A DNA stretch of 55,394 nt from a virus. The notes beneath the pieces were generated by a model. The model made no database searches, was not told where the DNA came from, and saw only the letters and a program-made list of their open reading frames with translations. The stretch spans positions 1 through 55,394 of IMG/VR virus record IMGVR_UViG_3300048813_000197. The stretch is one strand, 5' to 3'. Below are positions 1 to 55,394 of this stretch, piece after piece. Positions within the stretch are counted from its first letter, which is position 1; each line of letters opens with the position of its first letter. The position numbers and the translations under genes were made by a program.

Positions 1-274
1 TCTGTGTGTTCTTATGCCAATAAGCAAACCATGGCCATCGAATTATATCTTCGTAGCGATGAGCGCTTACCAGTGACCACTTACCCTGTGATAATGGCAC
101 CCAACGGTAAAGATTCTCATCTACCTCATACGGAATACTATCCTTGCCAGGCCGAATAAGCGGGCGATGTCCTCGAACGAAACGGCGAGGCTCGCCTTTT
201 ACATGCCCCCTGCCAGAATTATTCTGAGAGGCGATCTTCGTCGGTAATCCACATCCACACTCGCAGAGTTTCAT
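1..274 (-). CDS. HNH/AP2 homing-endonuclease-like protein, N-terminal part (runs off left edge)
   Basis: ATG at 274-272, open to base 1 (about 91 codons), no stop inside the window. The N-terminus is a cysteine knuckle (C4, C6, C8: CECGCG), followed by a GHR motif and then a segment RWVPLSQGKWSLV that matches the 'PLTxGQ' segment of the other HNH/AP2 proteins here. The HNH and AP2 parts would lie beyond the edge. The ATG overlaps the stop of the upstream 45-residue gene (ATGA), so the two are probably translated together. Joining the window ends as a circle would stop this frame after about five more codons, so a simple circular closure does not complete the gene. The family call rests on similarity to the paralogs in this window. 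Confidence 0.72.
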   Translation of the reverse strand, partial: MKLCECGCGLPTKIASQNNSGRGHVKGEPRRFVRGHRPLIRPGKDSIPYEVDENLYRWVPLSQGKWSLVSAHRYEDIIRWPWFAYWHKNTQ

Positions 275-408
275 GCCGCCTTCTTAACCTTTTCCCGATC
301 CCAAATCCGACTCTTGCAGGCCGGGCACGTCTTCGGCGTCCCGGCGATCCGCTGAAACCAATCAATTCCGCAGCGCTTGCAATGTCGGGGTGTACCAATC
401 TTCGCCAT
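271..408 (-). CDS. Zinc-ribbon miniprotein (45 aa)
   Basis: A 45-residue frame with two cysteine pairs, C10-x2-C13 and C28-x2-C31 (CPAC), spaced as in a zinc ribbon, and a basic C-terminus. An AAGG Shine-Dalgarno lies 7 nt before the ATG. The 3' end overlaps the start of the HNH/AP2 gene by 4 nt (ATGA). Function unknown; a small metal-binding or nucleic-acid-binding protein is likely. It lies in a different frame from the longer open frame at 219-479, which lacks this coherent motif layout. Confidence 0.6.
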   Translation of the reverse strand: MAKIGTPRHCKRCGIDWFQRIAGTPKTCPACKSRIWDREKVKKAA

Positions 409-497
409 GCACAAACCTTACTTATCATCTGTTCACTTGTCAACTGCAAAATAAACCATCTTGCAACACATCCTTGCAACCGTCTACAATCTCCCTC
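409..497. promoter_or_regulatory. Divergent promoter region with two TTGCAA boxes
   Basis: The gap between two divergent genes. On the plus strand TTGCAA at 461-466 is 18 bp from TACAAT at 485-490. A second TTGCAA lies at 474-479. On the minus strand TTGACA (443-438) is 17 bp from TAAGGT (420-415). The plus -10 box is only about 8 bp from the ATG at 498, so that transcript would have almost no leader. The TTGCAA element recurs at other cluster boundaries in the window. Confidence 0.4.
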
Positions 498-992
498 ATG
501 GAAACGAAACGCCGTGTAGGCAGGCCAACAAAAGCAGAAGCTCTCGCAAGAGAGCTAGCCGGGGAAGTCAGGAAAATCAAGAAAGTTAAGAAAGCCAAGA
601 AGATCATCGTCATCCCCGCAAGGACGAAACTCTCCCGAGGACGGCCAACCAAAGCGCAGGCTCTGGAAATAAAGCACGCCGAAGAAACCATTGCAAGGTT
701 CCGAGCTGAAGCCGAAGCTCGCAAACTGAAGACGCGCGCGCAAGCTGCCAAGAAAGGCCACAAGAAGCTCCGGGGTGTCAGGCGCGCAGATCCTGCTTTC
801 TTCGAGAAGATTGGCTCGCTCGGCGGTACGGCTACCGGCGATCGGATGGGCAGGCATAAAGCCGAGTTCTATCGCGCGATTTCCGTGCTGGCGCATCAGG
901 TGACGAGGGAAAAGCGGGCTGAGGCGAAGTTCCAGGCGGAGAAGGCGGAGCGTGAGGCGCGGAGAATTGCGCGGATGAAGGGGGAGGGATAG
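498..992 (+). CDS. Basic protein with two GRPTK motifs, probable DNA-binding
   Basis: 164 residues from the ATG at 498. The open frame extends upstream to 390, but that extension crosses the promoter-like sequence and looks non-coding. Two AT-hook-like motifs, VGRPTK (7-12) and RGRPTK (47-52), flank a lysine-rich linker. A central segment (about 100-130) has a KIGSLGG motif, and the C-terminus is a charged Ala/Arg/Glu-rich helix. It is the only plus-strand gene at this end of the window, diverging from the zinc-ribbon/HNH pair and converging on a 27-residue basic gene. Inference: a nucleoid-like or regulatory DNA-binding protein. Family not recognised. Confidence 0.65.
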   Translation: METKRRVGRPTKAEALARELAGEVRKIKKVKKAKKIIVIPARTKLSRGRPTKAQALEIKHAEETIARFRAEAEARKLKTRAQAAKKGHKKLRGVRRADPAFFEKIGSLGGTATGDRMGRHKAEFYRAISVLAHQVTREKRAEAKFQAEKAEREARRIARMKGEG

Positions 993-993
993 T

Positions 994-1077
994 CTACCGC
1001 CGCGGCGAAAGCCGCCGGACTTTCTTCCGGGTCTTGGTGCCTTTGCGGAATGTCCAGCGGGTTTTCTTGCGGGCCAT
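994..1077 (-). CDS. Tiny highly basic protein (27 aa)
   Basis: ATG at 1077-1075, stop at 996-994. About half the residues are Arg or Lys (starts MARKKTRWTFRKGTKTRKK). Only a weak GGA lies before the start. It sits just beyond the intrinsic terminator of the late block and ends 1 nt from the convergent plus-strand gene. Short arginine-rich proteins of this kind often bind nucleic acid, for example in packaged DNA; that role is inference. Chance arginine codons in GC-rich DNA are the main alternative. Confidence 0.4.
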   Translation of the reverse strand: MARKKTRWTFRKGTKTRKKVRRLSPRR

Positions 1078-1091
1078 GAATCCATTTATAC

Positions 1092-1122
1092 AACAGAAAA
1101 GCCCCAGCGGTTAAGCTGAGGC
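1092..1122 (-). terminator. Intrinsic terminator closing the minus-strand late block
   Basis: On the minus strand GCCTCAGC (1122-1115) pairs with GCTGGGGC (1108-1101), an 8-bp stem with one G.U pair and a 6-nt loop. TTTTCTGTT follows. It lies 30 nt past the stop of the last late gene. This is the clearest rho-independent terminator in the window. Confidence 0.75.
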
Positions 1123-1151
1123 CTTCTGACTTGCTCTCTTTTTGGGTTGTC

Positions 1152-1463
1152 TTAGGTCGTCTGCGCGATCGTGAACGAAGTGATGTCCGGCGAAGGCGGT
1201 GCGACGATGGTGAGACTGATGACGCCAGTCGCCACGGTGCCATCCGCATTGGTGTAACTGATGGTCAGCGTGAAACTGGTACCCACGACAGCCGAAATCG
1301 GCAGAGCAGCGGTGGCAACCAGACCAGTCGAATCGACAGTAATGGGTGCATTGACCGTATCCGAGCTAACCCAGGTAGGGGGAGTGGACGGGACCGAAGT
1401 CGAAGGTACCGGAGTCGCGGTGAAAACCGGCGAAAATCCGGGTGCAACAGGCAAAAGCGCCAT
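1152..1463 (-). CDS. Ig-like-fold small virion protein (hypothetical)
   Basis: 103 residues, Thr/Val/Ser/Pro-rich. It has the alternating beta pattern of bacterial Ig-like domains (segment VVGTSFTLTISYTNADGT near residues 60-77), as in decoration or tail proteins. AAGGAG lies 6 nt before the ATG. It is the last gene of the late block, 30 nt before the terminator. No lytic or enzymatic motif is seen. The fold is inferred from composition and strand pattern. Confidence 0.65.
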   Translation of the reverse strand: MALLPVAPGFSPVFTATPVPSTSVPSTPPTWVSSDTVNAPITVDSTGLVATAALPISAVVGTSFTLTISYTNADGTVATGVISLTIVAPPSPDITSFTIAQTT

Positions 1464-1473
1464 GGGAATCTCC

Positions 1474-1794
1474 TTATTGAGTTTGTGAGATCACGAATCT
1501 TTCAATCCGGTTAGAGGGTTGTTTTTCAAGATCGTGCTGAATCTTTCTGAGGATGCGCAAAACATGCTCTTCGTAGTGACCCGTCTTACCTTCCAGCCGT
1601 TCGATTGCAGCCTCGAATTTGAGGATTGACTGCGCGACGACGGTGTTCTCGTATCCGGCAGCGGAGCTCGTCCGAAGATACTCGACGGCATCCCTCAGAA
1701 AGCGGATATCGTCCTTGTTCTCCTGAAGGAGGCCGGTGATGCGGTCGATGTCTTTGTCTAATTGCTCGGCGAGTTTGGTATCGGGCACGCTCAT
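1474..1794 (-). CDS. Coiled-coil protein, hypothetical (106 aa)
   Basis: An almost entirely helical charged protein with heptad-like spacing (residues 5-100) and no signal peptide, membrane segment or cysteine motif. It lies 10 nt upstream of the Ig-like gene and downstream of the holin-like membrane protein, in the usual place for lysis-associated or late accessory genes. No recognised family. The reading frame is compact and all cognate neighbours lie on the same strand, so it is probably real. Confidence 0.65.
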   Translation of the reverse strand: MSVPDTKLAEQLDKDIDRITGLLQENKDDIRFLRDAVEYLRTSSAAGYENTVVAQSILKFEAAIERLEGKTGHYEEHVLRILRKIQHDLEKQPSNRIERFVISQTQ

Positions 1795-1846
1795 AAGCTC
1801 AAATATAACTCTTGGATGCAGGGTTGCAAACGGTATTTCGTGAAAA

Positions 1847-2053
1847 TTAACGGATGAACGGGTGACCGATTCCGCCGCCGGCCAAGGGGAGCAGCGCCGA
1901 CACCAACCAGATCAGAAGAATTACGGCAACGATAATCTGGAGCACGACCCGGGCGAAGGCCAGCGGAGGCGGAAATGGGATGACGCTGATGATCCACCAG
2001 GCGACGGATGCGATCAGGCAGATGATCAGCAGAGTAATCAGCAGAGAAATCAT
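1847..2053 (-). CDS. Small hydrophobic membrane protein, holin candidate (Thivi_2564-like)
   Basis: 68 residues with two hydrophobic segments (about 3-26 and 33-57) joined by a short IPFPPPLAFARV turn. The layout matches the small phage membrane proteins called Thivi_2564 family. Location at the end of the late block fits a lysis role. A class II holin would also have two membrane passes, but no endolysin is recognisable next to it, so holin is inference. The transcript may start at the minus-strand TTGCAA/TATGCT promoter at 2261-2233, giving a long leader with a GGAA-loop hairpin at 2132-2115. Confidence 0.7.
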   Translation of the reverse strand: MISLLITLLIICLIASVAWWIISVIPFPPPLAFARVVLQIIVAVILLIWLVSALLPLAGGGIGHPFIR

Positions 2054-2114
2054 GAGGCACCATCCGAATCCATTAGATGCGCCTTTCCTCCAACTGCGAT
2101 GGTCAATTTCGAAC

Positions 2115-2132
2115 AGTCGGATTCCTCCGACT
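2115..2132 (-). other. Hairpin with GGAA (GNRA-type) tetraloop in a 5' leader
   Basis: AGTCGGA and TCCGACT form a perfect 7-bp stem closed by four bases that read GGAA on the minus strand. It lies in the 233-nt stretch without a gene (2064-2296), between the 69-residue gene and the holin-like gene. No T-run follows, so it is unlikely to be a terminator. Apart from the promoter at 2261-2233, nothing else stands out in this gap. Confidence 0.5.
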
Positions 2133-2232
2133 TATGTGGCCAGCGGCAACAGGTCAACTAGATTTGCAAGTGGGATAAAGCAGGGTGGGCGTACAACGAG
2201 GACAGTGAGGCGGGACTGGCTGATTGATGGCA

Positions 2233-2261
2233 AGCATACGCCGGCTACATATTGCTTGCAA
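2233..2261 (-). promoter_or_regulatory. Promoter, TTGCAA-N17-TATGCT
   Basis: Minus-strand TTGCAA (2261-2256), a 17-bp spacer and TATGCT (2238-2233). The -35 box lies inside GCTTGCAA, the palindrome found at the other cluster boundaries. It is suited to independent transcription of the holin-like gene and the two genes after it. Confidence 0.5.
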
Positions 2262-2296
2262 CTTTCCGATGCCGACCGTGCTTCACCGTAACAACC

Positions 2297-2506
2297 TTAC
2301 TTCTTCCACGTATGGTCAAAGTCTGGCGGTCGTACTGCGTTGTTACCATACAGAACAACGATCAGATCGATACCTTGCTTGGCAAATTCTGCTCTTATCT
2401 CTTCAACCATCTCCGGCGTGACAGCAGAGCGCGGCGAACGCATGATCGAAATGCGTTTTTCTAAAACTGAAGGTTGGCTTATTGGTGTAGCAGTTTCCTG
2501 TTCCAT
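2297..2506 (-). CDS. Hypothetical protein (69 aa)
   Basis: Strong AAGGAG 6 nt before the ATG. The N-terminal half is polar and the C-terminal half reads as a small alpha/beta unit (EEIRAEFAKQGIDLIVVLYGN) ending in a basic tail. It follows the giant polyvalent gene by 23 nt. No family recognised and no membrane segment. Confidence 0.65.
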   Translation of the reverse strand: MEQETATPISQPSVLEKRISIMRSPRSAVTPEMVEEIRAEFAKQGIDLIVVLYGNNAVRPPDFDHTWKK

Positions 2507-2528
2507 AAAATCTCCTTTCTGTATTACT

Positions 2529-5500
2529 CTACATGACCCCGGCTAGTTTTCTGCGCCGTCCGTGACGGACCGGGACGACTTTGTGCGGGGTAACAGCGTA
2601 CCTCGACAGCGGCACTTCCTCATTCGCCAACTGCTCGGCGATCTTTGTCCGGCGCTCCTCCGGTGTCTCCTTGTGCGGGCCGGTGTCGTAGAAAGTGGAT
2701 TGGTAATCCTTCACCGCTTTCACCGCGTTGTACGCATCTCGCGCGGCCACGCCCACAAACATATCGGTCGCCGCATTGATCACCCGATTCTGTTGGACGA
2801 GCTTCTGCTTGTCCTTCGGGTCATGTGTCGCCACTTCGTTGAAGAACTGAGTCAGCACCTCGACACCCATTCCCATCGACACATCGGCCATCGCCGTGAA
2901 CAGCGCTTCTTTCGATGCCGGGTGCGCGGCCAGCCATTCCCTGCGCCGCTTCTCGATCTCGGCTTCAGACGAGCCAGACATCTGATGGCGAAGATGGAGC
3001 ATTTCCTGCAACGCCCAGCCCGCAATGCCGAAGTTTGCGCCGAATCTCGCAATCAACTGATATGGCGCCGGACTCTTCCAATCGGCATGGTAAAGCTCCT
3101 GCCACACAGTCCGATTGACGAGGTTTGCCGTCTTGAACATGAATCCATGCAGAGACTGTGAGATACGCAAGAGCGTGGTCAGGCGGTCATAGAGAGGCTC
3201 GCCAGACGTTCCGCGCAAAGCCGGTGGCAACTCTGACGGCCGCCCGCTGCCGGTTGTCCAGTTGGCGGCTCCTAGTTCGATCTTCTTGACAGTCGCCGGG
3301 CCGTATCCCTTCGCCGCCAGGTTATCGAGTTCCTCGTCCGTGAAGCCGTAGAGGTCGGTGAGTTTCCGGCGCAGCATCGGATTCTTGGGGTCTTTGGCGA
3401 GTTCCGGATACGCATACTTTTCGAGCCACAATCTGCCGGCTCCAGCGGCAATCGCCCGGCTGATGTACATCATCGCCGTGAAACCGTTGAAGTCGAGCAT
3501 CTTTTGATCGAGGCCGCCGGTACGCATACCATATTCGCGCATCCATGCCTGCCGCATGTAATTGGTCATGGCACCGCAGTCCACCGCATTGCGCCTTACT
3601 TCGACAGGAGAGATTGTGCCCTGCAGAATGGCTCTCGCCACACTCCGGGTATTGGTTGCGAGCGAGGTCTTTGCCAAATGGAACGGCAACTTTAGGACCG
3701 ACAGACTCATCTTGCTGAGAACCAGCCAGCGGTTTGCCTGCCGCAAGAAGAAGCGGTCGGAATCGTGGAGTCTCGCTGGCTTCAAATCGGAAGTAATGAT
3801 GCTGCTGACTAGCTTACGATCACGCTCATTGGGAAGATTGTCGATAAGCGGGTCCGTCTTCTGCCGGAACTGGCCGTGGACTTCGGTTGCCGCCAACTTC
3901 TCGGCTACTTCATTCACATACCGCTCGATCGCCTGCCGGTCGCGGCCATACATCGGAATGTCGAATTCCCGCGCGCGCTCGATGTTGCCAGCCAGACGAA
4001 TCCCGCTGCTGTTCCTGTCGAAGAACGCCTGGGCCTGAGATTTCGATATACCGCGCTGCTCCGCGATCTTGTCGATGAGCTTTTCCCGGCGCTCGCTCCC
4101 CTTAGGCATCTTCATGATGTCGCCCAAGGAGGTGACTTCCGGCTTCCCGCCCTCGCCCTTGACTACGAATTTCCGGTTCCAGTCGTACATTCTGGGCCAG
4201 TAATTTGGGTCTTCTTCGATCTTTGAGAACGGAACCTCCTTGCGCTTGCCGCCTTCGTAGATAACCACCGCCAAACCCGCATCCGCGAGTCTCTGTCGAA
4301 CGGTGGCAAAGAACTTGCGGTACTCGGCGACTGCCTTGTTGATGCGTGGGTCATCGGATGTCGTTTTGCCCTCGATGATCTTGGTGACGAGTTCATGCTC
4401 TGGCGGTCGCAGTTTATTCTCGAAAATGATTTTTGCGACCATGCCACCAAATTCGCCGCGGTAATTGCCTGATTTTAGATCGTAGTCGATCATCCGGCGC
4501 TTCAACTCTGCGCCCTCTTTGGGTAGTTTATTCTCGCGGAAAATCTTCTCGACGGCGCAATCCCCCGATGTGCCGAACATCCAGATATTAGACCTGACGA
4601 AGTAGGATGCGGCGCGCGCATTGTCCTTCATGTCGTCCATCCAGATCAGCGCCTCGTTCTCCATATCCCGCGTCTTGCGCTCGGTCGCCGCCTTCACCGG
4701 CTCACCGCTGCCCATGGCCCGACGCCCAGCCTCCGTCGCCTCCAGTTTGATGATGCCCTCGTTCGCTGTGATGGCGCGCGCGGCAGGGGCTGGCAATTCC
4801 TTCGTCCGGGTAAGTAGGTCGGCCCACGCCTCATGCGCCGCTTTCTGCCACGGGTCAAGGTCTTCTTCTCGCGGACCCTGGTAGAGTTTGCGACCCTGCC
4901 CCTTATACTTCATGCCCTTGTTTTTGGCATCCTTCGCCTTCGGCAATTCGAGGTCTTTGATGTGGGTATAACTCGCGCCCTCGCCATCCTGCTCCCATTC
5001 GGCGGATTGCGGTTTGACTTCCTCGCCTTGCTCGTATTGCAACATTTCTTCTGGAATGCCAACCGACTCGCGGAGGTTCTTCGAGAGCCTGGATTCGATC
5101 TTCTCGCCGAATACCGCAGCCTTCAGAGCTCGCATGCGCGGCAGAATTTTGGTTGCCAGAACCTTCATTTCCGGCAAAGTGTCAGATGTCAGAAACACGT
5201 TTGCCACATTTGACTTTGCACCATACCGCCAGGTTCTCCCGGTGCCCTGCTCGAACATGATCCCGCCCCAAGGCAGACCGAGAAAGACTCCCATGCGAGG
5301 CCGGTCGCCAACTTTGTCGTGCGCCGATGCACCGATTCCGCCGGCAGAGTATGTCATGTAGAGCGCATCCTTGGACCCCGCCATAAAGTCGTCCAATTGC
5401 TCCGCGCGTAGTTCGTTGTGCTCTCCGGCGAAGATACCCACTTTGTCGCCAAAAGCATCGCGCATCGCGCCGACAACATCCGGCAACGGCGGAAGCAGTT

Positions 5501-8500
5501 TGTTGATCTGAGCACCCATGTCGCCCGGCAGGTTATGGAAGAAATCCATGCCTTCATCAGCCGGCGAACGGTACTCCGAGAAAAACACGGGTTTCCAGCC
5601 ATCGGCAATCGCCTTTTTTCCGAGGTCAATCGCATCTTTAAGCCGTGCGCCCTCAATGAACCGCTTGAGGTAGATGGCTTCATGCCCGGCTGTCGGGGTC
5701 AGGTACTTGCTCATCCCGGCCTTTTTGAATCCCTCCATCGCCATGGAAAACGCCTTGCGGATATTGCGCACACCGGTTCGAACTTCCTCAGTCTGAGGTA
5801 CAAGAGCGACGTGCGCCTCGACGCCATCCATATCCTTGTGCAACGTTTGCCACTGCCCGCGCTCGACAAGTTGCTGCCTGAGCTTTTCCAGTTTCCCGGC
5901 GGATGCGCCACCGCTGTAGGTATTCGGTCCGACCTCCACCAAACCGAACTGCTTTGCCCATTCAGTGAATCCTCCCTTTGGCCAGAGTCCGAGCTTATGC
6001 ATATAGCCGAGTTCCATGACCGTCGAGTGCGGGGTGGCGCTGGAGTAGACTACCTTCTTTGCGGCGTGGCCCAGCATGACAACCGCTTTGCCCTGCTCGG
6101 AGTCTGTCCAGTTGCGCGCTTCGGCTGATTCGTCGAACAGAACGAAGTCCCAAGGTATAGAGAGGACACCCTTATTTCCGCGAATTGTGGCGTATGTGGC
6201 GGCGTACATTCCCGTCTGGAGGTCGCTCATTTTCGACGGAAGCATGTCTACATCCACACCTAACTTTCGAGCTGTCTCCCTGTATCCGTCATCGCCTTCA
6301 ATCAGGTTCTGGCTGCGAGTGACGATCAATCCAACCTTGTCGCCACCGGTTCCAAGCAGGTGATCGGCGATTGCGGACAGCATCCAGGTCTTGCCGGATC
6401 CTGTTGGGCCAGCCAAAATCGTTCCGTCGAACTGTTGCAAAGCGGAAAGCGCACCCTCGATAGCCTCTGATTGCCCCGGATAAATCATGAGTTGCCGCAC
6501 ATCAGGCGAAATTCGCACAGTCGGCGGCGGCGTGCCAGTCGGCAGCCCGAGCGCCTCCACATGCTCGCGCCACTTGGCGGGATCGACAACCGGCGTTCCA
6601 CGTGGAACCTCCGGCGCTTTGAGCTTGGCCGCCTTTACGCCTGCGAGGGGGTTGGAGTCGGGCTTGGCAATGGCAGTTCCCTTACCTTTTCCGGCTGCAG
6701 GTTCCCGGTCGGCCTCTCCTCGCTGTTCAGGAACTCGGTCAACTGCTTTTTGTCCATCTGTAGCAGGTCCATCAGGTACTCTTCCCGATTTGCCACGATC
6801 ACCTCCCAATGCTATTGCCGTTGGATCGCCATGCGCCTGTTGCGCGGTCACAGCCTGCGCCGGCGTCGTCGGCTCGTTCATCGTCGGACGTTCGCTGATT
6901 CCGTGAACCAACTGGATGACGCTGGTATCCTTCGGCTCTGAACTGCCGCCAATGATTCCTGTCGCGCCGCGGAGTTTGTCTTCGATGCCGTTCAATTGGC
7001 CGCGAAGCAGTGCCTGGCGACGGGGATCCTGCTCCCGCTTTAGTTGTGTTTCAAGGTCGCGCGCCTTCTTTGCCAGTTCGATGGTCTCGTTGAGGCTGGG
7101 CTGATAGAGTTTCTTGCCCTTCTTGGCGTCGGCCAGCATGTAGATGGTGTCTTTGCCTGGCTCTTTGTACATCCGCCACGCCTTGACACCATTCTTCTTG
7201 TCGCCGAGAAACTCGTCGGCTGCCTCTTTGTCTGTGAAGACGAACTTCTGCCCGTTACTACTCACCTCGCGCGGGCTGAAATCTATGCTCTTCAGATTAG
7301 CCGGCCACTCACCTTTCGCGCCTTCCGCCAGTTCATCAACATCGATCCGCGCCGTAATCGGCTTGCGCTCCGCCCGGGTCCAGTCATACCAATGGTCGAA
7401 CATCGCGGTGAGCGCAGGACTCCCCTTTGCCAACTTGAGATTGGTCGCCTGATTGTAGATAGACTGCATCGCGCGAGAGAGGACGGCGAACACCTTCTCC
7501 AACTTGCCGCGCCGAATGCCGCCGTCTACGTGATACCGCTCGTTCGCTTTCGAGAACATCTCCTCTTGCGCATCGGTCCATTCTTCGCCTGGCTTCGCCC
7601 CCACAAAGTCGTTTGCGATCTTTTGGAACTCCGGCTTCATGAACTTGCGGATGTAGTGGGTAACCTCGTGGATAAACGTCGAAATGTCCGCTGAATCCAG
7701 CAACCTGATTACGCCAGTCGCTTCGTCGATCATCTCCATGTAGCCGCGATAGTTCTCCTCTTTACCTCCAACAGCAAAGTTGAGACGGCGATTTCCCATC
7801 AACTCCTCGGCAGAAACTCCGAGAGCGCGGGGAAGGATGTGCTCCAGGTATTGCGTTGCGGCTTCGGCCTGCTCCGGCGTGAGATTCGGATGAGTCTCCA
7901 AAACCTTGCGTAGTTCCTGCAAGGTGCGCGGACCTTCGGGAATGACCTGGGTGACACTCTCCGGGTCCGGCGTCACATCGGCAATCGCAGTCTCTGCGTG
8001 GACTGCGGGTTCAACCGGCAGCGGACCACGGCCATCCTCGATCGCGGCTTTTACGACTTCCGGAAGAGGTGTGACTGCGCCCCATTCTTCGGGGATGACT
8101 TTGAGACCGTAACGGGAAGCGATCTCGTTGGTGAAAACATCGGCCGGGTGTTCCGCGCCGTAGAGTGTTCCCTGTGCCCCATTAGCTTTCTCTGCGAACC
8201 TTGCCATCATCGTCGCGTAGGCGCGCGGTGATTCTTCGAGCGCCATAGCCAGCGCTTCAACTGCCGGAAGAGGCGGTTTATGTGTCGGTTGATCGTCGAA
8301 GCCAAGCATTGTTTGAGTTAACCGGAAACGCTCCGGGTGTAGCATCCGCTCAATATGTGATTCGGTTTCTTCTGCGGCTGGTTTAGGTTCCAGACGCTGA
8401 AAATGCTCGAGGTAGGAAGATTGGTTGCGTGCGCGGTTCGCCAGACGCACAGCATCCGTGTTCATCGAAGCGAGATTCCAGTTCTCGCCCGCATTCTGCA

Positions 8501-11500
8501 TGCCGACAAAGAACAACCCGGCGCGGGTGAGCTTGTCCTTGACGGAATCGGATGCTTTATCCAACACTGCAGCATCTGTGACCGTCAACCCGGCCAGCAT
8601 GTTTTCGAAGAGGTCTTTGGCTTTCTCTTTGAGTTCGCCGTCCTTCGAGACGTACTCCTCAATCTTCGTCGGCGGGATGATCCTGGCATCCTGGAGCAGT
8701 TGCGAGATTTCCGCAGACCGCTCGCGCATCGCCTCTCTGACGGTCTTCGCCCCTTTTGAACTGAAGATATCCATGGAATTGACAATGCCGGATAACCGCT
8801 CCGTGAACTCTGGGGTGAGTAGGCGCTTCATGGCCTCGCCCTGTTCCTCGTCCGACATGCCACCTTCGGGGCCGCGATTCAATTCGGTGCCCAGGCGCGA
8901 CCATTCGATATCTGACTCAATCGGATTATCGAGTACCTTGACGAGAACAGGGTGTTCATATTTCAGAACCTCCGCCGGATCGATCCCAAAGAGCATTGCC
9001 CGGGCGTGGAGTTCTTTGACGTAGTTGGCGAATTTATCTGGCGACTTGCGAATAGCGGTAAGCAACCCAAGCGCACGCCGGTTGCCGGAGATCACATCCG
9101 CCTTTTGGTCGAGAATCGGCGGGCCGGTGGTAGCCGATACTCCATTGTCGAGTACCTGGTCGGGGTCCGGGTTCGTACCGATGGCTTCAACCCGGGCCTG
9201 CGCATTCTTGCTGGTCTTGTAGTTGCGCGGCTGGCCCTTCTGGTTATACCCCTCCCTCTCCTCATAAGTGAACGGCATGTGGGAAGTACGCACGTCGCTA
9301 GCTTCCATCAGCGCGTAATGCGCCTGAAGCTCAGCGCCGTTCCCGTGGGAGACAACTCTGGTTTCGCGGCCAACCGAAATCTTGCCAGCAAACTTCGGCT
9401 GCGGCGCCGGAGCCGGATTCTGCACAGACTCGGCACCCGCGACAACCGCATCCGCCTTCCGCGTATTGAGGTCCGCCGCCTGCTGCGCTGTATTCGCGGC
9501 TTGCGTCTGCCCCTGCGCGCGCAAGTCATCCGCCGCCTGCTGTAAATCGGCGGCCTGCGATGAAAAATGAACAACCTGCTTGACGGCCGATTCCCGCGTA
9601 CCCTCGGCGTCTTCCCTGAATTTTGCCGCAGTCGCCTCGGCCAGCGCCTTGAGAATGTGCTCCTCGGCCGCGAACCGCACCTGCCGCATCCGGGTCAGAA
9701 ACTCGTTGACCGCCGGCGTCCGGACTCTGGCCGGAAGGCTCTGCGCATCGCGCTCTATTTTGAATAAATCCTCAAAGTTATTGACCTGGCCGAAGCCCAT
9801 CTTCGACGCCTGCTCCGTCAATCCCTTGCTCACCCGGTAAAGCGCCTCGAGCGATGGCAATTTGCTCGACAGCGAATCGTAAAGCGCCTGGGTCATCTCC
9901 TTTTGGTGATCGGTCCGCTCCTCGGCAACCAGCCGGTCGGCAACATCCATGTCCATCGCCTGCCGGGTAGCGTCCCTTTGCGCCATGCGGAGCTCGCCGC
10001 GGTGCTGTGCCAGATTCTCGGCCCCCATGTTCGCGAGATCGATGTGCTGGCCAGACTGCATCCGCTCCCTGATGTCTGTCGTGACAAACGCATCGAGCTT
10101 CGCGGGTTTCGCGCGCAGGTATTCAGCCAGCGCCGAAATGCGCCGTTCCGTGTCCAACGAGTCAAACGATCGGCCAAAGAACTTCTCGGTGTGCTCATTG
10201 AGGTCTTTGCTCGTTGCCGGGTCGGCCTTGAGTGTGTTCTCGATATTCAGCCGCGAGATGATGAGTTTGGCGGTGCCGGCAAAGAGATCGGCACCCGGCG
10301 CGAGCTGCTCCTGATCCCCGGTTTCGGTGCGATCGAGGAATGGCTTGAGTGTGGCGTCTAGCCGGTCCGCATGCTTCGCGTCGACGACATGCTGCTCATA
10401 GGCCGGCGTCTGCTTGAAGGATTCCCATTGCTCGGGGTGACTCTTCTCGAGCCACTCGGCGGCCACCTTCTGCCGGTAGACGGGCAGCGACGAAAACGAC
10501 TGGCCCATTTGCTGCTCGGTCAGTTCCTGAACCTTGGCTTCGGCCGCAGTGACTTGTGCTGTGCGCTCCGCTGTCTCGCCCGCTGTCGCGCGGCGATCAA
10601 CTATCGGGACGCCACCCGCTTCCGGATGCTCGGGGTCATACCGCTGGCCCGATTCACGCTCCGTCGTCCAATGGGTGCCGCCTGGGGAGACGTTCTTCGA
10701 GGTGCGGCCTTCGACAACACCAAAGCCGCGCTCTTGTTCCGTGGATGGCTTTTCTTCCGCAGCCTTCCGCGCAGCGTATTCCGTCGCCTGCTTTCTGGAT
10801 TCCTCTTCCTGCTGGCGCTGAAGTTCTTCCTGCTGCTGGCGCGCTGCGGTTTCCCGGCGAAGCGCATCCTGCTTATAGGCCTCTTCCCTCGCCTGGCGCT
10901 CGACAATTTGGCGAGTGAGATTCTTGGCCGCCTGCAAACGCTGCTGGCGTACTTCTTCTGTAGTGGGTTCGGCTGCGGCTGCTCCGGCTTCTACCGCACG
11001 CGGGTCGATCGCTCCGACTCTCGACTTCTTTTCCTTGGCGCGGATCCTCGCGGCTTCCTGCGTCACCCGGGCCTTGAATCGAGGATTCGCGTCTTCGACC
11101 GCTTCGTAAAGGACCGACGCCTTCTGCTCTGAGGTCAGATCACTGAACTTCTTTTTGTAGGCGGACTGCGCCTTGTCATTGAGGATGGCGGTGTTGTCGC
11201 GCTCCTTGAAGTTCTCGATTGCGGTTCGCGCGCCGTGCTCCGCGTAGTGCATCCCGGCGATGACGGCGACATTGCCGAGAAGACTGCCCCATGCTTCCGG
11301 GGCATCGCCTTCCTTTGAATCGCTACTCACGCTCGCGGCAGTCGCGCCAGCTACACCCTCGACGCCGCTTGTGGCGAGATCGGCCTGAAAGCGCAACCCC
11401 ATCGGCGCGGCAATGCTTTCCGGCATTGTGTAAATCGATGCCAGAGAGTAAAGGTTGTCGATGCTGGTCATGCCTTCGACGGACTTGGTAAAGCCCGTCA

Positions 11501-12323
11501 CGGCGCGGGAGAAAGCATTCTTGCTGGTCGGATCGAAGATTTTCTGAAAGGTTTGCGAACCAGATACATTGGCGACCGGCGCTCCGAACGTCTTCGCTAT
11601 CTGCTGCTGGAATCCGACAGTTTGCAGAGCCTGAGCATCGCCTTGCGCCGCCCGATGCTCCAGCATCACCTGCGGGTCGAGTTCGGTTCCCTTGAACATC
11701 GCAGACATGCCGGGGGCGACTGGTATTCCCCCGAAAGAACCGCCGCTGCCAAACAGAACTTCGGCGGTACCACCAGCAATCTTCTTGGTTCTCCTCCACC
11801 ACGTCGGCTCATAAACCGGATCGGGAGGCTTCGTCGCTGGCTGCTGCGGAGCGGTCTGCAAATCCCATCGGTCATTTGCGTTGTATGCGGCATGCTTGGC
11901 CTGCTCGTCGGCGGCGTCGAGGTCTTTCAGATAACGGCGCTCGTCCGCTTCGTTCGCAAATGTCGTCGAGCCAATCGACATCATCGGCGCGATTGCGGCG
12001 ACGTGCGGGACTTTGGAGAACGGAACCTGCTTTACCTGGCCGTTGACCTTGATAGCATAAGTTCCCTCGCCCTTGCCGGTCTTGGGGTCTGGGGGATTGT
12101 CTTCGATCTTGGAAAGATTGTCGGCGGCGGGCGGGCGGGCGGGCTGCGCTGAGAACTTAGCGAGTTTTGAGTTGACGAGATCTGCGAACTTATCTTTGCG
12201 CCCACCTTCAATCTTCTTGAGCTTAGAGTTGACCAAATCCGCAAACGCATCTTTCCCGCCGCCGCTCGGAGGGGGAGCAACAGGGTTAGCCGTGGGTGAT
12301 GGAGCAGTGGCTTGGTCGGCCAT
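2529..12323 (-). CDS. Giant polyvalent protein: metallopeptidase, ParB/DdrB-like and SNF2/Strawberry-notch-like helicase domains with LPD38-like C-terminus
   Basis: 3264 residues, about 18% of the window. Visible parts: a duplicated FADLVNSKL motif (27-35 and 46-54); a charged coiled coil (about 460-530); a ParB/DdrB-like segment with ISGNRRALGLL near 1075; a zincin motif HEVTH (1552-1556); a superfamily 2 helicase with Walker A GPTGSGKT (1972-1979), DES box (D2064, E2065) and a motif III-like SSATPHS near 2090; then a C-terminal region (about 2860-3115) resembling LPD38. Such multi-domain 'polyvalent proteins' are known from phages and conjugative elements and are thought to be injected with the DNA to act early in infection. 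The gene overlaps the upstream gene by one base (TAATG) and follows GNAT, 202- and 587-residue genes, the position of the last internal-core protein in T7-like phages. Helicase, protease and ParB-type activities are predicted from motifs only. Confidence 0.88.
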   Translation of the reverse strand: MADQATAPSPTANPVAPPPSGGGKDAFADLVNSKLKKIEGGRKDKFADLVNSKLAKFSAQPARPPAADNLSKIEDNPPDPKTGKGEGTYAIKVNGQVKQVPFSKVPHVAAIAPMMSIGSTTFANEADERRYLKDLDAADEQAKHAAYNANDRWDLQTAPQQPATKPPDPVYEPTWWRRTKKIAGGTAEVLFGSGGSFGGIPVAPGMSAMFKGTELDPQVMLEHRAAQGDAQALQTVGFQQQIAKTFGAPVANVSGSQTFQKIFDPTSKNAFSRAVTGFTKSVEGMTSIDNLYSLASIYTMPESIAAPMGLRFQADLATSGVEGVAGATAASVSSDSKEGDAPEAWGSLLGNVAVIAGMHYAEHGARTAIENFKERDNTAILNDKAQSAYKKKFSDLTSEQKASVLYEAVEDANPRFKARVTQEAARIRAKEKKSRVGAIDPRAVEAGAAAAEPTTEEVRQQRLQAAKNLTRQIVERQAREEAYKQDALRRETAARQQQEELQRQQEEESRKQATEYAARKAAEEKPSTEQERGFGVVEGRTSKNVSPGGTHWTTERESGQRYDPEHPEAGGVPIVDRRATAGETAERTAQVTAAEAKVQELTEQQMGQSFSSLPVYRQKVAAEWLEKSHPEQWESFKQTPAYEQHVVDAKHADRLDATLKPFLDRTETGDQEQLAPGADLFAGTAKLIISRLNIENTLKADPATSKDLNEHTEKFFGRSFDSLDTERRISALAEYLRAKPAKLDAFVTTDIRERMQSGQHIDLANMGAENLAQHRGELRMAQRDATRQAMDMDVADRLVAEERTDHQKEMTQALYDSLSSKLPSLEALYRVSKGLTEQASKMGFGQVNNFEDLFKIERDAQSLPARVRTPAVNEFLTRMRQVRFAAEEHILKALAEATAAKFREDAEGTRESAVKQVVHFSSQAADLQQAADDLRAQGQTQAANTAQQAADLNTRKADAVVAGAESVQNPAPAPQPKFAGKISVGRETRVVSHGNGAELQAHYALMEASDVRTSHMPFTYEEREGYNQKGQPRNYKTSKNAQARVEAIGTNPDPDQVLDNGVSATTGPPILDQKADVISGNRRALGLLTAIRKSPDKFANYVKELHARAMLFGIDPAEVLKYEHPVLVKVLDNPIESDIEWSRLGTELNRGPEGGMSDEEQGEAMKRLLTPEFTERLSGIVNSMDIFSSKGAKTVREAMRERSAEISQLLQDARIIPPTKIEEYVSKDGELKEKAKDLFENMLAGLTVTDAAVLDKASDSVKDKLTRAGLFFVGMQNAGENWNLASMNTDAVRLANRARNQSSYLEHFQRLEPKPAAEETESHIERMLHPERFRLTQTMLGFDDQPTHKPPLPAVEALAMALEESPRAYATMMARFAEKANGAQGTLYGAEHPADVFTNEIASRYGLKVIPEEWGAVTPLPEVVKAAIEDGRGPLPVEPAVHAETAIADVTPDPESVTQVIPEGPRTLQELRKVLETHPNLTPEQAEAATQYLEHILPRALGVSAEELMGNRRLNFAVGGKEENYRGYMEMIDEATGVIRLLDSADISTFIHEVTHYIRKFMKPEFQKIANDFVGAKPGEEWTDAQEEMFSKANERYHVDGGIRRGKLEKVFAVLSRAMQSIYNQATNLKLAKGSPALTAMFDHWYDWTRAERKPITARIDVDELAEGAKGEWPANLKSIDFSPREVSSNGQKFVFTDKEAADEFLGDKKNGVKAWRMYKEPGKDTIYMLADAKKGKKLYQPSLNETIELAKKARDLETQLKREQDPRRQALLRGQLNGIEDKLRGATGIIGGSSEPKDTSVIQLVHGISERPTMNEPTTPAQAVTAQQAHGDPTAIALGGDRGKSGRVPDGPATDGQKAVDRVPEQRGEADREPAAGKGKGTAIAKPDSNPLAGVKAAKLKAPEVPRGTPVVDPAKWREHVEALGLPTGTPPPTVRISPDVRQLMIYPGQSEAIEGALSALQQFDGTILAGPTGSGKTWMLSAIADHLLGTGGDKVGLIVTRSQNLIEGDDGYRETARKLGVDVDMLPSKMSDLQTGMYAATYATIRGNKGVLSIPWDFVLFDESAEARNWTDSEQGKAVVMLGHAAKKVVYSSATPHSTVMELGYMHKLGLWPKGGFTEWAKQFGLVEVGPNTYSGGASAGKLEKLRQQLVERGQWQTLHKDMDGVEAHVALVPQTEEVRTGVRNIRKAFSMAMEGFKKAGMSKYLTPTAGHEAIYLKRFIEGARLKDAIDLGKKAIADGWKPVFFSEYRSPADEGMDFFHNLPGDMGAQINKLLPPLPDVVGAMRDAFGDKVGIFAGEHNELRAEQLDDFMAGSKDALYMTYSAGGIGASAHDKVGDRPRMGVFLGLPWGGIMFEQGTGRTWRYGAKSNVANVFLTSDTLPEMKVLATKILPRMRALKAAVFGEKIESRLSKNLRESVGIPEEMLQYEQGEEVKPQSAEWEQDGEGASYTHIKDLELPKAKDAKNKGMKYKGQGRKLYQGPREEDLDPWQKAAHEAWADLLTRTKELPAPAARAITANEGIIKLEATEAGRRAMGSGEPVKAATERKTRDMENEALIWMDDMKDNARAASYFVRSNIWMFGTSGDCAVEKIFRENKLPKEGAELKRRMIDYDLKSGNYRGEFGGMVAKIIFENKLRPPEHELVTKIIEGKTTSDDPRINKAVAEYRKFFATVRQRLADAGLAVVIYEGGKRKEVPFSKIEEDPNYWPRMYDWNRKFVVKGEGGKPEVTSLGDIMKMPKGSERREKLIDKIAEQRGISKSQAQAFFDRNSSGIRLAGNIERAREFDIPMYGRDRQAIERYVNEVAEKLAATEVHGQFRQKTDPLIDNLPNERDRKLVSSIITSDLKPARLHDSDRFFLRQANRWLVLSKMSLSVLKLPFHLAKTSLATNTRSVARAILQGTISPVEVRRNAVDCGAMTNYMRQAWMREYGMRTGGLDQKMLDFNGFTAMMYISRAIAAGAGRLWLEKYAYPELAKDPKNPMLRRKLTDLYGFTDEELDNLAAKGYGPATVKKIELGAANWTTGSGRPSELPPALRGTSGEPLYDRLTTLLRISQSLHGFMFKTANLVNRTVWQELYHADWKSPAPYQLIARFGANFGIAGWALQEMLHLRHQMSGSSEAEIEKRRREWLAAHPASKEALFTAMADVSMGMGVEVLTQFFNEVATHDPKDKQKLVQQNRVINAATDMFVGVAARDAYNAVKAVKDYQSTFYDTGPHKETPEERRTKIAEQLANEEVPLSRYAVTPHKVVPVRHGRRRKLAGVM

Positions 12324-14086
12324 TACTTGATACTACCGCCTTGCGCCTTGAATTCTGGATCATCGGCTAATTGTTTTGCCTCGGCATCCGTCAGAGTCAC
12401 CGTGCCATGAAACTGTCCGTGCTGGTATACCTTGCGGGGTTTCGGTTGATCGCCACCCGCCTGCCCCGGAGACGAGGCCGGGGCTGCGGGCGTAGCACCG
12501 GCCTGCGGCGATTCAGGCGTCTTGGTGCTTCCTGCTGGCGCTGCCGCCGGGCCAAACAGCGGCTGCATCCGACTCATGGCCGCGCGCCGGGCCTGGGGGG
12601 ATAGCGCCGTTTCCTTTGAGCCACTCATCACGGCTCGAATCTGTGTCTGGAGGTCGCGCTCCAGATTCTTCAATCCGGCTTCGTCCACGCCGCCAGAATA
12701 CTTACCGTCCGCGCCCGGCTTGCCGAGGTCGGACTTCGAGTGATACTGGTAGCCGTTGTCGCCCTGGCCCACGATATTCGCCAACGCATCGTCCAGCGTC
12801 TTCATGTCCTTGTACTGCGGCAGATTCCGCAGCCGGTCGATGGCCGCAGAGAGCACATCATTGTCGAATTGCTTCGGCTCGGCAATGGCGTCATGCGCGA
12901 TGGACCCGGACTGCTCCTGATTCGCGCCTTCGACTTTCCGCCGGACAAGGGCATCGCGCTCGTCGTCGGAAAGATTCGGAGAGTGTTCCTTGTAGTAGTC
13001 GTCCCACTTTTTGTAATTCTTATCCGCGCCCGATCCCGCTCCGCCACTTCTCCCGCGAGGCTCGTATGTAGCCTGCGACGGCCGCAAAATCTCCGGTGGT
13101 CCACCGTCTTCGGGAAACTGGATAATCTCACCAGTCCTCGTCACCTGGGTCTTGAGGTGCGGGTCAATCTTGTACCCGGCGCCGCGCAGCACTTCCTTAT
13201 CCTGATCGGTGAACTGATATTTTGGATCCGCTTCCGACTTCCGGATAATGGCGTCTGCCGCAACTTTAGCTTCGTCCCCCGGCTTACGCGGCTCGATCTG
13301 CTGTTGCGCCTGGTTGTACTGCTCCCACATGGCCGATGTCCACTGGCTCTGCGGGGTCTTGTTGAGGTCGTCGATTTTCTGCTGAGCGTCGAGTTGAGCT
13401 TGCTGATGAGTGAGTTGCTGGCCCTGCTGGCCGGCAGCCGTAACCTCGTTCTGCGCTCCTTGCGTCCGCGCTGTTCTCGCGGCCTGAGCTTCCGGCGTGT
13501 AAAACTGCTTCACCTGCCAGAGCACTGGCGGCCCAAGTTTCTTCTGAAGCGCGAGTCCTGCCGCAGCCTTAACCTTTGGATCTGGACTCTGCAAATCCTG
13601 CATCAACTGTTGCTGTTGTTGCTGCGGAGATGGCGGCGGCTGATCAGCCTGCTTCTTGTTCGACTTCTTTGGTTTTCCGCCATCTGGCCCATTGACTACC
13701 TTGTCGCGCCAGTCCTGCAGTGCACCCCATGATCCATTTACCGCCGATACAGCCGTCGTGTATTCGTCGCTATTCGGGTCAGTTCCCGATTGCGCCAGAC
13801 TGTAAAGTCGCTGCGCATCCTGCTCATAGGAGGCATGGAGGTTGTCGGTTTTTTCCTGGAACTGTTTTGTGACGTTCGCCGCATGCTGAGCCTTGCCCTG
13901 CATGTATCCGCGGAACACGTTGTCGAGAACTCCAGCAACATTTCCCAGTTTCGTATTTGGAGCGCCTGTGAATTGAAATGGCGGATTTTGTGGCGCTATT
14001 GGAGCCGGATTTGGTGCCGCAACCGGAGGTGCTTCGTATGGCTGATACGGTTGTTCCGCTGTCGGGTTGTAAGTGCTTGATGGCAT
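12323..14086 (-). CDS. Internal virion protein-like, Gln/Pro/Ala-rich (587 aa)
   Basis: A proline-rich N-terminus (1-45) leads into long helical, Gln-rich stretches with a polyglutamine run near residue 157 and coiled-coil potential around 190-270. The C-terminus is Pro/Ala/Gly-rich and ends in a small charged unit with a YQHGQFHGTVTLTDAEAKQL motif like those near the ends of internal virion proteins. No enzymatic motif. It lies between a 202-residue Gln/Ser/Gly-rich gene and the giant polyvalent gene, which is the spacing of the middle and last internal-core proteins in T7-like phages. The role is inferred from position and composition. Confidence 0.75.
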   Translation of the reverse strand: MPSSTYNPTAEQPYQPYEAPPVAAPNPAPIAPQNPPFQFTGAPNTKLGNVAGVLDNVFRGYMQGKAQHAANVTKQFQEKTDNLHASYEQDAQRLYSLAQSGTDPNSDEYTTAVSAVNGSWGALQDWRDKVVNGPDGGKPKKSNKKQADQPPPSPQQQQQQLMQDLQSPDPKVKAAAGLALQKKLGPPVLWQVKQFYTPEAQAARTARTQGAQNEVTAAGQQGQQLTHQQAQLDAQQKIDDLNKTPQSQWTSAMWEQYNQAQQQIEPRKPGDEAKVAADAIIRKSEADPKYQFTDQDKEVLRGAGYKIDPHLKTQVTRTGEIIQFPEDGGPPEILRPSQATYEPRGRSGGAGSGADKNYKKWDDYYKEHSPNLSDDERDALVRRKVEGANQEQSGSIAHDAIAEPKQFDNDVLSAAIDRLRNLPQYKDMKTLDDALANIVGQGDNGYQYHSKSDLGKPGADGKYSGGVDEAGLKNLERDLQTQIRAVMSGSKETALSPQARRAAMSRMQPLFGPAAAPAGSTKTPESPQAGATPAAPASSPGQAGGDQPKPRKVYQHGQFHGTVTLTDAEAKQLADDPEFKAQGGSIK

Positions 14087-14094
14087 CTCGTCTC

Positions 14095-14703
14095 CTAAAG
14101 TGCGAACAGTGCGCCGAGGCTACCTGCCGACCCTGCAGCGCTGAAGATGTCGCCACCGAGGCTGCTCAGAGCCCCCAACTGCTGCCCTTTAGCCTGCTGT
14201 TGAACCTGATACTGCTGCATCTGAAGACCGCCAAGCGAAGTAAGGGCGCTATTCGCGGAATTCAATCCAGAGATACCAGTGCCAGCCGCTGAAATCGATT
14301 CGCCGGTTCCTTGACCCGCGAGAGATGCGAGTGCATTGTAGCTACCGCTAACCGCGCCAGATGAGACTTGTCCCACTTGAGCGCCCTGCGAAACATCCGC
14401 CTGCTCCAAAGCAAGATTCTTCTCACCGCCGGACGGAGCGTTATTCATGATGTTCTGCTTCGCGCCCGCTGTCGCTTGTGCAATCTGTTGGGTTTGCGGG
14501 GCTACTGCGCGCGCAATAGCATAGGGGTCGCCCGAGGCGAGCGTGCCGTAAAAGTTCTCCGCCGACTGAAATCCCGGGTTTGCCTCATTGAACAAAGTTT
14601 GCGAATTCTGGTTTTGAGATTGAGCGATTGAGACAAGCGCATCTTCGTTCTGCTGGAGTCCAGAGGTAACAGTAGGCGTAAGCCCAGCATTCGATTTTCC
14701 CAC
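14095..14703 (-). CDS. Internal virion / channel-type protein (202 aa)
   Basis: Low-complexity Ala/Gly/Ser/Gln protein without cysteines or membrane-spanning helix until a small hydrophobic C-terminus (GSAGSLGALFAL). Many short amphipathic helices (for example residues 110-180). The gene lies directly before the 587- and 3264-residue genes with an 8-nt gap, as the smallest internal-core protein does in T7-like phages, where it helps form a channel across the envelope. The analogy is positional. No homologous motif can be named. Confidence 0.65.
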   Translation of the reverse strand: MGKSNAGLTPTVTSGLQQNEDALVSIAQSQNQNSQTLFNEANPGFQSAENFYGTLASGDPYAIARAVAPQTQQIAQATAGAKQNIMNNAPSGGEKNLALEQADVSQGAQVGQVSSGAVSGSYNALASLAGQGTGESISAAGTGISGLNSANSALTSLGGLQMQQYQVQQQAKGQQLGALSSLGGDIFSAAGSAGSLGALFAL

Positions 14704-14771
14704 GGCGCACCTCTACGCGCCCGATTATAGCGGGAAAGTCTGGGAACGGAAGGGGTTTGCGGGAGGGAAAT

Positions 14772-15245
14772 TCAGGCGCGCCCGATCATCCTCGCGAAGT
14801 GGTAGTCGTTTAACGGATCGTCCAGCACAAGCCGCGAAGCCCGGTACCAGCCATTGAATTCTCTCGCCAGATAGCGTTCATTGATGAGAACCACCTCGTC
14901 GGTAAGCGCATCATTCCCGAACCAGGTAGCCCCATTGAACAGGAATCCACAATTAAACTTGCTGCGGGAGCACTCTACTCTTACCCGCTGATTCCAAATA
15001 ATGTTCGCCCATACACGCCCGACCACCCGATATGGGGACATGATGAATCCCGGCCTCATATTGCCGTACCAGAGCGTTCCGTAAGCTCTGTGCGCAGTGG
15101 TGATGATCGCGTCGTTGTCGTCGAACTCTGTGAGGTGTTGACCAAAGAATTCGTGGTTGATTGCGGGCTTTGCTGCGGCTGCGGCTGGCAGCGCCAATGC
15201 TGCTCCGACCGCGACGAGCGACTTTCCGAAGTCTCTGCGATTCAT
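14772..15245 (-). CDS. Tat-signal protein, hypothetical (157 aa)
   Basis: The N-terminus is a twin-arginine signal: NRRDFGKS followed by a hydrophobic Ala/Leu segment and an Ala-rich cleavage region (AAAAAKP). Mature part about 125 residues, aromatic-rich, with two cysteines. The ATG at 15245 follows GAGGTGG at close spacing; the GTG at 15251 would put the signal two residues further in and is less likely. It lies between the GNAT gene and the internal-virion cluster. Folded export by the Tat route is predicted. Function unknown. Confidence 0.75.
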   Translation of the reverse strand: MNRRDFGKSLVAVGAALALPAAAAAKPAINHEFFGQHLTEFDDNDAIITTAHRAYGTLWYGNMRPGFIMSPYRVVGRVWANIIWNQRVRVECSRSKFNCGFLFNGATWFGNDALTDEVVLINERYLAREFNGWYRASRLVLDDPLNDYHFARMIGRA

Positions 15246-15252
15246 ACCCACC

Positions 15253-16020
15253 TCACATCCAATTCAACGGCAAATACGGCTGCTCTTCCTTTGCCGGCTC
15301 AACTTCCGTGATAGTCAACTTCTCTTCCGGTTCTGGCTCGAATGGCTTAGCCTTCCGCCACTCATTCACCAGGAACTCACTGACCACTTCCTCAAAATCC
15401 GCCCTCAACAGCGCCGAGACCACCATCGGAACCAGTTTAGTCCCGCGCAACTGGAAGCAGGGGATCTGGCCGCAGTCGTTGAAGCCGAACCGGGACATGA
15501 ACTTTGCGGTCAAGACGTTATCGATGTACCTATTTCCGATCACGCATTGAAGGTCAAACTCCTTGAACAGATAAGCCAACCCGAGCATGGTCAGAATCGC
15601 TTGGTCTTCCGAACCCCAGGCACTCGAAAAAAAGGCGTAGCCGCAGATGAGCGACTTCTCCGTATTCGGCCCACCCATTGAAACCGTCGAGAACGCGAAG
15701 CCGAGCTCGACAAACTCCTCGTCCACCCATTTGCCGAGAATCAACAGGACCGGCCGCGAAGCGAGATAGGTGACGACTGAATTGAAGTCCGAGGCTGGGT
15801 TGCCGCCGAACGTCGCGGAGAGAATTCCGTCTCCAGACCGTCTTTTGGATTCTCTGCATCGACGATACAGATGCGCAAGGAATTCTTCGTCGAACAAGTC
15901 GCGGCGGTTGCGATCATAACGTATGACCTGCAAATCACCCCATCTATACTCGTCTTCTTTTAAGGCGCCGAGAACATCAATTTCTTCACTCACGCTTGCA
16001 AGTATACACTTCCAAATCAT
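15253..16020 (-). CDS. GNAT-like N-acetyltransferase / internal virion protein
   Basis: Up to 255 residues. A central segment has the strand-turn-helix typical of the acyl-CoA site and the segment after it (CVIGNRYIDNVLTAKFMSRF), where phage GNAT proteins carry a short loop then FGFN. Phage GNATs of this kind occur next to internal-core genes in podoviruses. Start is uncertain: ATG at 16020 lacks a Shine-Dalgarno, while GTG at 15993 (VSEEID) lies just after the TATACT box at 16006-16001 and would be nearly leaderless. The C-terminal 35 residues are acidic and Pro-rich and look like a tail. Catalysis is not shown; a virion structural role is the alternative. Confidence 0.68.
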   Translation of the reverse strand: MIWKCILASVSEEIDVLGALKEDEYRWGDLQVIRYDRNRRDLFDEEFLAHLYRRCRESKRRSGDGILSATFGGNPASDFNSVVTYLASRPVLLILGKWVDEEFVELGFAFSTVSMGGPNTEKSLICGYAFFSSAWGSEDQAILTMLGLAYLFKEFDLQCVIGNRYIDNVLTAKFMSRFGFNDCGQIPCFQLRGTKLVPMVVSALLRADFEEVVSEFLVNEWRKAKPFEPEPEEKLTITEVEPAKEEQPYLPLNWM

Positions 16021-16028
16021 GCTTGCAA
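16001..16028 (-). promoter_or_regulatory. Promoter, TTGCAA-N16-TATACT
   Basis: Minus strand TTGCAA (16028-16023), 16-bp spacer, TATACT (16006-16001). A second GCTTGCAAG lies 27 bp away at 15994-16002 and overlaps the predicted start region. It would drive the GNAT-like gene and the internal-virion cluster. The two palindromic copies could also be an operator pair. Confidence 0.5.
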
Positions 16029-16032
16029 GGAG

Positions 16033-16091
16033 TAAAATAGAGGGGTCGGGTGTTGAAGCACCTGGCCTTATTGCTACTGGAGGTAGCGACC
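16033..16091 (+). promoter_or_regulatory. HNH leader: promoter, 5' hairpin and SD-in-loop hairpin
   Basis: TAAAAT (16033-16038) with TTCCAA 17 bp upstream. The leader has GGTG (16049-16052) pairing with CACC (16059-16062) across a 6-nt loop, then GCTAC (16073-16077) pairing with GTAGC (16083-16087), which places TGGAG, the Shine-Dalgarno, in the loop 9 nt before the ATG. The first part is nearly identical to the leader at 50.1 kb. The second stem differs in sequence there but keeps its pairing. Confidence 0.6.
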
Positions 16092-16796
16092 ATGACCCCT
16101 CACGAAATCAGTTTAGCACCATGCCGATGCGGTGATCCTAACTGCATAACCCCGTTCGGATATTGCCATTGCGGATGCAACCGGAAGACCATCGTCTCCA
16201 TAAGGAACAGCACAATCCACCGCAAGAAAAAGGGATTCCCGCTTTTCTTTATCAACGGGCATAACGGCGTAAAACCGCGCCCGGCGATAACACAACCGAG
16301 TGATCTATATATAAGACTTATTGCTTTGACTCGGGGCCAAGTGGCGCGTGTCGATACTGCCGAATACGAGCGCATCAATCAATACCATTGGCGGGCGCAA
16401 TGGAGTGAGGATATGCATTCATATTACGCAGTGCGGAGTGTGATCGTTAACGGTAAAGAATCTGTGATTATGATGCAGGGCGATGTTCTCCCTGCTCCGG
16501 ATGGATACGTCACAGATCATATCAGTCGAGACACACTGGATAACCGCAAGATCAATCTTCGTTATGCCACTAATTCCCAGAACGGTATGAATGCAAAGAA
16601 GCGATCAAATAACACCAGCGGGCATACGGGGGTTTCTAAAAATAAAAAAGATGGATTATGGTGGGCCTCAATACGATGCGAGGGGGAATTGATCCATCTT
16701 GGCCGATTCATTCTCATTGAAGATGCCATAGATGCGAGGCATAAAAAAGAAATCGAACTATTTGGGGAGTTTAGTCGCATCCATAGAGACCAGTAG
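16092..16796 (+). CDS. HNH/AP2 homing-endonuclease-like protein (234 aa)
   Basis: The N-terminal cysteine-rich knuckle (CRCGDPNC...GYCHCGC) is followed by a GHN motif and the PLTRGQ-type segment (here ALTRGQ). The HNH core has D142-H143, with the LDNRKINLR helix following. The AP2 part starts at NTSGHTGVSKNKK, has LGRF, and ends at FGEFSR. Unlike its paralogs it reads MMQGD where they have LHR, so the usual first His is missing and activity may be lost. Start: ATG at 16092 with a looped GGAG; upstream codons to 16050 lie inside the leader. Opposite strand to its late neighbours and overlaps the 3' end of the 113-residue gene by 39 nt. Confidence 0.86.
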   Translation: MTPHEISLAPCRCGDPNCITPFGYCHCGCNRKTIVSIRNSTIHRKKKGFPLFFINGHNGVKPRPAITQPSDLYIRLIALTRGQVARVDTAEYERINQYHWRAQWSEDMHSYYAVRSVIVNGKESVIMMQGDVLPAPDGYVTDHISRDTLDNRKINLRYATNSQNGMNAKKRSNNTSGHTGVSKNKKDGLWWASIRCEGELIHLGRFILIEDAIDARHKKEIELFGEFSRIHRDQ

Positions 16797-17099
16797 ATTA
16801 GAGATACGGAGGAGTCCATACACCACCATCGCCTTCGGACCTTCCTTGACCAGGGCCGTGCAGGGCTTGACGCGCATCCACGGCAAAGGGTGTTCAATCG
16901 TCATTCGGTCCATACGGTCCATCTGCCATAGGATAGTCGCGCGCCATGAGTATTCGCGATCCCAGCCATAATTCGGCGTCCGCCACCTGCCAGTCCCGAA
17001 TTGAACCTGTCCGCCAACTTCCACCTTGTAGCTGCCATGCGGATAGAGCGCGGTCGGCGCTTGGAAGTATTCGCGGACTTCGACGAGTTCGGGGTTCAT
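16758..17099 (-). CDS. Hypothetical protein (113 aa)
   Basis: Aromatic and Trp-rich protein (YGWDREYSWRATILWQMDRM) of beta-rich appearance, with no cysteine or membrane motif. The start ATG overlaps the stop of the upstream P-loop gene (ATGA), so it belongs to the tight six-gene run from 18.6 to 16.8 kb. Its last 39 nt are antisense to the HNH/AP2 gene at 16.1 kb. Function unknown; a small tail-associated protein is possible from position. Confidence 0.65.
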   Translation of the reverse strand: MNPELVEVREYFQAPTALYPHGSYKVEVGGQVQFGTGRWRTPNYGWDREYSWRATILWQMDRMDRMTIEHPLPWMRVKPCTALVKEGPKAMVVYGLLRISNLLVSMDATKLPK

Positions 17100-17497
17100 C
17101 GGCTATGCACATCCATGCACATCGGCGTTCCAACTCCGCCGAGGAAATTCAGTAGCGTCAATGCCGGATCCTTTCTCTCCGCCGCACTGGGCCAGACTTC
17201 ATCAGTTACCCAGCATCGCGGACGGCCCACTACGCCGGTTTGCCTGCGGAGATAGCCTAAAGTCAGAATGACCGGCTGCTCGTCTTCGGGGTACAGATGT
17301 CGATACTTGTCCGCCGTAAGCGCCATCGTGTTGCTGTTACACACGACGATGTAGCAGAATCCCGAAGCGTACTCGTGCACGAACTCCAACAGCGCCGTCG
17401 TCTTGCCAGTCTGGCGGCCACGAGTGACAACCTTACCCTTGCCTAGTTCGGCTTTGATGGAGTCGATGGAGGTGCGCATGTCGGTTGTTGTGCTCAT
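17096..17497 (-). CDS. Mini P-loop NTPase (133 aa)
   Basis: Walker A GRQTGKT (27-33) and a Walker B-like CWVTDEV (D99, E100) on a short core with the strand YIVVCNSN between. The Walker A motif resembles the RQTG-type loops of terminase ATPases, but there is no nuclease part and the length is about half of a full ATPase domain. The start at 17497 overlaps the previous stop by 4 nt; upstream codons to 17521 lie within that gene. Neighbours are small tail-region genes, not packaging genes. It could be a truncated terminase-like ATPase or a compact ABC-type ATPase. Activity unproven. Confidence 0.7.
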   Translation of the reverse strand: MSTTTDMRTSIDSIKAELGKGKVVTRGRQTGKTTALLEFVHEYASGFCYIVVCNSNTMALTADKYRHLYPEDEQPVILTLGYLRRQTGVVGRPRCWVTDEVWPSAAERKDPALTLLNFLGGVGTPMCMDVHSR

Positions 17498-17697
17498 CGC
17501 GGCCACTTCCTCGCATCCCACACTGATTCATCGAACTTGGCAAAAGATCGAAAGTCGCAGCCTTGACAACTGACAACTTTTCTTATCTCTGCGGCTATCT
17601 CGAAGTCGCCATCTAGCCTCCATGAGACACCGCATAGATAGCAAACCGGGTGCTTGCGCAGATCTATCGGCTCGTGATTGTTGTGCGGTCTGCTCAT
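17494..17697 (-). CDS. Zinc-binding small protein (67 aa)
   Basis: Two cysteine pairs, C19-x2-C22 and C44-x2-C47, separated by 21 residues: zinc-ribbon spacing. The ATG overlaps the stop of the membrane-protein gene (ATGA), and the stop overlaps the start of the P-loop gene. Otherwise polar, with a Trp-rich C-terminus (VWDARKWPR). No family recognised. Confidence 0.65.
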   Translation of the reverse strand: MSRPHNNHEPIDLRKHPVCYLCGVSWRLDGDFEIAAEIRKVVSCQGCDFRSFAKFDESVWDARKWPR

Positions 17698-18119
17698 CTT
17701 GCAATCCCCGCCGCCGTCCAAACCGCCCCGCCAATCAGCAGAACGATCGACGAGAAGCCCAAGGCCAGCACCAGAGAGTATTTGCCGACGGTGTAGTTGG
17801 AGTTGCCCGGCGGAGTCGCCATGGAGACCATGAAGGCCTCGTAGAAGAACGCCAGAAAGCCGCAGAACAGCAGCGCATTGATCGCCGCCAACAGGAACAT
17901 CGCCGCAGGCCAGAGAGTCGGCGAGTAGTCATAGGCCCAGGTCGCGCCGAAGATGCCGAGCAGAACCTGAAAGTAGCCGAAAACTGAATAGCAGATCAGG
18001 TGAGGGAAGAAAGTCCCCTTGCCGCACGGGTCCATTCTGTAGGGACCGGCTGGCAGACCGAGGCGGAAGATGATCCAGAGGATTAGAGGCAGCGCGGTTG
18101 CTGCTTCGATGATGAGCAT
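17694..18119 (-). CDS. Four-helix membrane protein (141 aa)
   Basis: Four hydrophobic segments at about 3-25, 40-62, 70-92 and 113-137, with short polar links and a PGNSNYTVGK loop before the last. It lies among tail and connector genes. Phage membrane proteins in this setting can be lysis or superinfection-exclusion factors, but no motif decides. The stop overlaps the next gene by 4 nt. Confidence 0.65.
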   Translation of the reverse strand: MLIIEAATALPLILWIIFRLGLPAGPYRMDPCGKGTFFPHLICYSVFGYFQVLLGIFGATWAYDYSPTLWPAAMFLLAAINALLFCGFLAFFYEAFMVSMATPPGNSNYTVGKYSLVLALGFSSIVLLIGGAVWTAAGIAR

Positions 18120-18325
18120 TTCAATTTCCTTTCCTTCATGGCAACCAGATCGCCGCCGGTCGCCAGCATGAGTTGTTCGTCGATGGTGCGATGCGCCTTG
18201 ACCGCCTCCTGATGAAGACTTCTCCAGAATTCCAAAGGTGCATCTGCGTATTCAGGAAATTCCAACTGGAGACGGGCAAGGTGCGAGATGCCAACGGTGC
18301 GTGGTTTGAGGATCAGCGATTCCAC
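18083..18325 (-). CDS. Hypothetical helical protein (80 aa)
   Basis: ATG at 18325 overlaps the previous stop. Helical middle (LARLQLEFPEYADAPLEF) and a Cys/Ser/Lys-rich tail (KCSSSKQQPRCL) that overlaps the start of the membrane-protein gene by 37 nt, a larger overlap than elsewhere in this run. The overlap makes the C-terminal part less certain. No family recognised. Confidence 0.5.
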   Translation of the reverse strand: MESLILKPRTVGISHLARLQLEFPEYADAPLEFWRSLHQEAVKAHRTIDEQLMLATGGDLVAMKERKLKCSSSKQQPRCL

Positions 18326-18603
18326 TACCGCCGTCCGACAACCTGGGGGCCACCCTGCGGAACGGCAAGACCGGCCGCGTTCGGTCCTTGCTCGAATTGG
18401 TCAGCGCTCGCCTTCAACTGGATGGACGCATTCAGCATGGCACCGAGCGGCGGATCGGCAATCGAATAACTCTCGTCGAGAATGAGTGCGCCGCCAACCC
18501 TGCCGAGGAACTTGTGAATATCCCTGAGCATATTGACGATCTGTGATTTGGTGGGGGCTTCGCTGAAAGAGATTGATGCGAGTTCAAGGTTCTTGACTTC
18601 CAA
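18325..18603 (-). CDS. Hypothetical tail-region protein (92 aa)
   Basis: TTG start at 18603 with GAGGG 6 nt upstream; a GTG at 18630 is possible but has no Shine-Dalgarno. Contains ALILDESYSIADPPLGAML and a Gly/Pro/Gln-rich end. First of a run of overlapping small genes. Two GCTTGCAA sites lie just upstream. No family recognised. Confidence 0.5.
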   Translation of the reverse strand: MEVKNLELASISFSEAPTKSQIVNMLRDIHKFLGRVGGALILDESYSIADPPLGAMLNASIQLKASADQFEQGPNAAGLAVPQGGPQVVGRR

Positions 18604-18630
18604 TTTGTTCCCTCGTCTTAGCGTAGTCAC

Positions 18631-18656
18631 GCTTGCAACAAAGAATACGCTTGCAA
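18631..18656 (-). promoter_or_regulatory. Paired GCTTGCAA elements, promoter/operator
   Basis: GCTTGCAA at 18631-18638 and 18649-18656, 18 bp apart, upstream of the 92-residue gene. A minus-strand TATTCT (18647-18642) lies between them, 18 bp from TTGCGG. The same octamer occurs at the other cluster boundaries. It may be an operator pair rather than a -35 box here. Confidence 0.4.
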
Positions 18657-18680
18657 CCGCCGTTTCCGCAACAGGAAATT

Positions 18681-18920
18681 TCAGGCACTCGCAACCCGCG
18701 CCGTCGCCGCCCGGCTGAGATCGTGGAAATCCTTGTCATTGTCTGACAATCGCACCACTCTACATTGGTCGATAAAGTGCGTCTCGAAATACTGCTCCGC
18801 GCACGAAAGGCAGAAGAGATGACCGTCTACTTTGAATACGGCTTTACTGTTCCTCGACCGGCAGTTTGACAGTTTCCGTTTACGCTCACGCGCGCGTTCA
18901 AGCCCTTCGCATTGCGCCAC
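18681..18920 (-). CDS. Small zinc-binding protein, GTG start (79 aa)
   Basis: GTG at 18920 preceded by AGGAGG 7 nt upstream, directly after the stop of the large tail gene. Cys motifs: NCRSRN near the middle, then H-x2-CLSCAEQYF, so a CxxC zinc site with extra ligands possible. The longer open frame to 19061 is antisense-free but lies inside the tail gene and is not used. Metal binding is inferred. Role unknown. Confidence 0.6.
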   Translation of the reverse strand: MAQCEGLERARERKRKLSNCRSRNSKAVFKVDGHLFCLSCAEQYFETHFIDQCRVVRLSDNDKDFHDLSRAATARVASA

Positions 18921-18931
18921 TGCTAGACCTC

Positions 18932-21900
18932 CTAGACTGGTACTTCTTTCAACTGATAACTGTGGCCCGCGCCGATTGGCTTCCAAAGAACGCGCACGGG
19001 AGTCCACAACTGAAACTGGTTTGGCGGGACTGGCGCGTTCTCGACCGCGATAAATCGCCATGTCCTGAAAGTGAATGCCGTGGTGCCGGGATTGACGTTG
19101 CCATGCCTGACGCGGACCACTATCCGGGTCGCGGATGCTGGGAGAGTAAAAGTAAAATAAGGGGTCGCATTGTTGTCTGCGTAGAGGTTAACCGTGATCG
19201 GAACGGTTGCGCTGTAATCATAGTACGATTCCTTCGCAAACTTACTTTCCTTGGTTCCGAACTCCACCCAATAGGAATCCGCACTGGCGCTATACTCGGC
19301 TAATTCCGCCGCGTAGATATTCTCCTGGTAGAGAGTGGGCGCAACCGTCACCGCCATCGTATGCAGAATCGAAGCACGATATGCTTGCTGGCCGGAACCA
19401 GCATTGACCAGCAATTCGACTTTTTGCCTATTCGTGCCCGTATTGATCGTCGCCAGGGGAACAGAAATTGCTCCATCTTCGAAAAGGAGGGTCGTATTCA
19501 AGACCTGATTCTCGGTGTTAACATCAGTCTCGATCTGGTTCCATTGCTTTGGGAAATGCGGCTTTCCCAAGTCGCGATACGGATGCTGGATGGTGATATT
19601 GATTGGCGTCTGGACGAGAGCGCCGGAAACCCAGCCGCCGTCATCATAGTCGCCTACCTGATCCTGCACCACAGCGTAATTGCCGCCACCCATCGACTTG
19701 CCGACGAGCAGCGTGTTGATGTCTTTCTCCCAGAGCATTGCGGTTGCGGGAACGTCGTCATTCCGGTAACGCTGATATTGAGTATCGTAGTCAAGCCGAT
19801 ACCGCTGGCCAGAGTTGAGCGTGCTCACGTAAGAGCAGTAGACCACGTTGTTGTAGTAAGCCAGGATCGACTGCGAGAAGTCCGCTTGGTTCGCTTGCGG
19901 CGGCAGGCATTCCGGATTGCCACGGAAGATCCACTCGACGGGAAGTGTCTTGTAAACGCCATCCGCGCCAGAGAATTCGCGCAGGCCGTCCGCAGCCTGA
20001 TACCAGATCGCGCCTTCGACCTCAATCCATCCCTGCTGCGCGACGATGCCATGGACAGAGCCTGTCGGCTGAGGATAAGGATTTGCGCCGCCGACGATAA
20101 TCCACCACGACTTCAATGTGCCGACAATCAATGTTCCACGCCAGTTGATGACGGCATTGATCGGATCATCAGGAGTTGAGACCGGGATGTAATTCTGAGG
20201 TCCAAAGTTCTCCGGCAGGCCCTTCTTCGAATAGTAGAGATAGTGCGGATTGTTTGGATCGCCGGCCAGCCACGCCTGGTTATAGGCGAACGCGCAGAGA
20301 TTGCAGGCTTGCCGCGGCACAGCATAGACGTTGACCGGCTCGCCGACGTTGTGCTGCAGGCGAATAACGGCCGAGAATGAATCGACTCCGCCCGCAATGA
20401 CTGAAACGATCTCGAGATTTGACGGATTACCGATCGCTACTAATTGATTGGGAAAGAAGTCTGCCGCCGGAGCAGAGACCGTAACAATCTGCGGACTGAA
20501 TAGCGAGTAAATCGACGATCCTGGTGGAGATGTTGCCACAGAGAGCGTCGTCTGAATCGGGTTGATGAGCGATGAAGTAACGGGTGGGTCGTTGTCGAGA
20601 ACCAGAATCTGCGCCTGCTCTATGAACGCATCCGCAATCACATCCTTGAACACCACCTGGCCAGTTCCTGTGATGTTCGGAATCTGTCCAACCTGCACCC
20701 AGTTCGCGCTGAGAGTTCCACCTCTCCGATAGAAGCGAACATGCGTCACCTGGGGGTCCGGCGAGTAGTAACCGACGCATTGCGCAGCTTGCCGCAGGAA
20801 GATGGGCGCCGAAGTCGAGGCTAGATATCCATAGTCCTCATTGAACTCTTGAGCAGGTGTTGGATTGGATTCAGTGCCGGTGTTGGCGTTGTAGTAGGTC
20901 TGCCGCCAGTCGTAGCCCACGCCGGCAAAAGACGACGGTCCGTACCCCCATTGCAGGTAGAGGCCGTTGACGGAGAACGATACGCCGCCGACATTTGCAT
21001 TTGCGGTGACGGTCAGAGTCCAGCCGGTGACGTTCGCCCAATCGAGGCCAGCCTGGCCAGCTTGTCCAACAGGAAGGAAGTTGCCGCGCGGGATATAGCA
21101 TGCCTGCCACGCGCTTGCCCCTGTCGAGATGTTCGATGGCTGCAATTGCGCCGAGGTCGTGCCCGGTGGTTGCCCGGTAATCAAGTTGAGGGTGTCAGCT
21201 AGAATCTGACTCTGCGTTGCCTGATAGGCGAGCGTGCTGCCACTCAAAGCCCCTTGGTAATAGGCTGGGGAGATGAATGCAGAATAGTAATTGCTTGGAT
21301 TGCTGGTATTGCTGTTGCCCACCCAGAACTGAAGTTGAATCTGCGATATGTTCGCCGGATTCGATGTCAGCAGGGTGATAACGATCAAGTCGCCGTCCGT
21401 CACCTGATTGTTTTGGCTAAGGTCAAGGGCGGGCGATGCGCTCACTGTTCCGCTGGTACTTGCCGCAACATTCCCGGCCCAGGCTGAGATTGGGAATGCG
21501 GTTGTCGTGGGCGGCACCCACTCATAGAATCCCCATGCGCTCATCTGCGATGGATATGGGGCGCTGTACTCGTCTGTCAAAACACAGGCATACGGCGCTG
21601 CCGCGCCGCCGGTCACATAGCCGCCAGCAGTCGCGCCAATCAGTGTGGCCGAGGTGAAGGCCACCGTCAGAGTGGTCGTGGTCGGCGCCGCAATAACTTC
21701 ATAGAATCCGTCCACAAGATCGGAAGATGACGCATATATCGCAATGAGCGCGCCGGCTGACAATCCGTGCGCCGTCGAAGTTCTGATCAGGAGTTGCGTA
21801 TAGAGTCCGCCAACGAGCGTTTGCGAGGCAACCGATGCAATCGGAATATTGACCGAAGTGTTGGTGTTTAACAGCGACAGCATCCCATTCGTCACGGGTC

Positions 21901-23032
21901 CAAACACGCCGGGATTGTTGACGGTCACGTAAGCGTTGGTGATGTTGGCAGTGGTGACAACTGTTGCGCCACCACTGGGTACGGCTGAAGAGGCTTGCGC
22001 CCGCACCTGAAGCAGGTTGATGTTTGGAACGGTGACTGAGATGTTAGATGTGATTGTCGGCGTGGTGACATTAGACCCAGAGGTTCCGGATGTTATCTGA
22101 AGCCAGGTTGTGCCTCCATCGGGGCTATATTGAATCACCCACCCGCCATAGCCGGACCCGCCGCTTACTGATATCGAAGCGTTCCAAGAGACAGTCATCG
22201 AAACCGCTTCGCCTGCGCTTGGGACAATCGAAGTAGGTTCCGTCTGCGCCGATGAGGTCTGCGTGTTATTGCCTGTGCCGGATTGTGTTGCCGTCACCGT
22301 GCCCGTCGTCGGCGAGAAATTGTAATTCGTTGTTCCGCCGCCCGCGGGTCCGACACCGTAAAACTGGGAGAAATCCGTGATCAGCGCGCCAGAATTCGCA
22401 TCCAGCGTCTCGATCGCTCCAAAGGACCATCCGGTTACACTCGCCGTCGTGTAAGTATTCGCCGTGGCGAAACTGTCGATCATGAGGAGCAATGGAGCGT
22501 AAGGCTGGACATTGAGCGTATAAGGGGATGGGTCGATGCCCCAGAGTTGCGGATTGCCAGTGCCGGCGTCTTTGATGCTGGCTGAGGCGTCCGCAATGAA
22601 GAGGTACGCCTGGCTCGTCTCAAAGCAGTTGGCGATGAGCGAGTCGAAAGGTTGGCCGGAGAGAACGATTTGGGTTCCGGTCCAGGTTGTCGGTAGAGTC
22701 AGTTGCGTGTATGCGCCTTGGGTGTTGCCTGCGCGGCGCTGGAGCGAGCCATTGCCGAGGCCAGCATAACGCCAAGCATTCGATTGATAATTGAGGCGGG
22801 AGAGGGATGTTACCGCAGCCGGAAAGTAATGATTGCTGGTTCCGCTGCCTTGCGCATCGCGGTTGATGATCTGCGTGCCGTAGCGCGAAGACATCGCGTT
22901 TTCGCTTCTGGCAAGCGTGTTCATTGCTTGCAAGTAAGTTCCGGGCGGGCACTGATCTTCGACATCACGGGCGATCAGGCCGTGATCAATATACACATAG
23001 GGGACTGGGGAATAACTAGTGTCAGTTGACAT
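18932..23032 (-). CDS. Large tail protein, nozzle / tail tubular B-like (1366 aa)
   Basis: ATG at 23032 (MSTDTSYS) with GGGGAGA 7 nt upstream; the open frame further up is leader. The N-terminus has a compact domain with PPGTYLQAMNTLARSENA. The middle holds Ig/FN3-like Ser/Thr/Gly-rich segments (about 270-700), and the C-terminus has beta-rich motifs (YYSKKGLPENFG, RGTLIVGTLKSWWIIVGG) that resemble podovirus tail-nozzle and stabilisation proteins. The order connector, then large beta-rich tail protein, then internal-core genes is that of T7-like phages. Function by position and composition; a tail-spike base is the alternative. Confidence 0.7.
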   Translation of the reverse strand: MSTDTSYSPVPYVYIDHGLIARDVEDQCPPGTYLQAMNTLARSENAMSSRYGTQIINRDAQGSGTSNHYFPAAVTSLSRLNYQSNAWRYAGLGNGSLQRRAGNTQGAYTQLTLPTTWTGTQIVLSGQPFDSLIANCFETSQAYLFIADASASIKDAGTGNPQLWGIDPSPYTLNVQPYAPLLLMIDSFATANTYTTASVTGWSFGAIETLDANSGALITDFSQFYGVGPAGGGTTNYNFSPTTGTVTATQSGTGNNTQTSSAQTEPTSIVPSAGEAVSMTVSWNASISVSGGSGYGGWVIQYSPDGGTTWLQITSGTSGSNVTTPTITSNISVTVPNINLLQVRAQASSAVPSGGATVVTTANITNAYVTVNNPGVFGPVTNGMLSLLNTNTSVNIPIASVASQTLVGGLYTQLLIRTSTAHGLSAGALIAIYASSSDLVDGFYEVIAAPTTTTLTVAFTSATLIGATAGGYVTGGAAAPYACVLTDEYSAPYPSQMSAWGFYEWVPPTTTAFPISAWAGNVAASTSGTVSASPALDLSQNNQVTDGDLIVITLLTSNPANISQIQLQFWVGNSNTSNPSNYYSAFISPAYYQGALSGSTLAYQATQSQILADTLNLITGQPPGTTSAQLQPSNISTGASAWQACYIPRGNFLPVGQAGQAGLDWANVTGWTLTVTANANVGGVSFSVNGLYLQWGYGPSSFAGVGYDWRQTYYNANTGTESNPTPAQEFNEDYGYLASTSAPIFLRQAAQCVGYYSPDPQVTHVRFYRRGGTLSANWVQVGQIPNITGTGQVVFKDVIADAFIEQAQILVLDNDPPVTSSLINPIQTTLSVATSPPGSSIYSLFSPQIVTVSAPAADFFPNQLVAIGNPSNLEIVSVIAGGVDSFSAVIRLQHNVGEPVNVYAVPRQACNLCAFAYNQAWLAGDPNNPHYLYYSKKGLPENFGPQNYIPVSTPDDPINAVINWRGTLIVGTLKSWWIIVGGANPYPQPTGSVHGIVAQQGWIEVEGAIWYQAADGLREFSGADGVYKTLPVEWIFRGNPECLPPQANQADFSQSILAYYNNVVYCSYVSTLNSGQRYRLDYDTQYQRYRNDDVPATAMLWEKDINTLLVGKSMGGGNYAVVQDQVGDYDDGGWVSGALVQTPINITIQHPYRDLGKPHFPKQWNQIETDVNTENQVLNTTLLFEDGAISVPLATINTGTNRQKVELLVNAGSGQQAYRASILHTMAVTVAPTLYQENIYAAELAEYSASADSYWVEFGTKESKFAKESYYDYSATVPITVNLYADNNATPYFTFTLPASATRIVVRVRHGNVNPGTTAFTFRTWRFIAVENAPVPPNQFQLWTPVRVLWKPIGAGHSYQLKEVPV

Positions 23033-23034
23033 GT

Positions 23035-23081
23035 TATACTCTCCCCAGTGCGGTCCACCCCGCACTCACCGGAGGCAACCG
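23035..23081 (+). promoter_or_regulatory. HNH leader: extended -10, 5' hairpin, SD
   Basis: TGTTATACT (extended -10; TATACT at 23035-23040). AGTGCGG (23047-23053) pairs with CCGCACT (23060-23066) across a 6-nt loop, so the hairpin would be at the 5' end of the transcript. GGAGG (23071-23075) lies 6 nt before the ATG at 23082, inside a weak CGG/CCG stem (23070-23072 / 23079-23081). The site overlaps the ribosome-binding region of the divergent large tail gene. Confidence 0.55.
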
Positions 23082-23885
23082 ATGAGCACCCTGTTGGCAC
23101 AGGTGGCTGAACCGCGATTTCAGTCTACCAAGAAACCTAAAAATCCGTGGCAATATAACGCATGCCCATACTGTGGAATACAGAAAGTCCGCTATGCGAA
23201 GGCGTGCCGTGTCTGTATTATCCCTTTGAAAAAGAAACCAAAAAGGCGGGATATGTCCCGCCCCGAAATCGCTCAGCCGAGCAATCCCTTGATTAAACTT
23301 GTCCCACTTACCAAGGGGCAGGTTACAGAAATTGACGCCGTAGATTATGACCGAGTGATACGCATTAATTGGATGGCTGTAAAGGCAACCACTCGATGCG
23401 GGTTCACCGTTTCCACCGCAGGACTGGAGAGGGTCAATGGTAAGCAATCCTACACTAGACTGGCTAATTTCATTCTCGGGGTTCCTCGTGAAATAAGAGT
23501 TGATCACATCGACGGGAATGGACTCAATCATAAGCGCGATAATCTCCGACCAGCCACTCAAAAACAGAATAGCTGGAACCGCTCCCGTCTTACCACAAAT
23601 ACAAGCGGATATATGGGGGTGTCTCGTGTCCAATATCGAGCGCAGATCATGGTTGATGGAAGAAAGATTAATCTCGGAACATTTAATGACCCCATAGAAG
23701 CCGCCAAGGTACGCGACGTAGCCACGCTTCACTGCTTCGGCGAATTCGCTCGACTTAATTTTCCCGAGTTGATTGATGAATATCAAGCGATCCTCACTAA
23801 GTTGGAGCCACAACAGACACTATCAGCCCATTTTTTACGGTCATACTTCCGTTCGAGCCTCCGCCTGTTAACTTCGCAAGCGTAA
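23082..23885 (+). CDS. HNH/AP2 homing-endonuclease-like protein (267 aa)
   Basis: N-terminal CPYCG...CRVC zinc ribbon (residues about 28-50), then PLTKGQVTEID, HNH core DHIDGNGLNHKRDNLRPAT, and AP2 unit with NTSGYMGVSRVQYRAQI, LGTF and FGEFARLNFPE. After LNFPE about 35 further residues extend into DNA antisense to the 24.0-kb gene (89-nt overlap) and show no paralog similarity. The paralogs' LHR is here RLANF, so the first His is missing. ATG at 23082 is preceded by GGAGG. Upstream codons to 23019 overlap the leader hairpin. Nicking or cutting DNA for its own spread is the family role, not shown here. Confidence 0.86.
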   Translation: MSTLLAQVAEPRFQSTKKPKNPWQYNACPYCGIQKVRYAKACRVCIIPLKKKPKRRDMSRPEIAQPSNPLIKLVPLTKGQVTEIDAVDYDRVIRINWMAVKATTRCGFTVSTAGLERVNGKQSYTRLANFILGVPREIRVDHIDGNGLNHKRDNLRPATQKQNSWNRSRLTTNTSGYMGVSRVQYRAQIMVDGRKINLGTFNDPIEAAKVRDVATLHCFGEFARLNFPELIDEYQAILTKLEPQQTLSAHFLRSYFRSSLRLLTSQA

Positions 23886-24276
23886 CTGTCCCCGAGAACG
23901 CCTGAGTCATCTGGAGATAGATCGATGATAAGCCCGGCAGGGCATTGCTGCCGCCGATGTCTAATTGCGGCCCGACTGCGGTAGCGGAATAGTTACCGTT
24001 CGCATGCGCCAGCGAAACCGCATCTGTCGGCCCCTGCGGAGATCCAACGCCCGTCACCGTCTCGCCCTGCACGTCGAGTCCCGAGAACAGCGTCGTCCGC
24101 CCGCCGGAACCTTGCAGTGCCTGGACAGCCGTCGCATGCTGCGCCATCATCGCATTGACGCGGGCTACACCTGCATCTGTCGAGAAGTCTTCCTTGGTGA
24201 ACTGGAAGCGCTGAATCGGCGGCGGTTGCTGCTTGGGGGCGACGGGGCGAGACGGGTTGGATGGGGGTTTGGGCAT
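23797..24276 (-). CDS. Hypothetical virion protein (159 aa)
   Basis: ATG at 24276 overlaps the stop of the DUF6527 gene (TAATG). Pro/Gln-rich N-terminus, helical middle (FSTDAGVARVNAMMAQHATA), then a beta-rich C-terminus ending with NGLIVSVVAP, typical of small tail or connector proteins. The last 89 nt are antisense to the 23.1-kb HNH gene. Family not recognised. Confidence 0.65.
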   Translation of the reverse strand: MPKPPSNPSRPVAPKQQPPPIQRFQFTKEDFSTDAGVARVNAMMAQHATAVQALQGSGGRTTLFSGLDVQGETVTGVGSPQGPTDAVSLAHANGNYSATAVGPQLDIGGSNALPGLSSIYLQMTQAFSGTVTLAKLTGGGSNGSMTVKNGLIVSVVAPT

Positions 24277-24566
24277 TAGGCGTCCCAATCCGGCAAATCA
24301 ACAGTTTGCCCTTTGAGGATATGGAAGCAGTCGTCGAGGAATTGAATTTGGCCGTCGCGCACGAAACTGTGGCAACGATGCGGCGGATCATCGGCGTTGC
24401 AGTTGATCGACGGTGTGAAGGTTGGCTTGTCCATTGAACCATTCCAACCCCAGCTTGCACCTTGAGAATTTTGCCTTCCGTTGACGGTGACAGCGTGGCC
24501 GTACTGACAACCTGGGCAGTGGAAGGCGAGGTAATTCTCTTCGACCCGATGGAGTTTGTCGGCCAT
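24276..24566 (-). CDS. DUF6527-like small protein (96 aa)
   Basis: CPGCQYGHAV near residue 18, a WGWNGSMDKPTFTPSI segment and CHSFVRDGQIQFLDDC...GQTVDLPDW at the C-terminus: the layout of phage DUF6527 proteins, often misannotated as ammonia monooxygenase. The cysteines suggest a metal site. Starts with a one-base overlap to the upstream gene (TAATG). The biochemical role of the family is unknown. Confidence 0.78.
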   Translation of the reverse strand: MADKLHRVEENYLAFHCPGCQYGHAVTVNGRQNSQGASWGWNGSMDKPTFTPSINCNADDPPHRCHSFVRDGQIQFLDDCFHILKGQTVDLPDWDA

Positions 24567-25618
24567 TACTTCGTCCCCATCTTCATCGCCTGGATGTACC
24601 GCTGGGTCGCCATCACCACTTGAGCATACCGCTTGAGCGCAAACTCCGCCATTTGTGGCTGTTGAGCTACGCCATCCTTCGACCATGCGTAATTCAGGAC
24701 GAGATACTTGAGCCCATGGATCACCACATCCGGCAAGAGGAACCCATCCAAGAATCCAAGGCTATCGGTATCTCTCACAGCACAGAGTAGTTCGCAAGGG
24801 AACGTCGATGACGGCAGCCCGCCCACTCCCCATTGATAAAGCCCGGCCCGATCCTCAAACCAGTTCTGCAAGGGTCCAACGTAACTCGACTGCCATGCCC
24901 GATTCTGCTGTACGAGCTCCTCTTGCGTCACCTCGTACAGTCTCAACATAGACTGGATACTGCCGCCGGTTGTCGATGCGTTGGCCGCAATCTGCCGGTA
25001 GGTGATCACGTTCGCGGACGGCGCGCTGATCACGGCAAAGACGCCATTGAAGGATGAGTCCGCTGCGCCGACCACGGAGAAGGTGTTGTACTGGACGAGA
25101 TTTGTGGCCTGGACCGCGGTGAGTGTGACGATGTTTCCAGACCTGACCATGGACGTGATGCCGATGTTGATGGCCGAAGCCGCAATGCGATCGATGAGAA
25201 TGGCTGTCGGAGGCGTTGCCTGGTAGATTTGCCCGAGGCTCACGTTCTGGAAGAATCGCTGGTAGAAGCAGGGTACGGCCGTCAGGAATTCGTTCTGCGC
25301 CCGCGACAGGTACTGCAGCATCTCGGACTGAGTGAAGATTGGGTCTGTGCCTTGCTGAGTGGGGAATGTTGGTCCCCAGGCGGGGACCGTTGCCAAATGA
25401 TTGTTGGCGAAATTGGCGGTGAAAGTGGTGGCGGAGGGGACGGTAAGAATGCTGACTACTTCCTGCGAGGTACTGCCCGGCTTTTCGATGATGAGCGATG
25501 CGCCTGGATAGAGATAGGTGGTCGATTGGATTGTGGCGGTGACGCCTGCGCCGGCGGTAATGGGATTGACGAGGGTGTCGTAGACGGCTGGTTGTGCCAA
25601 GTGGAATGCGACTTCCAT
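24566..25618 (-). CDS. Connector/adaptor-like tail protein (350 aa)
   Basis: ATG at 25618 (MEVAFHLAQ); a TTG two codons earlier also fits and neither has a clear Shine-Dalgarno. A helical N- and C-terminal part (FTQSEMLQYLSRAQNEFL; MAEFALKRYAQVVMATQRYI) brackets two beta-rich inserts of the kind seen in E1_FCCH-like units (IVTLTAVQATNLVQYNTFSV). Two other late proteins (231 and 346 residues) share helix-beta-helix layout, so this may be one of several head-tail connector proteins. Family call is inference from layout. Confidence 0.6.
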   Translation of the reverse strand: MEVAFHLAQPAVYDTLVNPITAGAGVTATIQSTTYLYPGASLIIEKPGSTSQEVVSILTVPSATTFTANFANNHLATVPAWGPTFPTQQGTDPIFTQSEMLQYLSRAQNEFLTAVPCFYQRFFQNVSLGQIYQATPPTAILIDRIAASAINIGITSMVRSGNIVTLTAVQATNLVQYNTFSVVGAADSSFNGVFAVISAPSANVITYRQIAANASTTGGSIQSMLRLYEVTQEELVQQNRAWQSSYVGPLQNWFEDRAGLYQWGVGGLPSSTFPCELLCAVRDTDSLGFLDGFLLPDVVIHGLKYLVLNYAWSKDGVAQQPQMAEFALKRYAQVVMATQRYIQAMKMGTK

Positions 25619-25678
25619 CAGCAAATCGCCAGCCGTCCTGTATCCGAGCCCCGGGATTGAAATGACACACCCCCGCCC

Positions 25679-25996
25679 CTATGCTATCGCAGGAGTTGCC
25701 TCTTGTGGAGCAGGAATTGCTGCCGGATGTGTTTCTTCCCAATCTGCCGGCTTCGGGACGCCGTAGACGCCGGTTCCGCCACAAGGCGAACAGGTGGAGG
25801 CCATCATGCCCAGGCTCTTGTCTGTACCGTTGACGGGGACTTCGTTGCGGCCTTTGCCGCCGCATGCTTTGCATTCCGCCACGAAACCGCGCGCAAAGCA
25901 CTGGCGGCACGCTCGCTCGCCCTGCTTCTCGGGATGCTCGTAGAGGCCGCAGTCGCATGGTGATACTTCGCCGTGGTACTGAGAGATTCCTGACAT
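25679..25996 (-). CDS. DnaJ-type zinc-finger small protein (105 aa)
   Basis: Cysteine pattern CDC, CRQC, CKACGGKG and CSPCGGTG: the last two match the CxxCxGxG repeats of the DnaJ central domain. No J-domain is present. A short Pro/Ala tail follows. AAGGAG lies 9 nt before the ATG. Its start region overlaps the promoter of the divergent HNH gene at 26.1 kb. A second DnaJ-type zinc protein is at 50.9 kb. Role unknown. Confidence 0.7.
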   Translation of the reverse strand: MSGISQYHGEVSPCDCGLYEHPEKQGERACRQCFARGFVAECKACGGKGRNEVPVNGTDKSLGMMASTCSPCGGTGVYGVPKPADWEETHPAAIPAPQEATPAIA

Positions 25997-26015
25997 TGGT
26001 GGTTCTCCTTGCCTG

Positions 26016-26070
26016 TATAATAGATCATAGTGCGGCTAGGCCCGCACAAAATCCATTCGAGGTGGATTCT
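26016..26070 (+). promoter_or_regulatory. HNH leader: TATAAT, 5' hairpin and SD-in-loop hairpin
   Basis: TATAAT at 26016-26021. GTGCGG (26030-26035) pairs with CCGCAC (26042-26047), 6-nt loop, near the predicted transcript 5' end. AATCCA (26050-26055) pairs with TGGATT (26063-26068), placing TTCGAGG, with the GAGG Shine-Dalgarno, in the loop before the ATG at 26071. Confidence 0.6.
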
Positions 26071-26859
26071 ATGACAGACCTGTTTGAGCAGGTGGCCCAG
26101 CCACTCCTGCATTGTAAACCACCCGCTTACGCCCATAAACGCTGCGTTAACGTCTGCCCTAACTGCGGTGGACCAAAAGGGTTCTCTAACCCTCAATGCC
26201 AAGCGTGTCGCATCAAAAAGCACCGTCCCCCAGAACTCGCTGAAGTGTTTATTGTTGAAGGCGAGCGATGCCGAAAATTGCCGCTTACCAAGAAAATGTA
26301 CGGGTTGATTCCGGAAGATCGCTACGATGATGCAATGCTTTTTCGTTGGCATGTATACTCGGACGACAAGAATCGCCGTACCTACGCTGCCACCATTGGA
26401 GCCAAAAATTCTAGGACTACGCTTCATGAATTTATTGCCGGATACTCTCCATGTGATCACATCAATGGGGATGGACTCGACAATCGGCGGGGCAATCTAA
26501 GGCCATGTGACGCTAGTACGAATGGAGGAAATTCCCAACTATCACTACGCAATACAACGGGGTTCAAGGGCGTTAAAGAAGACAAGCGGCGGAATTCATT
26601 TTGCTCGCGGATTGTTTACCAATACGCCGAGTACCACTTGGGTTCATTCAAAACCAAAGAGGAGGCTGCAAGGCGGTACGACCTTGCTGCCGTGTACTTC
26701 TTCAAAGAATACGCGAGGTTGAACTTCCCAGAAGAGCGCGCGCAACGAGTGTTGGAGGCTGTTTTGTTTTCTATCACTCCGAGGCCTCCGCGACGCCCGG
26801 CCCTAACGGCGGCTACCGGGATTTATATTGTTGGCAGCACCGAATCCCATACTAAATAA
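26071..26859 (+). CDS. HNH/AP2 homing-endonuclease-like protein (262 aa)
   Basis: ATG at 26071 with GAGG 7 nt upstream. N-terminal CPNCGG...CQAC zinc ribbon (near 29-48), PLTKKMYGL segment, TTLHEF (the LHx site), HNH core CDHINGDGLDNRRGNLR, then AP2 with NTTGFKGV, LGSFKTKEEAARRYD and EYARLNFPE. The 35 residues after LNFPE read antisense to the 27.0-kb gene (57-nt overlap) and end in a polar tail. It sits between two late genes on the opposite strand. Catalytic residues look intact. Confidence 0.86.
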   Translation: MTDLFEQVAQPLLHCKPPAYAHKRCVNVCPNCGGPKGFSNPQCQACRIKKHRPPELAEVFIVEGERCRKLPLTKKMYGLIPEDRYDDAMLFRWHVYSDDKNRRTYAATIGAKNSRTTLHEFIAGYSPCDHINGDGLDNRRGNLRPCDASTNGGNSQLSLRNTTGFKGVKEDKRRNSFCSRIVYQYAEYHLGSFKTKEEAARRYDLAAVYFFKEYARLNFPEERAQRVLEAVLFSITPRPPRRPALTAATGIYIVGSTESHTK

Positions 26860-27498
26860 CAAAGGGTCTCTTTTATCCTCGATCTGCGTGAGGCGCTTGG
26901 CCATTTGAAAGTACTGCTCCATCAACTTGATTCCCTCTTGAGCCTCGCTCCCTAATTCCTTCAAGCGGCAATATGCCGCCGAGTACGTTTCGAGAGCGAC
27001 GAACATTTCGTCTTGGAATTGAATTGTTTCGTTGCCGGTATAGGGCCACACATCGGTCGTCGGGTAAGTGATTGCGGTGATGTTGACGGTTTGAGCGGTG
27101 GCGACTGCCGGGTGGACACAAAACAAATTGAAACCTGCGGGACACCACCGGTAAGCCGCGTTGTCCACATCTTGCGTCCATCCGCTATCCCACGAAGTTT
27201 GCAGGTAGTCGAGATCCCAAAGGTTGATCTTGTAGAGCGGCGAACTGAACCCCTGAATATCCGTGATGAGGAGTAGGCCTTTCGGAACCACCTGCCAAAC
27301 AGAATTCGGAACCAGCGTAAATGGAATGTTGACCGTTTGTGTTGGCCGGCCGACGAGCAGGAGCAGATCGTTCTGCGCCTCCATGATTGCGCTGTAAATC
27401 TCAAATTGAGCAGACCACCATGCGCCGCTACTCCCAGGCACCTCTTCTAAGCGCGACTGGGTGTTTTCTGCCAGTACTGAAATCGGCGTAGTTCCCAT
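26803..27498 (-). CDS. Connector/adaptor-like protein (231 aa)
   Basis: ATG at 27498 (MGTTPISVLAEN) with GAGG 7 nt upstream; the longer frame to 27576 has no ribosome site. Helical ends (AWWSAQFEIYSAIMEAQND; LMEQYFQMAKRLTQIEDK) flank a beta middle (VNIPFTLVPNSVWQV). It shares layout with the 350- and 346-residue proteins. The last 57 nt are antisense to the HNH gene at 26.1 kb. Positioned downstream of the fibre gene in the late block. Family not certain. Confidence 0.65.
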   Translation of the reverse strand: MGTTPISVLAENTQSRLEEVPGSSGAWWSAQFEIYSAIMEAQNDLLLLVGRPTQTVNIPFTLVPNSVWQVVPKGLLLITDIQGFSSPLYKINLWDLDYLQTSWDSGWTQDVDNAAYRWCPAGFNLFCVHPAVATAQTVNITAITYPTTDVWPYTGNETIQFQDEMFVALETYSAAYCRLKELGSEAQEGIKLMEQYFQMAKRLTQIEDKRDPLLFSMGFGAANNINPGSRR

Positions 27499-27545
27499 TA
27501 AATTCCTCTGGATTCCTTTTACTGGAGTCTCGGCGGTCCTGCAAA

Positions 27546-27562
27546 GCCCCTTGTGGGCTTGT
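27546..27562. other. Hairpin in late-block spacer (27499-27601)
   Basis: AAGCCC and GGGCTT form a 6-bp stem across a 5-nt loop in the spacer between the 231-residue connector-like gene and the signal-peptide gene. No T-run follows on either strand, so termination is unlikely. Possibly RNA processing. Nothing else is seen in this spacer. Confidence 0.3.
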
Positions 27563-27601
27563 TGGCTGTTCCCCAACTCCTATGTACTGGACTAGGCGAT
27601 G

Positions 27602-27865
27602 CTACTTCTTCGGCTGCGCGTCCTGAACGGCTTTCTGCGCCGCTTGCACAGCGGATTGCTCATCGGCACGACGTTTAGCAACGCCCATCGCCGCGTCATA
27701 CAGTGAAAGCTGAAACTGCGCTTCGTGGAGCTGCGCGGTCAGTGCCGCGATCTGCACGTTGGCTTGGGCAAGTTCGAGCTTCAACTCGGCTGGTGTGGGT
27801 TGCTTGGGAGCATCCTGCGCGAACGCTGGAATAACCAGTAATGCGAGTAGAATTAGTTTCCTCAT
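27602..27865 (-). CDS. Sec-signal coiled-coil protein, spanin-like candidate (87 aa)
   Basis: A cleavable Sec signal (MRKLILLALLVIPAFA, then Q-D), followed by a long helix (about 28-80) with Ala/Gln-rich heptad spacing and a Lys tail. No lipobox cysteine, so not a lipoprotein. Inner-membrane release to the periplasm is predicted; a spanin-like or tail-assembly role is possible. The G12 run just upstream could affect expression. The signal is very like the start of the fibre gene 300 nt upstream. Confidence 0.68.
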   Translation of the reverse strand: MRKLILLALLVIPAFAQDAPKQPTPAELKLELAQANVQIAALTAQLHEAQFQLSLYDAAMGVAKRRADEQSAVQAAQKAVQDAQPKK

Positions 27866-27875
27866 AGATCACCCG

Positions 27876-27887
27876 CCCCCCCCCCCC
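27876..27887 (-). repeat. Homopolymer run (12 G on minus strand)
   Basis: Twelve C on the plus strand, 10 nt upstream of the ATG of the signal-peptide gene. The run sits in the ribosome-binding region. Such runs can vary in length in culture; here sequencing uncertainty is also possible. Confidence 0.8.
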
Positions 27888-27913
27888 AAAGATCGGGTTG
27901 AACTCATCAAACG

Positions 27914-28186
27914 TTAAGCCTCATTTACCGATGCCAGCCAATCGGCTTTCTGCGCCGCCGCGATAGGTAGAGCCGCTTGCTCTGCCGTTTGCGGTGTGTA
28001 TGGTACGGCGGGAATCACTGGAGTTATCACCGTGACTCCATCGTCTGCGTAAACTGCCGGTGTACCTGTGGGAGCGGGAACGTGCACATCGGTTTCACCC
28101 GTGATTCCGTTGCCGCCATCAAACAGGAAGCCGAAGTCGAAGCTCCCATCGGAATTGCTTTGCGTACTGATGATTTGATCTGCCAT
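27914..28186 (-). CDS. Hypothetical fibre-associated protein (90 aa)
   Basis: TAGGAGG before the ATG. Gly/Asp/Thr/Pro-rich, beta-type with a GGNGITGETDVHVPAPTG segment, then a helical C-terminus. It immediately follows the fibre gene (11-nt gap) and precedes the signal-peptide gene. A fibre chaperone or accessory tip protein is possible from position. No motif recognised. Confidence 0.6.
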   Translation of the reverse strand: MADQIISTQSNSDGSFDFGFLFDGGNGITGETDVHVPAPTGTPAVYADDGVTVITPVIPAVPYTPQTAEQAALPIAAAQKADWLASVNEA

Positions 28187-28197
28187 TTTAACGCCTC

Positions 28198-30276
28198 CTA
28201 GTTTCCGCCGCAGTGATAGAACAGATTGCCGGTCAGAGATGAAAAAGTGAAGGTCACTGCTGTTGCGCTCTGCGCTGTGTTGGCTACAGGGGTAGCTGCT
28301 TGGTTGTCAATGGCTGTACAGAAAGCCGCGTTTGTCCAGCCGGAGTTAGCGAAAGTGATCGTGACAGTTGTAGCGGAACTCAACCCGGTAATCTCACCAT
28401 CGGAGTTGGTTGAGGAAGCCGCAATCGAACCCGCTGAAGTGGTTGGCGCTGTGCCGATTACGTGTTGGGTGCCATATTTCCAGGTGCCAGTTATTGACGA
28501 ATTGCCGATGGTCGTTGTATTGCTTCCGTTTCCGACCGCTGCGTTGCCAATCACATTCTCGTTTGTGTCGCCGCTCGCCTTAGCTTCCGTGGCAAAGCCC
28601 AAATATACGCTGTTTGAGGAGGTTGCGTTGGCTGTCGAACCGTCGCTGATAAAGCGACCAGCCCCGTATCCCTGCGCAATGTTGCTGCCGCCTGTGGTAT
28701 TGAAGTAAAGAGCCTGAGTTCCCTGCGCGGTGTTGCTGTTGCCGGTTGTGTTGGAGTAAAGAGCCGCGTACCCCTGCACCGCATTGCCGCCGCCTGTTGT
28801 GTTGGAGAAGAGAGATTCGTACCCCTGCGCGGTGTTGATGGAGCCTGTTGTGTTGGAGTAAAGAGCCTGAGTTCCCTGCGCGGTGTTGCTGCCGCCTGTT
28901 GTGTTGAAGTAAAGAGCCTGACTTCCCTCCCCGGTGTTGCTGCCGCCTGTTGTGTTGAAGAAGAGAGCCCTGAACCCATACGCGGTGTTGATGGAGCCTG
29001 TTGTGTTGGAGTAAAGAGCCCTGAACCCATACGCAGAGTTGTAGTTACCTGTTGTGTTGTAAGAACCACCGCCGCCTGAATAAGAGCTATAGAGTGTGGC
29101 TAAACCCTGATACAACATGGTAGTCGATACCGCGCCGGTCGAATCTTTTCCCACATACGAAAAAGTTGTGATGGGCGAGATGAGCTTTGCACTGATAGCT
29201 ACGGTGCCGTTGAAGGATGAAGTCGGCGTATAAGTCAGCGAAGTCGCGTTAGCCTGTGGGCCGGTTACTAGCGAGGAACTGGAAGTCGATGCCGACGTTG
29301 TAGGCTGAGCGGTTCCAATAGCCACAGTGACAGTTCCCAGCCCCGTGTTGCCTGTGATTCCCGTCACGAGTTGGTAGTAACTGCCACTTGTGAAGCCTGT
29401 ACATGTGAGTGGTGCAGTTGTTCCCGGCGCAACATAGTTGGGATAAGTGCCAGTCCAGCCGGTTCCTGAGCAAGTTCCGCTGGTTGTCAATTCAGGTCCC
29501 AGAGGAGCTGAATCCGTAGCTGATGATGCAGCCGGAGAAGTGATTGTTGGCATCGTCTGATTGGCCGTAAACACATTGCTGGCCACAAGGCTTGCGGCAC
29601 CTAGAGCGGATACAGCCGCGGCTGCCGTCGTCGCGCCCGTCCCGCCATTCCCGATTGCGACCGTCCCCGTCACGTTGGCAGCGTTGCCGCTGGTATTCGC
29701 CGCGTTGTTCGGTATATCGCCGCTCACCAGCGCCCTGAACGTTGGCGTTGCTGCTGATCCTGTCGATGGACCTGCAAGAATTGTATTGGCCGTCTGAGTG
29801 GCAAGGGTCGGACCAAATGTACCAGAAGAAGTAATTGGCGAACCAGGGACCGAGGTATTGAAAAGAACTCCAGGCATCGTCATACCTACGCTGGTGACGG
29901 TGCCCCCTGTAGCCACAGTGAACGCCCACGCCGTGCCCGTCCAATTCAGATATCCCGTGGTCAGCGCGGGGAGAGCGTTACTCAGGATGCCGGTAACTTC
30001 ACAAGCTGGATACGTCCCGCTGGTGTCACCTCCGCACGCGCCACCGGGAATGAGATGTCCGCCGGAGTCGCACGCAAGAGGATAATAGGTTCCGCTATTA
30101 GCCCCATAAATGGCGACTGAAGTCGGTGGAATCGCTATCCCGGTTCCGGTCGAAGATGCAATCGGTATCCACGATCCGGAATACATGCAGTAGCCAAGAT
30201 TTGCCTGTGGATGGAATTGAGCGAATGCAGAAGTGGCGCATAAGGCCAGTAATATGAGTACTATCTTTCTCATCAT
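28198..30276 (-). CDS. Tail fibre / adhesin-like protein with signal peptide and eight 17-residue repeats
   Basis: About 692 residues. It starts with a Sec signal (MRKIVLILLALCATSAFA, then Q), unusual for a virion protein. The middle is a Thr/Gly/Ala-rich beta fibre. Residues about 405-540 hold eight tandem 17-residue units starting NTTG, with pattern NTTGxxNTAxGxxALxx, as in the head repeats of YadA-type adhesins. The C-terminus is a beta Thr/Ala unit ending FHYCGGN-like (LFYHCGGN). ATG at 30276 or 30273; the second sits better behind GGAG. Receptor-binding fibre is the best call; a secreted adhesin carried by the phage is the alternative. Confidence 0.75.
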   Translation of the reverse strand: MMRKIVLILLALCATSAFAQFHPQANLGYCMYSGSWIPIASSTGTGIAIPPTSVAIYGANSGTYYPLACDSGGHLIPGGACGGDTSGTYPACEVTGILSNALPALTTGYLNWTGTAWAFTVATGGTVTSVGMTMPGVLFNTSVPGSPITSSGTFGPTLATQTANTILAGPSTGSAATPTFRALVSGDIPNNAANTSGNAANVTGTVAIGNGGTGATTAAAAVSALGAASLVASNVFTANQTMPTITSPAASSATDSAPLGPELTTSGTCSGTGWTGTYPNYVAPGTTAPLTCTGFTSGSYYQLVTGITGNTGLGTVTVAIGTAQPTTSASTSSSSLVTGPQANATSLTYTPTSSFNGTVAISAKLISPITTFSYVGKDSTGAVSTTMLYQGLATLYSSYSGGGGSYNTTGNYNSAYGFRALYSNTTGSINTAYGFRALFFNTTGGSNTGEGSQALYFNTTGGSNTAQGTQALYSNTTGSINTAQGYESLFSNTTGGGNAVQGYAALYSNTTGNSNTAQGTQALYFNTTGGSNIAQGYGAGRFISDGSTANATSSNSVYLGFATEAKASGDTNENVIGNAAVGNGSNTTTIGNSSITGTWKYGTQHVIGTAPTTSAGSIAASSTNSDGEITGLSSATTVTITFANSGWTNAAFCTAIDNQAATPVANTAQSATAVTFTFSSLTGNLFYHCGGN
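28670..29070 (-). repeat. Eight 51-bp tandem repeats inside fibre gene
   Basis: Eight units of 51 bp, each coding for 17 residues beginning NTTG. Units differ at several codons, so the array is old or has been shuffled by recombination. Length variation would change fibre length by 17 residues. Confidence 0.75.
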
Positions 30277-30283
30277 CCCGCTC

Positions 30284-30853
30284 CTATACCTGCTTGAATG
30301 CGGCCACGAATGAGTCCGCGCTCGTTCCGTAACCCCAGTATGCCGAGGTTTGGTCGGATTGTGTTGTGCCGATACTCGTTGTGTCGAATAGATTGCCGGG
30401 GGCCAGAACCTCGATTACCGAGGAATCAGTTGCGGAAACGGTGCTCGCCACGCCAATGTAAAGCACGTTGCTACCAAGGAAGCGGATGCGCACCTCACCG
30501 GCATCCTCATTCAGCACGCACCATTCACCGGTTGCGGCATGCGCTTGCTTGAGGCCCTGGACGACCATGACGGTCGCGGAGGTGATAGACTTCACCGTGC
30601 CCTGATCGGGAATCGACCCAGCGGCAACGATGCCCGGATTGAAGGCCGCAGTCAGGCCGACGGCCACTCGATCGCCAGGCAGGAATCCCTTGGTTGAGGT
30701 AACCGTCAGCGAGCACTGGGTCTCGTTTGAGCCAGGGCCGAGTTGATTGCTGAATGGATCCGGCGGCGGCGTGACGGCCGCGGTGACGGCAGACCCAAAA
30801 ACTGGCTGCGCGGAACCTGTGACTAATTGCACCCCAAAGAAAGGTCGAAGCAT
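30284..30853 (-). CDS. Virion-associated protein (189 aa), hypothetical
   Basis: GGGGG lies 9 nt before the ATG. Beta-rich, Val/Thr/Ser/Gly-rich, with segments FLPGDRVAVGLTAAF and VRIRFLGSNVLYIG. No cysteine pair or signal peptide. It is placed between a small charged protein and the fibre gene, so it may join or decorate the tail. Family not recognised. Confidence 0.65.
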   Translation of the reverse strand: MLRPFFGVQLVTGSAQPVFGSAVTAAVTPPPDPFSNQLGPGSNETQCSLTVTSTKGFLPGDRVAVGLTAAFNPGIVAAGSIPDQGTVKSITSATVMVVQGLKQAHAATGEWCVLNEDAGEVRIRFLGSNVLYIGVASTVSATDSSVIEVLAPGNLFDTTSIGTTQSDQTSAYWGYGTSADSFVAAFKQV

Positions 30854-30856
30854 AAA

Positions 30857-31216
30857 TCAGTCCCCCTTCGTTCTGGTAAGCGGATTGCGCGCGCTGCTTC
30901 CGTATATCGACGGGCAGCATGGCGATTCCGTGCAGGTCGGTTCCGCCGGCTCGTGAACGTTCTTGTAACTCGAGCGCGCTCCAATCCCGCCCATGGCGCC
31001 GCGAACGTTGTCCATGATCGAATTGGGTTTGAGGACGTACTTCCCTTTACCGCCCCAATCATTCGCCACTTCCGGGTCAAACTCATCGTGAACACCCAGC
31101 CGCGAGCGGTCGATGTGAAAGTTGTCGGTTGCAGATTTGGTGTTCTGCGGCGCTTCGATCTTGCCGTAGTTGCGATTGCGGAAAGTGTCGTGGACACGGT
31201 TACTGGGAATGGTCAT
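30857..31216 (-). CDS. Hypothetical protein (119 aa)
   Basis: ATG at 31216 (MTIPSNRV) with GGGGG upstream; the frame to 31273 lies inside the previous gene. Polar, Asn/Asp/Lys-rich with a central helix and a C-terminal Cys cluster (CTESPCCPS). It overlaps the Tat-signal gene by 17 nt. Function unknown. Confidence 0.6.
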   Translation of the reverse strand: MTIPSNRVHDTFRNRNYGKIEAPQNTKSATDNFHIDRSRLGVHDEFDPEVANDWGGKGKYVLKPNSIMDNVRGAMGGIGARSSYKNVHEPAEPTCTESPCCPSIYGSSARNPLTRTKGD

Positions 31217-31412
31217 AGAAAGCCCCCGAAATAAAGAGGTTTGGATGCGGGAAGTTGAATGTTGCCTGGGCATAGGCGTCCTGCAACATCTTGAGCGTGA
31301 TCGGACAGTTGCCTTCAGGATAGAATTCCGGCTCGGCTACCAAGGTAGATGGAGCAATTGCCGCCGTCGCCGCAACCGCCAACACTGTCTTTCCAAACTC
31401 TCGCCTGTTCAT
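31200..31412 (-). CDS. Short Tat-signal protein (70 aa)
   Basis: NRREFGKT twin-arginine motif followed by an Ala/Val-rich hydrophobic stretch and VAEPE; only about 40 mature residues. GGAGG 6 nt before the ATG. Its signal is close to that of the 157-residue Tat protein at 15 kb. The C-terminal segment ends NLFISGAFYDHSQ. Export and function are predicted only. Confidence 0.65.
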   Translation of the reverse strand: MNRREFGKTVLAVAATAAIAPSTLVAEPEFYPEGNCPITLKMLQDAYAQATFNFPHPNLFISGAFYDHSQ

Positions 31413-31777
31413 GCGAACCTCCGTCTGTAGCTTTCCCTGCTGCCGTACTTGAATCGGTGGATGTCGGCGACTTCGATCTTCCGCTGTTGAGGCGGGTCAT
31501 CAAAGTTCTGCGCGTCGGAGTTGAGGACGACGCTCTGGAAACCGTAACGCTTCTCCGCGGCCGAAAGCTGGCGGAGATTTTCGACGTGGAGTTTCTGGCC
31601 AAATTCATCCGCCACATGATCGAGCGTGAGGCAAAAGCTATTCGTCTGAGCTTTCTTGATGACAGCCACTCGCTTGCATCCGCAGTCTACGCCTAGACCG
31701 ACGAATTTGCCTTCCGCGTTCGTCTCGTACACTTTGCGATAAACAGATACGCCACAGGATTCACAGGTTTGACTCAT
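31409..31777 (-). CDS. Zinc-binding small protein (122 aa)
   Basis: ATG at 31777 (MSQTCESCG) after GAGG. Cysteines CESCG (5-8), a CGC pair near 34, and a lone Cys later give a small zinc site. The rest is helical and ends in Arg-rich RESYRRRFA. The ATG of the Tat-signal gene overlaps the stop (ATGA-type). A longer frame to 31828 overlaps the adjacent connector gene and is not used. No family named. Confidence 0.65.
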   Translation of the reverse strand: MSQTCESCGVSVYRKVYETNAEGKFVGLGVDCGCKRVAVIKKAQTNSFCLTLDHVADEFGQKLHVENLRQLSAAEKRYGFQSVVLNSDAQNFDDPPQQRKIEVADIHRFKYGSRESYRRRFA

Positions 31778-31784
31778 ATCGTCC

Positions 31785-32825
31785 TCAGTCCCAAAAGTCT
31801 CCGCCACCACTTCCAGCAGATACGGCATGTTGCGCGTTCCACGTAGCTCCCCCAGGAGTCCAATATGGAAGGTCTTCGCCTGCTATTGTAGCGCTTGTTC
31901 GGTATAAATTTTCATCCGCATTCGCCATATCAAGCAAAAGGGCAAGATATTCCTGATGGAACGTATTTGCGAGCGACAAGGCAGTTTGAGGATCGTAGCC
32001 TGGATTCTCCTTCGGTTTGAACCGTAAAGCCCAACACATCGCCTCCTTCACCACCACATCGCAACGGATGTAGGGAGGCAGGCAATCTGTATCGAGTACG
32101 AGATTCGGAGGCTGAATATACGCATTCCAAGGAAGCACCTGTTGCGTCCATGGGGCGGGCCATAGTTCGACCATGTAGTTGCCATTCGGATCGGCCGGAT
32201 AAGGAGCCACTCCAATCGGATAGTTGGTGGTGATACGCCACGCATCGAAGGTATTCATGAAGTCCTGCGTCAGATTCAACCGCAGACGGAATCCCATTTG
32301 GAAATTCACCATTTGCTTGATGTACTTGATATTCGGCCCGAGGTTGTAATACATCTGCACGATGTAGTACCCGCCGGTCTGTATCGTCACATTTGGCGGG
32401 AATGGCGCGCCGAAGGGTAAGGCTAAAGTCAGGGTCTGCGCAAACGGATCAACATTCGTGATCGTGTATGGCGGGCAGGTTAAGCCGAGGCGAAACTGGC
32501 GACCAATGAGCGTCTGATCCCATCCGGTATAGCTACCCTGAATGGTGTTGTTGCCTTGGACGATATTTGAGCCAAGAGTACAGGTAGCGGTGCCGACCGA
32601 TACTGCTTGCGGAGTGATGGTTTGCCCAGCAGTATATAGACCGTACCACTGCTTCATATCATAAATTTGGCGGACGATCTGATTTACCCATCCGGGCATC
32701 TGAGCGACAGAGTTAGGGTTCCAGGCGGTCGCAGATCCCTGAATTTGGCCGAAGTTCATCTGCGAGGTGTATGGTTGCACACCTTGATTCGGCAAAATTT
32801 GATTGGCTATCTGTACCGGCGGCAA
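31785..32825 (-). CDS. Connector/adaptor-like tail protein (346 aa or slightly longer)
   Basis: The beta-rich unit (LGSNIVQGNNTIQGSY; IGRQFRLGLT) is held between helical segments (VNQIVRQIYDMKQWYG; TALSLANTFHQEYLALLLD), the same layout as the 350- and 231-residue proteins. The start is unclear: the TTG at 32825 has no ribosome site in reach, while AAGGAGGG lies 8 nt before an in-frame ATT at 32834. The Trp/Pro-rich middle (WPAPWTQQVLPWNAY) suits a virion surface. Placed after the capsid genes, so a head-tail connector is likely but not proven. Confidence 0.68.
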   Translation of the reverse strand: MPPVQIANQILPNQGVQPYTSQMNFGQIQGSATAWNPNSVAQMPGWVNQIVRQIYDMKQWYGLYTAGQTITPQAVSVGTATCTLGSNIVQGNNTIQGSYTGWDQTLIGRQFRLGLTCPPYTITNVDPFAQTLTLALPFGAPFPPNVTIQTGGYYIVQMYYNLGPNIKYIKQMVNFQMGFRLRLNLTQDFMNTFDAWRITTNYPIGVAPYPADPNGNYMVELWPAPWTQQVLPWNAYIQPPNLVLDTDCLPPYIRCDVVVKEAMCWALRFKPKENPGYDPQTALSLANTFHQEYLALLLDMANADENLYRTSATIAGEDLPYWTPGGATWNAQHAVSAGSGGGDFWD

Positions 32826-32860
32826 GATCGGAATCGGGATACCCTCCTTGAGGTGGAGGG

Positions 32861-32894
32861 GAGGGGCGCGGAACTGTTTTGAACCCCGCCCCTC
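32861..32894. other. Strong hairpin in late-block spacer
   Basis: GAGGGGCG (32861-32868) and CGCCCCTC (32887-32894) form a perfect 8-bp GC stem with an 18-nt loop, in the 78-nt spacer before the 346-residue gene. A T4 run follows on the plus strand only. On the minus strand it may affect processing or pausing. On the same strand CCTCC-N7-GGAGG could partly hide the Shine-Dalgarno of the 346-residue gene. Confidence 0.45.
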
Positions 32895-32903
32895 TTTTGA
32901 GCC

Positions 32904-34133
32904 TTATTCTCCGCTGGTCAGGAACTGAACGAACCAGGAGCATCCGCTCAGATCGGTACCGGGCGAAACCTGCGGTGTCGAAGTCGGCACACCGGTCACA
33001 AGCAGCGCGGCCGAGCCAGAATCCGCGGCAGTCGTGAATCCAGCATTCGGATAGTTGGCCGTGAATATCTTGTCGGTGAGCGATGCGGAGCTTAGCACGG
33101 TCAGAACATCGCCGTTGACCCCAGCGCCATTCGTCAGACCGCGAACCAGAACCATATTGCCGGGCACGAAGTTCTGAAGAGCGGTCAGCGTGACGAGACC
33201 GGCGGTGCCGGCGCTCGATGCTGTTGCCAGCGAGTTGGTAATCGAAGCGGCGAGAGTTGTGGTGATGGGAGCGCCACCTGCGGTGACCAGCAATTTGGCG
33301 GTGCCGGTGTCGGCGGCGGTGGTAAATGAAGTGCCGGTCCAGGTCGCGGTGAACTGCGTGCTGCTCGCTGTGAGAATCTGCGCGATGACGCCGTTGGCAG
33401 TCGCACCGTTTGTCAGCCCGCCGATGATGACGAACTGGCCAGGCGTGAAGGTATTCGCGCAGGTCATCGTCAAGAGGCTCGACGTGGACAACGAGTTGGT
33501 GATGGCCGCCGAAGTTCCGGTGGTCAGAAGATTTCCGGTTCCAGCCTGCACCAACTGATAGGTGATGGTGATATCGGCGGTTGCCGCGGTGATGTTGGCT
33601 GTCGGGAAGACCGCTGTCCACTGAGTCGCGCTCGCGCTCGCCACCTGCAGAATCGCTCCGGCAAATGCGGCACCCGCCCCCGTGCTCTGGTAATAGACGA
33701 ACTGGCCCGCCTTCAGGGAATTCGGCTGTGTGACGGTGATGAGATCAGATGTCACGCCAACGGTGGTCGAAGCAGCGGCTGACACCGGACCTAGGCCCAA
33801 TGGCGTTCCGGCCGTAACCGCCGGCAGGGAAACGATCATCGTAAGAGTTGTTGACGGAGCGGGCGTGGTGCCGAATGAACCCGATGCTGGAACAAAATCG
33901 ACATTATACGCCGCTGCCGCCGCGTTGGCCGCAAGAGGTATTGCCCCGTATGCGAACTCACCCTCGAATGATCCGGTGACGTTGACGTTGGCGCCAACTC
34001 CGAGACCATTGGGAATCACGTATCCGCCGAGGGGGTAGTCGGACGCGCCGGGCTGCAACTGAGCGCCTCTCGCGAACTGAGAGAAGCCGAGTTGCGCCTT
34101 GCAATCAGGAATGCCTGTAATCGTCAAAGCCAT
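32904..34133 (-). CDS. Repeat-rich virion protein, FCCH-like (409 aa)
   Basis: AAGGAG before the ATG. Ala/Thr/Gly-rich with three related beta units of about 65 residues (around 125-200, 215-285 and 305-380), each reading like 'xFxPGQxVxxxGLTNGAxxNGxxxxVLxAS...FTAxxxxxxFTTAADxGxAxLLVT'. This is the E1_FCCH-like pattern seen in phage decoration and tail proteins. It lies between the capsid-proximal gene and the connector gene. Probably a virion surface or tail protein; no enzymatic site. Confidence 0.65.
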   Translation of the reverse strand: MALTITGIPDCKAQLGFSQFARGAQLQPGASDYPLGGYVIPNGLGVGANVNVTGSFEGEFAYGAIPLAANAAAAAYNVDFVPASGSFGTTPAPSTTLTMIVSLPAVTAGTPLGLGPVSAAASTTVGVTSDLITVTQPNSLKAGQFVYYQSTGAGAAFAGAILQVASASATQWTAVFPTANITAATADITITYQLVQAGTGNLLTTGTSAAITNSLSTSSLLTMTCANTFTPGQFVIIGGLTNGATANGVIAQILTASSTQFTATWTGTSFTTAADTGTAKLLVTAGGAPITTTLAASITNSLATASSAGTAGLVTLTALQNFVPGNMVLVRGLTNGAGVNGDVLTVLSSASLTDKIFTANYPNAGFTTAADSGSAALLVTGVPTSTPQVSPGTDLSGCSWFVQFLTSGE

Positions 34134-34150
34134 GGTGCAGCTCCTTGAGC

Positions 34151-34807
34151 TTAATAGGTCCAGTCAGTGTCAACGAGAACATCGGCGTTGCCGCTCGAGA
34201 TCGCGGTGAGTGCCTGAAGAATGCGCTTTGAGATCGGCGCGGTGCCGGATGCGGTGCGGGTGAGCGTGAAGTTGCCGGAACTCATGGTCAGCGAATCGCC
34301 AATCGCGGTCGATCCCGGCACATAAGCACCCTTCACGAAGCCAGATGTGGCGATCCACACATAGTTGCCGTTGAGCGCCGTGGCGAGTTGCGCGCCAGTC
34401 AGCGACCCAGGGTAAATGGTGGTGTTGACCAGCAAGAGTCCGGCGAAACTGTTGAGGTTGCCGGTCGCGGCCGGGTTGCCCTCGGAGAAGGTTCCGGTGA
34501 CAGTCGTGAATGTCTCATCGGTCCACGCCACGGGCGCGGGATACGCAAGGCAGTTCGCGTTGGTCGTCGAGTTATAGCGCACGTAACGCAGCACGAGCGG
34601 CGCACCCTGACCGTTGACAGTTGAGAGCAGGCCGGGAATGACAGGCGAGAGATACGCCTGACCAAGCAGGTTGTAGGCGCCGTTCGGGTACGGCGGCTGG
34701 TTCGACTGAATCACCTGCTGCGTGGACGACGCACTGGCGATGTATGGGTCGATATTGGTGTACGGATTTCCCGAGTTGATTACCGCAAAATCCAAGCCTG
34801 CGCTCAT
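34151..34807 (-). CDS. Capsid-proximal virion protein (218 aa), head decoration candidate
   Basis: GGGAG before the ATG. Beta-rich, Asn/Tyr/Ser/Pro-rich, with APLVLRYVRYNSTTNANCL and a C-terminal ISSGNADVLVDTDW, typical of head decoration (gpD-like) proteins. It lies 58 nt downstream of the capsid gene, the usual place for a decoration protein. That role is inference; a minor capsid protein is possible. Confidence 0.6.
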   Translation of the reverse strand: MSAGLDFAVINSGNPYTNIDPYIASASSTQQVIQSNQPPYPNGAYNLLGQAYLSPVIPGLLSTVNGQGAPLVLRYVRYNSTTNANCLAYPAPVAWTDETFTTVTGTFSEGNPAATGNLNSFAGLLLVNTTIYPGSLTGAQLATALNGNYVWIATSGFVKGAYVPGSTAIGDSLTMSSGNFTLTRTASGTAPISKRILQALTAISSGNADVLVDTDWTY

Positions 34808-34865
34808 CGTAAAACTCCCGGCGCCAGTTGCGCCTTGTTACTGCAAAATCTTTGTTTACAAAAGC

Positions 34866-35840
34866 CTAACCAGTCACCCCGGACAAGATAAAGCCCAACC
34901 GCGGCGCGCTCACCACGATGTCGCCACCGAAGCAAAGCTGGCCGGCGCTGTCCACCGAGTTCGGCAGTTCCTTGAACCCGGTAAAGCCGAAGCCGAAGAG
35001 CTCGTGATCGGAGATGTGGACATTCAGGAAGTCGGTGTTCATGCCGAAGACATAGCCGGTCGGCACATACTGATCGACAACAAGGCGCTGGTTGTTGAAC
35101 CGGATGGCGGTGAAGCCAATGTTCTGCGCCTGGTCGATCATGATGTTGTCGTTGACACGCTGCGCCGGAACCAACTTGTTGTAGAGCTGGTTGTAGATCG
35201 ACTGCGTGGTGGCGATGAGGTTTGGCTGCCGGTTTCCGAAGGTGGCCTGGCCATAAGCCTTCTGCAGAGCGGTGACCGTGATAGGTCCGGCCACATTCTG
35301 ATAGTAGCCGTTGATGCCGGTCGAGGCGCCGGTACCGATGGCCGCGCGGGGAAGCCCGCCGTAGGTCGGATAGTTGGTGCCGTCGTCGTACCCGGCGAGC
35401 AACCCGTCGAGGGCGATCTGTGAGGAGACGGTGCCCTGGCCGTCATTGTAGATGTCGATGGCGAGCGCCTGGGCCAGAGCCTGCGAGCCGTTGATCATCT
35501 TCTCTTCGACGAAGCTCATCACCGCGTTCGTGCCCATGTTGATGGGAAGCTGAGTCCCCTGGATGGTCACGTTGGCGTAATAGAACTTCACCGCAAAGGT
35601 CATCGCCGTGTCCGTCTGGACATAGCTGATGTCGAAGGTGGACCCAGGCGCGAACGGACCAGCCTTCAGAGGCGCGTACTGGATGGGCTGCTGGATGTAG
35701 AGGCCGCCCGGGAAGGGCTTGACTGTCTCACCCTTGAAGATCAGAACGAAGACGGGAGATACCTTGTAATATTCGTCCACGATCTCGGGGACGATCTCCT
35801 GTTTCGTTACGGCCGAAATATCATTGATTGTCAGCGCCAT
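34866..35840 (-). CDS. Major capsid protein (324 aa)
   Basis: GGAGG 7 nt before the ATG. The sequence fits a HK97-fold capsid: helical N-arm (INDISAVTKQEIVPEIVDEYYK), spine helix (MSFVEEKMINGSQALAQALAIDIYND), P-domain strands and a C-terminal FTGFKELPNSVDSAGQLCFGGDIVVS strand set. Lies directly after the scaffold gene (27-nt gap), the standard scaffold-capsid order. No cleavage site or protease is recognised. Function by order and fold pattern; strong for the window. Confidence 0.88.
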   Translation of the reverse strand: MALTINDISAVTKQEIVPEIVDEYYKVSPVFVLIFKGETVKPFPGGLYIQQPIQYAPLKAGPFAPGSTFDISYVQTDTAMTFAVKFYYANVTIQGTQLPINMGTNAVMSFVEEKMINGSQALAQALAIDIYNDGQGTVSSQIALDGLLAGYDDGTNYPTYGGLPRAAIGTGASTGINGYYQNVAGPITVTALQKAYGQATFGNRQPNLIATTQSIYNQLYNKLVPAQRVNDNIMIDQAQNIGFTAIRFNNQRLVVDQYVPTGYVFGMNTDFLNVHISDHELFGFGFTGFKELPNSVDSAGQLCFGGDIVVSAPRLGFILSGVTG

Positions 35841-35866
35841 CTCTGGCCTCCGTTATTTGAATTTGC

Positions 35867-36595
35867 CTAGCTCGCCATTTCGTCGCGGCGAGCCATGATC
35901 CTGTCAAGTTGCGCGGCTGCACGGCCCGCGCCGGTTGTTTCTGATGCTGCGCCCGTCGCCGTGCGCCGTTGGAAAGTAAGGATTGCCTTGTTGGTGGACG
36001 GACCAGGCGTGGTGCCGGGGACATGCTGGCCGGACTGAGCAGAAGTCGCAGCCTTGACCCCTTCGGCAACCTTTGTGGCGATGGTCCGCTCAGTGACTAC
36101 TGGAGCAACAAAAGCCTCATAAGCAGCGGTGATCGAAGGATATCGTGCCGCTTTTCCTGCGGGGGACTCCAAGAAATCGTTGAACTTTGCGGAGTCGAAT
36201 GGCGCACCGGTTTCCTTCTCGGCGCGATAGTAGATGCGATTCAACTCATCGGCGCGCTGGATGGAAATCTTCACCGCGTTGTTGACCAGTTCGTCGCCGC
36301 GCGTCTTGACGGCATCGGCAATTTTGGTCTCAATGGTGGTGTTGATCGTGCCGAGTCTTGCGTCGAGCACCCGCTCAAAAGCACTGAGGTCGAATTGTCC
36401 CGGAGGCGGCGGAGTTCCTTGCCGCGCTGCCGGAGGAGTAACGACGGCTGGCGGCGTTTCTACTTCGTCGTTATCGTAGTAACTGCGAAGCTCGTCACCG
36501 CGAGACAAACGGGTCGCCAGATCCGTCCTTGCCTCCAGTTTCGCGTATTCTGCCGGGCTTAGAATGCCCTTCAAATCTTCGAGGATCGATGCCAT
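35867..36595 (-). CDS. Scaffolding protein (242 aa)
   Basis: Acidic/helical N-terminus, Pro-rich linker (TPPAVVTPPAARQGTPPPP), a long coiled coil (about 70-135: SAFERVLDARLGTINTTIE) and a charged C-terminal helix. GAGAGG before the ATG. It lies directly before the major capsid gene with a 27-nt gap. Scaffolds guide procapsid assembly inside the shell. No catalytic motif, so not a protease. Confidence 0.85.
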   Translation of the reverse strand: MASILEDLKGILSPAEYAKLEARTDLATRLSRGDELRSYYDNDEVETPPAVVTPPAARQGTPPPPGQFDLSAFERVLDARLGTINTTIETKIADAVKTRGDELVNNAVKISIQRADELNRIYYRAEKETGAPFDSAKFNDFLESPAGKAARYPSITAAYEAFVAPVVTERTIATKVAEGVKAATSAQSGQHVPGTTPGPSTNKAILTFQRRTATGAASETTGAGRAAAQLDRIMARRDEMAS

Positions 36596-36614
36596 GAGTA
36601 TTTACCTCTCTCGT

Positions 36615-36998
36615 CTAGGCTGCATGTGAATCGTCTGATTGCGATGGTGGTGGTGCCGGAGGTCCGCCGGCTGGCGGTGCTGCATCGGGCGGAGGAGCAT
36701 CGGCAGGCTTATCGTCTCCCGAGTCCAGATCCTTCGGGTCTTTCTTCAACCCCTGCACAACCAGTTCCTTGATGCCTTCCTTCAACTTGTCGATGCCAGG
36801 CTTCAAGTCTTTCTTCAACTTCGTCATCTTCGAAAGGACGCGGTATACCCCCGTCAATCCCTTCATCAATTCTTCGTCCACATCCGAGTCCGCACCTTTT
36901 TTCCCGCCAGGAGGAGGACCACCGGAAGCGGCATCCCCGCCAGCAGGCAGGTTGTCGTAGAACGAAGGCGGCGCGGCAGTGGGTGCGGGAAGTGGCAT
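36615..36998 (-). CDS. Pro/Lys-rich assembly protein (127 aa)
   Basis: Pro/Ala/Gly-rich ends with an acidic/lysine helical centre (about 42-86: LMKGLTGVYRVLSKMTKLKKDL). It lies 20 nt before the scaffold gene. The layout resembles small capsid-assembly or scaffold-assisting proteins; a scaffold partner is possible. The start ATG follows the stop of a 57-residue gene by a few bases and has only weak ribosome-site matches. Confidence 0.6.
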   Translation of the reverse strand: MPLPAPTAAPPSFYDNLPAGGDAASGGPPPGGKKGADSDVDEELMKGLTGVYRVLSKMTKLKKDLKPGIDKLKEGIKELVVQGLKKDPKDLDSGDDKPADAPPPDAAPPAGGPPAPPPSQSDDSHAA

Positions 36999-37001
36999 GG
37001 G

Positions 37002-37175
37002 TTATTTGGGGTTCTTTACCGGATGGCCGGTCTTCACGTTCGGGCTGAATCCGCGGTCGGGGATCACACGGTCGTTGATCATGTGGCCGAAAAGAGCAAT
37101 CTTCCCGCCAGTGATCTTGGGCGATGTAACCGGCCCGCCGAACGTCTCTTCGCTTACGCGCTCATTCTTTGCCAT
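37002..37175 (-). CDS. Small basic protein (57 aa)
   Basis: ATG at 37175, TAA at 37004-37002. Starts MAKNERVSEET, with two short hydrophobic strands (KITGGKIALFGHMI) and basic end (KTGHPVKNPK). It lies between the 22-residue basic gene and the 127-residue gene, all on the minus strand. Small size explains why longer-frame scans omit it. Function unknown; maybe a minor head protein. Confidence 0.6.
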   Translation of the reverse strand: MAKNERVSEETFGGPVTSPKITGGKIALFGHMINDRVIPDRGFSPNVKTGHPVKNPK

Positions 37176-37195
37176 GGGAGTTTACCTCTTGGGTT

Positions 37196-37265
37196 GAGGA
37201 GGCCGGTTGCCCGGCCCCTCGGTTGTGGTTGGGCTACCTGACAGCGTGAAATCTACTTTTCACGC
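37196..37265. other. Two strong hairpins in late-block spacer
   Basis: GGCCGG (37201-37206) and CCGGCC (37211-37216) pair across a TTGC loop, with flanking GAGG/CCTC extending the stem. GCGTGAAA (37244-37251) and TTTCACGC (37258-37265) form an 8-bp stem across TCTACT, covering the stop of the 22-residue gene. Neither has a T-run, so processing or pausing is more likely than termination. Confidence 0.45.
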
Positions 37266-37321
37266 TTCGACTTACGGCCACCGTGACGCTTGTGACCTTT
37301 CCGCTTATGGCCCTTACGCAT
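37253..37321 (-). CDS. Tiny highly basic protein (22 aa)
   Basis: ATG at 37321-37319, TAG at 37255-37253, with AAAGGAG 6 nt before the start. Lys/Arg/His/Gly-rich throughout (MRKGHKRKGHKRHGGRKSKR). Such short basic proteins are found in phage capsid loci, where they may bind DNA; this is inference. The good Shine-Dalgarno and place in the capsid locus support a real gene. Confidence 0.6.
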   Translation of the reverse strand: MRKGHKRKGHKRHGGRKSKREK

Positions 37322-37457
37322 GTGGAACTCCTTTCGGATCGGTTTTTTTACGAGGCCTTCACCTCGGTCAGGTCTGACGTTTCCGTCACGCCTCGAAGCA
37401 AATATCAACCATACTTTTGCGGATTTGTCATAGATGCGGGAGAACTGAAAAAGGAGG
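37322..37457 (-). promoter_or_regulatory. Structured leader upstream of capsid genes
   Basis: Minus strand: TGACG-GAAA-CGTCA (GNRA-type loop), then GTCAG-AC-CTGAC, then CGAGG-TGAAGG-CCTCG, then seven A and AAGGAG before the 22-residue gene. This is the 5' end of the transcript for scaffold and capsid if a promoter sits near 37.4 kb, but no good -10 is seen. On the plus strand the same DNA lies upstream of the HTH/HNH pair. Confidence 0.4.
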
Positions 37458-37484
37458 TTGGAGTTTGACGGCGATTGTAGGATA

Positions 37485-37676
37485 ATGATGGATATGAGCC
37501 AAACAAAAAATGCTCCGATGTCCCCCGCGCAAGTAGCTGAGTATCTTCAACTGAATGTGAAAACTATCTATCGACACCTCAAGGCTGGAACTTTGCATGG
37601 TATGCGACTCAGCGACAAGTGCTGGCGGATAGCGGCAAGCGATGTTTACGTCTTTATGCAGAGGGGTCGGCGATGA
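37485..37676 (+). CDS. Excisionase/MerR-type HTH protein (63 aa)
   Basis: MSPAQVAEYLQLNVKTIYRHLKAGTLHGMRLSDKCWRI: a winged HTH of the MerR/excisionase-like type, with the recognition helix around VKTIYRHLKAG. Start choice: ATG at 37485 (AGGATAATG) or 37488/37494; an AAGGAGG at 37451 suits a TTG at 37458 poorly because of spacing. The stop overlaps the HNH ATG (ATGA), so HTH and nuclease are co-expressed. It may regulate the nuclease or direct DNA binding. Confidence 0.75.
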   Translation: MMDMSQTKNAPMSPAQVAEYLQLNVKTIYRHLKAGTLHGMRLSDKCWRIAASDVYVFMQRGRR

Positions 37677-38299
37677 ATCACGGTAAGCCGCGACCAGTGC
37701 TGATTCAGCCAGAAGATACCTCTATCCGCCTCATCGCGCTCACTCGGGGTTTTGTTGTCAAAGTTGATGTCTCCGATTATGAAGACTTGATGTGTAATTT
37801 ATGGGGGGTGATGAAGTGCAGGGATAAGTGGTACGCCTACAGAACCCATATAATCAACGGCCAGAAAACTTCGCTCTTACTGCATCGCTACCTGTTGGGC
37901 TTAACGCCTGGTGATGGCATCGTTGTCGATCACGACAACGGAGATGGGCTTGATTGCCGGAGAGATAATCTCCGTAAGGGAGGTACCGCAGAAAACGGGC
38001 AGAATCGCGGCATTCAGGCCAATAACACGTCTGGCTTCAAGGGTGTCACGCCGTACCGTTACAACCCGGAGTTCTGGGTCGCCCAGATAAAAGCATTTGG
38101 AAAGCATAAGCACCTCGGATTATTTAGAGAGAAAGAGAAAGCCGCCCGCGCCTACGATGAGGCTGCTATTCGATTGCATGGAAGATATGCGCGGCTCAAC
38201 TTCCCTGAAGAGCATCCTACTTCTTCCCATGCCCGGCCGCGTGCTGCCCAGCCCCCGCCAACTGCGCCAATTGAATCTTCTCCAGCGCTTCGGCTTTAA
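37673..38299 (+). CDS. HNH/AP2 homing-endonuclease-like protein (208 aa), coupled to HTH gene
   Basis: No N-terminal zinc knuckle; starts with a short basic segment and ALTRGFVVKVDVSDYE. LLLHRYLLGLTPGDGIVVDHDNGDGLDCRRDNLR carries the LHR and DH motifs. AP2: NTSGFKGVTPYRYN, HLGLFREKEKAARAYDEAA, GRYARLNFPE. The tail after LNFPE (about 25 residues, Pro/Ala-rich) is antisense to the portal gene (83-nt overlap). The ATG overlaps the HTH stop. DNA recognition may be helped by the HTH protein. Confidence 0.85.
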   Translation: MNHGKPRPVLIQPEDTSIRLIALTRGFVVKVDVSDYEDLMCNLWGVMKCRDKWYAYRTHIINGQKTSLLLHRYLLGLTPGDGIVVDHDNGDGLDCRRDNLRKGGTAENGQNRGIQANNTSGFKGVTPYRYNPEFWVAQIKAFGKHKHLGLFREKEKAARAYDEAAIRLHGRYARLNFPEEHPTSSHARPRAAQPPPTAPIESSPALRL

Positions 38300-40019
38300 G
38301 TTCGGCTTCGATCCTCTCTTGTTCTGCGATTGGGATTCCGAGTTTCCGGTAAAGAGCTTTTCTGCTTAGGACTCCCATTTTAAGCATCGAAAACGCGATC
38401 TGCACTTCCTCATTCTTCTCGATGGCGAGCAAGCTGCCCTTGCGGATAGAGAACACCGCCTGGCGCACGAACTGCTCCGGCTCCATACCCTTCGCCATCG
38501 AAAACCACTGGCCGAAGGGCTGCTCAAAGTCGGCGTCCGTCAGACCCTTGGTGCCGAATTTAGCGATCCGGCTCTTCGAGGTAGAGAATTGCATGATGTT
38601 CGAGGCGACCTGGGTGCCGGTATCGGTGAGGAATGAGTAGAGGCCCCGGCCCATGAAGCGCACGGGGATCGATCTGGAATTCAGGATCATCTCCAAAGAG
38701 TCGCCGCCCGGCACCTGCTTTTTCTGGAGAGATTGATTGATGGCCGACGCGCCAGAGGTCATTTCCTGCTCTTTCTCGACACCCTCCTTCATCTGGAGAA
38801 CGTAGGCCGGCAACTCGGCGGGCTTGGGGAAAGACGGTTCCCGCGGCGTGTTGTTGTTGTACATCATCTTCGAACCGGGCGCGCCGGGATCCATCGAATC
38901 CCAGACGGACTGCGCGAATGCCGCCTTCGGCGCCACGATCCTCGGCTCGATCACGGCGCGAATCATGTCCATCAGTCCGCCGTTGATCCGGTTTACGATG
39001 TCGGACATTTGGGCAATGGGTTCCAAAGGGCTAACTCCCTGCGAAGACCACGGAACCCGAATCAGCCGGAGTTTGGCGAAAGGAAACATGCCATGCCAAT
39101 AGGGATTGCATTGGTCCTGGAGAACCTTGCCGCCGGCGACAATCAGGAATCGGCCGCGCGGATACCACGGCTCTCCCGGTTCGACAAGATACGACCAGTT
39201 GTACCGCTCGTCGCCTACGCGCTTCGTCTCGGAACCCTCGTTGATCGAAGCGTCCTTGAACCAGAACTGTTTGAGCATCGCCTTCGGATAGCGGCTGCGC
39301 TTGCCGTCCAACTGCCGCTTGCCGAGCATCTTCTTCAACTGCGGATTCAGCCGGACCCATGACGCCTGCGACATCTTGCCTGGCCGCGACACTTCACCAG
39401 TTGGCTCGTTGGTCTCGAGGTCGGCTTGCACATCGTTCGCCAGCTCGCCAAACGTCCGCTTGAGAGTTTCGATCGTCACCGGCCAGCGGCCAATGACGCA
39501 TTCGTCATCCTGCAGCTTCTTCCCCGCGCCGATACTCATCACATTCAGCGGTCCAAGGGGCATGAACTCGTTGTCCCCCATCCCGTTGTTCATCGCTCCG
39601 TTCCACTGGATTTTGGCGAATCCCGTGTGGAGCAGCGCCCACATGACGGACTGGGTGAGCTCCGCTTCGAAGTCCGTCACCTGCGCCCACATCGTAATCA
39701 TCTCGTTGAGCAGGGTCTGGAGAGCGGTGAATTGCTCGTCTTCGTTGTGGAATTTGACCTGGAAGTCCGGCTCGATGTCGGTAAGAATGCCCGCCATTTC
39801 CATGAACTGCCGGAAGAGGCGATTGACGGTTGGCCGGCTGCGGCCGTAGCGGGATTTGGCATTCCACTGCTGGCCGGAGATGTAGTCGATGAGCCGGGAT
39901 GTCAGCCGAATTTCGCGGGAGTCGGCCAGTTCCCGCTCCGCTTCGTCGTAAACGGAGTCCGACCAGGCGAGAACTTCCCGCTCCAGCGCTGCTTCCGGTC
40001 TCTCTGTCGAATCGGCCAT
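38217..40019 (-). CDS. Portal protein (600 aa)
   Basis: Layout of a podovirus portal: N-terminal charged helix (ALEREVLAWSDSVYDEAEREL), stem segments with LIDYISGQQW, clip region, and C-terminal wing helices (ISRKALYRKL-type, here LSRKALYRKLGIP). AGGTAA before the ATG. Order TerS, TerL, portal, scaffold, capsid is standard. The C-terminal 27 codons are antisense to the HNH gene at 37.7 kb. Position, length and composition agree. Confidence 0.85.
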   Translation of the reverse strand: MADSTERPEAALEREVLAWSDSVYDEAERELADSREIRLTSRLIDYISGQQWNAKSRYGRSRPTVNRLFRQFMEMAGILTDIEPDFQVKFHNEDEQFTALQTLLNEMITMWAQVTDFEAELTQSVMWALLHTGFAKIQWNGAMNNGMGDNEFMPLGPLNVMSIGAGKKLQDDECVIGRWPVTIETLKRTFGELANDVQADLETNEPTGEVSRPGKMSQASWVRLNPQLKKMLGKRQLDGKRSRYPKAMLKQFWFKDASINEGSETKRVGDERYNWSYLVEPGEPWYPRGRFLIVAGGKVLQDQCNPYWHGMFPFAKLRLIRVPWSSQGVSPLEPIAQMSDIVNRINGGLMDMIRAVIEPRIVAPKAAFAQSVWDSMDPGAPGSKMMYNNNTPREPSFPKPAELPAYVLQMKEGVEKEQEMTSGASAINQSLQKKQVPGGDSLEMILNSRSIPVRFMGRGLYSFLTDTGTQVASNIMQFSTSKSRIAKFGTKGLTDADFEQPFGQWFSMAKGMEPEQFVRQAVFSIRKGSLLAIEKNEEVQIAFSMLKMGVLSRKALYRKLGIPIAEQERIEAELKAEALEKIQLAQLAGAGQHAAGHGKK

Positions 40020-40080
40020 CGCGTTGGAGTTTACCTGAATCTTTGAGGTTTAGAGGGGGGATGCGGGAGAAAACTTGGAA

Positions 40081-40581
40081 TCAGGCGCCGGACATCGCCT
40101 TGCTGAATCTCTCCTCCCATTCATTCAACTTCGCGACCAGATTCTCGTTTTGGCCGGAAAGCTCCTTGACCTGCTCGGCTGTCGCAATCATTTCCGCGCC
40201 GTTTTTCACTCCGAGTTTCCGCAGTTTCTCCGCCTGCTGCCCATCAATGAGAACCGGCGCGCCGGCCATACAGGCTCGGATGATCGACCCGATGGTGGGA
40301 TGGAAGCGCTCGCCGAGGGCATCCTTGGCTTTCATCAGGCATTCCTGGTTGACCCAGATTTCAACCTTCACATCACCGGGTCCGGGTGCAAATCTGACTT
40401 CGGTCTTGATCATGTCGGGGTTCATGGCCCAGAACTGCGCGTGGGAAAGCCGATGACCCATCAGGCAGAAAGCGTTTGCATTGTCGCGCATCGCTTCGAC
40501 TGTGGGTGAGCCCTGGTTACGGCACATTGGGCAATAAGCCCCGGTTACGTTATCGCCTACAAACTTTGGTAGAACAGGCAT
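40081..40581 (-). CDS. Cys-pair protein between portal and terminase (166 aa)
   Basis: ATG at 40581 (MPVLPKF) with GGAG before it. N-terminal CPMC and FCLMGH suggest a small zinc site; the C-terminus is coiled coil (VKELSGQNENLVAKLNEWEERF). The open frame continues to 40809 but crosses the 70-residue gene. Possibly a packaging or head accessory protein, by position. No family recognised. Confidence 0.6.
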   Translation of the reverse strand: MPVLPKFVGDNVTGAYCPMCRNQGSPTVEAMRDNANAFCLMGHRLSHAQFWAMNPDMIKTEVRFAPGPGDVKVEIWVNQECLMKAKDALGERFHPTIGSIIRACMAGAPVLIDGQQAEKLRKLGVKNGAEMIATAEQVKELSGQNENLVAKLNEWEERFSKAMSGA

Positions 40582-40589
40582 CTCGTCTC

Positions 40590-40802
40590 CTATCTCACTT
40601 CTTTGATTTCGCCGATGTAAAACGAATTTTGCAGGTAAGTCTTCCCGCTTGCGCCGCGCTTGTAAAACTCCCACGATCTTCCATCCGCGCTCGACCAATA
40701 GAAATGCATCCGACCCATCCGGTTCCGTTTCTTGCACAGGCGATTGCCGGGGATTGCAGCCATCGCCAGAGATACGAGCAAGCAGTTGCCGGGAAATTTC
40801 AT
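40590..40802 (-). CDS. Hypothetical small protein (70 aa)
   Basis: Starts next to the terminase stop (GGTAAATG), with GAGG inside the terminase end. Short hydrophobic N-terminus (CLLVSLAMAAIP), then basic segment and MHFYWSSADGRSWEFYKRG, a Trp/Tyr-rich strand pair. Probably a small folded virion or accessory protein. Not recognised. Confidence 0.55.
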   Translation of the reverse strand: MKFPGNCLLVSLAMAAIPGNRLCKKRNRMGRMHFYWSSADGRSWEFYKRGASGKTYLQNSFYIGEIKEVR

Positions 40803-42941
40803 TTACCAATCCTCGCCGTAGTCATCGCCCATCTTCGGACCCGCAGCAGCCATCGCACTCTTATAAGCCCATATTACATCCGGAGTGATCTCCGTTGAGT
40901 GTAAACCGTGCCGCAGGTGAAGGTCTTTTTCCACACCCATAGCGTCGAAGATCGGGCTAAAAAGCGTGTTCGCGTTGCAAACAAGAATCGGCCGGACACT
41001 CCAGCCCGCTTTACCGAGAATCACCTTGTCCGCTTCCGCCTGGGTGTTGTATTGACCGCGCTGGCGCATGATGTTGTCGTAGACGCCGTAGATGTGCAGC
41101 TCGCCCGTGGAGCGGACTTTTTCCGTTGAGGCCGAAGTCTTCAGGTGCTTCGTCGTCTCGCGCAGGCAATAGAGGCCGATCATGCCCGACATCACGGAAT
41201 CGTCATTGTTGCCTTGCCCCTCAGACCTGCCATCCGTTTCCATCGCCGCGAAGTCGATCATCTCGTCGAGCATGTCAGCGTCTCGAATGACAACCGTATG
41301 GTCGAGCAGCGCCTCATTCATGCAGCCAATGATCTCGTCGCGGGTCTTCGAGTTGGTCAGCCAGTGGAGGTAATTTGTCGCCTGGTTGGTGATCTTGTCT
41401 TTGAATTGCGGCCGGTAGAGGTTCGGATAGTCGAGGTCACGCAGCTCGTTGCCGGTCGTGATACCGTCTTTCATATACTCGACGGCGATCTCCGCGTTGT
41501 TATAGAAAATTCCGATGGCGGCGCCAACGTGTGCGAACTTCTTTGGCGGGATCCATCCCCACCATGTTGCCGCAATCGAATCCGGCTCCATGCCCTGCCC
41601 GGCCCGCCACACGGTCGCCATCGAGTAGTCGCCACCGTTGCCGAGCGCCACGTCCATCGAGACATAGTAGGTTTCGTTTGCTTCCGGCATCTCCCAGATG
41701 AACAGCCGTTTTCCGCCCCTGCCGGACTTGCGCTTCGGTAAGTCGTGTTTGTCCTTCACCGCGGCGATGTCGTCGGTGTTGATGCGCGGCGGCTCCATCG
41801 AGACGAGTGTGATTTCGCCGGCAAACAGTGGATCGCATACCTTGTTCATCTCCTGCCATTCGAGCGAGTCGCGGTCGAAGGCGCAGAGACCCGATGATTG
41901 GAATGCTTCGTTCGGGGTCAGCGGATACGACTCGAGGAAGCCGGCCTTCTTCCCTTTGCGCTTGGCAGCCCGCATGCGGTTGCGGCGGAAGTCCCAGAAC
42001 GTATCTGGAATCTCGAAGTCCTCTTCTTTCAGTATCCGCGCATTGAAGGTGATTTCGTCGTCGGCGAGCTCAAACGTCTCCGGCATGTTCTCCGGCAACG
42101 TGTAATACTTTTTGACTTTGTAAACCGGAATCCAGACGGCGCGCATGTCGCTATCGCCATCGACCGCCGCGCACCATTCGTCGTAGAACAGACCCTGGCG
42201 ACCGTAGCCGGTAGATTCGAAAACTTGGTAGGTGTCGCGCGCGTTCATCGACGGTTTGATGTCACCCTCATACACCTCGTCATTCGGCCAGCGGCTAACC
42301 TCTGAAGCGTGGAGAGCTCGAATCGATCGACCAATGGCAACGCCGGAAGTTTTCGTCGCGGCCGACACCTGGAGTCCTGATCCAAGGCCCGGGTCCACCA
42401 TGCGCTCTTTTTCGTCGCTGCGCTGGAACTCGATGCCGCCGTTCTTTGTTTTGTACATCCATTCCGGCTTCATCCACCACGGCAGATTCGCGTAGGCGTT
42501 CAAGCTCATCTGGTAGATGTACTCGGAGGTGTCGTCATTCTGCGCGACGATCATGGTGAAGCAGTGGGGTGTGAACATGGTGTGGTGGAGCATGGAGGCC
42601 GCCGTCCACACACTGATGCCGGTCTGGCGGGGTTTGAGGACGATGATCTTGCAATAGCCGTGCTCGGTCCACTCTTCCTGAATCGCCTCGTACAAAATTT
42701 CCTGATGGTCCCAGAACGGAAAGAGGGTCTTCAGTTGGCCATGCTCTGTCTTGATGATGTGGTAGTTCTCGAGGTAGTAGCGCAGGTCTAAGGCTTTTCC
42801 AACTTCATTTTCAATGAACTGCAATCCGCCGGAAGGCAACTCTGCCCAGGCTCGCGCGATGTCCTGTCCGCAGCGCAGGTAGTGGTCCTGCAGAACTTCG
42901 ATTTCATCGTTGAGACCGGGATTTCTACGAGGTACTCTCAT
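40803..42941 (-). CDS. terL: Terminase large subunit (712 aa)
   Basis: ATG at 42941 (MRVPRRNPG) behind GAGGAGG. ATPase: LKPRQTGIS loop with K103 (a deviant Walker A with the lysine at the front, as in several terminases). Nuclease: VSMDVALGNGGDYS (D430), VEYM (E488) and NNDDSVMSG (D580, D581), the acidic triad of the RNase H-like nuclease. It packages DNA into the prohead through the portal. The frame to 42971 adds ten residues inside the previous gene and is less likely. Strong motif agreement. Confidence 0.93.
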   Translation of the reverse strand: MRVPRRNPGLNDEIEVLQDHYLRCGQDIARAWAELPSGGLQFIENEVGKALDLRYYLENYHIIKTEHGQLKTLFPFWDHQEILYEAIQEEWTEHGYCKIIVLKPRQTGISVWTAASMLHHTMFTPHCFTMIVAQNDDTSEYIYQMSLNAYANLPWWMKPEWMYKTKNGGIEFQRSDEKERMVDPGLGSGLQVSAATKTSGVAIGRSIRALHASEVSRWPNDEVYEGDIKPSMNARDTYQVFESTGYGRQGLFYDEWCAAVDGDSDMRAVWIPVYKVKKYYTLPENMPETFELADDEITFNARILKEEDFEIPDTFWDFRRNRMRAAKRKGKKAGFLESYPLTPNEAFQSSGLCAFDRDSLEWQEMNKVCDPLFAGEITLVSMEPPRINTDDIAAVKDKHDLPKRKSGRGGKRLFIWEMPEANETYYVSMDVALGNGGDYSMATVWRAGQGMEPDSIAATWWGWIPPKKFAHVGAAIGIFYNNAEIAVEYMKDGITTGNELRDLDYPNLYRPQFKDKITNQATNYLHWLTNSKTRDEIIGCMNEALLDHTVVIRDADMLDEMIDFAAMETDGRSEGQGNNDDSVMSGMIGLYCLRETTKHLKTSASTEKVRSTGELHIYGVYDNIMRQRGQYNTQAEADKVILGKAGWSVRPILVCNANTLFSPIFDAMGVEKDLHLRHGLHSTEITPDVIWAYKSAMAAAGPKMGDDYGEDW

Positions 42942-43284
42942 TTTTGACCTCCTCGATTTTCTCTTGCTCAACCGGATACGCGCTCTCCAACAACTTAGAC
43001 ATCGCCTCTTCGATAGCGCACGCCATCGCTAAAGCGCCGTTGTTGTAATCGGTATCTGGCCTATAGGATCGGTCAAGGTTTGGTTTGAAGGGTATTGGTT
43101 TTATTGGCTCCGCTATCCACTCGCCGGTATACCGCTCAGCAACAACCATTCCTTGCTTGCCGCTGTAAGGGTTAAAACAGATTTTCACTCGGGAAAATCT
43201 CTTGTTGAGATCGAAGTACCCCTCAACCGCACGTTTTGGTTTTATCGCTTGACTCGTCTTTCGCAGAATCGATTCAAAACTCAT
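42925..43284 (-). CDS. Packaging-region protein sharing MSFE(A/S)ILRK with TerS (119 aa)
   Basis: ATG at 43284 overlaps the TerS stop with AGGAGGAA before it. Starts MSFESILRKTSQ, matching MSFEAILRKKRE inside the TerS C-terminus. Basic middle (PKRAVEGYFDLNKRFSRVKI) and helical C-terminus that overlaps the TerL start by 17 nt. A duplicated peptide suggests the two proteins bind the same partner. Function unknown. Confidence 0.65.
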   Translation of the reverse strand: MSFESILRKTSQAIKPKRAVEGYFDLNKRFSRVKICFNPYSGKQGMVVAERYTGEWIAEPIKPIPFKPNLDRSYRPDTDYNNGALAMACAIEEAMSKLLESAYPVEQEKIEEVKNESTS

Positions 43285-43952
43285 TCGCCTTCCTCCTCGT
43301 CTTCGTTGTCGTCATCATCGCCCGATCCACCGAAGTCCTTAAACTCATCCGCAATCGACTCTTCATGCGTCAACTCGGCTTCGATCAACTGCGCTTCCTG
43401 TGAATTAATGAGACCCTTCTCCTCGCGCTTCTTCCGGAGAATAGCCTCGAAGCTCATTCCGCCGCCGTTGCCGCCGCCGGGCGAACCGAAATTGTTTTGT
43501 TGGTTGTTTTGAATGAGCGGACCTTTGGGATGAATGGTTTCGATTGCCGAGCGGATCTCGGTCGCGGTCTTCAACTGCATCGCCATATCCGGCTTCGAGG
43601 TAATCTTGCCGGTTTCTCTATCGATGTGAACGACCTTTGTTGCCTTCATGCCGCGCTGGTAAACAAGCGCTACATCATCCAACTGATCTGTGATTATTTC
43701 AATAAACTTGGTGTCGAGAAATGCGGATGAGTTGCGAAATTTCCACTCTTTAACGTACTCGAGTGAGGCTTGTACGATAGGCACGCTGGTATTTTCTCGT
43801 TTTGCGATCTGCTCCTCAGTAAGACCTAAACTGTCGTGCATGTACCAACGGCGCAGGTCGGTGTCCCCTGGACTCGGCATAGCCTTCCGTGGAGCTTTTA
43901 AGCGGTTAATGATGGATAGGGATGTTTCCTTTTTTTTCCTAGCGACCGGCAT
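43281..43952 (-). CDS. terS: Terminase small subunit-like (223 aa)
   Basis: GAGG before ATG. N-terminal helix-turn-helix (LTEEQIAKRENTSVPIVQASLEYVKEW), central helical oligomer part, Gly/Asn-rich linker (QNNQQNNFGSPGGGNGGG) and an acidic C-terminus. Placed directly before TerL. The HTH would bind the packaging site. Size and order match small terminases, but no exact family can be named. Confidence 0.72.
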   Translation of the reverse strand: MPVARKKKETSLSIINRLKAPRKAMPSPGDTDLRRWYMHDSLGLTEEQIAKRENTSVPIVQASLEYVKEWKFRNSSAFLDTKFIEIITDQLDDVALVYQRGMKATKVVHIDRETGKITSKPDMAMQLKTATEIRSAIETIHPKGPLIQNNQQNNFGSPGGGNGGGMSFEAILRKKREEKGLINSQEAQLIEAELTHEESIADEFKDFGGSGDDDDNEDEEEGE

Positions 43953-43954
43953 AG

Positions 43955-44584
43955 TTAGACCTCGGCTGGCGATTCGGTGAATTGTGAGGCTTGCTCGACC
44001 ATATCGGCTTCCTGATCCATGCGCGCTGTCGGACTCACAGAGTATGCGGAAGGCGGCCCGGCGAACTGACTATCTTCGGGCGCAAATGCTTCATCCGGAA
44101 GATCGGACGGCCCGGGATTTCCTGCGCTCAAAATCAACTCTTGGAAGACACTGATAGCTTTCTCCGCGCGAATCGAAACATTGGTCAGCCGCACAGCCAC
44201 AGTCTGCAAGGCGTCGGCATTGATCTTGGAGATAGCCACGCCAATGTCTGCTTTGAATTGGTCAAGGGTCGCTCGCAGTTCTTTGGTTTGCGTCTCGGTC
44301 GCCGCTTTCCAAGCGCCTTGCTGTCCTTCGAGCGAGGTCTTCACCTCGTTGCGGATTGCGCCGAAACTCGACTTCGCGGATTCGATGGATGTCCGACTCT
44401 CTGCCTGGTGGGATTGCAGGAGTTTTTGAGTCTCTGCGTAGACTGCCGCCGCTTGCTGCTGAGCTGCCGTGAGGTCTTTTCTCAGCCGCATGGCGAGCCA
44501 GATAAGCACGGCCAGACCCGCGAGGAGTGTGAAGAGAAATAAGGCTGCGAGGACGGAAATGGCCACAATCCCAATAAGACTCAT
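43955..44584 (-). CDS. Membrane-anchored coiled-coil protein (209 aa)
   Basis: One membrane helix (about 5-33) followed by a long helical region (40-145) with heptad pattern and an Asp/Pro/Ser-rich C-terminus. The ATG at 44584 has no clear Shine-Dalgarno. First gene of the late block, behind a minus-strand TTGCAA/TAAATT promoter. Could act in lysis, exclusion or signalling. No family recognised. Confidence 0.6.
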   Translation of the reverse strand: MSLIGIVAISVLAALFLFTLLAGLAVLIWLAMRLRKDLTAAQQQAAAVYAETQKLLQSHQAESRTSIESAKSSFGAIRNEVKTSLEGQQGAWKAATETQTKELRATLDQFKADIGVAISKINADALQTVAVRLTNVSIRAEKAISVFQELILSAGNPGPSDLPDEAFAPEDSQFAGPPSAYSVSPTARMDQEADMVEQASQFTESPAEV

Positions 44585-44758
44585 GGATTGAATTTACACT
44601 CACTGGTTTCGCTTGCAAAGAGATTTTTGGGATGGTAGTCTATTTTCGTCCTGCCTGCCGGGCTTGGACATCAGGTGCTTGGGGTCGCTCCCTGAGCCGA
44701 CAAAGTGGTGGGGAGGGGGTCTCGACTCTTCCCCGCCAGCCTCTTCGAGAGGGAGATA
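44585..44758. promoter_or_regulatory. Divergent promoters sharing one GCTTGCAA palindrome
   Basis: TTGCAA at 44613-44618 works both ways: plus TTGCAA-N17-TAGTCT (TAGTCT 44636-44641), minus TTGCAA-N16-TAAATT toward the late block. A CCTCT-TCG-AGAGG hairpin (44740-44752) ends at the Shine-Dalgarno of the plus-strand HNH gene. No other gene is seen in the 174 nt. Confidence 0.5.
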
Positions 44759-45319
44759 ATGGCTCTATCAAAGTCTTTGCGTTTTGAAGTTTTCGCCCGA
44801 GATTCTTTCACTTGCCAATACTGCGGTCGCCGCCCGCCAGAGGTTGTGTTGGAGTGCGACCATATCCACCCACAGTCGAAGGGGGGATGTGACGACCCAA
44901 TAAATCTCATCACATCTTGCTCTGATTGCAATCGCGGCAAACGAGACAGAATTATTTCTGAAATCGCTCCACGTCCCGATGCTGATCTAATGTATCTGCA
45001 TGTCCAACAAGAAATCGCTGAAGCAGAGCGATATTTAGCAGCAAAGAAAAGGCGAGATAAAGCGCAAGCTAAACTCCGCAAAGCCCTGATTGAATTATGG
45101 AATCAACAACTCGATTCCGCCCCTCCGTTTATTCCTATTTGGGATTCATGGATTACAAAATACGGCTGCGAAGAAGTTGAGATAGCCATCAATAAAACCG
45201 GCGCTAGGGCACGATTTGGGGATCTGAAAGTTAGCGGAGAATCAAGTAAACAAGAGCGATATGGGCGATATGTAAGCGCGATTTTGCGCGACCGCTGGGA
45301 GGCGAAGGATAAAAAATGA
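44759..45319 (+). CDS. Classical HNH endonuclease (186 aa)
   Basis: ATG at 44759 behind GGGAG. N-terminal CQYCGRRPPEVVLECDHIHPQSKGG...CSDCNRGK: the CxxC-DH-CxxC McrA-type HNH with catalytic DHI and zinc cysteines. Remaining part helical. Unlike the six HNH/AP2 genes it has no AP2 unit and lies on the same strand as the methyltransferase, its operon mate. The stop overlaps the start of the DUF1376 gene. May be a homing nuclease or an accessory nuclease of packaging or replication. Confidence 0.88.
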   Translation: MALSKSLRFEVFARDSFTCQYCGRRPPEVVLECDHIHPQSKGGCDDPINLITSCSDCNRGKRDRIISEIAPRPDADLMYLHVQQEIAEAERYLAAKKRRDKAQAKLRKALIELWNQQLDSAPPFIPIWDSWITKYGCEEVEIAINKTGARARFGDLKVSGESSKQERYGRYVSAILRDRWEAKDKK

Positions 45320-45690
45320 AATCCTCTCCAGCTTTCCAATTTTACGCCGCCGAATATCTTGCCGACGAGAATGTTGCCCTGATGTCCCTCGAAGAAGAGG
45401 GAGCTTACATCCGCGCCATCGCCTATTGTTGGCGAGAAGGTAGTATCCCCGCTAACGAAACCAAACTTCAACGACTCCTGAAAAATGCTTCAACCACCGT
45501 TATAAGGGTGGTTACAAATTGCTTCAACCAACATCCAACCGACTCAGAAAGACTGGTCCATCCGCGACTTGAGCAAGAGCGCGAGAAGCAGCGTCTCTGG
45601 AAGGAAAAATCATCGCAAGGTGGGAAGAAATCGGCTGATGTGAAGAAAACAAACAAGATACATGATATTGGAGAATTTAAGGGTGGTTGA
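45316..45690 (+). CDS. DUF1376-domain protein (124 aa), short
   Basis: AFQFYAAEYLADENVALMSLEEEGAYIRAIAYCWREGSIPANE matches the DUF1376 (YdaU) replication-linked N-domain. Typical members add a second wing or primase-binding domain and are longer, so this one seems cut short. The ACCACCGTTrTAAGGGTGGT dyad occurs in the middle and again across the stop codon. It overlaps the HNH gene by 4 nt. It may start phage replication, but a replication partner is not visible nearby. Confidence 0.82.
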   Translation: MKSSPAFQFYAAEYLADENVALMSLEEEGAYIRAIAYCWREGSIPANETKLQRLLKNASTTVIRVVTNCFNQHPTDSERLVHPRLEQEREKQRLWKEKSSQGGKKSADVKKTNKIHDIGEFKGG

Positions 45691-45710
45691 ACCACCGTTG
45701 TAAGGGTGGT
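45492..45710 (+). repeat. Repeated dyads in and after DUF1376 gene
   Basis: AACCACC-GTTATAAG-GGTGGTT at 45492-45513. GGTGGTT-G-AACCACC (45682-45696) overlaps ACCACC-GTTGTAAG-GGTGGT (45691-45710). The stop codon of the DUF1376 gene lies in the centre of the middle dyad. Could be attenuator-like alternate stems, an operator array or a small mobile footprint. Spacing to the methyltransferase is about 120 nt. Confidence 0.5.
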
Positions 45711-45832
45711 AGTACACTTCTTCTTCAATCTTCATATTGCGTTTGTCTGGCTTTCGTGCCTCTTATCAGCAGTATTCTTCTAACCCACTATTGGTGGCAA
45801 AACATCGATTTTTAGGCCTGAAAGGAAAGTGA

Positions 45833-47104
45833 ATGACGCCTTACTTTGAAGACGGTCCAGTGATGGTTTACCAGGGTCACGTGCTTGACGTGCTGCGGCA
45901 GATGCCGGATGAGAGTGTGAATTGCGTGGTGACCTCGCCGCCGTATTGGGGGTTGCGGGATTACGGAACCGCAGAATGGCAAGGTGGTTCTGAAGATTGC
46001 GATCACTTAAAGCCAGCGGCGCATGGCTACAACCCAATTAAAACATCCACTCTCGGTCCCAACCGCGACGGAATTTCTACCGACAACTCAGCGCACGCAA
46101 ACGAGGCTAAACGGCAGCAGTACACTTGTGCTTGCGGTAAATGCGGAGCGACCCGTATCGATCACCAGATCGGGCTGGAGAAAACTCCGCAGGAATATAT
46201 CGCGAAGATGGTCGAGGTGTTTCGCGAGGTGCGACGAGTGTTGACTGATGAAGGCGCGCTCTGGGTGAATATCGGCGATTCTTACGCTAGCGGTAAGGGA
46301 ACCTGCTACAACCCCGGCGGCGGCGAAACCTCACTTGGTAAAGACCGCAAAGATGAAGGGGTGCACCCGCTTGACCGTGGCAATAAGTCTACGCTCGCGG
46401 CTGTTGGTCTTAAACCTAAAGACTTGGTCGGGATACCGTGGATGCTGGCCTTTGCCCTGCGCGCCGATGGATGGTATTTGAGACAAGAGATAATTTGGGA
46501 AAAGCCAAATCCGATGCCCGAGAGCGTAACTGATCGCTGCACTAAAGCTCACGAGCAGATTTTCCTACTTACAAAAAACTCCCGATATTACTTCGACCAA
46601 GAGGCGATTCTCGAAGATGTTTCGCCAGGCACTCATGCGCGGCTATCACAAAATGTCGAAGCACAGATCGGTTCCGAGCGCGCCAATGGCGGCCAGAAGA
46701 CCAATGGAAATATGAAGGCGGTTGGACGAAAACTCGCCGAGGCCGGCAGTGGCACCAAAAACAACACAAGTTTCGATGCGGCAATGGCGGTAATGCCAGA
46801 CAAGCGCAATAAGCGCAGCGTCTGGACTGTGGCGACTGAAGCATTTTCTGAGGCCCACTTCGCCACGTTTCCGCAAGAGTTGATCAAACCCTGTATCCTC
46901 GCCGGATGCCCAGCGGGCGGAGTCGTCCTCGATCCTTTCGCCGGCTCGTTGACCACGATGCAGGTCGCGTCAAAGCTCAACTGCAAATCGATCGGCATCG
47001 AACTAAATTCTGACTACATCGACATCGGAATTCGCTGCCGTCTCAAACAATCCGTACTAGACTTTACCCAGGAGGAAACATGCCCACCAACCCACAATTC
47101 CTGA
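45833..47104 (+). CDS. DNA methyltransferase, beta-class (423 aa)
   Basis: TSPPYWGLRDYG at 34-45 is the catalytic motif IV near the N-terminus, and DPFAGSLTT (367-375) is motif I near the C-terminus: beta-class order for N6-adenine or N4-cytosine methylation. Motif I has L where G is usual (GSGTT), which may lower activity. A CACGKCGATR cysteine pair lies near residue 100. GGAAAG before the ATG. Overlaps the next gene by 25 nt. Protects phage DNA against restriction or regulates expression; no matching nuclease is seen. Confidence 0.85.
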   Translation: MTPYFEDGPVMVYQGHVLDVLRQMPDESVNCVVTSPPYWGLRDYGTAEWQGGSEDCDHLKPAAHGYNPIKTSTLGPNRDGISTDNSAHANEAKRQQYTCACGKCGATRIDHQIGLEKTPQEYIAKMVEVFREVRRVLTDEGALWVNIGDSYASGKGTCYNPGGGETSLGKDRKDEGVHPLDRGNKSTLAAVGLKPKDLVGIPWMLAFALRADGWYLRQEIIWEKPNPMPESVTDRCTKAHEQIFLLTKNSRYYFDQEAILEDVSPGTHARLSQNVEAQIGSERANGGQKTNGNMKAVGRKLAEAGSGTKNNTSFDAAMAVMPDKRNKRSVWTVATEAFSEAHFATFPQELIKPCILAGCPAGGVVLDPFAGSLTTMQVASKLNCKSIGIELNSDYIDIGIRCRLKQSVLDFTQEETCPPTHNS

Positions 47105-47706
47105 TCGCCGCCCGCACGATGATCGACCAACTGCTTGCCAGAGGTCAGCGCCCGCTGGTGTTCCTGATGAATCCGACAACCGCAGGAGTCATCGCCGCGG
47201 ATATGGCTGAGTTCCACTTCAACCAGAAGTCCGCCTTCGCTCGCTTCTGGCATCTGGTGCGGCATGGGAAGACTGTGCCGAAACTGGAGACACTGCACGG
47301 CGTCCCGGTGCAGGAGATGGCCTCTTTGCCGGATGGAGCGATGCATCTGCAGTGCGTGGCGAATATCTCACCGCAGGCGATTGGAGAGGCGATGAAGGCC
47401 CAGGCTGCGCAGAACCAGCAGCGAGGTCAGGAGTTCTGGGAGAAGCAGCGTGTCGAGCCGCCGGCTGCCGCTGAGGGAGATGTAGCGCCGACTCTGAATG
47501 ACCTGGCGAGTGGGAGTGGGGATCGACCGAGTTGTAGCGATGTGTTGATGAAAGCGATGGAGCGCGCGGACGAGTTGTCTGGCGTGGTGGTGATTCGTGT
47601 CTATCCAAACAACCGGCTGGATATGTCTCTCAATGTTGACCACTATGCCGCAACCGGGATTTTACAGAAGGCGATGATTTATCTCGCTCACGGTGATCAA
47701 GTATGA
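47080..47706 (+). CDS. Hypothetical protein (208 aa)
   Basis: AGGAGG before the ATG, 25 nt inside the methyltransferase end. Folded N-domain with QRPLVFLMNPTTAGVIAADM and HGVPVQEMASLPDG, Glu/Gln-rich linker (QAAQNQQRGQEFWEKQRVE) and a C-terminal alpha/beta unit with VVVIRVYPNNRLD. No catalytic motif recognised. It is co-expressed with the methyltransferase. Confidence 0.7.
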   Translation: MPTNPQFLIAARTMIDQLLARGQRPLVFLMNPTTAGVIAADMAEFHFNQKSAFARFWHLVRHGKTVPKLETLHGVPVQEMASLPDGAMHLQCVANISPQAIGEAMKAQAAQNQQRGQEFWEKQRVEPPAAAEGDVAPTLNDLASGSGDRPSCSDVLMKAMERADELSGVVVIRVYPNNRLDMSLNVDHYAATGILQKAMIYLAHGDQV

Positions 47707-47903
47707 GCTACCACGACCTCAGTGAATGCACTCTAACCGATGACGAGCGCAGAGCGGAGGCGACCCGTATCTGCATCATGATCGTTGATGTCAATGGAAA
47801 GACTCAGCGCGAAGTTGACTTCATCAGGCAGATTAGCCAGTCCGGCCCAGTGAGCGTCAAACAACTGTTCTGGCTACGCGATATAAAAGATCGGCTTCTA
47901 TGA
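47703..47903 (+). CDS. Hypothetical small protein (66 aa)
   Basis: Helical, acidic N-terminus and two helices (DDERRAEATRICIMI; EVDFIRQISQSGPVSVKQLFWLRDIK). The ATG overlaps the previous stop (ATGA). Its last 6 nt overlap the convergent XRE gene. No family recognised; maybe a small regulator. Confidence 0.6.
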   Translation: MSYHDLSECTLTDDERRAEATRICIMIVDVNGKTQREVDFIRQISQSGPVSVKQLFWLRDIKDRLL

Positions 47904-48134
47904 TTTCGCGACCAGGAACCAACAATCGCGGTGGACAAACTCTTTCCCCTTCGGTGCAAGGTAGGCGAGAACCTGATCGTTGCCGACATTCCGTTTGCCA
48001 AGATAGATGTCGCTCAGCATCTGAAACGAAATCCCAATCTCTTTGGCGAAGGCGATCTGACTTAGACCGCCTTGCCTACTCTTCAAAAGGTCGATGAGTT
48101 CGGTTGAGGTGTAGGGGGTTTCAGGTTTACCCAT
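47898..48134 (-). CDS. XRE-type HTH protein (78 aa)
   Basis: ATG at 48134 (MGKPETP). HTH: LLKSRQGGLSQIAFAKEIGISFQMLSDIYLGKRNVGNDQVLAYL, the Cro/C1 helix-turn-helix. The C-terminus KEFVHRDCWFLVAKS may be a dimer strand. It overlaps the previous gene by 8 nt. It is last in the early operon and may act as its regulator. Confidence 0.78.
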   Translation of the reverse strand: MGKPETPYTSTELIDLLKSRQGGLSQIAFAKEIGISFQMLSDIYLGKRNVGNDQVLAYLAPKGKEFVHRDCWFLVAKS

Positions 48135-48990
48135 CGTCTTCATCGTCCTTCGGAAGAGGAGTTTCAGCCATAGCGCTTTCGAGTACCGCAACCTGCTTCT
48201 TGATCACCTCTTGGAGACTCTCGGCTTCGCGTAAGTTATATTTGGCGGTGCCCAGCAATTTCTTCAATGGCGCATCTCCATCCAGGATGAGTTTGACGAT
48301 GGAGCCAACCTTGTCCGGCTTAGGCCAGCCGTACTGGATGTTGAGTCCCGACGCTTTTTCGAACAGCTCGATTTTCTCGTGAAGCTCCTTGTATTGATTT
48401 TCGTAGTAGTCAGCGTTCGTCCGCGATATGCCTTGCTTATATCCTTCATCTCTCGCCGCATTTAGGGCCACAGTGTCTATCTTCGACTGGCGATTTGCAA
48501 CCGCGTAGACCAGCGCCGTCAGCATTGTCATCGACATTGGTATCGGATCCAATTTTGGGCATGGAACTACGCACTTCAAACGGTTTTTCTGCGCGACATA
48601 CATGCCCCAGGTTGGAGGCAATTCCCCGGGCTTCACAATGTTTTTATTTGGGACGACCAACGCCCAATAGTTGCAGTAGCGCATGATCGACTCGGCTTTC
48701 TCTGGCTGCTTTAGTTCGTGAAGCCAGTCAGAGCGCGACACCTTCATTTCGAAACCCCAAACAGCCTTACCCCTTGAGCGATAGAGGCTGATGGCAATAG
48801 CGTCCGCAGTGCGGTTCCCGTCAAACCCTGTGGCATCTCTCACTTCTTCCAGGGTGATGTAGGCGGGGGGCGTGAACGTTCCTTGCAGGCGCAGGAATAA
48901 ATCGTGGGCCGCTAACTTGATTCCCGCTTCTAATTCTTCATCCGCGACCGCCTCGGGTCCAACTAACTCCTCATAGGTAGGTTCACTCAT
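48127..48990 (-). CDS. PD-(D/E)XK nuclease-like (MmcB-type) protein (287 aa)
   Basis: ATG at 48990 (MSEPTYEELVG). The N-terminal half has the MmcB-like pattern with D63 and E81-x-K83 (GFEMKVSRSDWL) and WALVVPN, a PD-(D/E)XK core. The C-terminal half is helical with a coiled-coil (about 175-260). This fold suits DNA repair or nicking. Activity not shown. It overlaps the DUF7694 gene by 4 nt. Confidence 0.7.
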   Translation of the reverse strand: MSEPTYEELVGPEAVADEELEAGIKLAAHDLFLRLQGTFTPPAYITLEEVRDATGFDGNRTADAIAISLYRSRGKAVWGFEMKVSRSDWLHELKQPEKAESIMRYCNYWALVVPNKNIVKPGELPPTWGMYVAQKNRLKCVVPCPKLDPIPMSMTMLTALVYAVANRQSKIDTVALNAARDEGYKQGISRTNADYYENQYKELHEKIELFEKASGLNIQYGWPKPDKVGSIVKLILDGDAPLKKLLGTAKYNLREAESLQEVIKKQVAVLESAMAETPLPKDDEDDG

Positions 48991-49400
48991 GCTGGCTTTC
49001 CCCACGCCGATGCGAGATGTAATCCGAAAGGAAGACTCCAGGTACTCGGTAGAATCCAGAGCACACGCAGGTTGGCCGCGCTTTTCCATTCGTGCTCAAT
49101 CGCGGGGTAGACTTCGACGGCGACGACTTCCGGACCAAACAAGTCATGCACGATCCGCTGTAGTTCCTCCCACGAAATACGCTCGATGTCACCGTGCCGG
49201 ATTGCGCCAATTTGCCATACGCCGCCGATAGGAGTCTCGCAGACGAAGGCCTGGACCTCGTAACGTTGATTTGCCCAGATGTGTTTGCAGTGCATGAGGT
49301 GCGGGAAGTCGCTCCGCATTTTGTCCGTCACTTCGGTTTGCCGCCAGACTCCCCATTCTCTAGCGAACGATTTAAGAATTGCTGTCTTTCTCGCTTTCAT
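48987..49400 (-). CDS. DUF7694-like protein (137 aa)
   Basis: WQTEVTD-type start (VWRQTEVTDKM), MHCKHIWANQRYEVQAF, ISWEELQRIVHDLFGPEVVAVEVYP and LRVLWILPSTWSLPFGL: the phage DUF7694 pattern. The ATG overlaps the HNH stop (TAATG), so nuclease and this gene are coupled. Biochemical role of the family is unknown. Confidence 0.75.
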   Translation of the reverse strand: MKARKTAILKSFAREWGVWRQTEVTDKMRSDFPHLMHCKHIWANQRYEVQAFVCETPIGGVWQIGAIRHGDIERISWEELQRIVHDLFGPEVVAVEVYPAIEHEWKSAANLRVLWILPSTWSLPFGLHLASAWGKPA

Positions 49401-50101
49401 TAGTTAAACCTCGCAAATTCTTTGTGGTATTTTGCCGCCGCCACGCAGTAAGCTGCATGTGCCAGTTCTGGAGTAGCAAACAAACCCAACGAAAACTTAT
49501 TTCCGTCAACCATGATTTGTGCTCTCCACTTTCCGGTTTGTGGATGAAAAGTTACGCCTTTATACCCAGACTTGTTATCTCGGTGTTTTCTTTTATTGCG
49601 CTGATTTTCTGCTTCAGATGCTACCCTCAATACATCCCGCCGATTATCGAGTGTATTTCCAAATTCATGATCAACGTCGATCCCATCTGGAGCATTGGTG
49701 ATGAGGCGATGCATTCTTATCCAAGTGTCAACCCCGTCAATACGAATTGATCGGGCGGCGTAATGATAGCCTCCCTCTTGGCGGATGGATGTCCACTTCC
49801 ACTGCATCAGCCACTCGTAATCAGATTCCCAAACAATCGTCCACTGGCCTTGGGTGAGTGGGATAAGCCGGCAGTAAACGCCGTCAATTTTAAATGGCTC
49901 AGCCTTATCGATGACTGGGAATATACGCCTGTGTCCATTTAGGAACCTCTTCGGCCTCCTTATCTGCCACCCATACTGTTCGCTATTTTGTTTTGCTATG
50001 CTTGTTTTTTGACCGCATTTGCAGTGACAAAAACCATAAGGAACGTCACACTGTGAGTCGCCGCAGATACAGAGTGGTAGACTGGTTTCAAGAGGGGTCA
50101 T
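49400..50101 (-). CDS. HNH/AP2 homing-endonuclease-like protein (233 aa)
   Basis: N-terminal CICGDSQC...GFCHCKCG knuckle like the 16.1-kb paralog, GHRR, PLTQGQW, MHRLITNAPDGIDVDHEFGNTLDNRRDVLR (LHR-type and DH intact), then AP2 with NKSGYKGVTFHPQTGKWRAQI, LGLFATPELAHAAY and EFARFN. It ends there and couples to the DUF7694 gene (TAATG). Only this member of the four leader-bearing copies lies on its operon's own strand. ATG at 50101 is preceded by AAGGA in the loop of ATCGC/GCGAT. Confidence 0.87.
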   Translation of the reverse strand: MTPLETSLPLCICGDSQCDVPYGFCHCKCGQKTSIAKQNSEQYGWQIRRPKRFLNGHRRIFPVIDKAEPFKIDGVYCRLIPLTQGQWTIVWESDYEWLMQWKWTSIRQEGGYHYAARSIRIDGVDTWIRMHRLITNAPDGIDVDHEFGNTLDNRRDVLRVASEAENQRNKRKHRDNKSGYKGVTFHPQTGKWRAQIMVDGNKFSLGLFATPELAHAAYCVAAAKYHKEFARFN

Positions 50102-50157
50102 GATCGCTCCTTGGGCGATTAGGCTTGCCGGTGCTATCAACACCTGACTCCTCAATT
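50102..50157 (-). promoter_or_regulatory. HNH leader: 5' hairpin and SD-in-loop hairpin (covaries with 16.1-kb copy)
   Basis: Minus strand: AGTAAAAT-type -10 (TAAAAT), GGTG-N7-CACC hairpin (50144-50130) and ATCGC-N7-GCGAT (50119-50103) with AAGGA in the loop, ATG at 50101. The first half is nearly the same as at 16033-16062. The second stem has different bases but pairs perfectly in both copies. Confidence 0.6.
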
Positions 50158-50322
50158 TTACTCCATATCGATTGGGTTTTGACCCAACAGTTCAAGTAGT
50201 TTGTTGACGCTGCGCTGCACGGTCGCCACTGACTCCTTGCGATATTCGGCAATGAGAGTTACAGACCAGCCAGACCTGTATAACTCGATGCGCTTGCGCT
50301 CGTCTTCATTCCATGCGCTCAT
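50158..50322 (-). CDS. GcrA-like/HTH small protein (54 aa)
   Basis: ATG at 50322 (MSAWNEDERKRIELYRSG). WSVTLIAEYRKESVATVQRSVNKLLELL is an HTH like the start of GcrA/SANT-type regulators. It lies directly before the HNH leader, in the early operon. A palindrome TTGGGT-CAAA-ACCCAA (50163-50178) lies in its last codons. Likely DNA-binding; target unknown. Confidence 0.6.
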   Translation of the reverse strand: MSAWNEDERKRIELYRSGWSVTLIAEYRKESVATVQRSVNKLLELLGQNPIDME

Positions 50323-50588
50323 TGGCTGGACCTGTGAAAATAATAATCCGGATCCCGATAGATTTCGGGACCGCACCAGCACGCACAATGAATCAAATGT
50401 GGCAGTCCGAAGGTTGGCAGCATGTGGACAGTCGATTCCCAGTCTGGCGACCCATCCTCAAGCCTGCGCTCGGTGAAGACAATGACCTTGCCGCGCGCTC
50501 TGTCTTCTGGAGTCGGCGTGTATTGCTCGATGACGCTGCAATCAGGCTGCGCTTCGAGCTCGGCGATGGATTTCTGGTAGAGCATCAT
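50319..50588 (-). CDS. Hypothetical protein (89 aa)
   Basis: ATG at 50588 or 50585 behind GGAG; overlaps the previous stop (TGATG). YQKSIAELEAQPDCSVIEQY, RGKVIVFTERR and a Cys/His-rich end (LIHCACWCGPEIYRD) that may bind metal. The open frame to 50669 lies inside the previous gene. No family recognised. Confidence 0.6.
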   Translation of the reverse strand: MMLYQKSIAELEAQPDCSVIEQYTPTPEDRARGKVIVFTERRLEDGSPDWESTVHMLPTFGLPHLIHCACWCGPEIYRDPDYYFHRSSQ

Positions 50589-50878
50589 TGAATCGTCTCC
50601 GGCGGTTTTGTTTTCTCGTGCTCCCGTGAACCTGGATGATCGGCATCGTGGTGGTCCCACATCGTCCACCGCTTCAGTTTGCCGTTCTCATCCTTCTCGC
50701 CTTCGATCGCAGTCAAATCGCCGCACTCCTGTAACTCTGGATGACATGGGCAGGCATCGCTCATTTCGTGCGCTGCGGAGACTACCGACTCGCCATCAAT
50801 CTGGATCATCGGCATAATGTGATAGGTGACAAATTTTCCATTATCGTCTCGCTCTTCGATCACTCCCCAGTTGCTCAT
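50585..50878 (-). CDS. Hypothetical acidic protein (97 aa)
   Basis: Strand-rich N-terminus (NWGVIEERDDNGKFVTYHI), CPCHPELQECGD cysteine cluster and a His/Asp/Glu-rich C-terminus. Start overlaps the previous stop by 4 nt. Possibly metal-binding. Not recognised. Confidence 0.55.
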   Translation of the reverse strand: MSNWGVIEERDDNGKFVTYHIMPMIQIDGESVVSAAHEMSDACPCHPELQECGDLTAIEGEKDENGKLKRWTMWDHHDADHPGSREHEKTKPPETIQ

Positions 50879-51114
50879 CCTTCGACTCTCACTTTCCCGT
50901 TACCGTCACACTTCTGGCAGCGGTCTGAGTATGGAACTGGCAGATCCGCCATGTTCAATTTGAAGATTCCAGATCCATCGCACTGGTTGCATTTAGCAAC
51001 CCATCCCGATCCGCGGCAAATCTGGCACTTTGACTTGCCGACGATCTTGTAATCCCGGGTGCCATCTTCGTTGTTGCGATAGGCGGTTGCGGCGCAGACA
51101 CATTGTTGTTTCAT
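50875..51114 (-). CDS. DnaJ-type zinc-finger small protein (79 aa)
   Basis: Three CxxCxGxG-type units (CQICRGSG, CNQCDGSG, CQKCDGNG) plus an N-terminal CVCA: the DnaJ cysteine-rich domain without J-domain. A relative at 25.7 kb has the same motif type. Starts and ends overlap its neighbours by 4 nt. Could bind unfolded protein or nucleic acid. Confidence 0.72.
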   Translation of the reverse strand: MKQQCVCAATAYRNNEDGTRDYKIVGKSKCQICRGSGWVAKCNQCDGSGIFKLNMADLPVPYSDRCQKCDGNGKVRVEG

Positions 51115-51485
51115 CGGTTACCAACTCTTTCGACTGCTTTCCATAGTCGATCATCCATCGCCAATGAATTAACTCGCCGAACAGGTTTCTTCTGAGCATA
51201 ACTACTACGATCTTTACCCTCGAGAGTTTTGTATTCAGGTAAAGATAGCGGTGGGTCTCGTTCTAACTTTACCGCCCGAATCTCGCGTGCGACTTCCTTA
51301 CGCTCGCGGAATTCCCGCCTGATTCCCAGTATCGAAATGCGCGTCTGCGCAATCAATCGACTCATGGTGTTTCGGTGAATCCCTAACTCGCGCGCAGCGG
51401 CACCCGAGTCACCTCTATGCGTTCGCAGAACACGTAAAAGCAGTGCTCTCTTAAACTCCCACATTGCATCCGAATATGCGCTCAC
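51111..51485 (-). CDS. Fis-type HTH protein (124 aa), GTG start
   Basis: GTG at 51485 overlaps the previous stop (GTGA). FKRALLLRVLRTHRGDSGAAARELGIHRNTMSRLIAQ is the Fis-family HTH; the C-terminal half is basic and helical. Fis-like proteins bend DNA and regulate transcription. It lies mid-operon, so it may act on phage or host promoters. Confidence 0.75.
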   Translation of the reverse strand: MSAYSDAMWEFKRALLLRVLRTHRGDSGAAARELGIHRNTMSRLIAQTRISILGIRREFRERKEVAREIRAVKLERDPPLSLPEYKTLEGKDRSSYAQKKPVRRVNSLAMDDRLWKAVERVGNR

Positions 51486-51805
51486 AGGTACTCTCCACAG
51501 TCCCGGCAACTCCATCTGCCGATACAGAACATCTTCCGGTAGTGGCCGCAGCATTCAGGCGCGCGGTGATAGCCAGCCCTGCGCTTGGCGAGGTCCAGGT
51601 TCTCCGTCCGATAGCGCGGCAGTGGCGTGTCTGGTGAGAGGACTTCGCCTTCAACCGGATACATTGACTGCATAACATCTCGGACGGCGAAGTTGAGGCG
51701 CTTATATGAATCGTTGACGATTGCCGCGAGAAAAGGGTCCATCTTTTCCGGCGCCAATACCTCGCCTTCGATCGCCTGCGGTCGGATTGTGATGTCAGTG
51801 GTCAT
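51482..51805 (-). CDS. Hypothetical protein with C-terminal Cys cluster (107 aa)
   Basis: Helical N-domain with repeated EGEVLxP (14-18, 52-56), then CCGHYRKMFCIGRWSCRDCGEYL: four to five Cys and one His, a compact zinc site. Starts 11 nt inside the upstream gene. Not recognised; metal-binding protein. Confidence 0.62.
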   Translation of the reverse strand: MTTDITIRPQAIEGEVLAPEKMDPFLAAIVNDSYKRLNFAVRDVMQSMYPVEGEVLSPDTPLPRYRTENLDLAKRRAGYHRAPECCGHYRKMFCIGRWSCRDCGEYL

Positions 51806-52031
51806 TCTTCTTCAGCAACCCCATTGCCCCGGCCTGCAGCCAGAATTTGAATCCATCAACCAGCCATGCACTTTCAGAGAGCGTCAAACCATTGTCCAGC
51901 GATCCCTGAAAGTCGTCTTGCCCTTCGACCTGTTTAGTGCGGTAGAGAATCAGCACCTGGTCGTATTGGTCGGCGCGTGAAGCCAGAGTTGCGGCGAGGT
52001 CCACTATGCTTTCTATCTGCTCGTTGTTCAA
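51795..52031 (-). CDS. Hypothetical protein, TTG start (78 aa)
   Basis: TTG at 52031 overlaps the DUF1643 stop (TTGA) with GAGG 7 nt upstream. Helical (NNEQIESIVDLAATLASRADQYDQVLILYR) with a GLTLSESAWLVDGFKFWL end. The open frame to 52283 lies inside the DUF1643 gene. Not recognised. Confidence 0.6.
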   Translation of the reverse strand: MNNEQIESIVDLAATLASRADQYDQVLILYRTKQVEGQDDFQGSLDNGLTLSESAWLVDGFKFWLQAGAMGLLKKNDH

Positions 52032-52513
52032 GAGTAAGCCTCCAGTTTCGTCGTATACGCCAGCATAAGCGGATGCCGCGGGGAGCGGTCGCCATTCCGT
52101 CCCCAGCAGTACAAGTTGAGAATCTCCTTCGCGATGCGATCTGCCCGATGCCGCCCGCGCCAGGAAGCTACACACGGCTTGCCCCAGGCCGCGACAATCC
52201 GGTGGCAGCTGAAATGGTTGATGTATTGTTTCAGGTGCTCGACGGTATTCTCCGGCCCAAATGGATCCGCCGCCGCTTTCCACTCCTTTGGGTCCGTTGC
52301 GCGGTAGGCGCCGACATTCAGCATTAGTACGCCGCCGTAGCCCATCCGCTGCGCGAAGCCAATTACCTTGCGAATGGTGGGATCGTCCTCCTTCTCGTCA
52401 GCCTTCGACGGGTTGCAGCCGATGACGCAGAGAAGCGGAAGTGACGCATCCCAAACCCGCAGGAGCCAGTAGCGATATTTTCGGTCTTCGGATAGGTAGG
52501 CTGTCGTGAACAA
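52028..52513 (-). CDS. DUF1643-family protein (161 aa)
   Basis: CNPSKADEKEDDPTIRK, GYGGVLMLNVGAYRATDP, DPFGPEN, VAAWGKPC and RHPLMLAY are the DUF1643 motifs in order. The family occurs in phages and plasmids; enzymatic role not established. Start at 52513, just after the 56-residue zinc gene. Moderately long compared with its operon neighbours. Confidence 0.85.
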   Translation of the reverse strand: MFTTAYLSEDRKYRYWLLRVWDASLPLLCVIGCNPSKADEKEDDPTIRKVIGFAQRMGYGGVLMLNVGAYRATDPKEWKAAADPFGPENTVEHLKQYINHFSCHRIVAAWGKPCVASWRGRHRADRIAKEILNLYCWGRNGDRSPRHPLMLAYTTKLEAYS

Positions 52514-52684
52514 TTACGCCGCCTTCCTCAACACAGCGGAAAACGCCTCAGCATTGCCGGCGGTTCCGCAATTCTGACAAACGATGCACTTCACATTCTG
52601 CGGCCGGACATCGACCAGACAGCGCGGGCAGCGGAAGTGGAAAGGCTCGCGATGGACTACGGGGAAATTGGCTATGGTGAGCAT
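52514..52684 (-). CDS. Zinc-ribbon protein (56 aa)
   Basis: ATG at 52684 (MLTIANFPV) behind AGGAG. CPRC and CIVCQNC form a zinc ribbon. The open frame to 52918 is antisense-like in composition and not needed. Ends at the DUF1643 ATG. Between this gene and the next lies a 21-codon GTG frame (52753-52688 region) that is too short to call. Confidence 0.6.
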   Translation of the reverse strand: MLTIANFPVVHREPFHFRCPRCLVDVRPQNVKCIVCQNCGTAGNAEAFSAVLRKAA

Positions 52685-52733
52685 GGGGACTCCTTTTGAT
52701 CTTCGATCATTTGGATGCGTTGGCCGATCCAGT

Positions 52734-53132
52734 TCACGACGTTTTCGGCGGCCGACACGAAAGACACCCGCAGTTAGCCGCATGCGCTGGCTTTTGGTAG
52801 ATAGATCGTGGCGGCAATATCTCCGCCGCGGTACGAACTTCGGGGACGGAAGCCATGATTCGGGCCAGGCGAGATGGTTTTTCCATTTCATCCCGAATGT
52901 GCTCGTCAAACCGGCCATTCAACTCCGCCATCCGCTTTTCGTCCTGCGCGTTGAGTTTGCCGCTTGATTTGCGCGCGGGAGCGGAAACCTCGACCACCTC
53001 TTCCGAGCCCGGCGTATGCCAGCGCCGGCACCGGCAACCAGCGCATTTCTCCGGCGGCTCATCACCCTTCGCCAGCCAGATCCAGCCGCAGTCCTCGTAC
53101 TCACACTTCCAGCAGTCGCGGTTGACGCGCAT
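52734..53132 (-). CDS. Zinc-finger protein (132 aa)
   Basis: CWKCEYEDCGWIW (7-19) and CAGCRCRRW (30-38) make one zinc unit, and CGCLSCRPPK near the C-terminus a second. The middle is helical and charged. Common in early phage operons as regulators. No target is known. Confidence 0.65.
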   Translation of the reverse strand: MRVNRDCWKCEYEDCGWIWLAKGDEPPEKCAGCRCRRWHTPGSEEVVEVSAPARKSSGKLNAQDEKRMAELNGRFDEHIRDEMEKPSRLARIMASVPEVRTAAEILPPRSIYQKPAHAANCGCLSCRPPKTS

Positions 53133-53143
53133 CAGTGAACTCC

Positions 53144-53602
53144 TTACGCCGCAAAGGTGTCTTTTTCGATGACTTCGTAAACGAAGACGTGCTCGTTTTT
53201 ATGGCTGAGCGCCATCGGGATGATCCAGGTGAGATTCGGCACGACGACCGGCAACTCATCCAAATGCCAGACCATCACCGCTTCGGATTCTATTGTCCGC
53301 ACCTTCGCCAGTTTTTCCGAGTCGAATGCATGGAAGAAATCCACCTGCCACTCCGGATTCTCTCCGCGCGCCCGCAGAATCAAGAACGGTTCCCAGTTCT
53401 GCACATCAACTCCCGCCTCCTCAAAAAACTCACGCCACATCGCCGCTGGCGCACTTTCTGTCTGCCCAGCGCTCATCGTGCTCCGTTTTCCGCCAATCCC
53501 ATTCCACTTCCCGACTACCGCCGCTGGACCGTGGTTCTTCAAAATCAAAGCCACCTTATTGCGATCCTCGTCGAACAACAATCCCGCCACATACTTAATC
53601 AT
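53144..53602 (-). CDS. NUDIX hydrolase (152 aa)
   Basis: Nudix box: G37-G38...E49-x7-R57-E58-x2-E61-E62-x-G64 (REFFEEAGV), with two or three extra residues before E49 compared with the usual Gx5E. GAGG before the ATG. First gene of the early operon; the promoter lies 30-70 nt upstream with a TCCGGTA dyad. Such enzymes cut nucleoside diphosphate derivatives, for example mutagenic nucleotides or signal molecules. Substrate unknown. Confidence 0.9.
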   Translation of the reverse strand: MIKYVAGLLFDEDRNKVALILKNHGPAAVVGKWNGIGGKRSTMSAGQTESAPAAMWREFFEEAGVDVQNWEPFLILRARGENPEWQVDFFHAFDSEKLAKVRTIESEAVMVWHLDELPVVVPNLTWIIPMALSHKNEHVFVYEVIEKDTFAA

Positions 53603-53615
53603 CGCTTTCCTCTCT

Positions 53616-53670
53616 TCCGGTATTCCGTACCACTCCGGTATAACGTACCGGAACAGCGTACCGGAGTCAA
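53616..53670 (-). promoter_or_regulatory. Early-operon promoter with TCCGGTA operator dyad
   Basis: TCCGGTA at 53616 and 53634, TACCGGA at 53646 and 53659. TCCGGTA-TAACG-TACCGGA (53634-53652) is a perfect 7-bp inverted repeat. Minus-strand TTGACT (53670-53665) is 17 bp from TACGTT. The repeats overlap the promoter, so a dimeric repressor could control the whole early operon; the operon's XRE or GcrA-like HTH proteins are candidates. Confidence 0.5.
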
Positions 53671-53993
53671 GAGAATTCCGCGAACTAGCGGATTTGGGAA
53701 TTGGGATTTGGGAAAATTGGATATATTCAGTTGGTCGCCGTGAGGCGACGTGCGGGCGATGCCCACCCCTTCCGCGCGAGTTCCCGGGGGAAGCGAGTCG
53801 CCGAGCGCCGGCCAGGTCGAGCCGGGGGCGCAGGGTGGGCGCGTCGAGGGGGCGCGGCCGGTCCCGAAAATGGGGCGCTGTCCGCTCTCATCGCCATCCG
53901 AAGATGTTCTCCGCCTTAATCTCCGCAAGTCCAACCATCTAATAGACTTGGACGCCGACAGACTGCGCCATGTGTTGAGGCTATACACAAGGG
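53671..53993. other. GC-rich gap with structured DNA, no gene
   Basis: GATTTGGGAA occurs twice, 14 bp apart (53691 and 53705). GTCGCC-GTGA-GGCGAC (53734-53749) is a perfect 6-bp stem with GNRA-type loop; GGGC-GAT-GCCC (53754-53764) follows. The remaining bases are GC-rich. Open frames here (such as 53750-54013) look like compositional frames, though the last 40 codons of that one resemble protein. A short RNA or a leader of the plus-strand genes is possible. Confidence 0.4.
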
Positions 53994-54240
53994 ATGCGCG
54001 AGAAGAACAATAAACGGCGCGAAGTGGGAACAACTCAGGGAACAGTTACAGCGATGGATGCGTAAGGCCCACCGGCAAGTGGAGGAAGGCGCGAGGCTTG
54101 CGGCTGGCTGGCGATCCCGGTCGATGGCTGGGCGCATCAGCTCGGCAAGCTGCCACCATATAAGGATGCACTGCTCGCCTGCGCGGTGCGAATGGGTGGG
54201 TCTGGATCAGGATTGCGGCAGGAGATGACCGGCAAGCTGT
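53994..54240 (+). pseudogene. Possible frameshifted gene remnant
   Basis: Three stretches in two frames read as one protein: MREKNNKRRE (frame of 53994), then KWEQLREQLQRWMRKAH and EGARLAAG (from 54022, other frame), then LAIPVDGWAHQLGKLPPYKD (from 54108, first frame again). Single-base shifts near 54020 and 54107 would join them. Amino-acid quality is good within each piece and poor outside. Decay or a sequencing error could explain it. Confidence 0.32.
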
Positions 54241-54305
54241 CTATATATGGGAATTATCCCTTTAACTCCCGTGTGAAAACAGTTCGTAAATCTCTCACTT
54301 TCCGC

Positions 54306-54372
54306 TTGACACATTACACGGTTGTGCTAACCTTAATACATCAGAGGCAACCAGCCTCCTGGAGAATGAAAA
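54306..54372 (+). promoter_or_regulatory. Plus-strand early promoter and leader
   Basis: TTGACA (54306-54311), 16-bp spacer, TAACCT (54328-54333). GAGGC-AACCA-GCCTC (54344-54358) is a perfect 5-bp stem in the leader, and GGAG follows it before the ATG at 54373. Confidence 0.5.
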
Positions 54373-54723
54373 ATGACGATCCGCGAACAGCTTTACGACG
54401 CAGTTTCCGATCAATCCGCACAGGCTTGCATCAACCAACACACCCGCAACATCCACACCCTTTACGCAATGCCCGATGGTCGCGTGTACTGGGGCCAAGA
54501 AACCTCTACAAACTCTTGGGATGTGTTGGCTGGAACCGTTGATCCGGTTGCTGTGATCTACCAGACCGGAACCGGCTCCTGTGGCTGCAATTGTGATGCT
54601 TGCATGGCTGGCGATGATCCGGCGGAATGGGCAGGAGATGATGCCAACGAGTTGCTGGACGAGTTGATTGCCAAAGTCGATGCTATCGAAGTTGGCTACT
54701 TTGACGATGAGCAAGAGGCATAA
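54373..54723 (+). CDS. Hypothetical acidic protein (116 aa)
   Basis: GGAG before the ATG. Helical start (REQLYDAVSDQSAQACINQ), beta middle (YAMPDGRVYWGQETS), CGCNCDAC cysteine cluster and an acidic C-terminus (ELLDELIAKVDAIE). It is the first gene of the plus-strand early series. Possibly metal-binding. Family not recognised. Confidence 0.65.
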   Translation: MTIREQLYDAVSDQSAQACINQHTRNIHTLYAMPDGRVYWGQETSTNSWDVLAGTVDPVAVIYQTGTGSCGCNCDACMAGDDPAEWAGDDANELLDELIAKVDAIEVGYFDDEQEA

Positions 54724-54743
54724 TCTCCGCCGCGCCGCATCCA
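54723..54743 (+). repeat. 21-bp intergenic direct repeat, copy 1
   Basis: The 21-bp word at 54723-54743 (ATCTCCGCCGCGC...) is repeated exactly at 55104-55124. Each copy starts at the stop codon of a gene and is followed by CGTAA-like sequence. It is GC-rich and may be an operator, processing site or recombination remnant. Confidence 0.8.
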
Positions 54744-54804
54744 GCGTAATCCGTGCAATATCACACTAAACCGCCCACGGAGATGTGGGGCAGGAGATCA
54801 GCAA

Positions 54805-55104
54805 ATGAAGGCCATCAGGACTCGCTACCTACCTTGCACCGATACCTACAGTCTGACCTACTCGCCTGCTTTCGGGGCAAATGATGGTTTGATCGACACC
54901 GACGCTCCCGACCACGACCTTGACGCAATGGCCCCACGCTATCTCGTCTACACGGCAGACGGCACAGAAGTAGGAGATTACGAGAGCGAACGCGATGCAG
55001 AGTGGGCGGCAGAATCGCGTGACAAGAAATTAAATCACTCCGCAGAGAACGGCGATCTCTGCCGCGTCGAACTCTTTTCGATAGCCGAGCAAATTTCGCT
55101 CTGA
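54805..55104 (+). CDS. Hypothetical protein (99 aa)
   Basis: AGGAG 8 nt before the ATG. Beta N-terminus (RYLPCTDTYSLTYSPAF), Asp-rich segment and a YLVYTADGTEVGDYESERDAEWAAE helix with acidic residues. Stop at the second copy of the 21-bp repeat. Looks like a small folded early protein. Family not recognised. Confidence 0.62.
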   Translation: MKAIRTRYLPCTDTYSLTYSPAFGANDGLIDTDAPDHDLDAMAPRYLVYTADGTEVGDYESERDAEWAAESRDKKLNHSAENGDLCRVELFSIAEQISL

Positions 55105-55124
55105 TCTCCGCCGCGCCGCATCCA
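55104..55124 (+). repeat. 21-bp intergenic direct repeat, copy 2
   Basis: Exact copy of 54723-54743. The spacer after it (to 55185) carries two stems in a row: GAGGTT-GGT-AACCTC (55140-55154) and GGCGG-N8-CCGCC (55156-55173), leading to the last gene. Confidence 0.8.
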
Positions 55125-55185
55125 CGGTAAGTGGAGCGTGAGGTTGGTAACCTCGGGCGGTACGTAACCCGCCAGAAAGACTCCA

Positions 55186-55389
55186 ATGGAATACTCGCCT
55201 AATTGGGACCTCTCGACGATTCCGCGCGATCTCCTGCGCGCAGAATACGCCAAGAGCATCAAACCGCCCGCGCCCCGCGCTCGCGTCGAACTGCCTTGCG
55301 TCCAATGTGCTCATCCTCTCAGTGCCCGTGAGCGCCGCAAACCGTGCCCTAAATGCGGCTCCCGCCAGCCACGAGAGTCAAGTACGTAA
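55186..55389 (+). CDS. Small zinc-ribbon protein (67 aa)
   Basis: WDLSTIPRDLLRAEYAKS start, as in a known type of small phage protein, then CVQC and CPKCG, a zinc ribbon (residues about 38-57). Ribosome site weak (AAAGACTCCA). Stop 5 nt before the window edge. Probably DNA- or RNA-binding. Function unknown. Confidence 0.65.
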   Translation: MEYSPNWDLSTIPRDLLRAEYAKSIKPPAPRARVELPCVQCAHPLSARERRKPCPKCGSRQPRESST

Positions 55390-55394
55390 ATCCC

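Follow-up and report, generated by a model that had tools for sequence, protein, structure and literature searches.

The largest gene of the window, which is the entire IMG/VR contig of 55394 bases, encodes a 3264-residue protein that, on sequence grounds, is a genuine new, fast-changing member of the known class of phage polyvalent proteins, which are presumed to be injected together with the phage DNA. The chain combines a DdrB-type ParB domain and an SF2 ATPase, both above the Pfam curated cut-offs, with an HExxH motif, and in carrying several disparate domains per chain it resembles the phage-type polyvalent proteins described by Iyer et al. in 2017 (PMC5512222), among which the DdrB-ParB, zincin and SWI2/SNF2 ATPase domains are published hub domains (PMC5512222). 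We consider it probable, at roughly 0.65, that the protein is made late, is packaged in the head and enters the host cell along with the DNA, and that it acts against host defence.

Locus, gene context and relatives

A single 3264-residue frame had been predicted at this locus, with no strand given; the open reading frame was confirmed and belongs to the minus strand (Table 1). The motif positions given there (HEVTH at 1552–1556, GPTGSGKT at 1972–1979, DES(A) at 2064 and SGNRRALG at 1079–1086) were exact or within ~6 residues. Judging from its length, which is far above chance expectation, and from eight homologues of ~2500–3400 aa, the frame is a real gene. Its start is overlapped by one base by the TAA stop of the preceding 587-aa gene (TAATG).

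Table 1. Positions of the polyvalent protein gene, of the parts of its product and of the conserved genes upstream
Feature	Residues	Position	Strand	Remarks
Polyvalent protein gene		2529..12323	minus	3264 aa; ATG start at 12323; homologues known
Tandem motif KDxFADLVNSKLxK x2, N-terminal	24–57	12153..12254	minus	candidate capsid-targeting signal
Swappable N-terminal module	~70–550	10674..12116	minus	without recognised domain
DdrB-like ParB domain	995–1130	8934..9341	minus	NR/NGR motif at 1079–1086
Putative zincin	1500–1610	7494..7826	minus	HEVTH 1552–1556, E1587/E1588 in next helix
Junction motif 1, KLYQP	1738–1742	7098..7112	minus	
SF2/SNF2-Strawberry-notch-like ATPase	1946–2400	5124..6488	minus	Pfam, motifs, hhalign
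Junction motif 2, KLYQGP	2479–2484	4872..4889	minus	low-pLDDT linker; L015 ART-PolyVal insertion site
Junction zone	2480–2545	4689..4886	minus	holds C-terminal exchange breakpoints and L015 insert site
C-terminal helical module	2545–3264	2532..4691	minus	weak model; Foldseek likeness to internal virion/polyvalent proteins
Upstream Gln/Pro-rich 587-aa gene		12326..14086	minus	directly precedes polyvalent gene in relatives with this stretch
Upstream conserved 202-aa gene		14098..14703	minus	without assigned family
Upstream conserved 255-aa gene		15256..16020	minus	weakly GNAT-like, PHROG E=0.057

The terminase (~40.8–43.0 kb), portal (~38.2–40.0 kb) and major capsid (~34.9–35.8 kb) genes lie on the same strand as the giant gene, which forms the far end of this conserved late-gene block. 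In all four records that contain both genes (the window, G002, G005 and G007), the giant gene was found ~20–28 kb downstream of the terminase on the same strand, and giants of 3200–5000 aa occupy the equivalent position in the GenBank phages Parlo, ZX1, USP_25 and N4 (gp50). The 255-, 202- and 587-aa genes upstream are kept in relatives, with partial matches in some. These had been described as three internal-core-type genes; their presence and synteny hold, but no internal-core HMM matched them, and one is weakly GNAT acyltransferase-like. For the 202-aa gene, the assignment as an internal-core protein was rejected after PDB and PHROG searches without a match.

Several other reading frames were recorded in the window. 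A 159-aa ORF among the late genes (14775–15251, minus) encodes a signal peptide resembling the TAT type (MNRRDFGKSLVAVGAALALPAAAAA; Pfam TAT_signal E=0.045) and has no counterpart among the relatives compared, and a 1377-aa ORF of the late region (18932–23065, minus) has no Pfam or PHROG match. Because several of the ORFs at 2–283 (minus), 16041–16793 (plus), 23016–23882 (plus), 37541–38296 (plus) and 49403–50191 (minus) match one and the same ORF of the relative L007, and because AP2/HNH_3 domains were found at 49403–50155, the phage appears to have around five related genes of an HNH/AP2 homing-endonuclease-like type, of which three are opposite in strand to the late genes.

Seven uncultured phages and a single Acidobacteria bin contain homologues of the giant protein. 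Those from IMG/VR are of similar length (L003–L007 and L012) or partial (L002), and the partial homologue L015 lies on a contig that binning placed in an Acidobacteria MAG. With residues 300–3264 as the query, no relative was found among GenBank phages at E≤1e-5, and a search of 396 genomes of the phylum Acidobacteriota gave no homologue beyond the bin already known. Since this bin also contains, on a different contig, a 94% identical coat protein, it points weakly to an acidobacterium as the host, with a binning error being possible. The coat protein of the window phage is 92–95% identical to those of G002, G003, G005 and the L015 bin, whereas the giant protein of the window shares only ~51–63% identity with its homologues in G002, G003 and G005.

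Modules of the chain

The predicted ParB/DdrB-like module was upheld by HMM, profile–profile and fold evidence. The domain matched Pfam PF18763 (ddrB-ParB) at E=3.4e-14 and the DdrB protein of phage P1 in hhalign (probability 97.1%, E 7e-11), and the top BFVD fold matches of its model (pLDDT ~75–90) were DdrB-like proteins with probability 1.0. The active-site N/R of the DdrB family is retained, and the region that follows the domain is conserved among homologues.

The evidence likewise supports the assignment of residues 1946–2400 to the DarB/Strawberry-notch-type SF2 ATPases. This region matched Pfam AAA_34 (E=2.7e-8) and ResIII (4.4e-5), and aligned with the DarB-like helicase of Serratia phage Parlo at an hhalign probability of 95.8% over 425 columns. 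A family HMM matched four GenBank phage giants (E 1e-11 to 1e-14). As for the ParB/DdrB-like module, the predicted helicase has HMM, profile–profile and fold evidence in its favour. The motifs comprise Walker A, DESA (2064–2067), SATP and a QxxxRxxR-type motif VI (2359–2366), and motifs I, II, III and VI (Walker A, DESA/DESS, S(A/G)TP and Q..xR..R) are kept across the aligned homologues. Scans of the window protein and of segments of its homologues gave no methyltransferase match, whereas the Parlo and Vibrio proteins, used as positive controls, matched MTS. Because the fused methyltransferase is absent, the methylation mechanism of DarB is not simply transferable to this protein. A separate PF01555 DNA methyltransferase gene is encoded at 45833–47101 on the plus strand (E 2e-46); since a relative of it was found in only one of the seven other phage contigs, which are mostly fragments, the data give no support for a fixed partnership.

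The segment around HEVTH is probably a self-cutting protease, as judged from its motif and conserved context. HExxH is kept in seven of the eight homologues, its Glu and second His are invariant in all, and in the following predicted helix the E-E..F..A...Y of the pattern QEE..F..A...Y (E1587/E1588) is likewise invariant; the chance expectation of HE..H in a protein of this composition is 0.09 occurrences. The motif and downstream Glu agree with what has been published on polyvalent zincins (PMC5512222). This conservation argues against reading HEVTH as a degenerate zincin or a chance motif in a chain that acts unprocessed, an interpretation compatible with any of the roles considered below and one to which we give a minor but real chance. 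In its favour, the homologue L006 (8588–10000) carries VEEVGH in place of HExxH, with the first His lost and a 49-aa insert nearby, a PDB fold search of the region found no match, and hhalign with the zincin region of the N4 virion RNA polymerase reached only 5% over 15 columns, covering the active site alone. The predicted protease thus retains its motif and conserved context, but lacks an independent fold match. L006 probably represents a natural loss-of-function variant, and because of its lost His, protease activity would not be universal in the family.

The C-terminal 720 residues are predicted to be nearly all helical. In Foldseek, their model resembled phage internal virion, structural and polyvalent proteins with probabilities of up to 1.0, and tape-measure proteins with probabilities of at most 0.13; because the model is poor (mean pLDDT 57, TM ~0.2 to the matches), we treat the internal-virion resemblance as a lead only. 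No sequence match to the proteins of phage LKA1 was found for this region. The LPD38-like end that had been proposed was not borne out: none of the eight rows scanned with Pfam contained an LPD38 match, and hhalign with a true LPD38-bearing protein gave 0.3%, whereas a Vibrio phage protein used as a positive control matched LPD38 (PF18857) at 1e-43. A PLxRFG motif in the C-terminus (LIARFG) was rejected, since the PLxRFG motifs of ZX1 and Parlo stand in a different sequence context.

A comparison of the N-termini of the window protein, L004, L007 and L012 revealed three versions of the first 60 residues, and in every version a short motif is duplicated in tandem (FADLVNSKL, TFKIPV or KYPEY). 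Because in P1 DarB the first 30 residues are enough to direct a protein to the capsid (PMC9024508), the N-terminus with its duplicated motif may, by analogy, have a capsid-targeting role. Weak Pfam matches to Gluconate_2-dh3 near the N-terminus of some homologues were discarded, as no single stretch passed, and weak PDB sequence-search matches to ABC-transporter Walker regions and bromodomains were taken as chance. The large stretches described as lacking any domain are now partly resolved into a swappable N-terminal module, the conserved region after ParB and the helical C-terminal module.

Exchange of modules among relatives

Divergence among the homologues is modular. L003 and L004 are ~99% identical through the helicase and only ~26–58% identical after residue ~2540; L006 and L002 are near-identical through the helicase and show a similar drop after ~2500. 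L003 and L005 are ~90% identical overall, with identity falling from 85% to ~20–50% over residues ~70–540. In a tree of residues 2545–3264, L004 grouped with the window protein and L002, and forcing it to group with L003 and L005 cost 187.5 log-likelihood units (AU test, p ~5e-62). Judging from this tree, the C-terminal part of L004 derives from another lineage, and the relatives swap whole sections.

L015 contains a 154-residue insert at position 2486, which is an ART-PolyVal domain (9e-20) flanked by KLYQMP and KLFQMP, with KLYQMP occurring again at the other flank of the helicase; in the window protein, the helicase flanks are KLYQP and KLYQGP. As a separate observation, four places in L032 (12790–16878) of Tunturiibacter phage Tunturi_5, a jumbo phage of an acidobacterium, matched the ART-PolyVal query. 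The KL[YF]Q(P) motif might be a family-specific junction tag, that is, a recognition and cleavage site of the zincin that flanks the helicase and marks a slot for cargo modules such as ART-PolyVal, although we regard this as unlikely. If it were true, the protein would be a self-processing injectable cassette carrier. An exact coincidence of the breakpoints with KLYQ was rejected, as the breakpoints lie ~20–60 residues downstream. L[YF]Q is absent from P1 DdrB and from the N-terminal third of DarB, and because the other polyvalent proteins examined showed no enrichment of it, it was rejected as a general linker of such proteins and kept only as a family-specific lead.

Proposed role and comparison with known systems

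The position of the gene, which closes the late block, and the internal-virion-like C-terminus are consistent with packaging and injection, and P1 DarB and DdrB are themselves head proteins (PMC9024508). A comparable giant, JC1 gp69 (4515 aa), was identified through 51 unique peptides in CsCl-purified virions (PMC9144972). Whereas the modules, their order and conservation, the gene context and the module exchange are observed, we infer packaging, injection, autocleavage and antirestriction from homology and position. The protein would be produced alongside the virion proteins, with its N-terminus serving as a capsid-targeting signal and the helical C-terminal module as a virion or ejection anchor, and would be packaged inside the head and injected with the DNA. 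In the first minutes in a new host, the SF2 ATPase would translocate along the incoming duplex DNA, and the ParB domain would contribute NTP-dependent DNA binding or nicking; the two might protect the phage DNA from host defence or process it, as is the case for P1 DarB and DdrB, and the internal zincin might cut at flexible junctions and so release the working units of the chain.

The polyvalent proteins and the window protein share a late phage gene context, and ART-PolyVal is present in the homologue L015. Unlike the polyvalent proteins, the window protein has no detectable LPD domain, its C-terminus matches none of their listed domains and its helicase lacks the usual fused adenine methylase. 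P1 DdrB (996 aa) shares the homologous ParB domain, and in both proteins a zincin-type HExxH follows ParB; however, the window protein, at three times the length, has in addition the SF2 ATPase and the long C-terminal module, no homology between the two was detected outside the ParB domain, and the zincin MPTase is C-terminal in the DdrB family whereas the HExxH region is internal here. The DarB-like giants (P1 DarB, Parlo with 3764 aa, Klebsiella ZX1 and Burkholderia JC1 gp69) share a related SF2 ATPase and the position at the end of the late genes; in contrast to them, the window protein has a ParB domain and no methyltransferase, and the transglycosylase and LPD39 of Parlo are absent.

A mainly structural or ejectosome protein, comparable with T7 gp15 and gp16, in which the enzymatic domains would serve DNA entry, with an ATP-driven motor pulling the DNA in, instead of opposing host defence, would also fit a gene that follows the portal, the capsid and three conserved late genes, as well as the helical likeness of the C-terminus to internal virion proteins and the intact SF2 translocase motifs. 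The N4 virion RNA polymerase (gp50) is an analogue in position (portal, capsid, structural genes, giant gene), size and HExxH domain, but unlike in gp50, no RNA polymerase domain was found in the window protein with Pfam, PHROGs or NCBIfam. T7-type internal virion proteins share the late position and, on a low-confidence model, the Foldseek likeness of the C-terminal module, whereas the window protein has enzymatic modules upstream and no likeness to them was detected by sequence. The fast divergence relative to the coat protein, the swapping and the optional ART domain look like those of conflict proteins, and a DdrB-ParB domain is typical of polyvalent proteins, which makes a mainly structural role rather improbable. 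A late-encoded but unpackaged factor of head morphogenesis or replication, with helicase and ParB acting during assembly, is very improbable: a link to head morphogenesis has been described for the P1 Dar proteins themselves (PMC12810830), but JC1 gp69, a comparable giant encoded at the same position, is abundant in virions (PMC9144972).

Neither the family nor its methylase-free ParB–zincin–helicase architecture and exchange points were found in the literature searched. The cutting of giant injected phage proteins, and the sites at which it occurs, have been proposed since 2017, with no demonstration found in the literature searched. The family offers a comparative handle on this problem, in that near-identical coat proteins stand beside a fast-evolving giant with a natural variant that has lost the zincin His, defined points of module exchange and a cargo domain that has a repeated short motif on either side.
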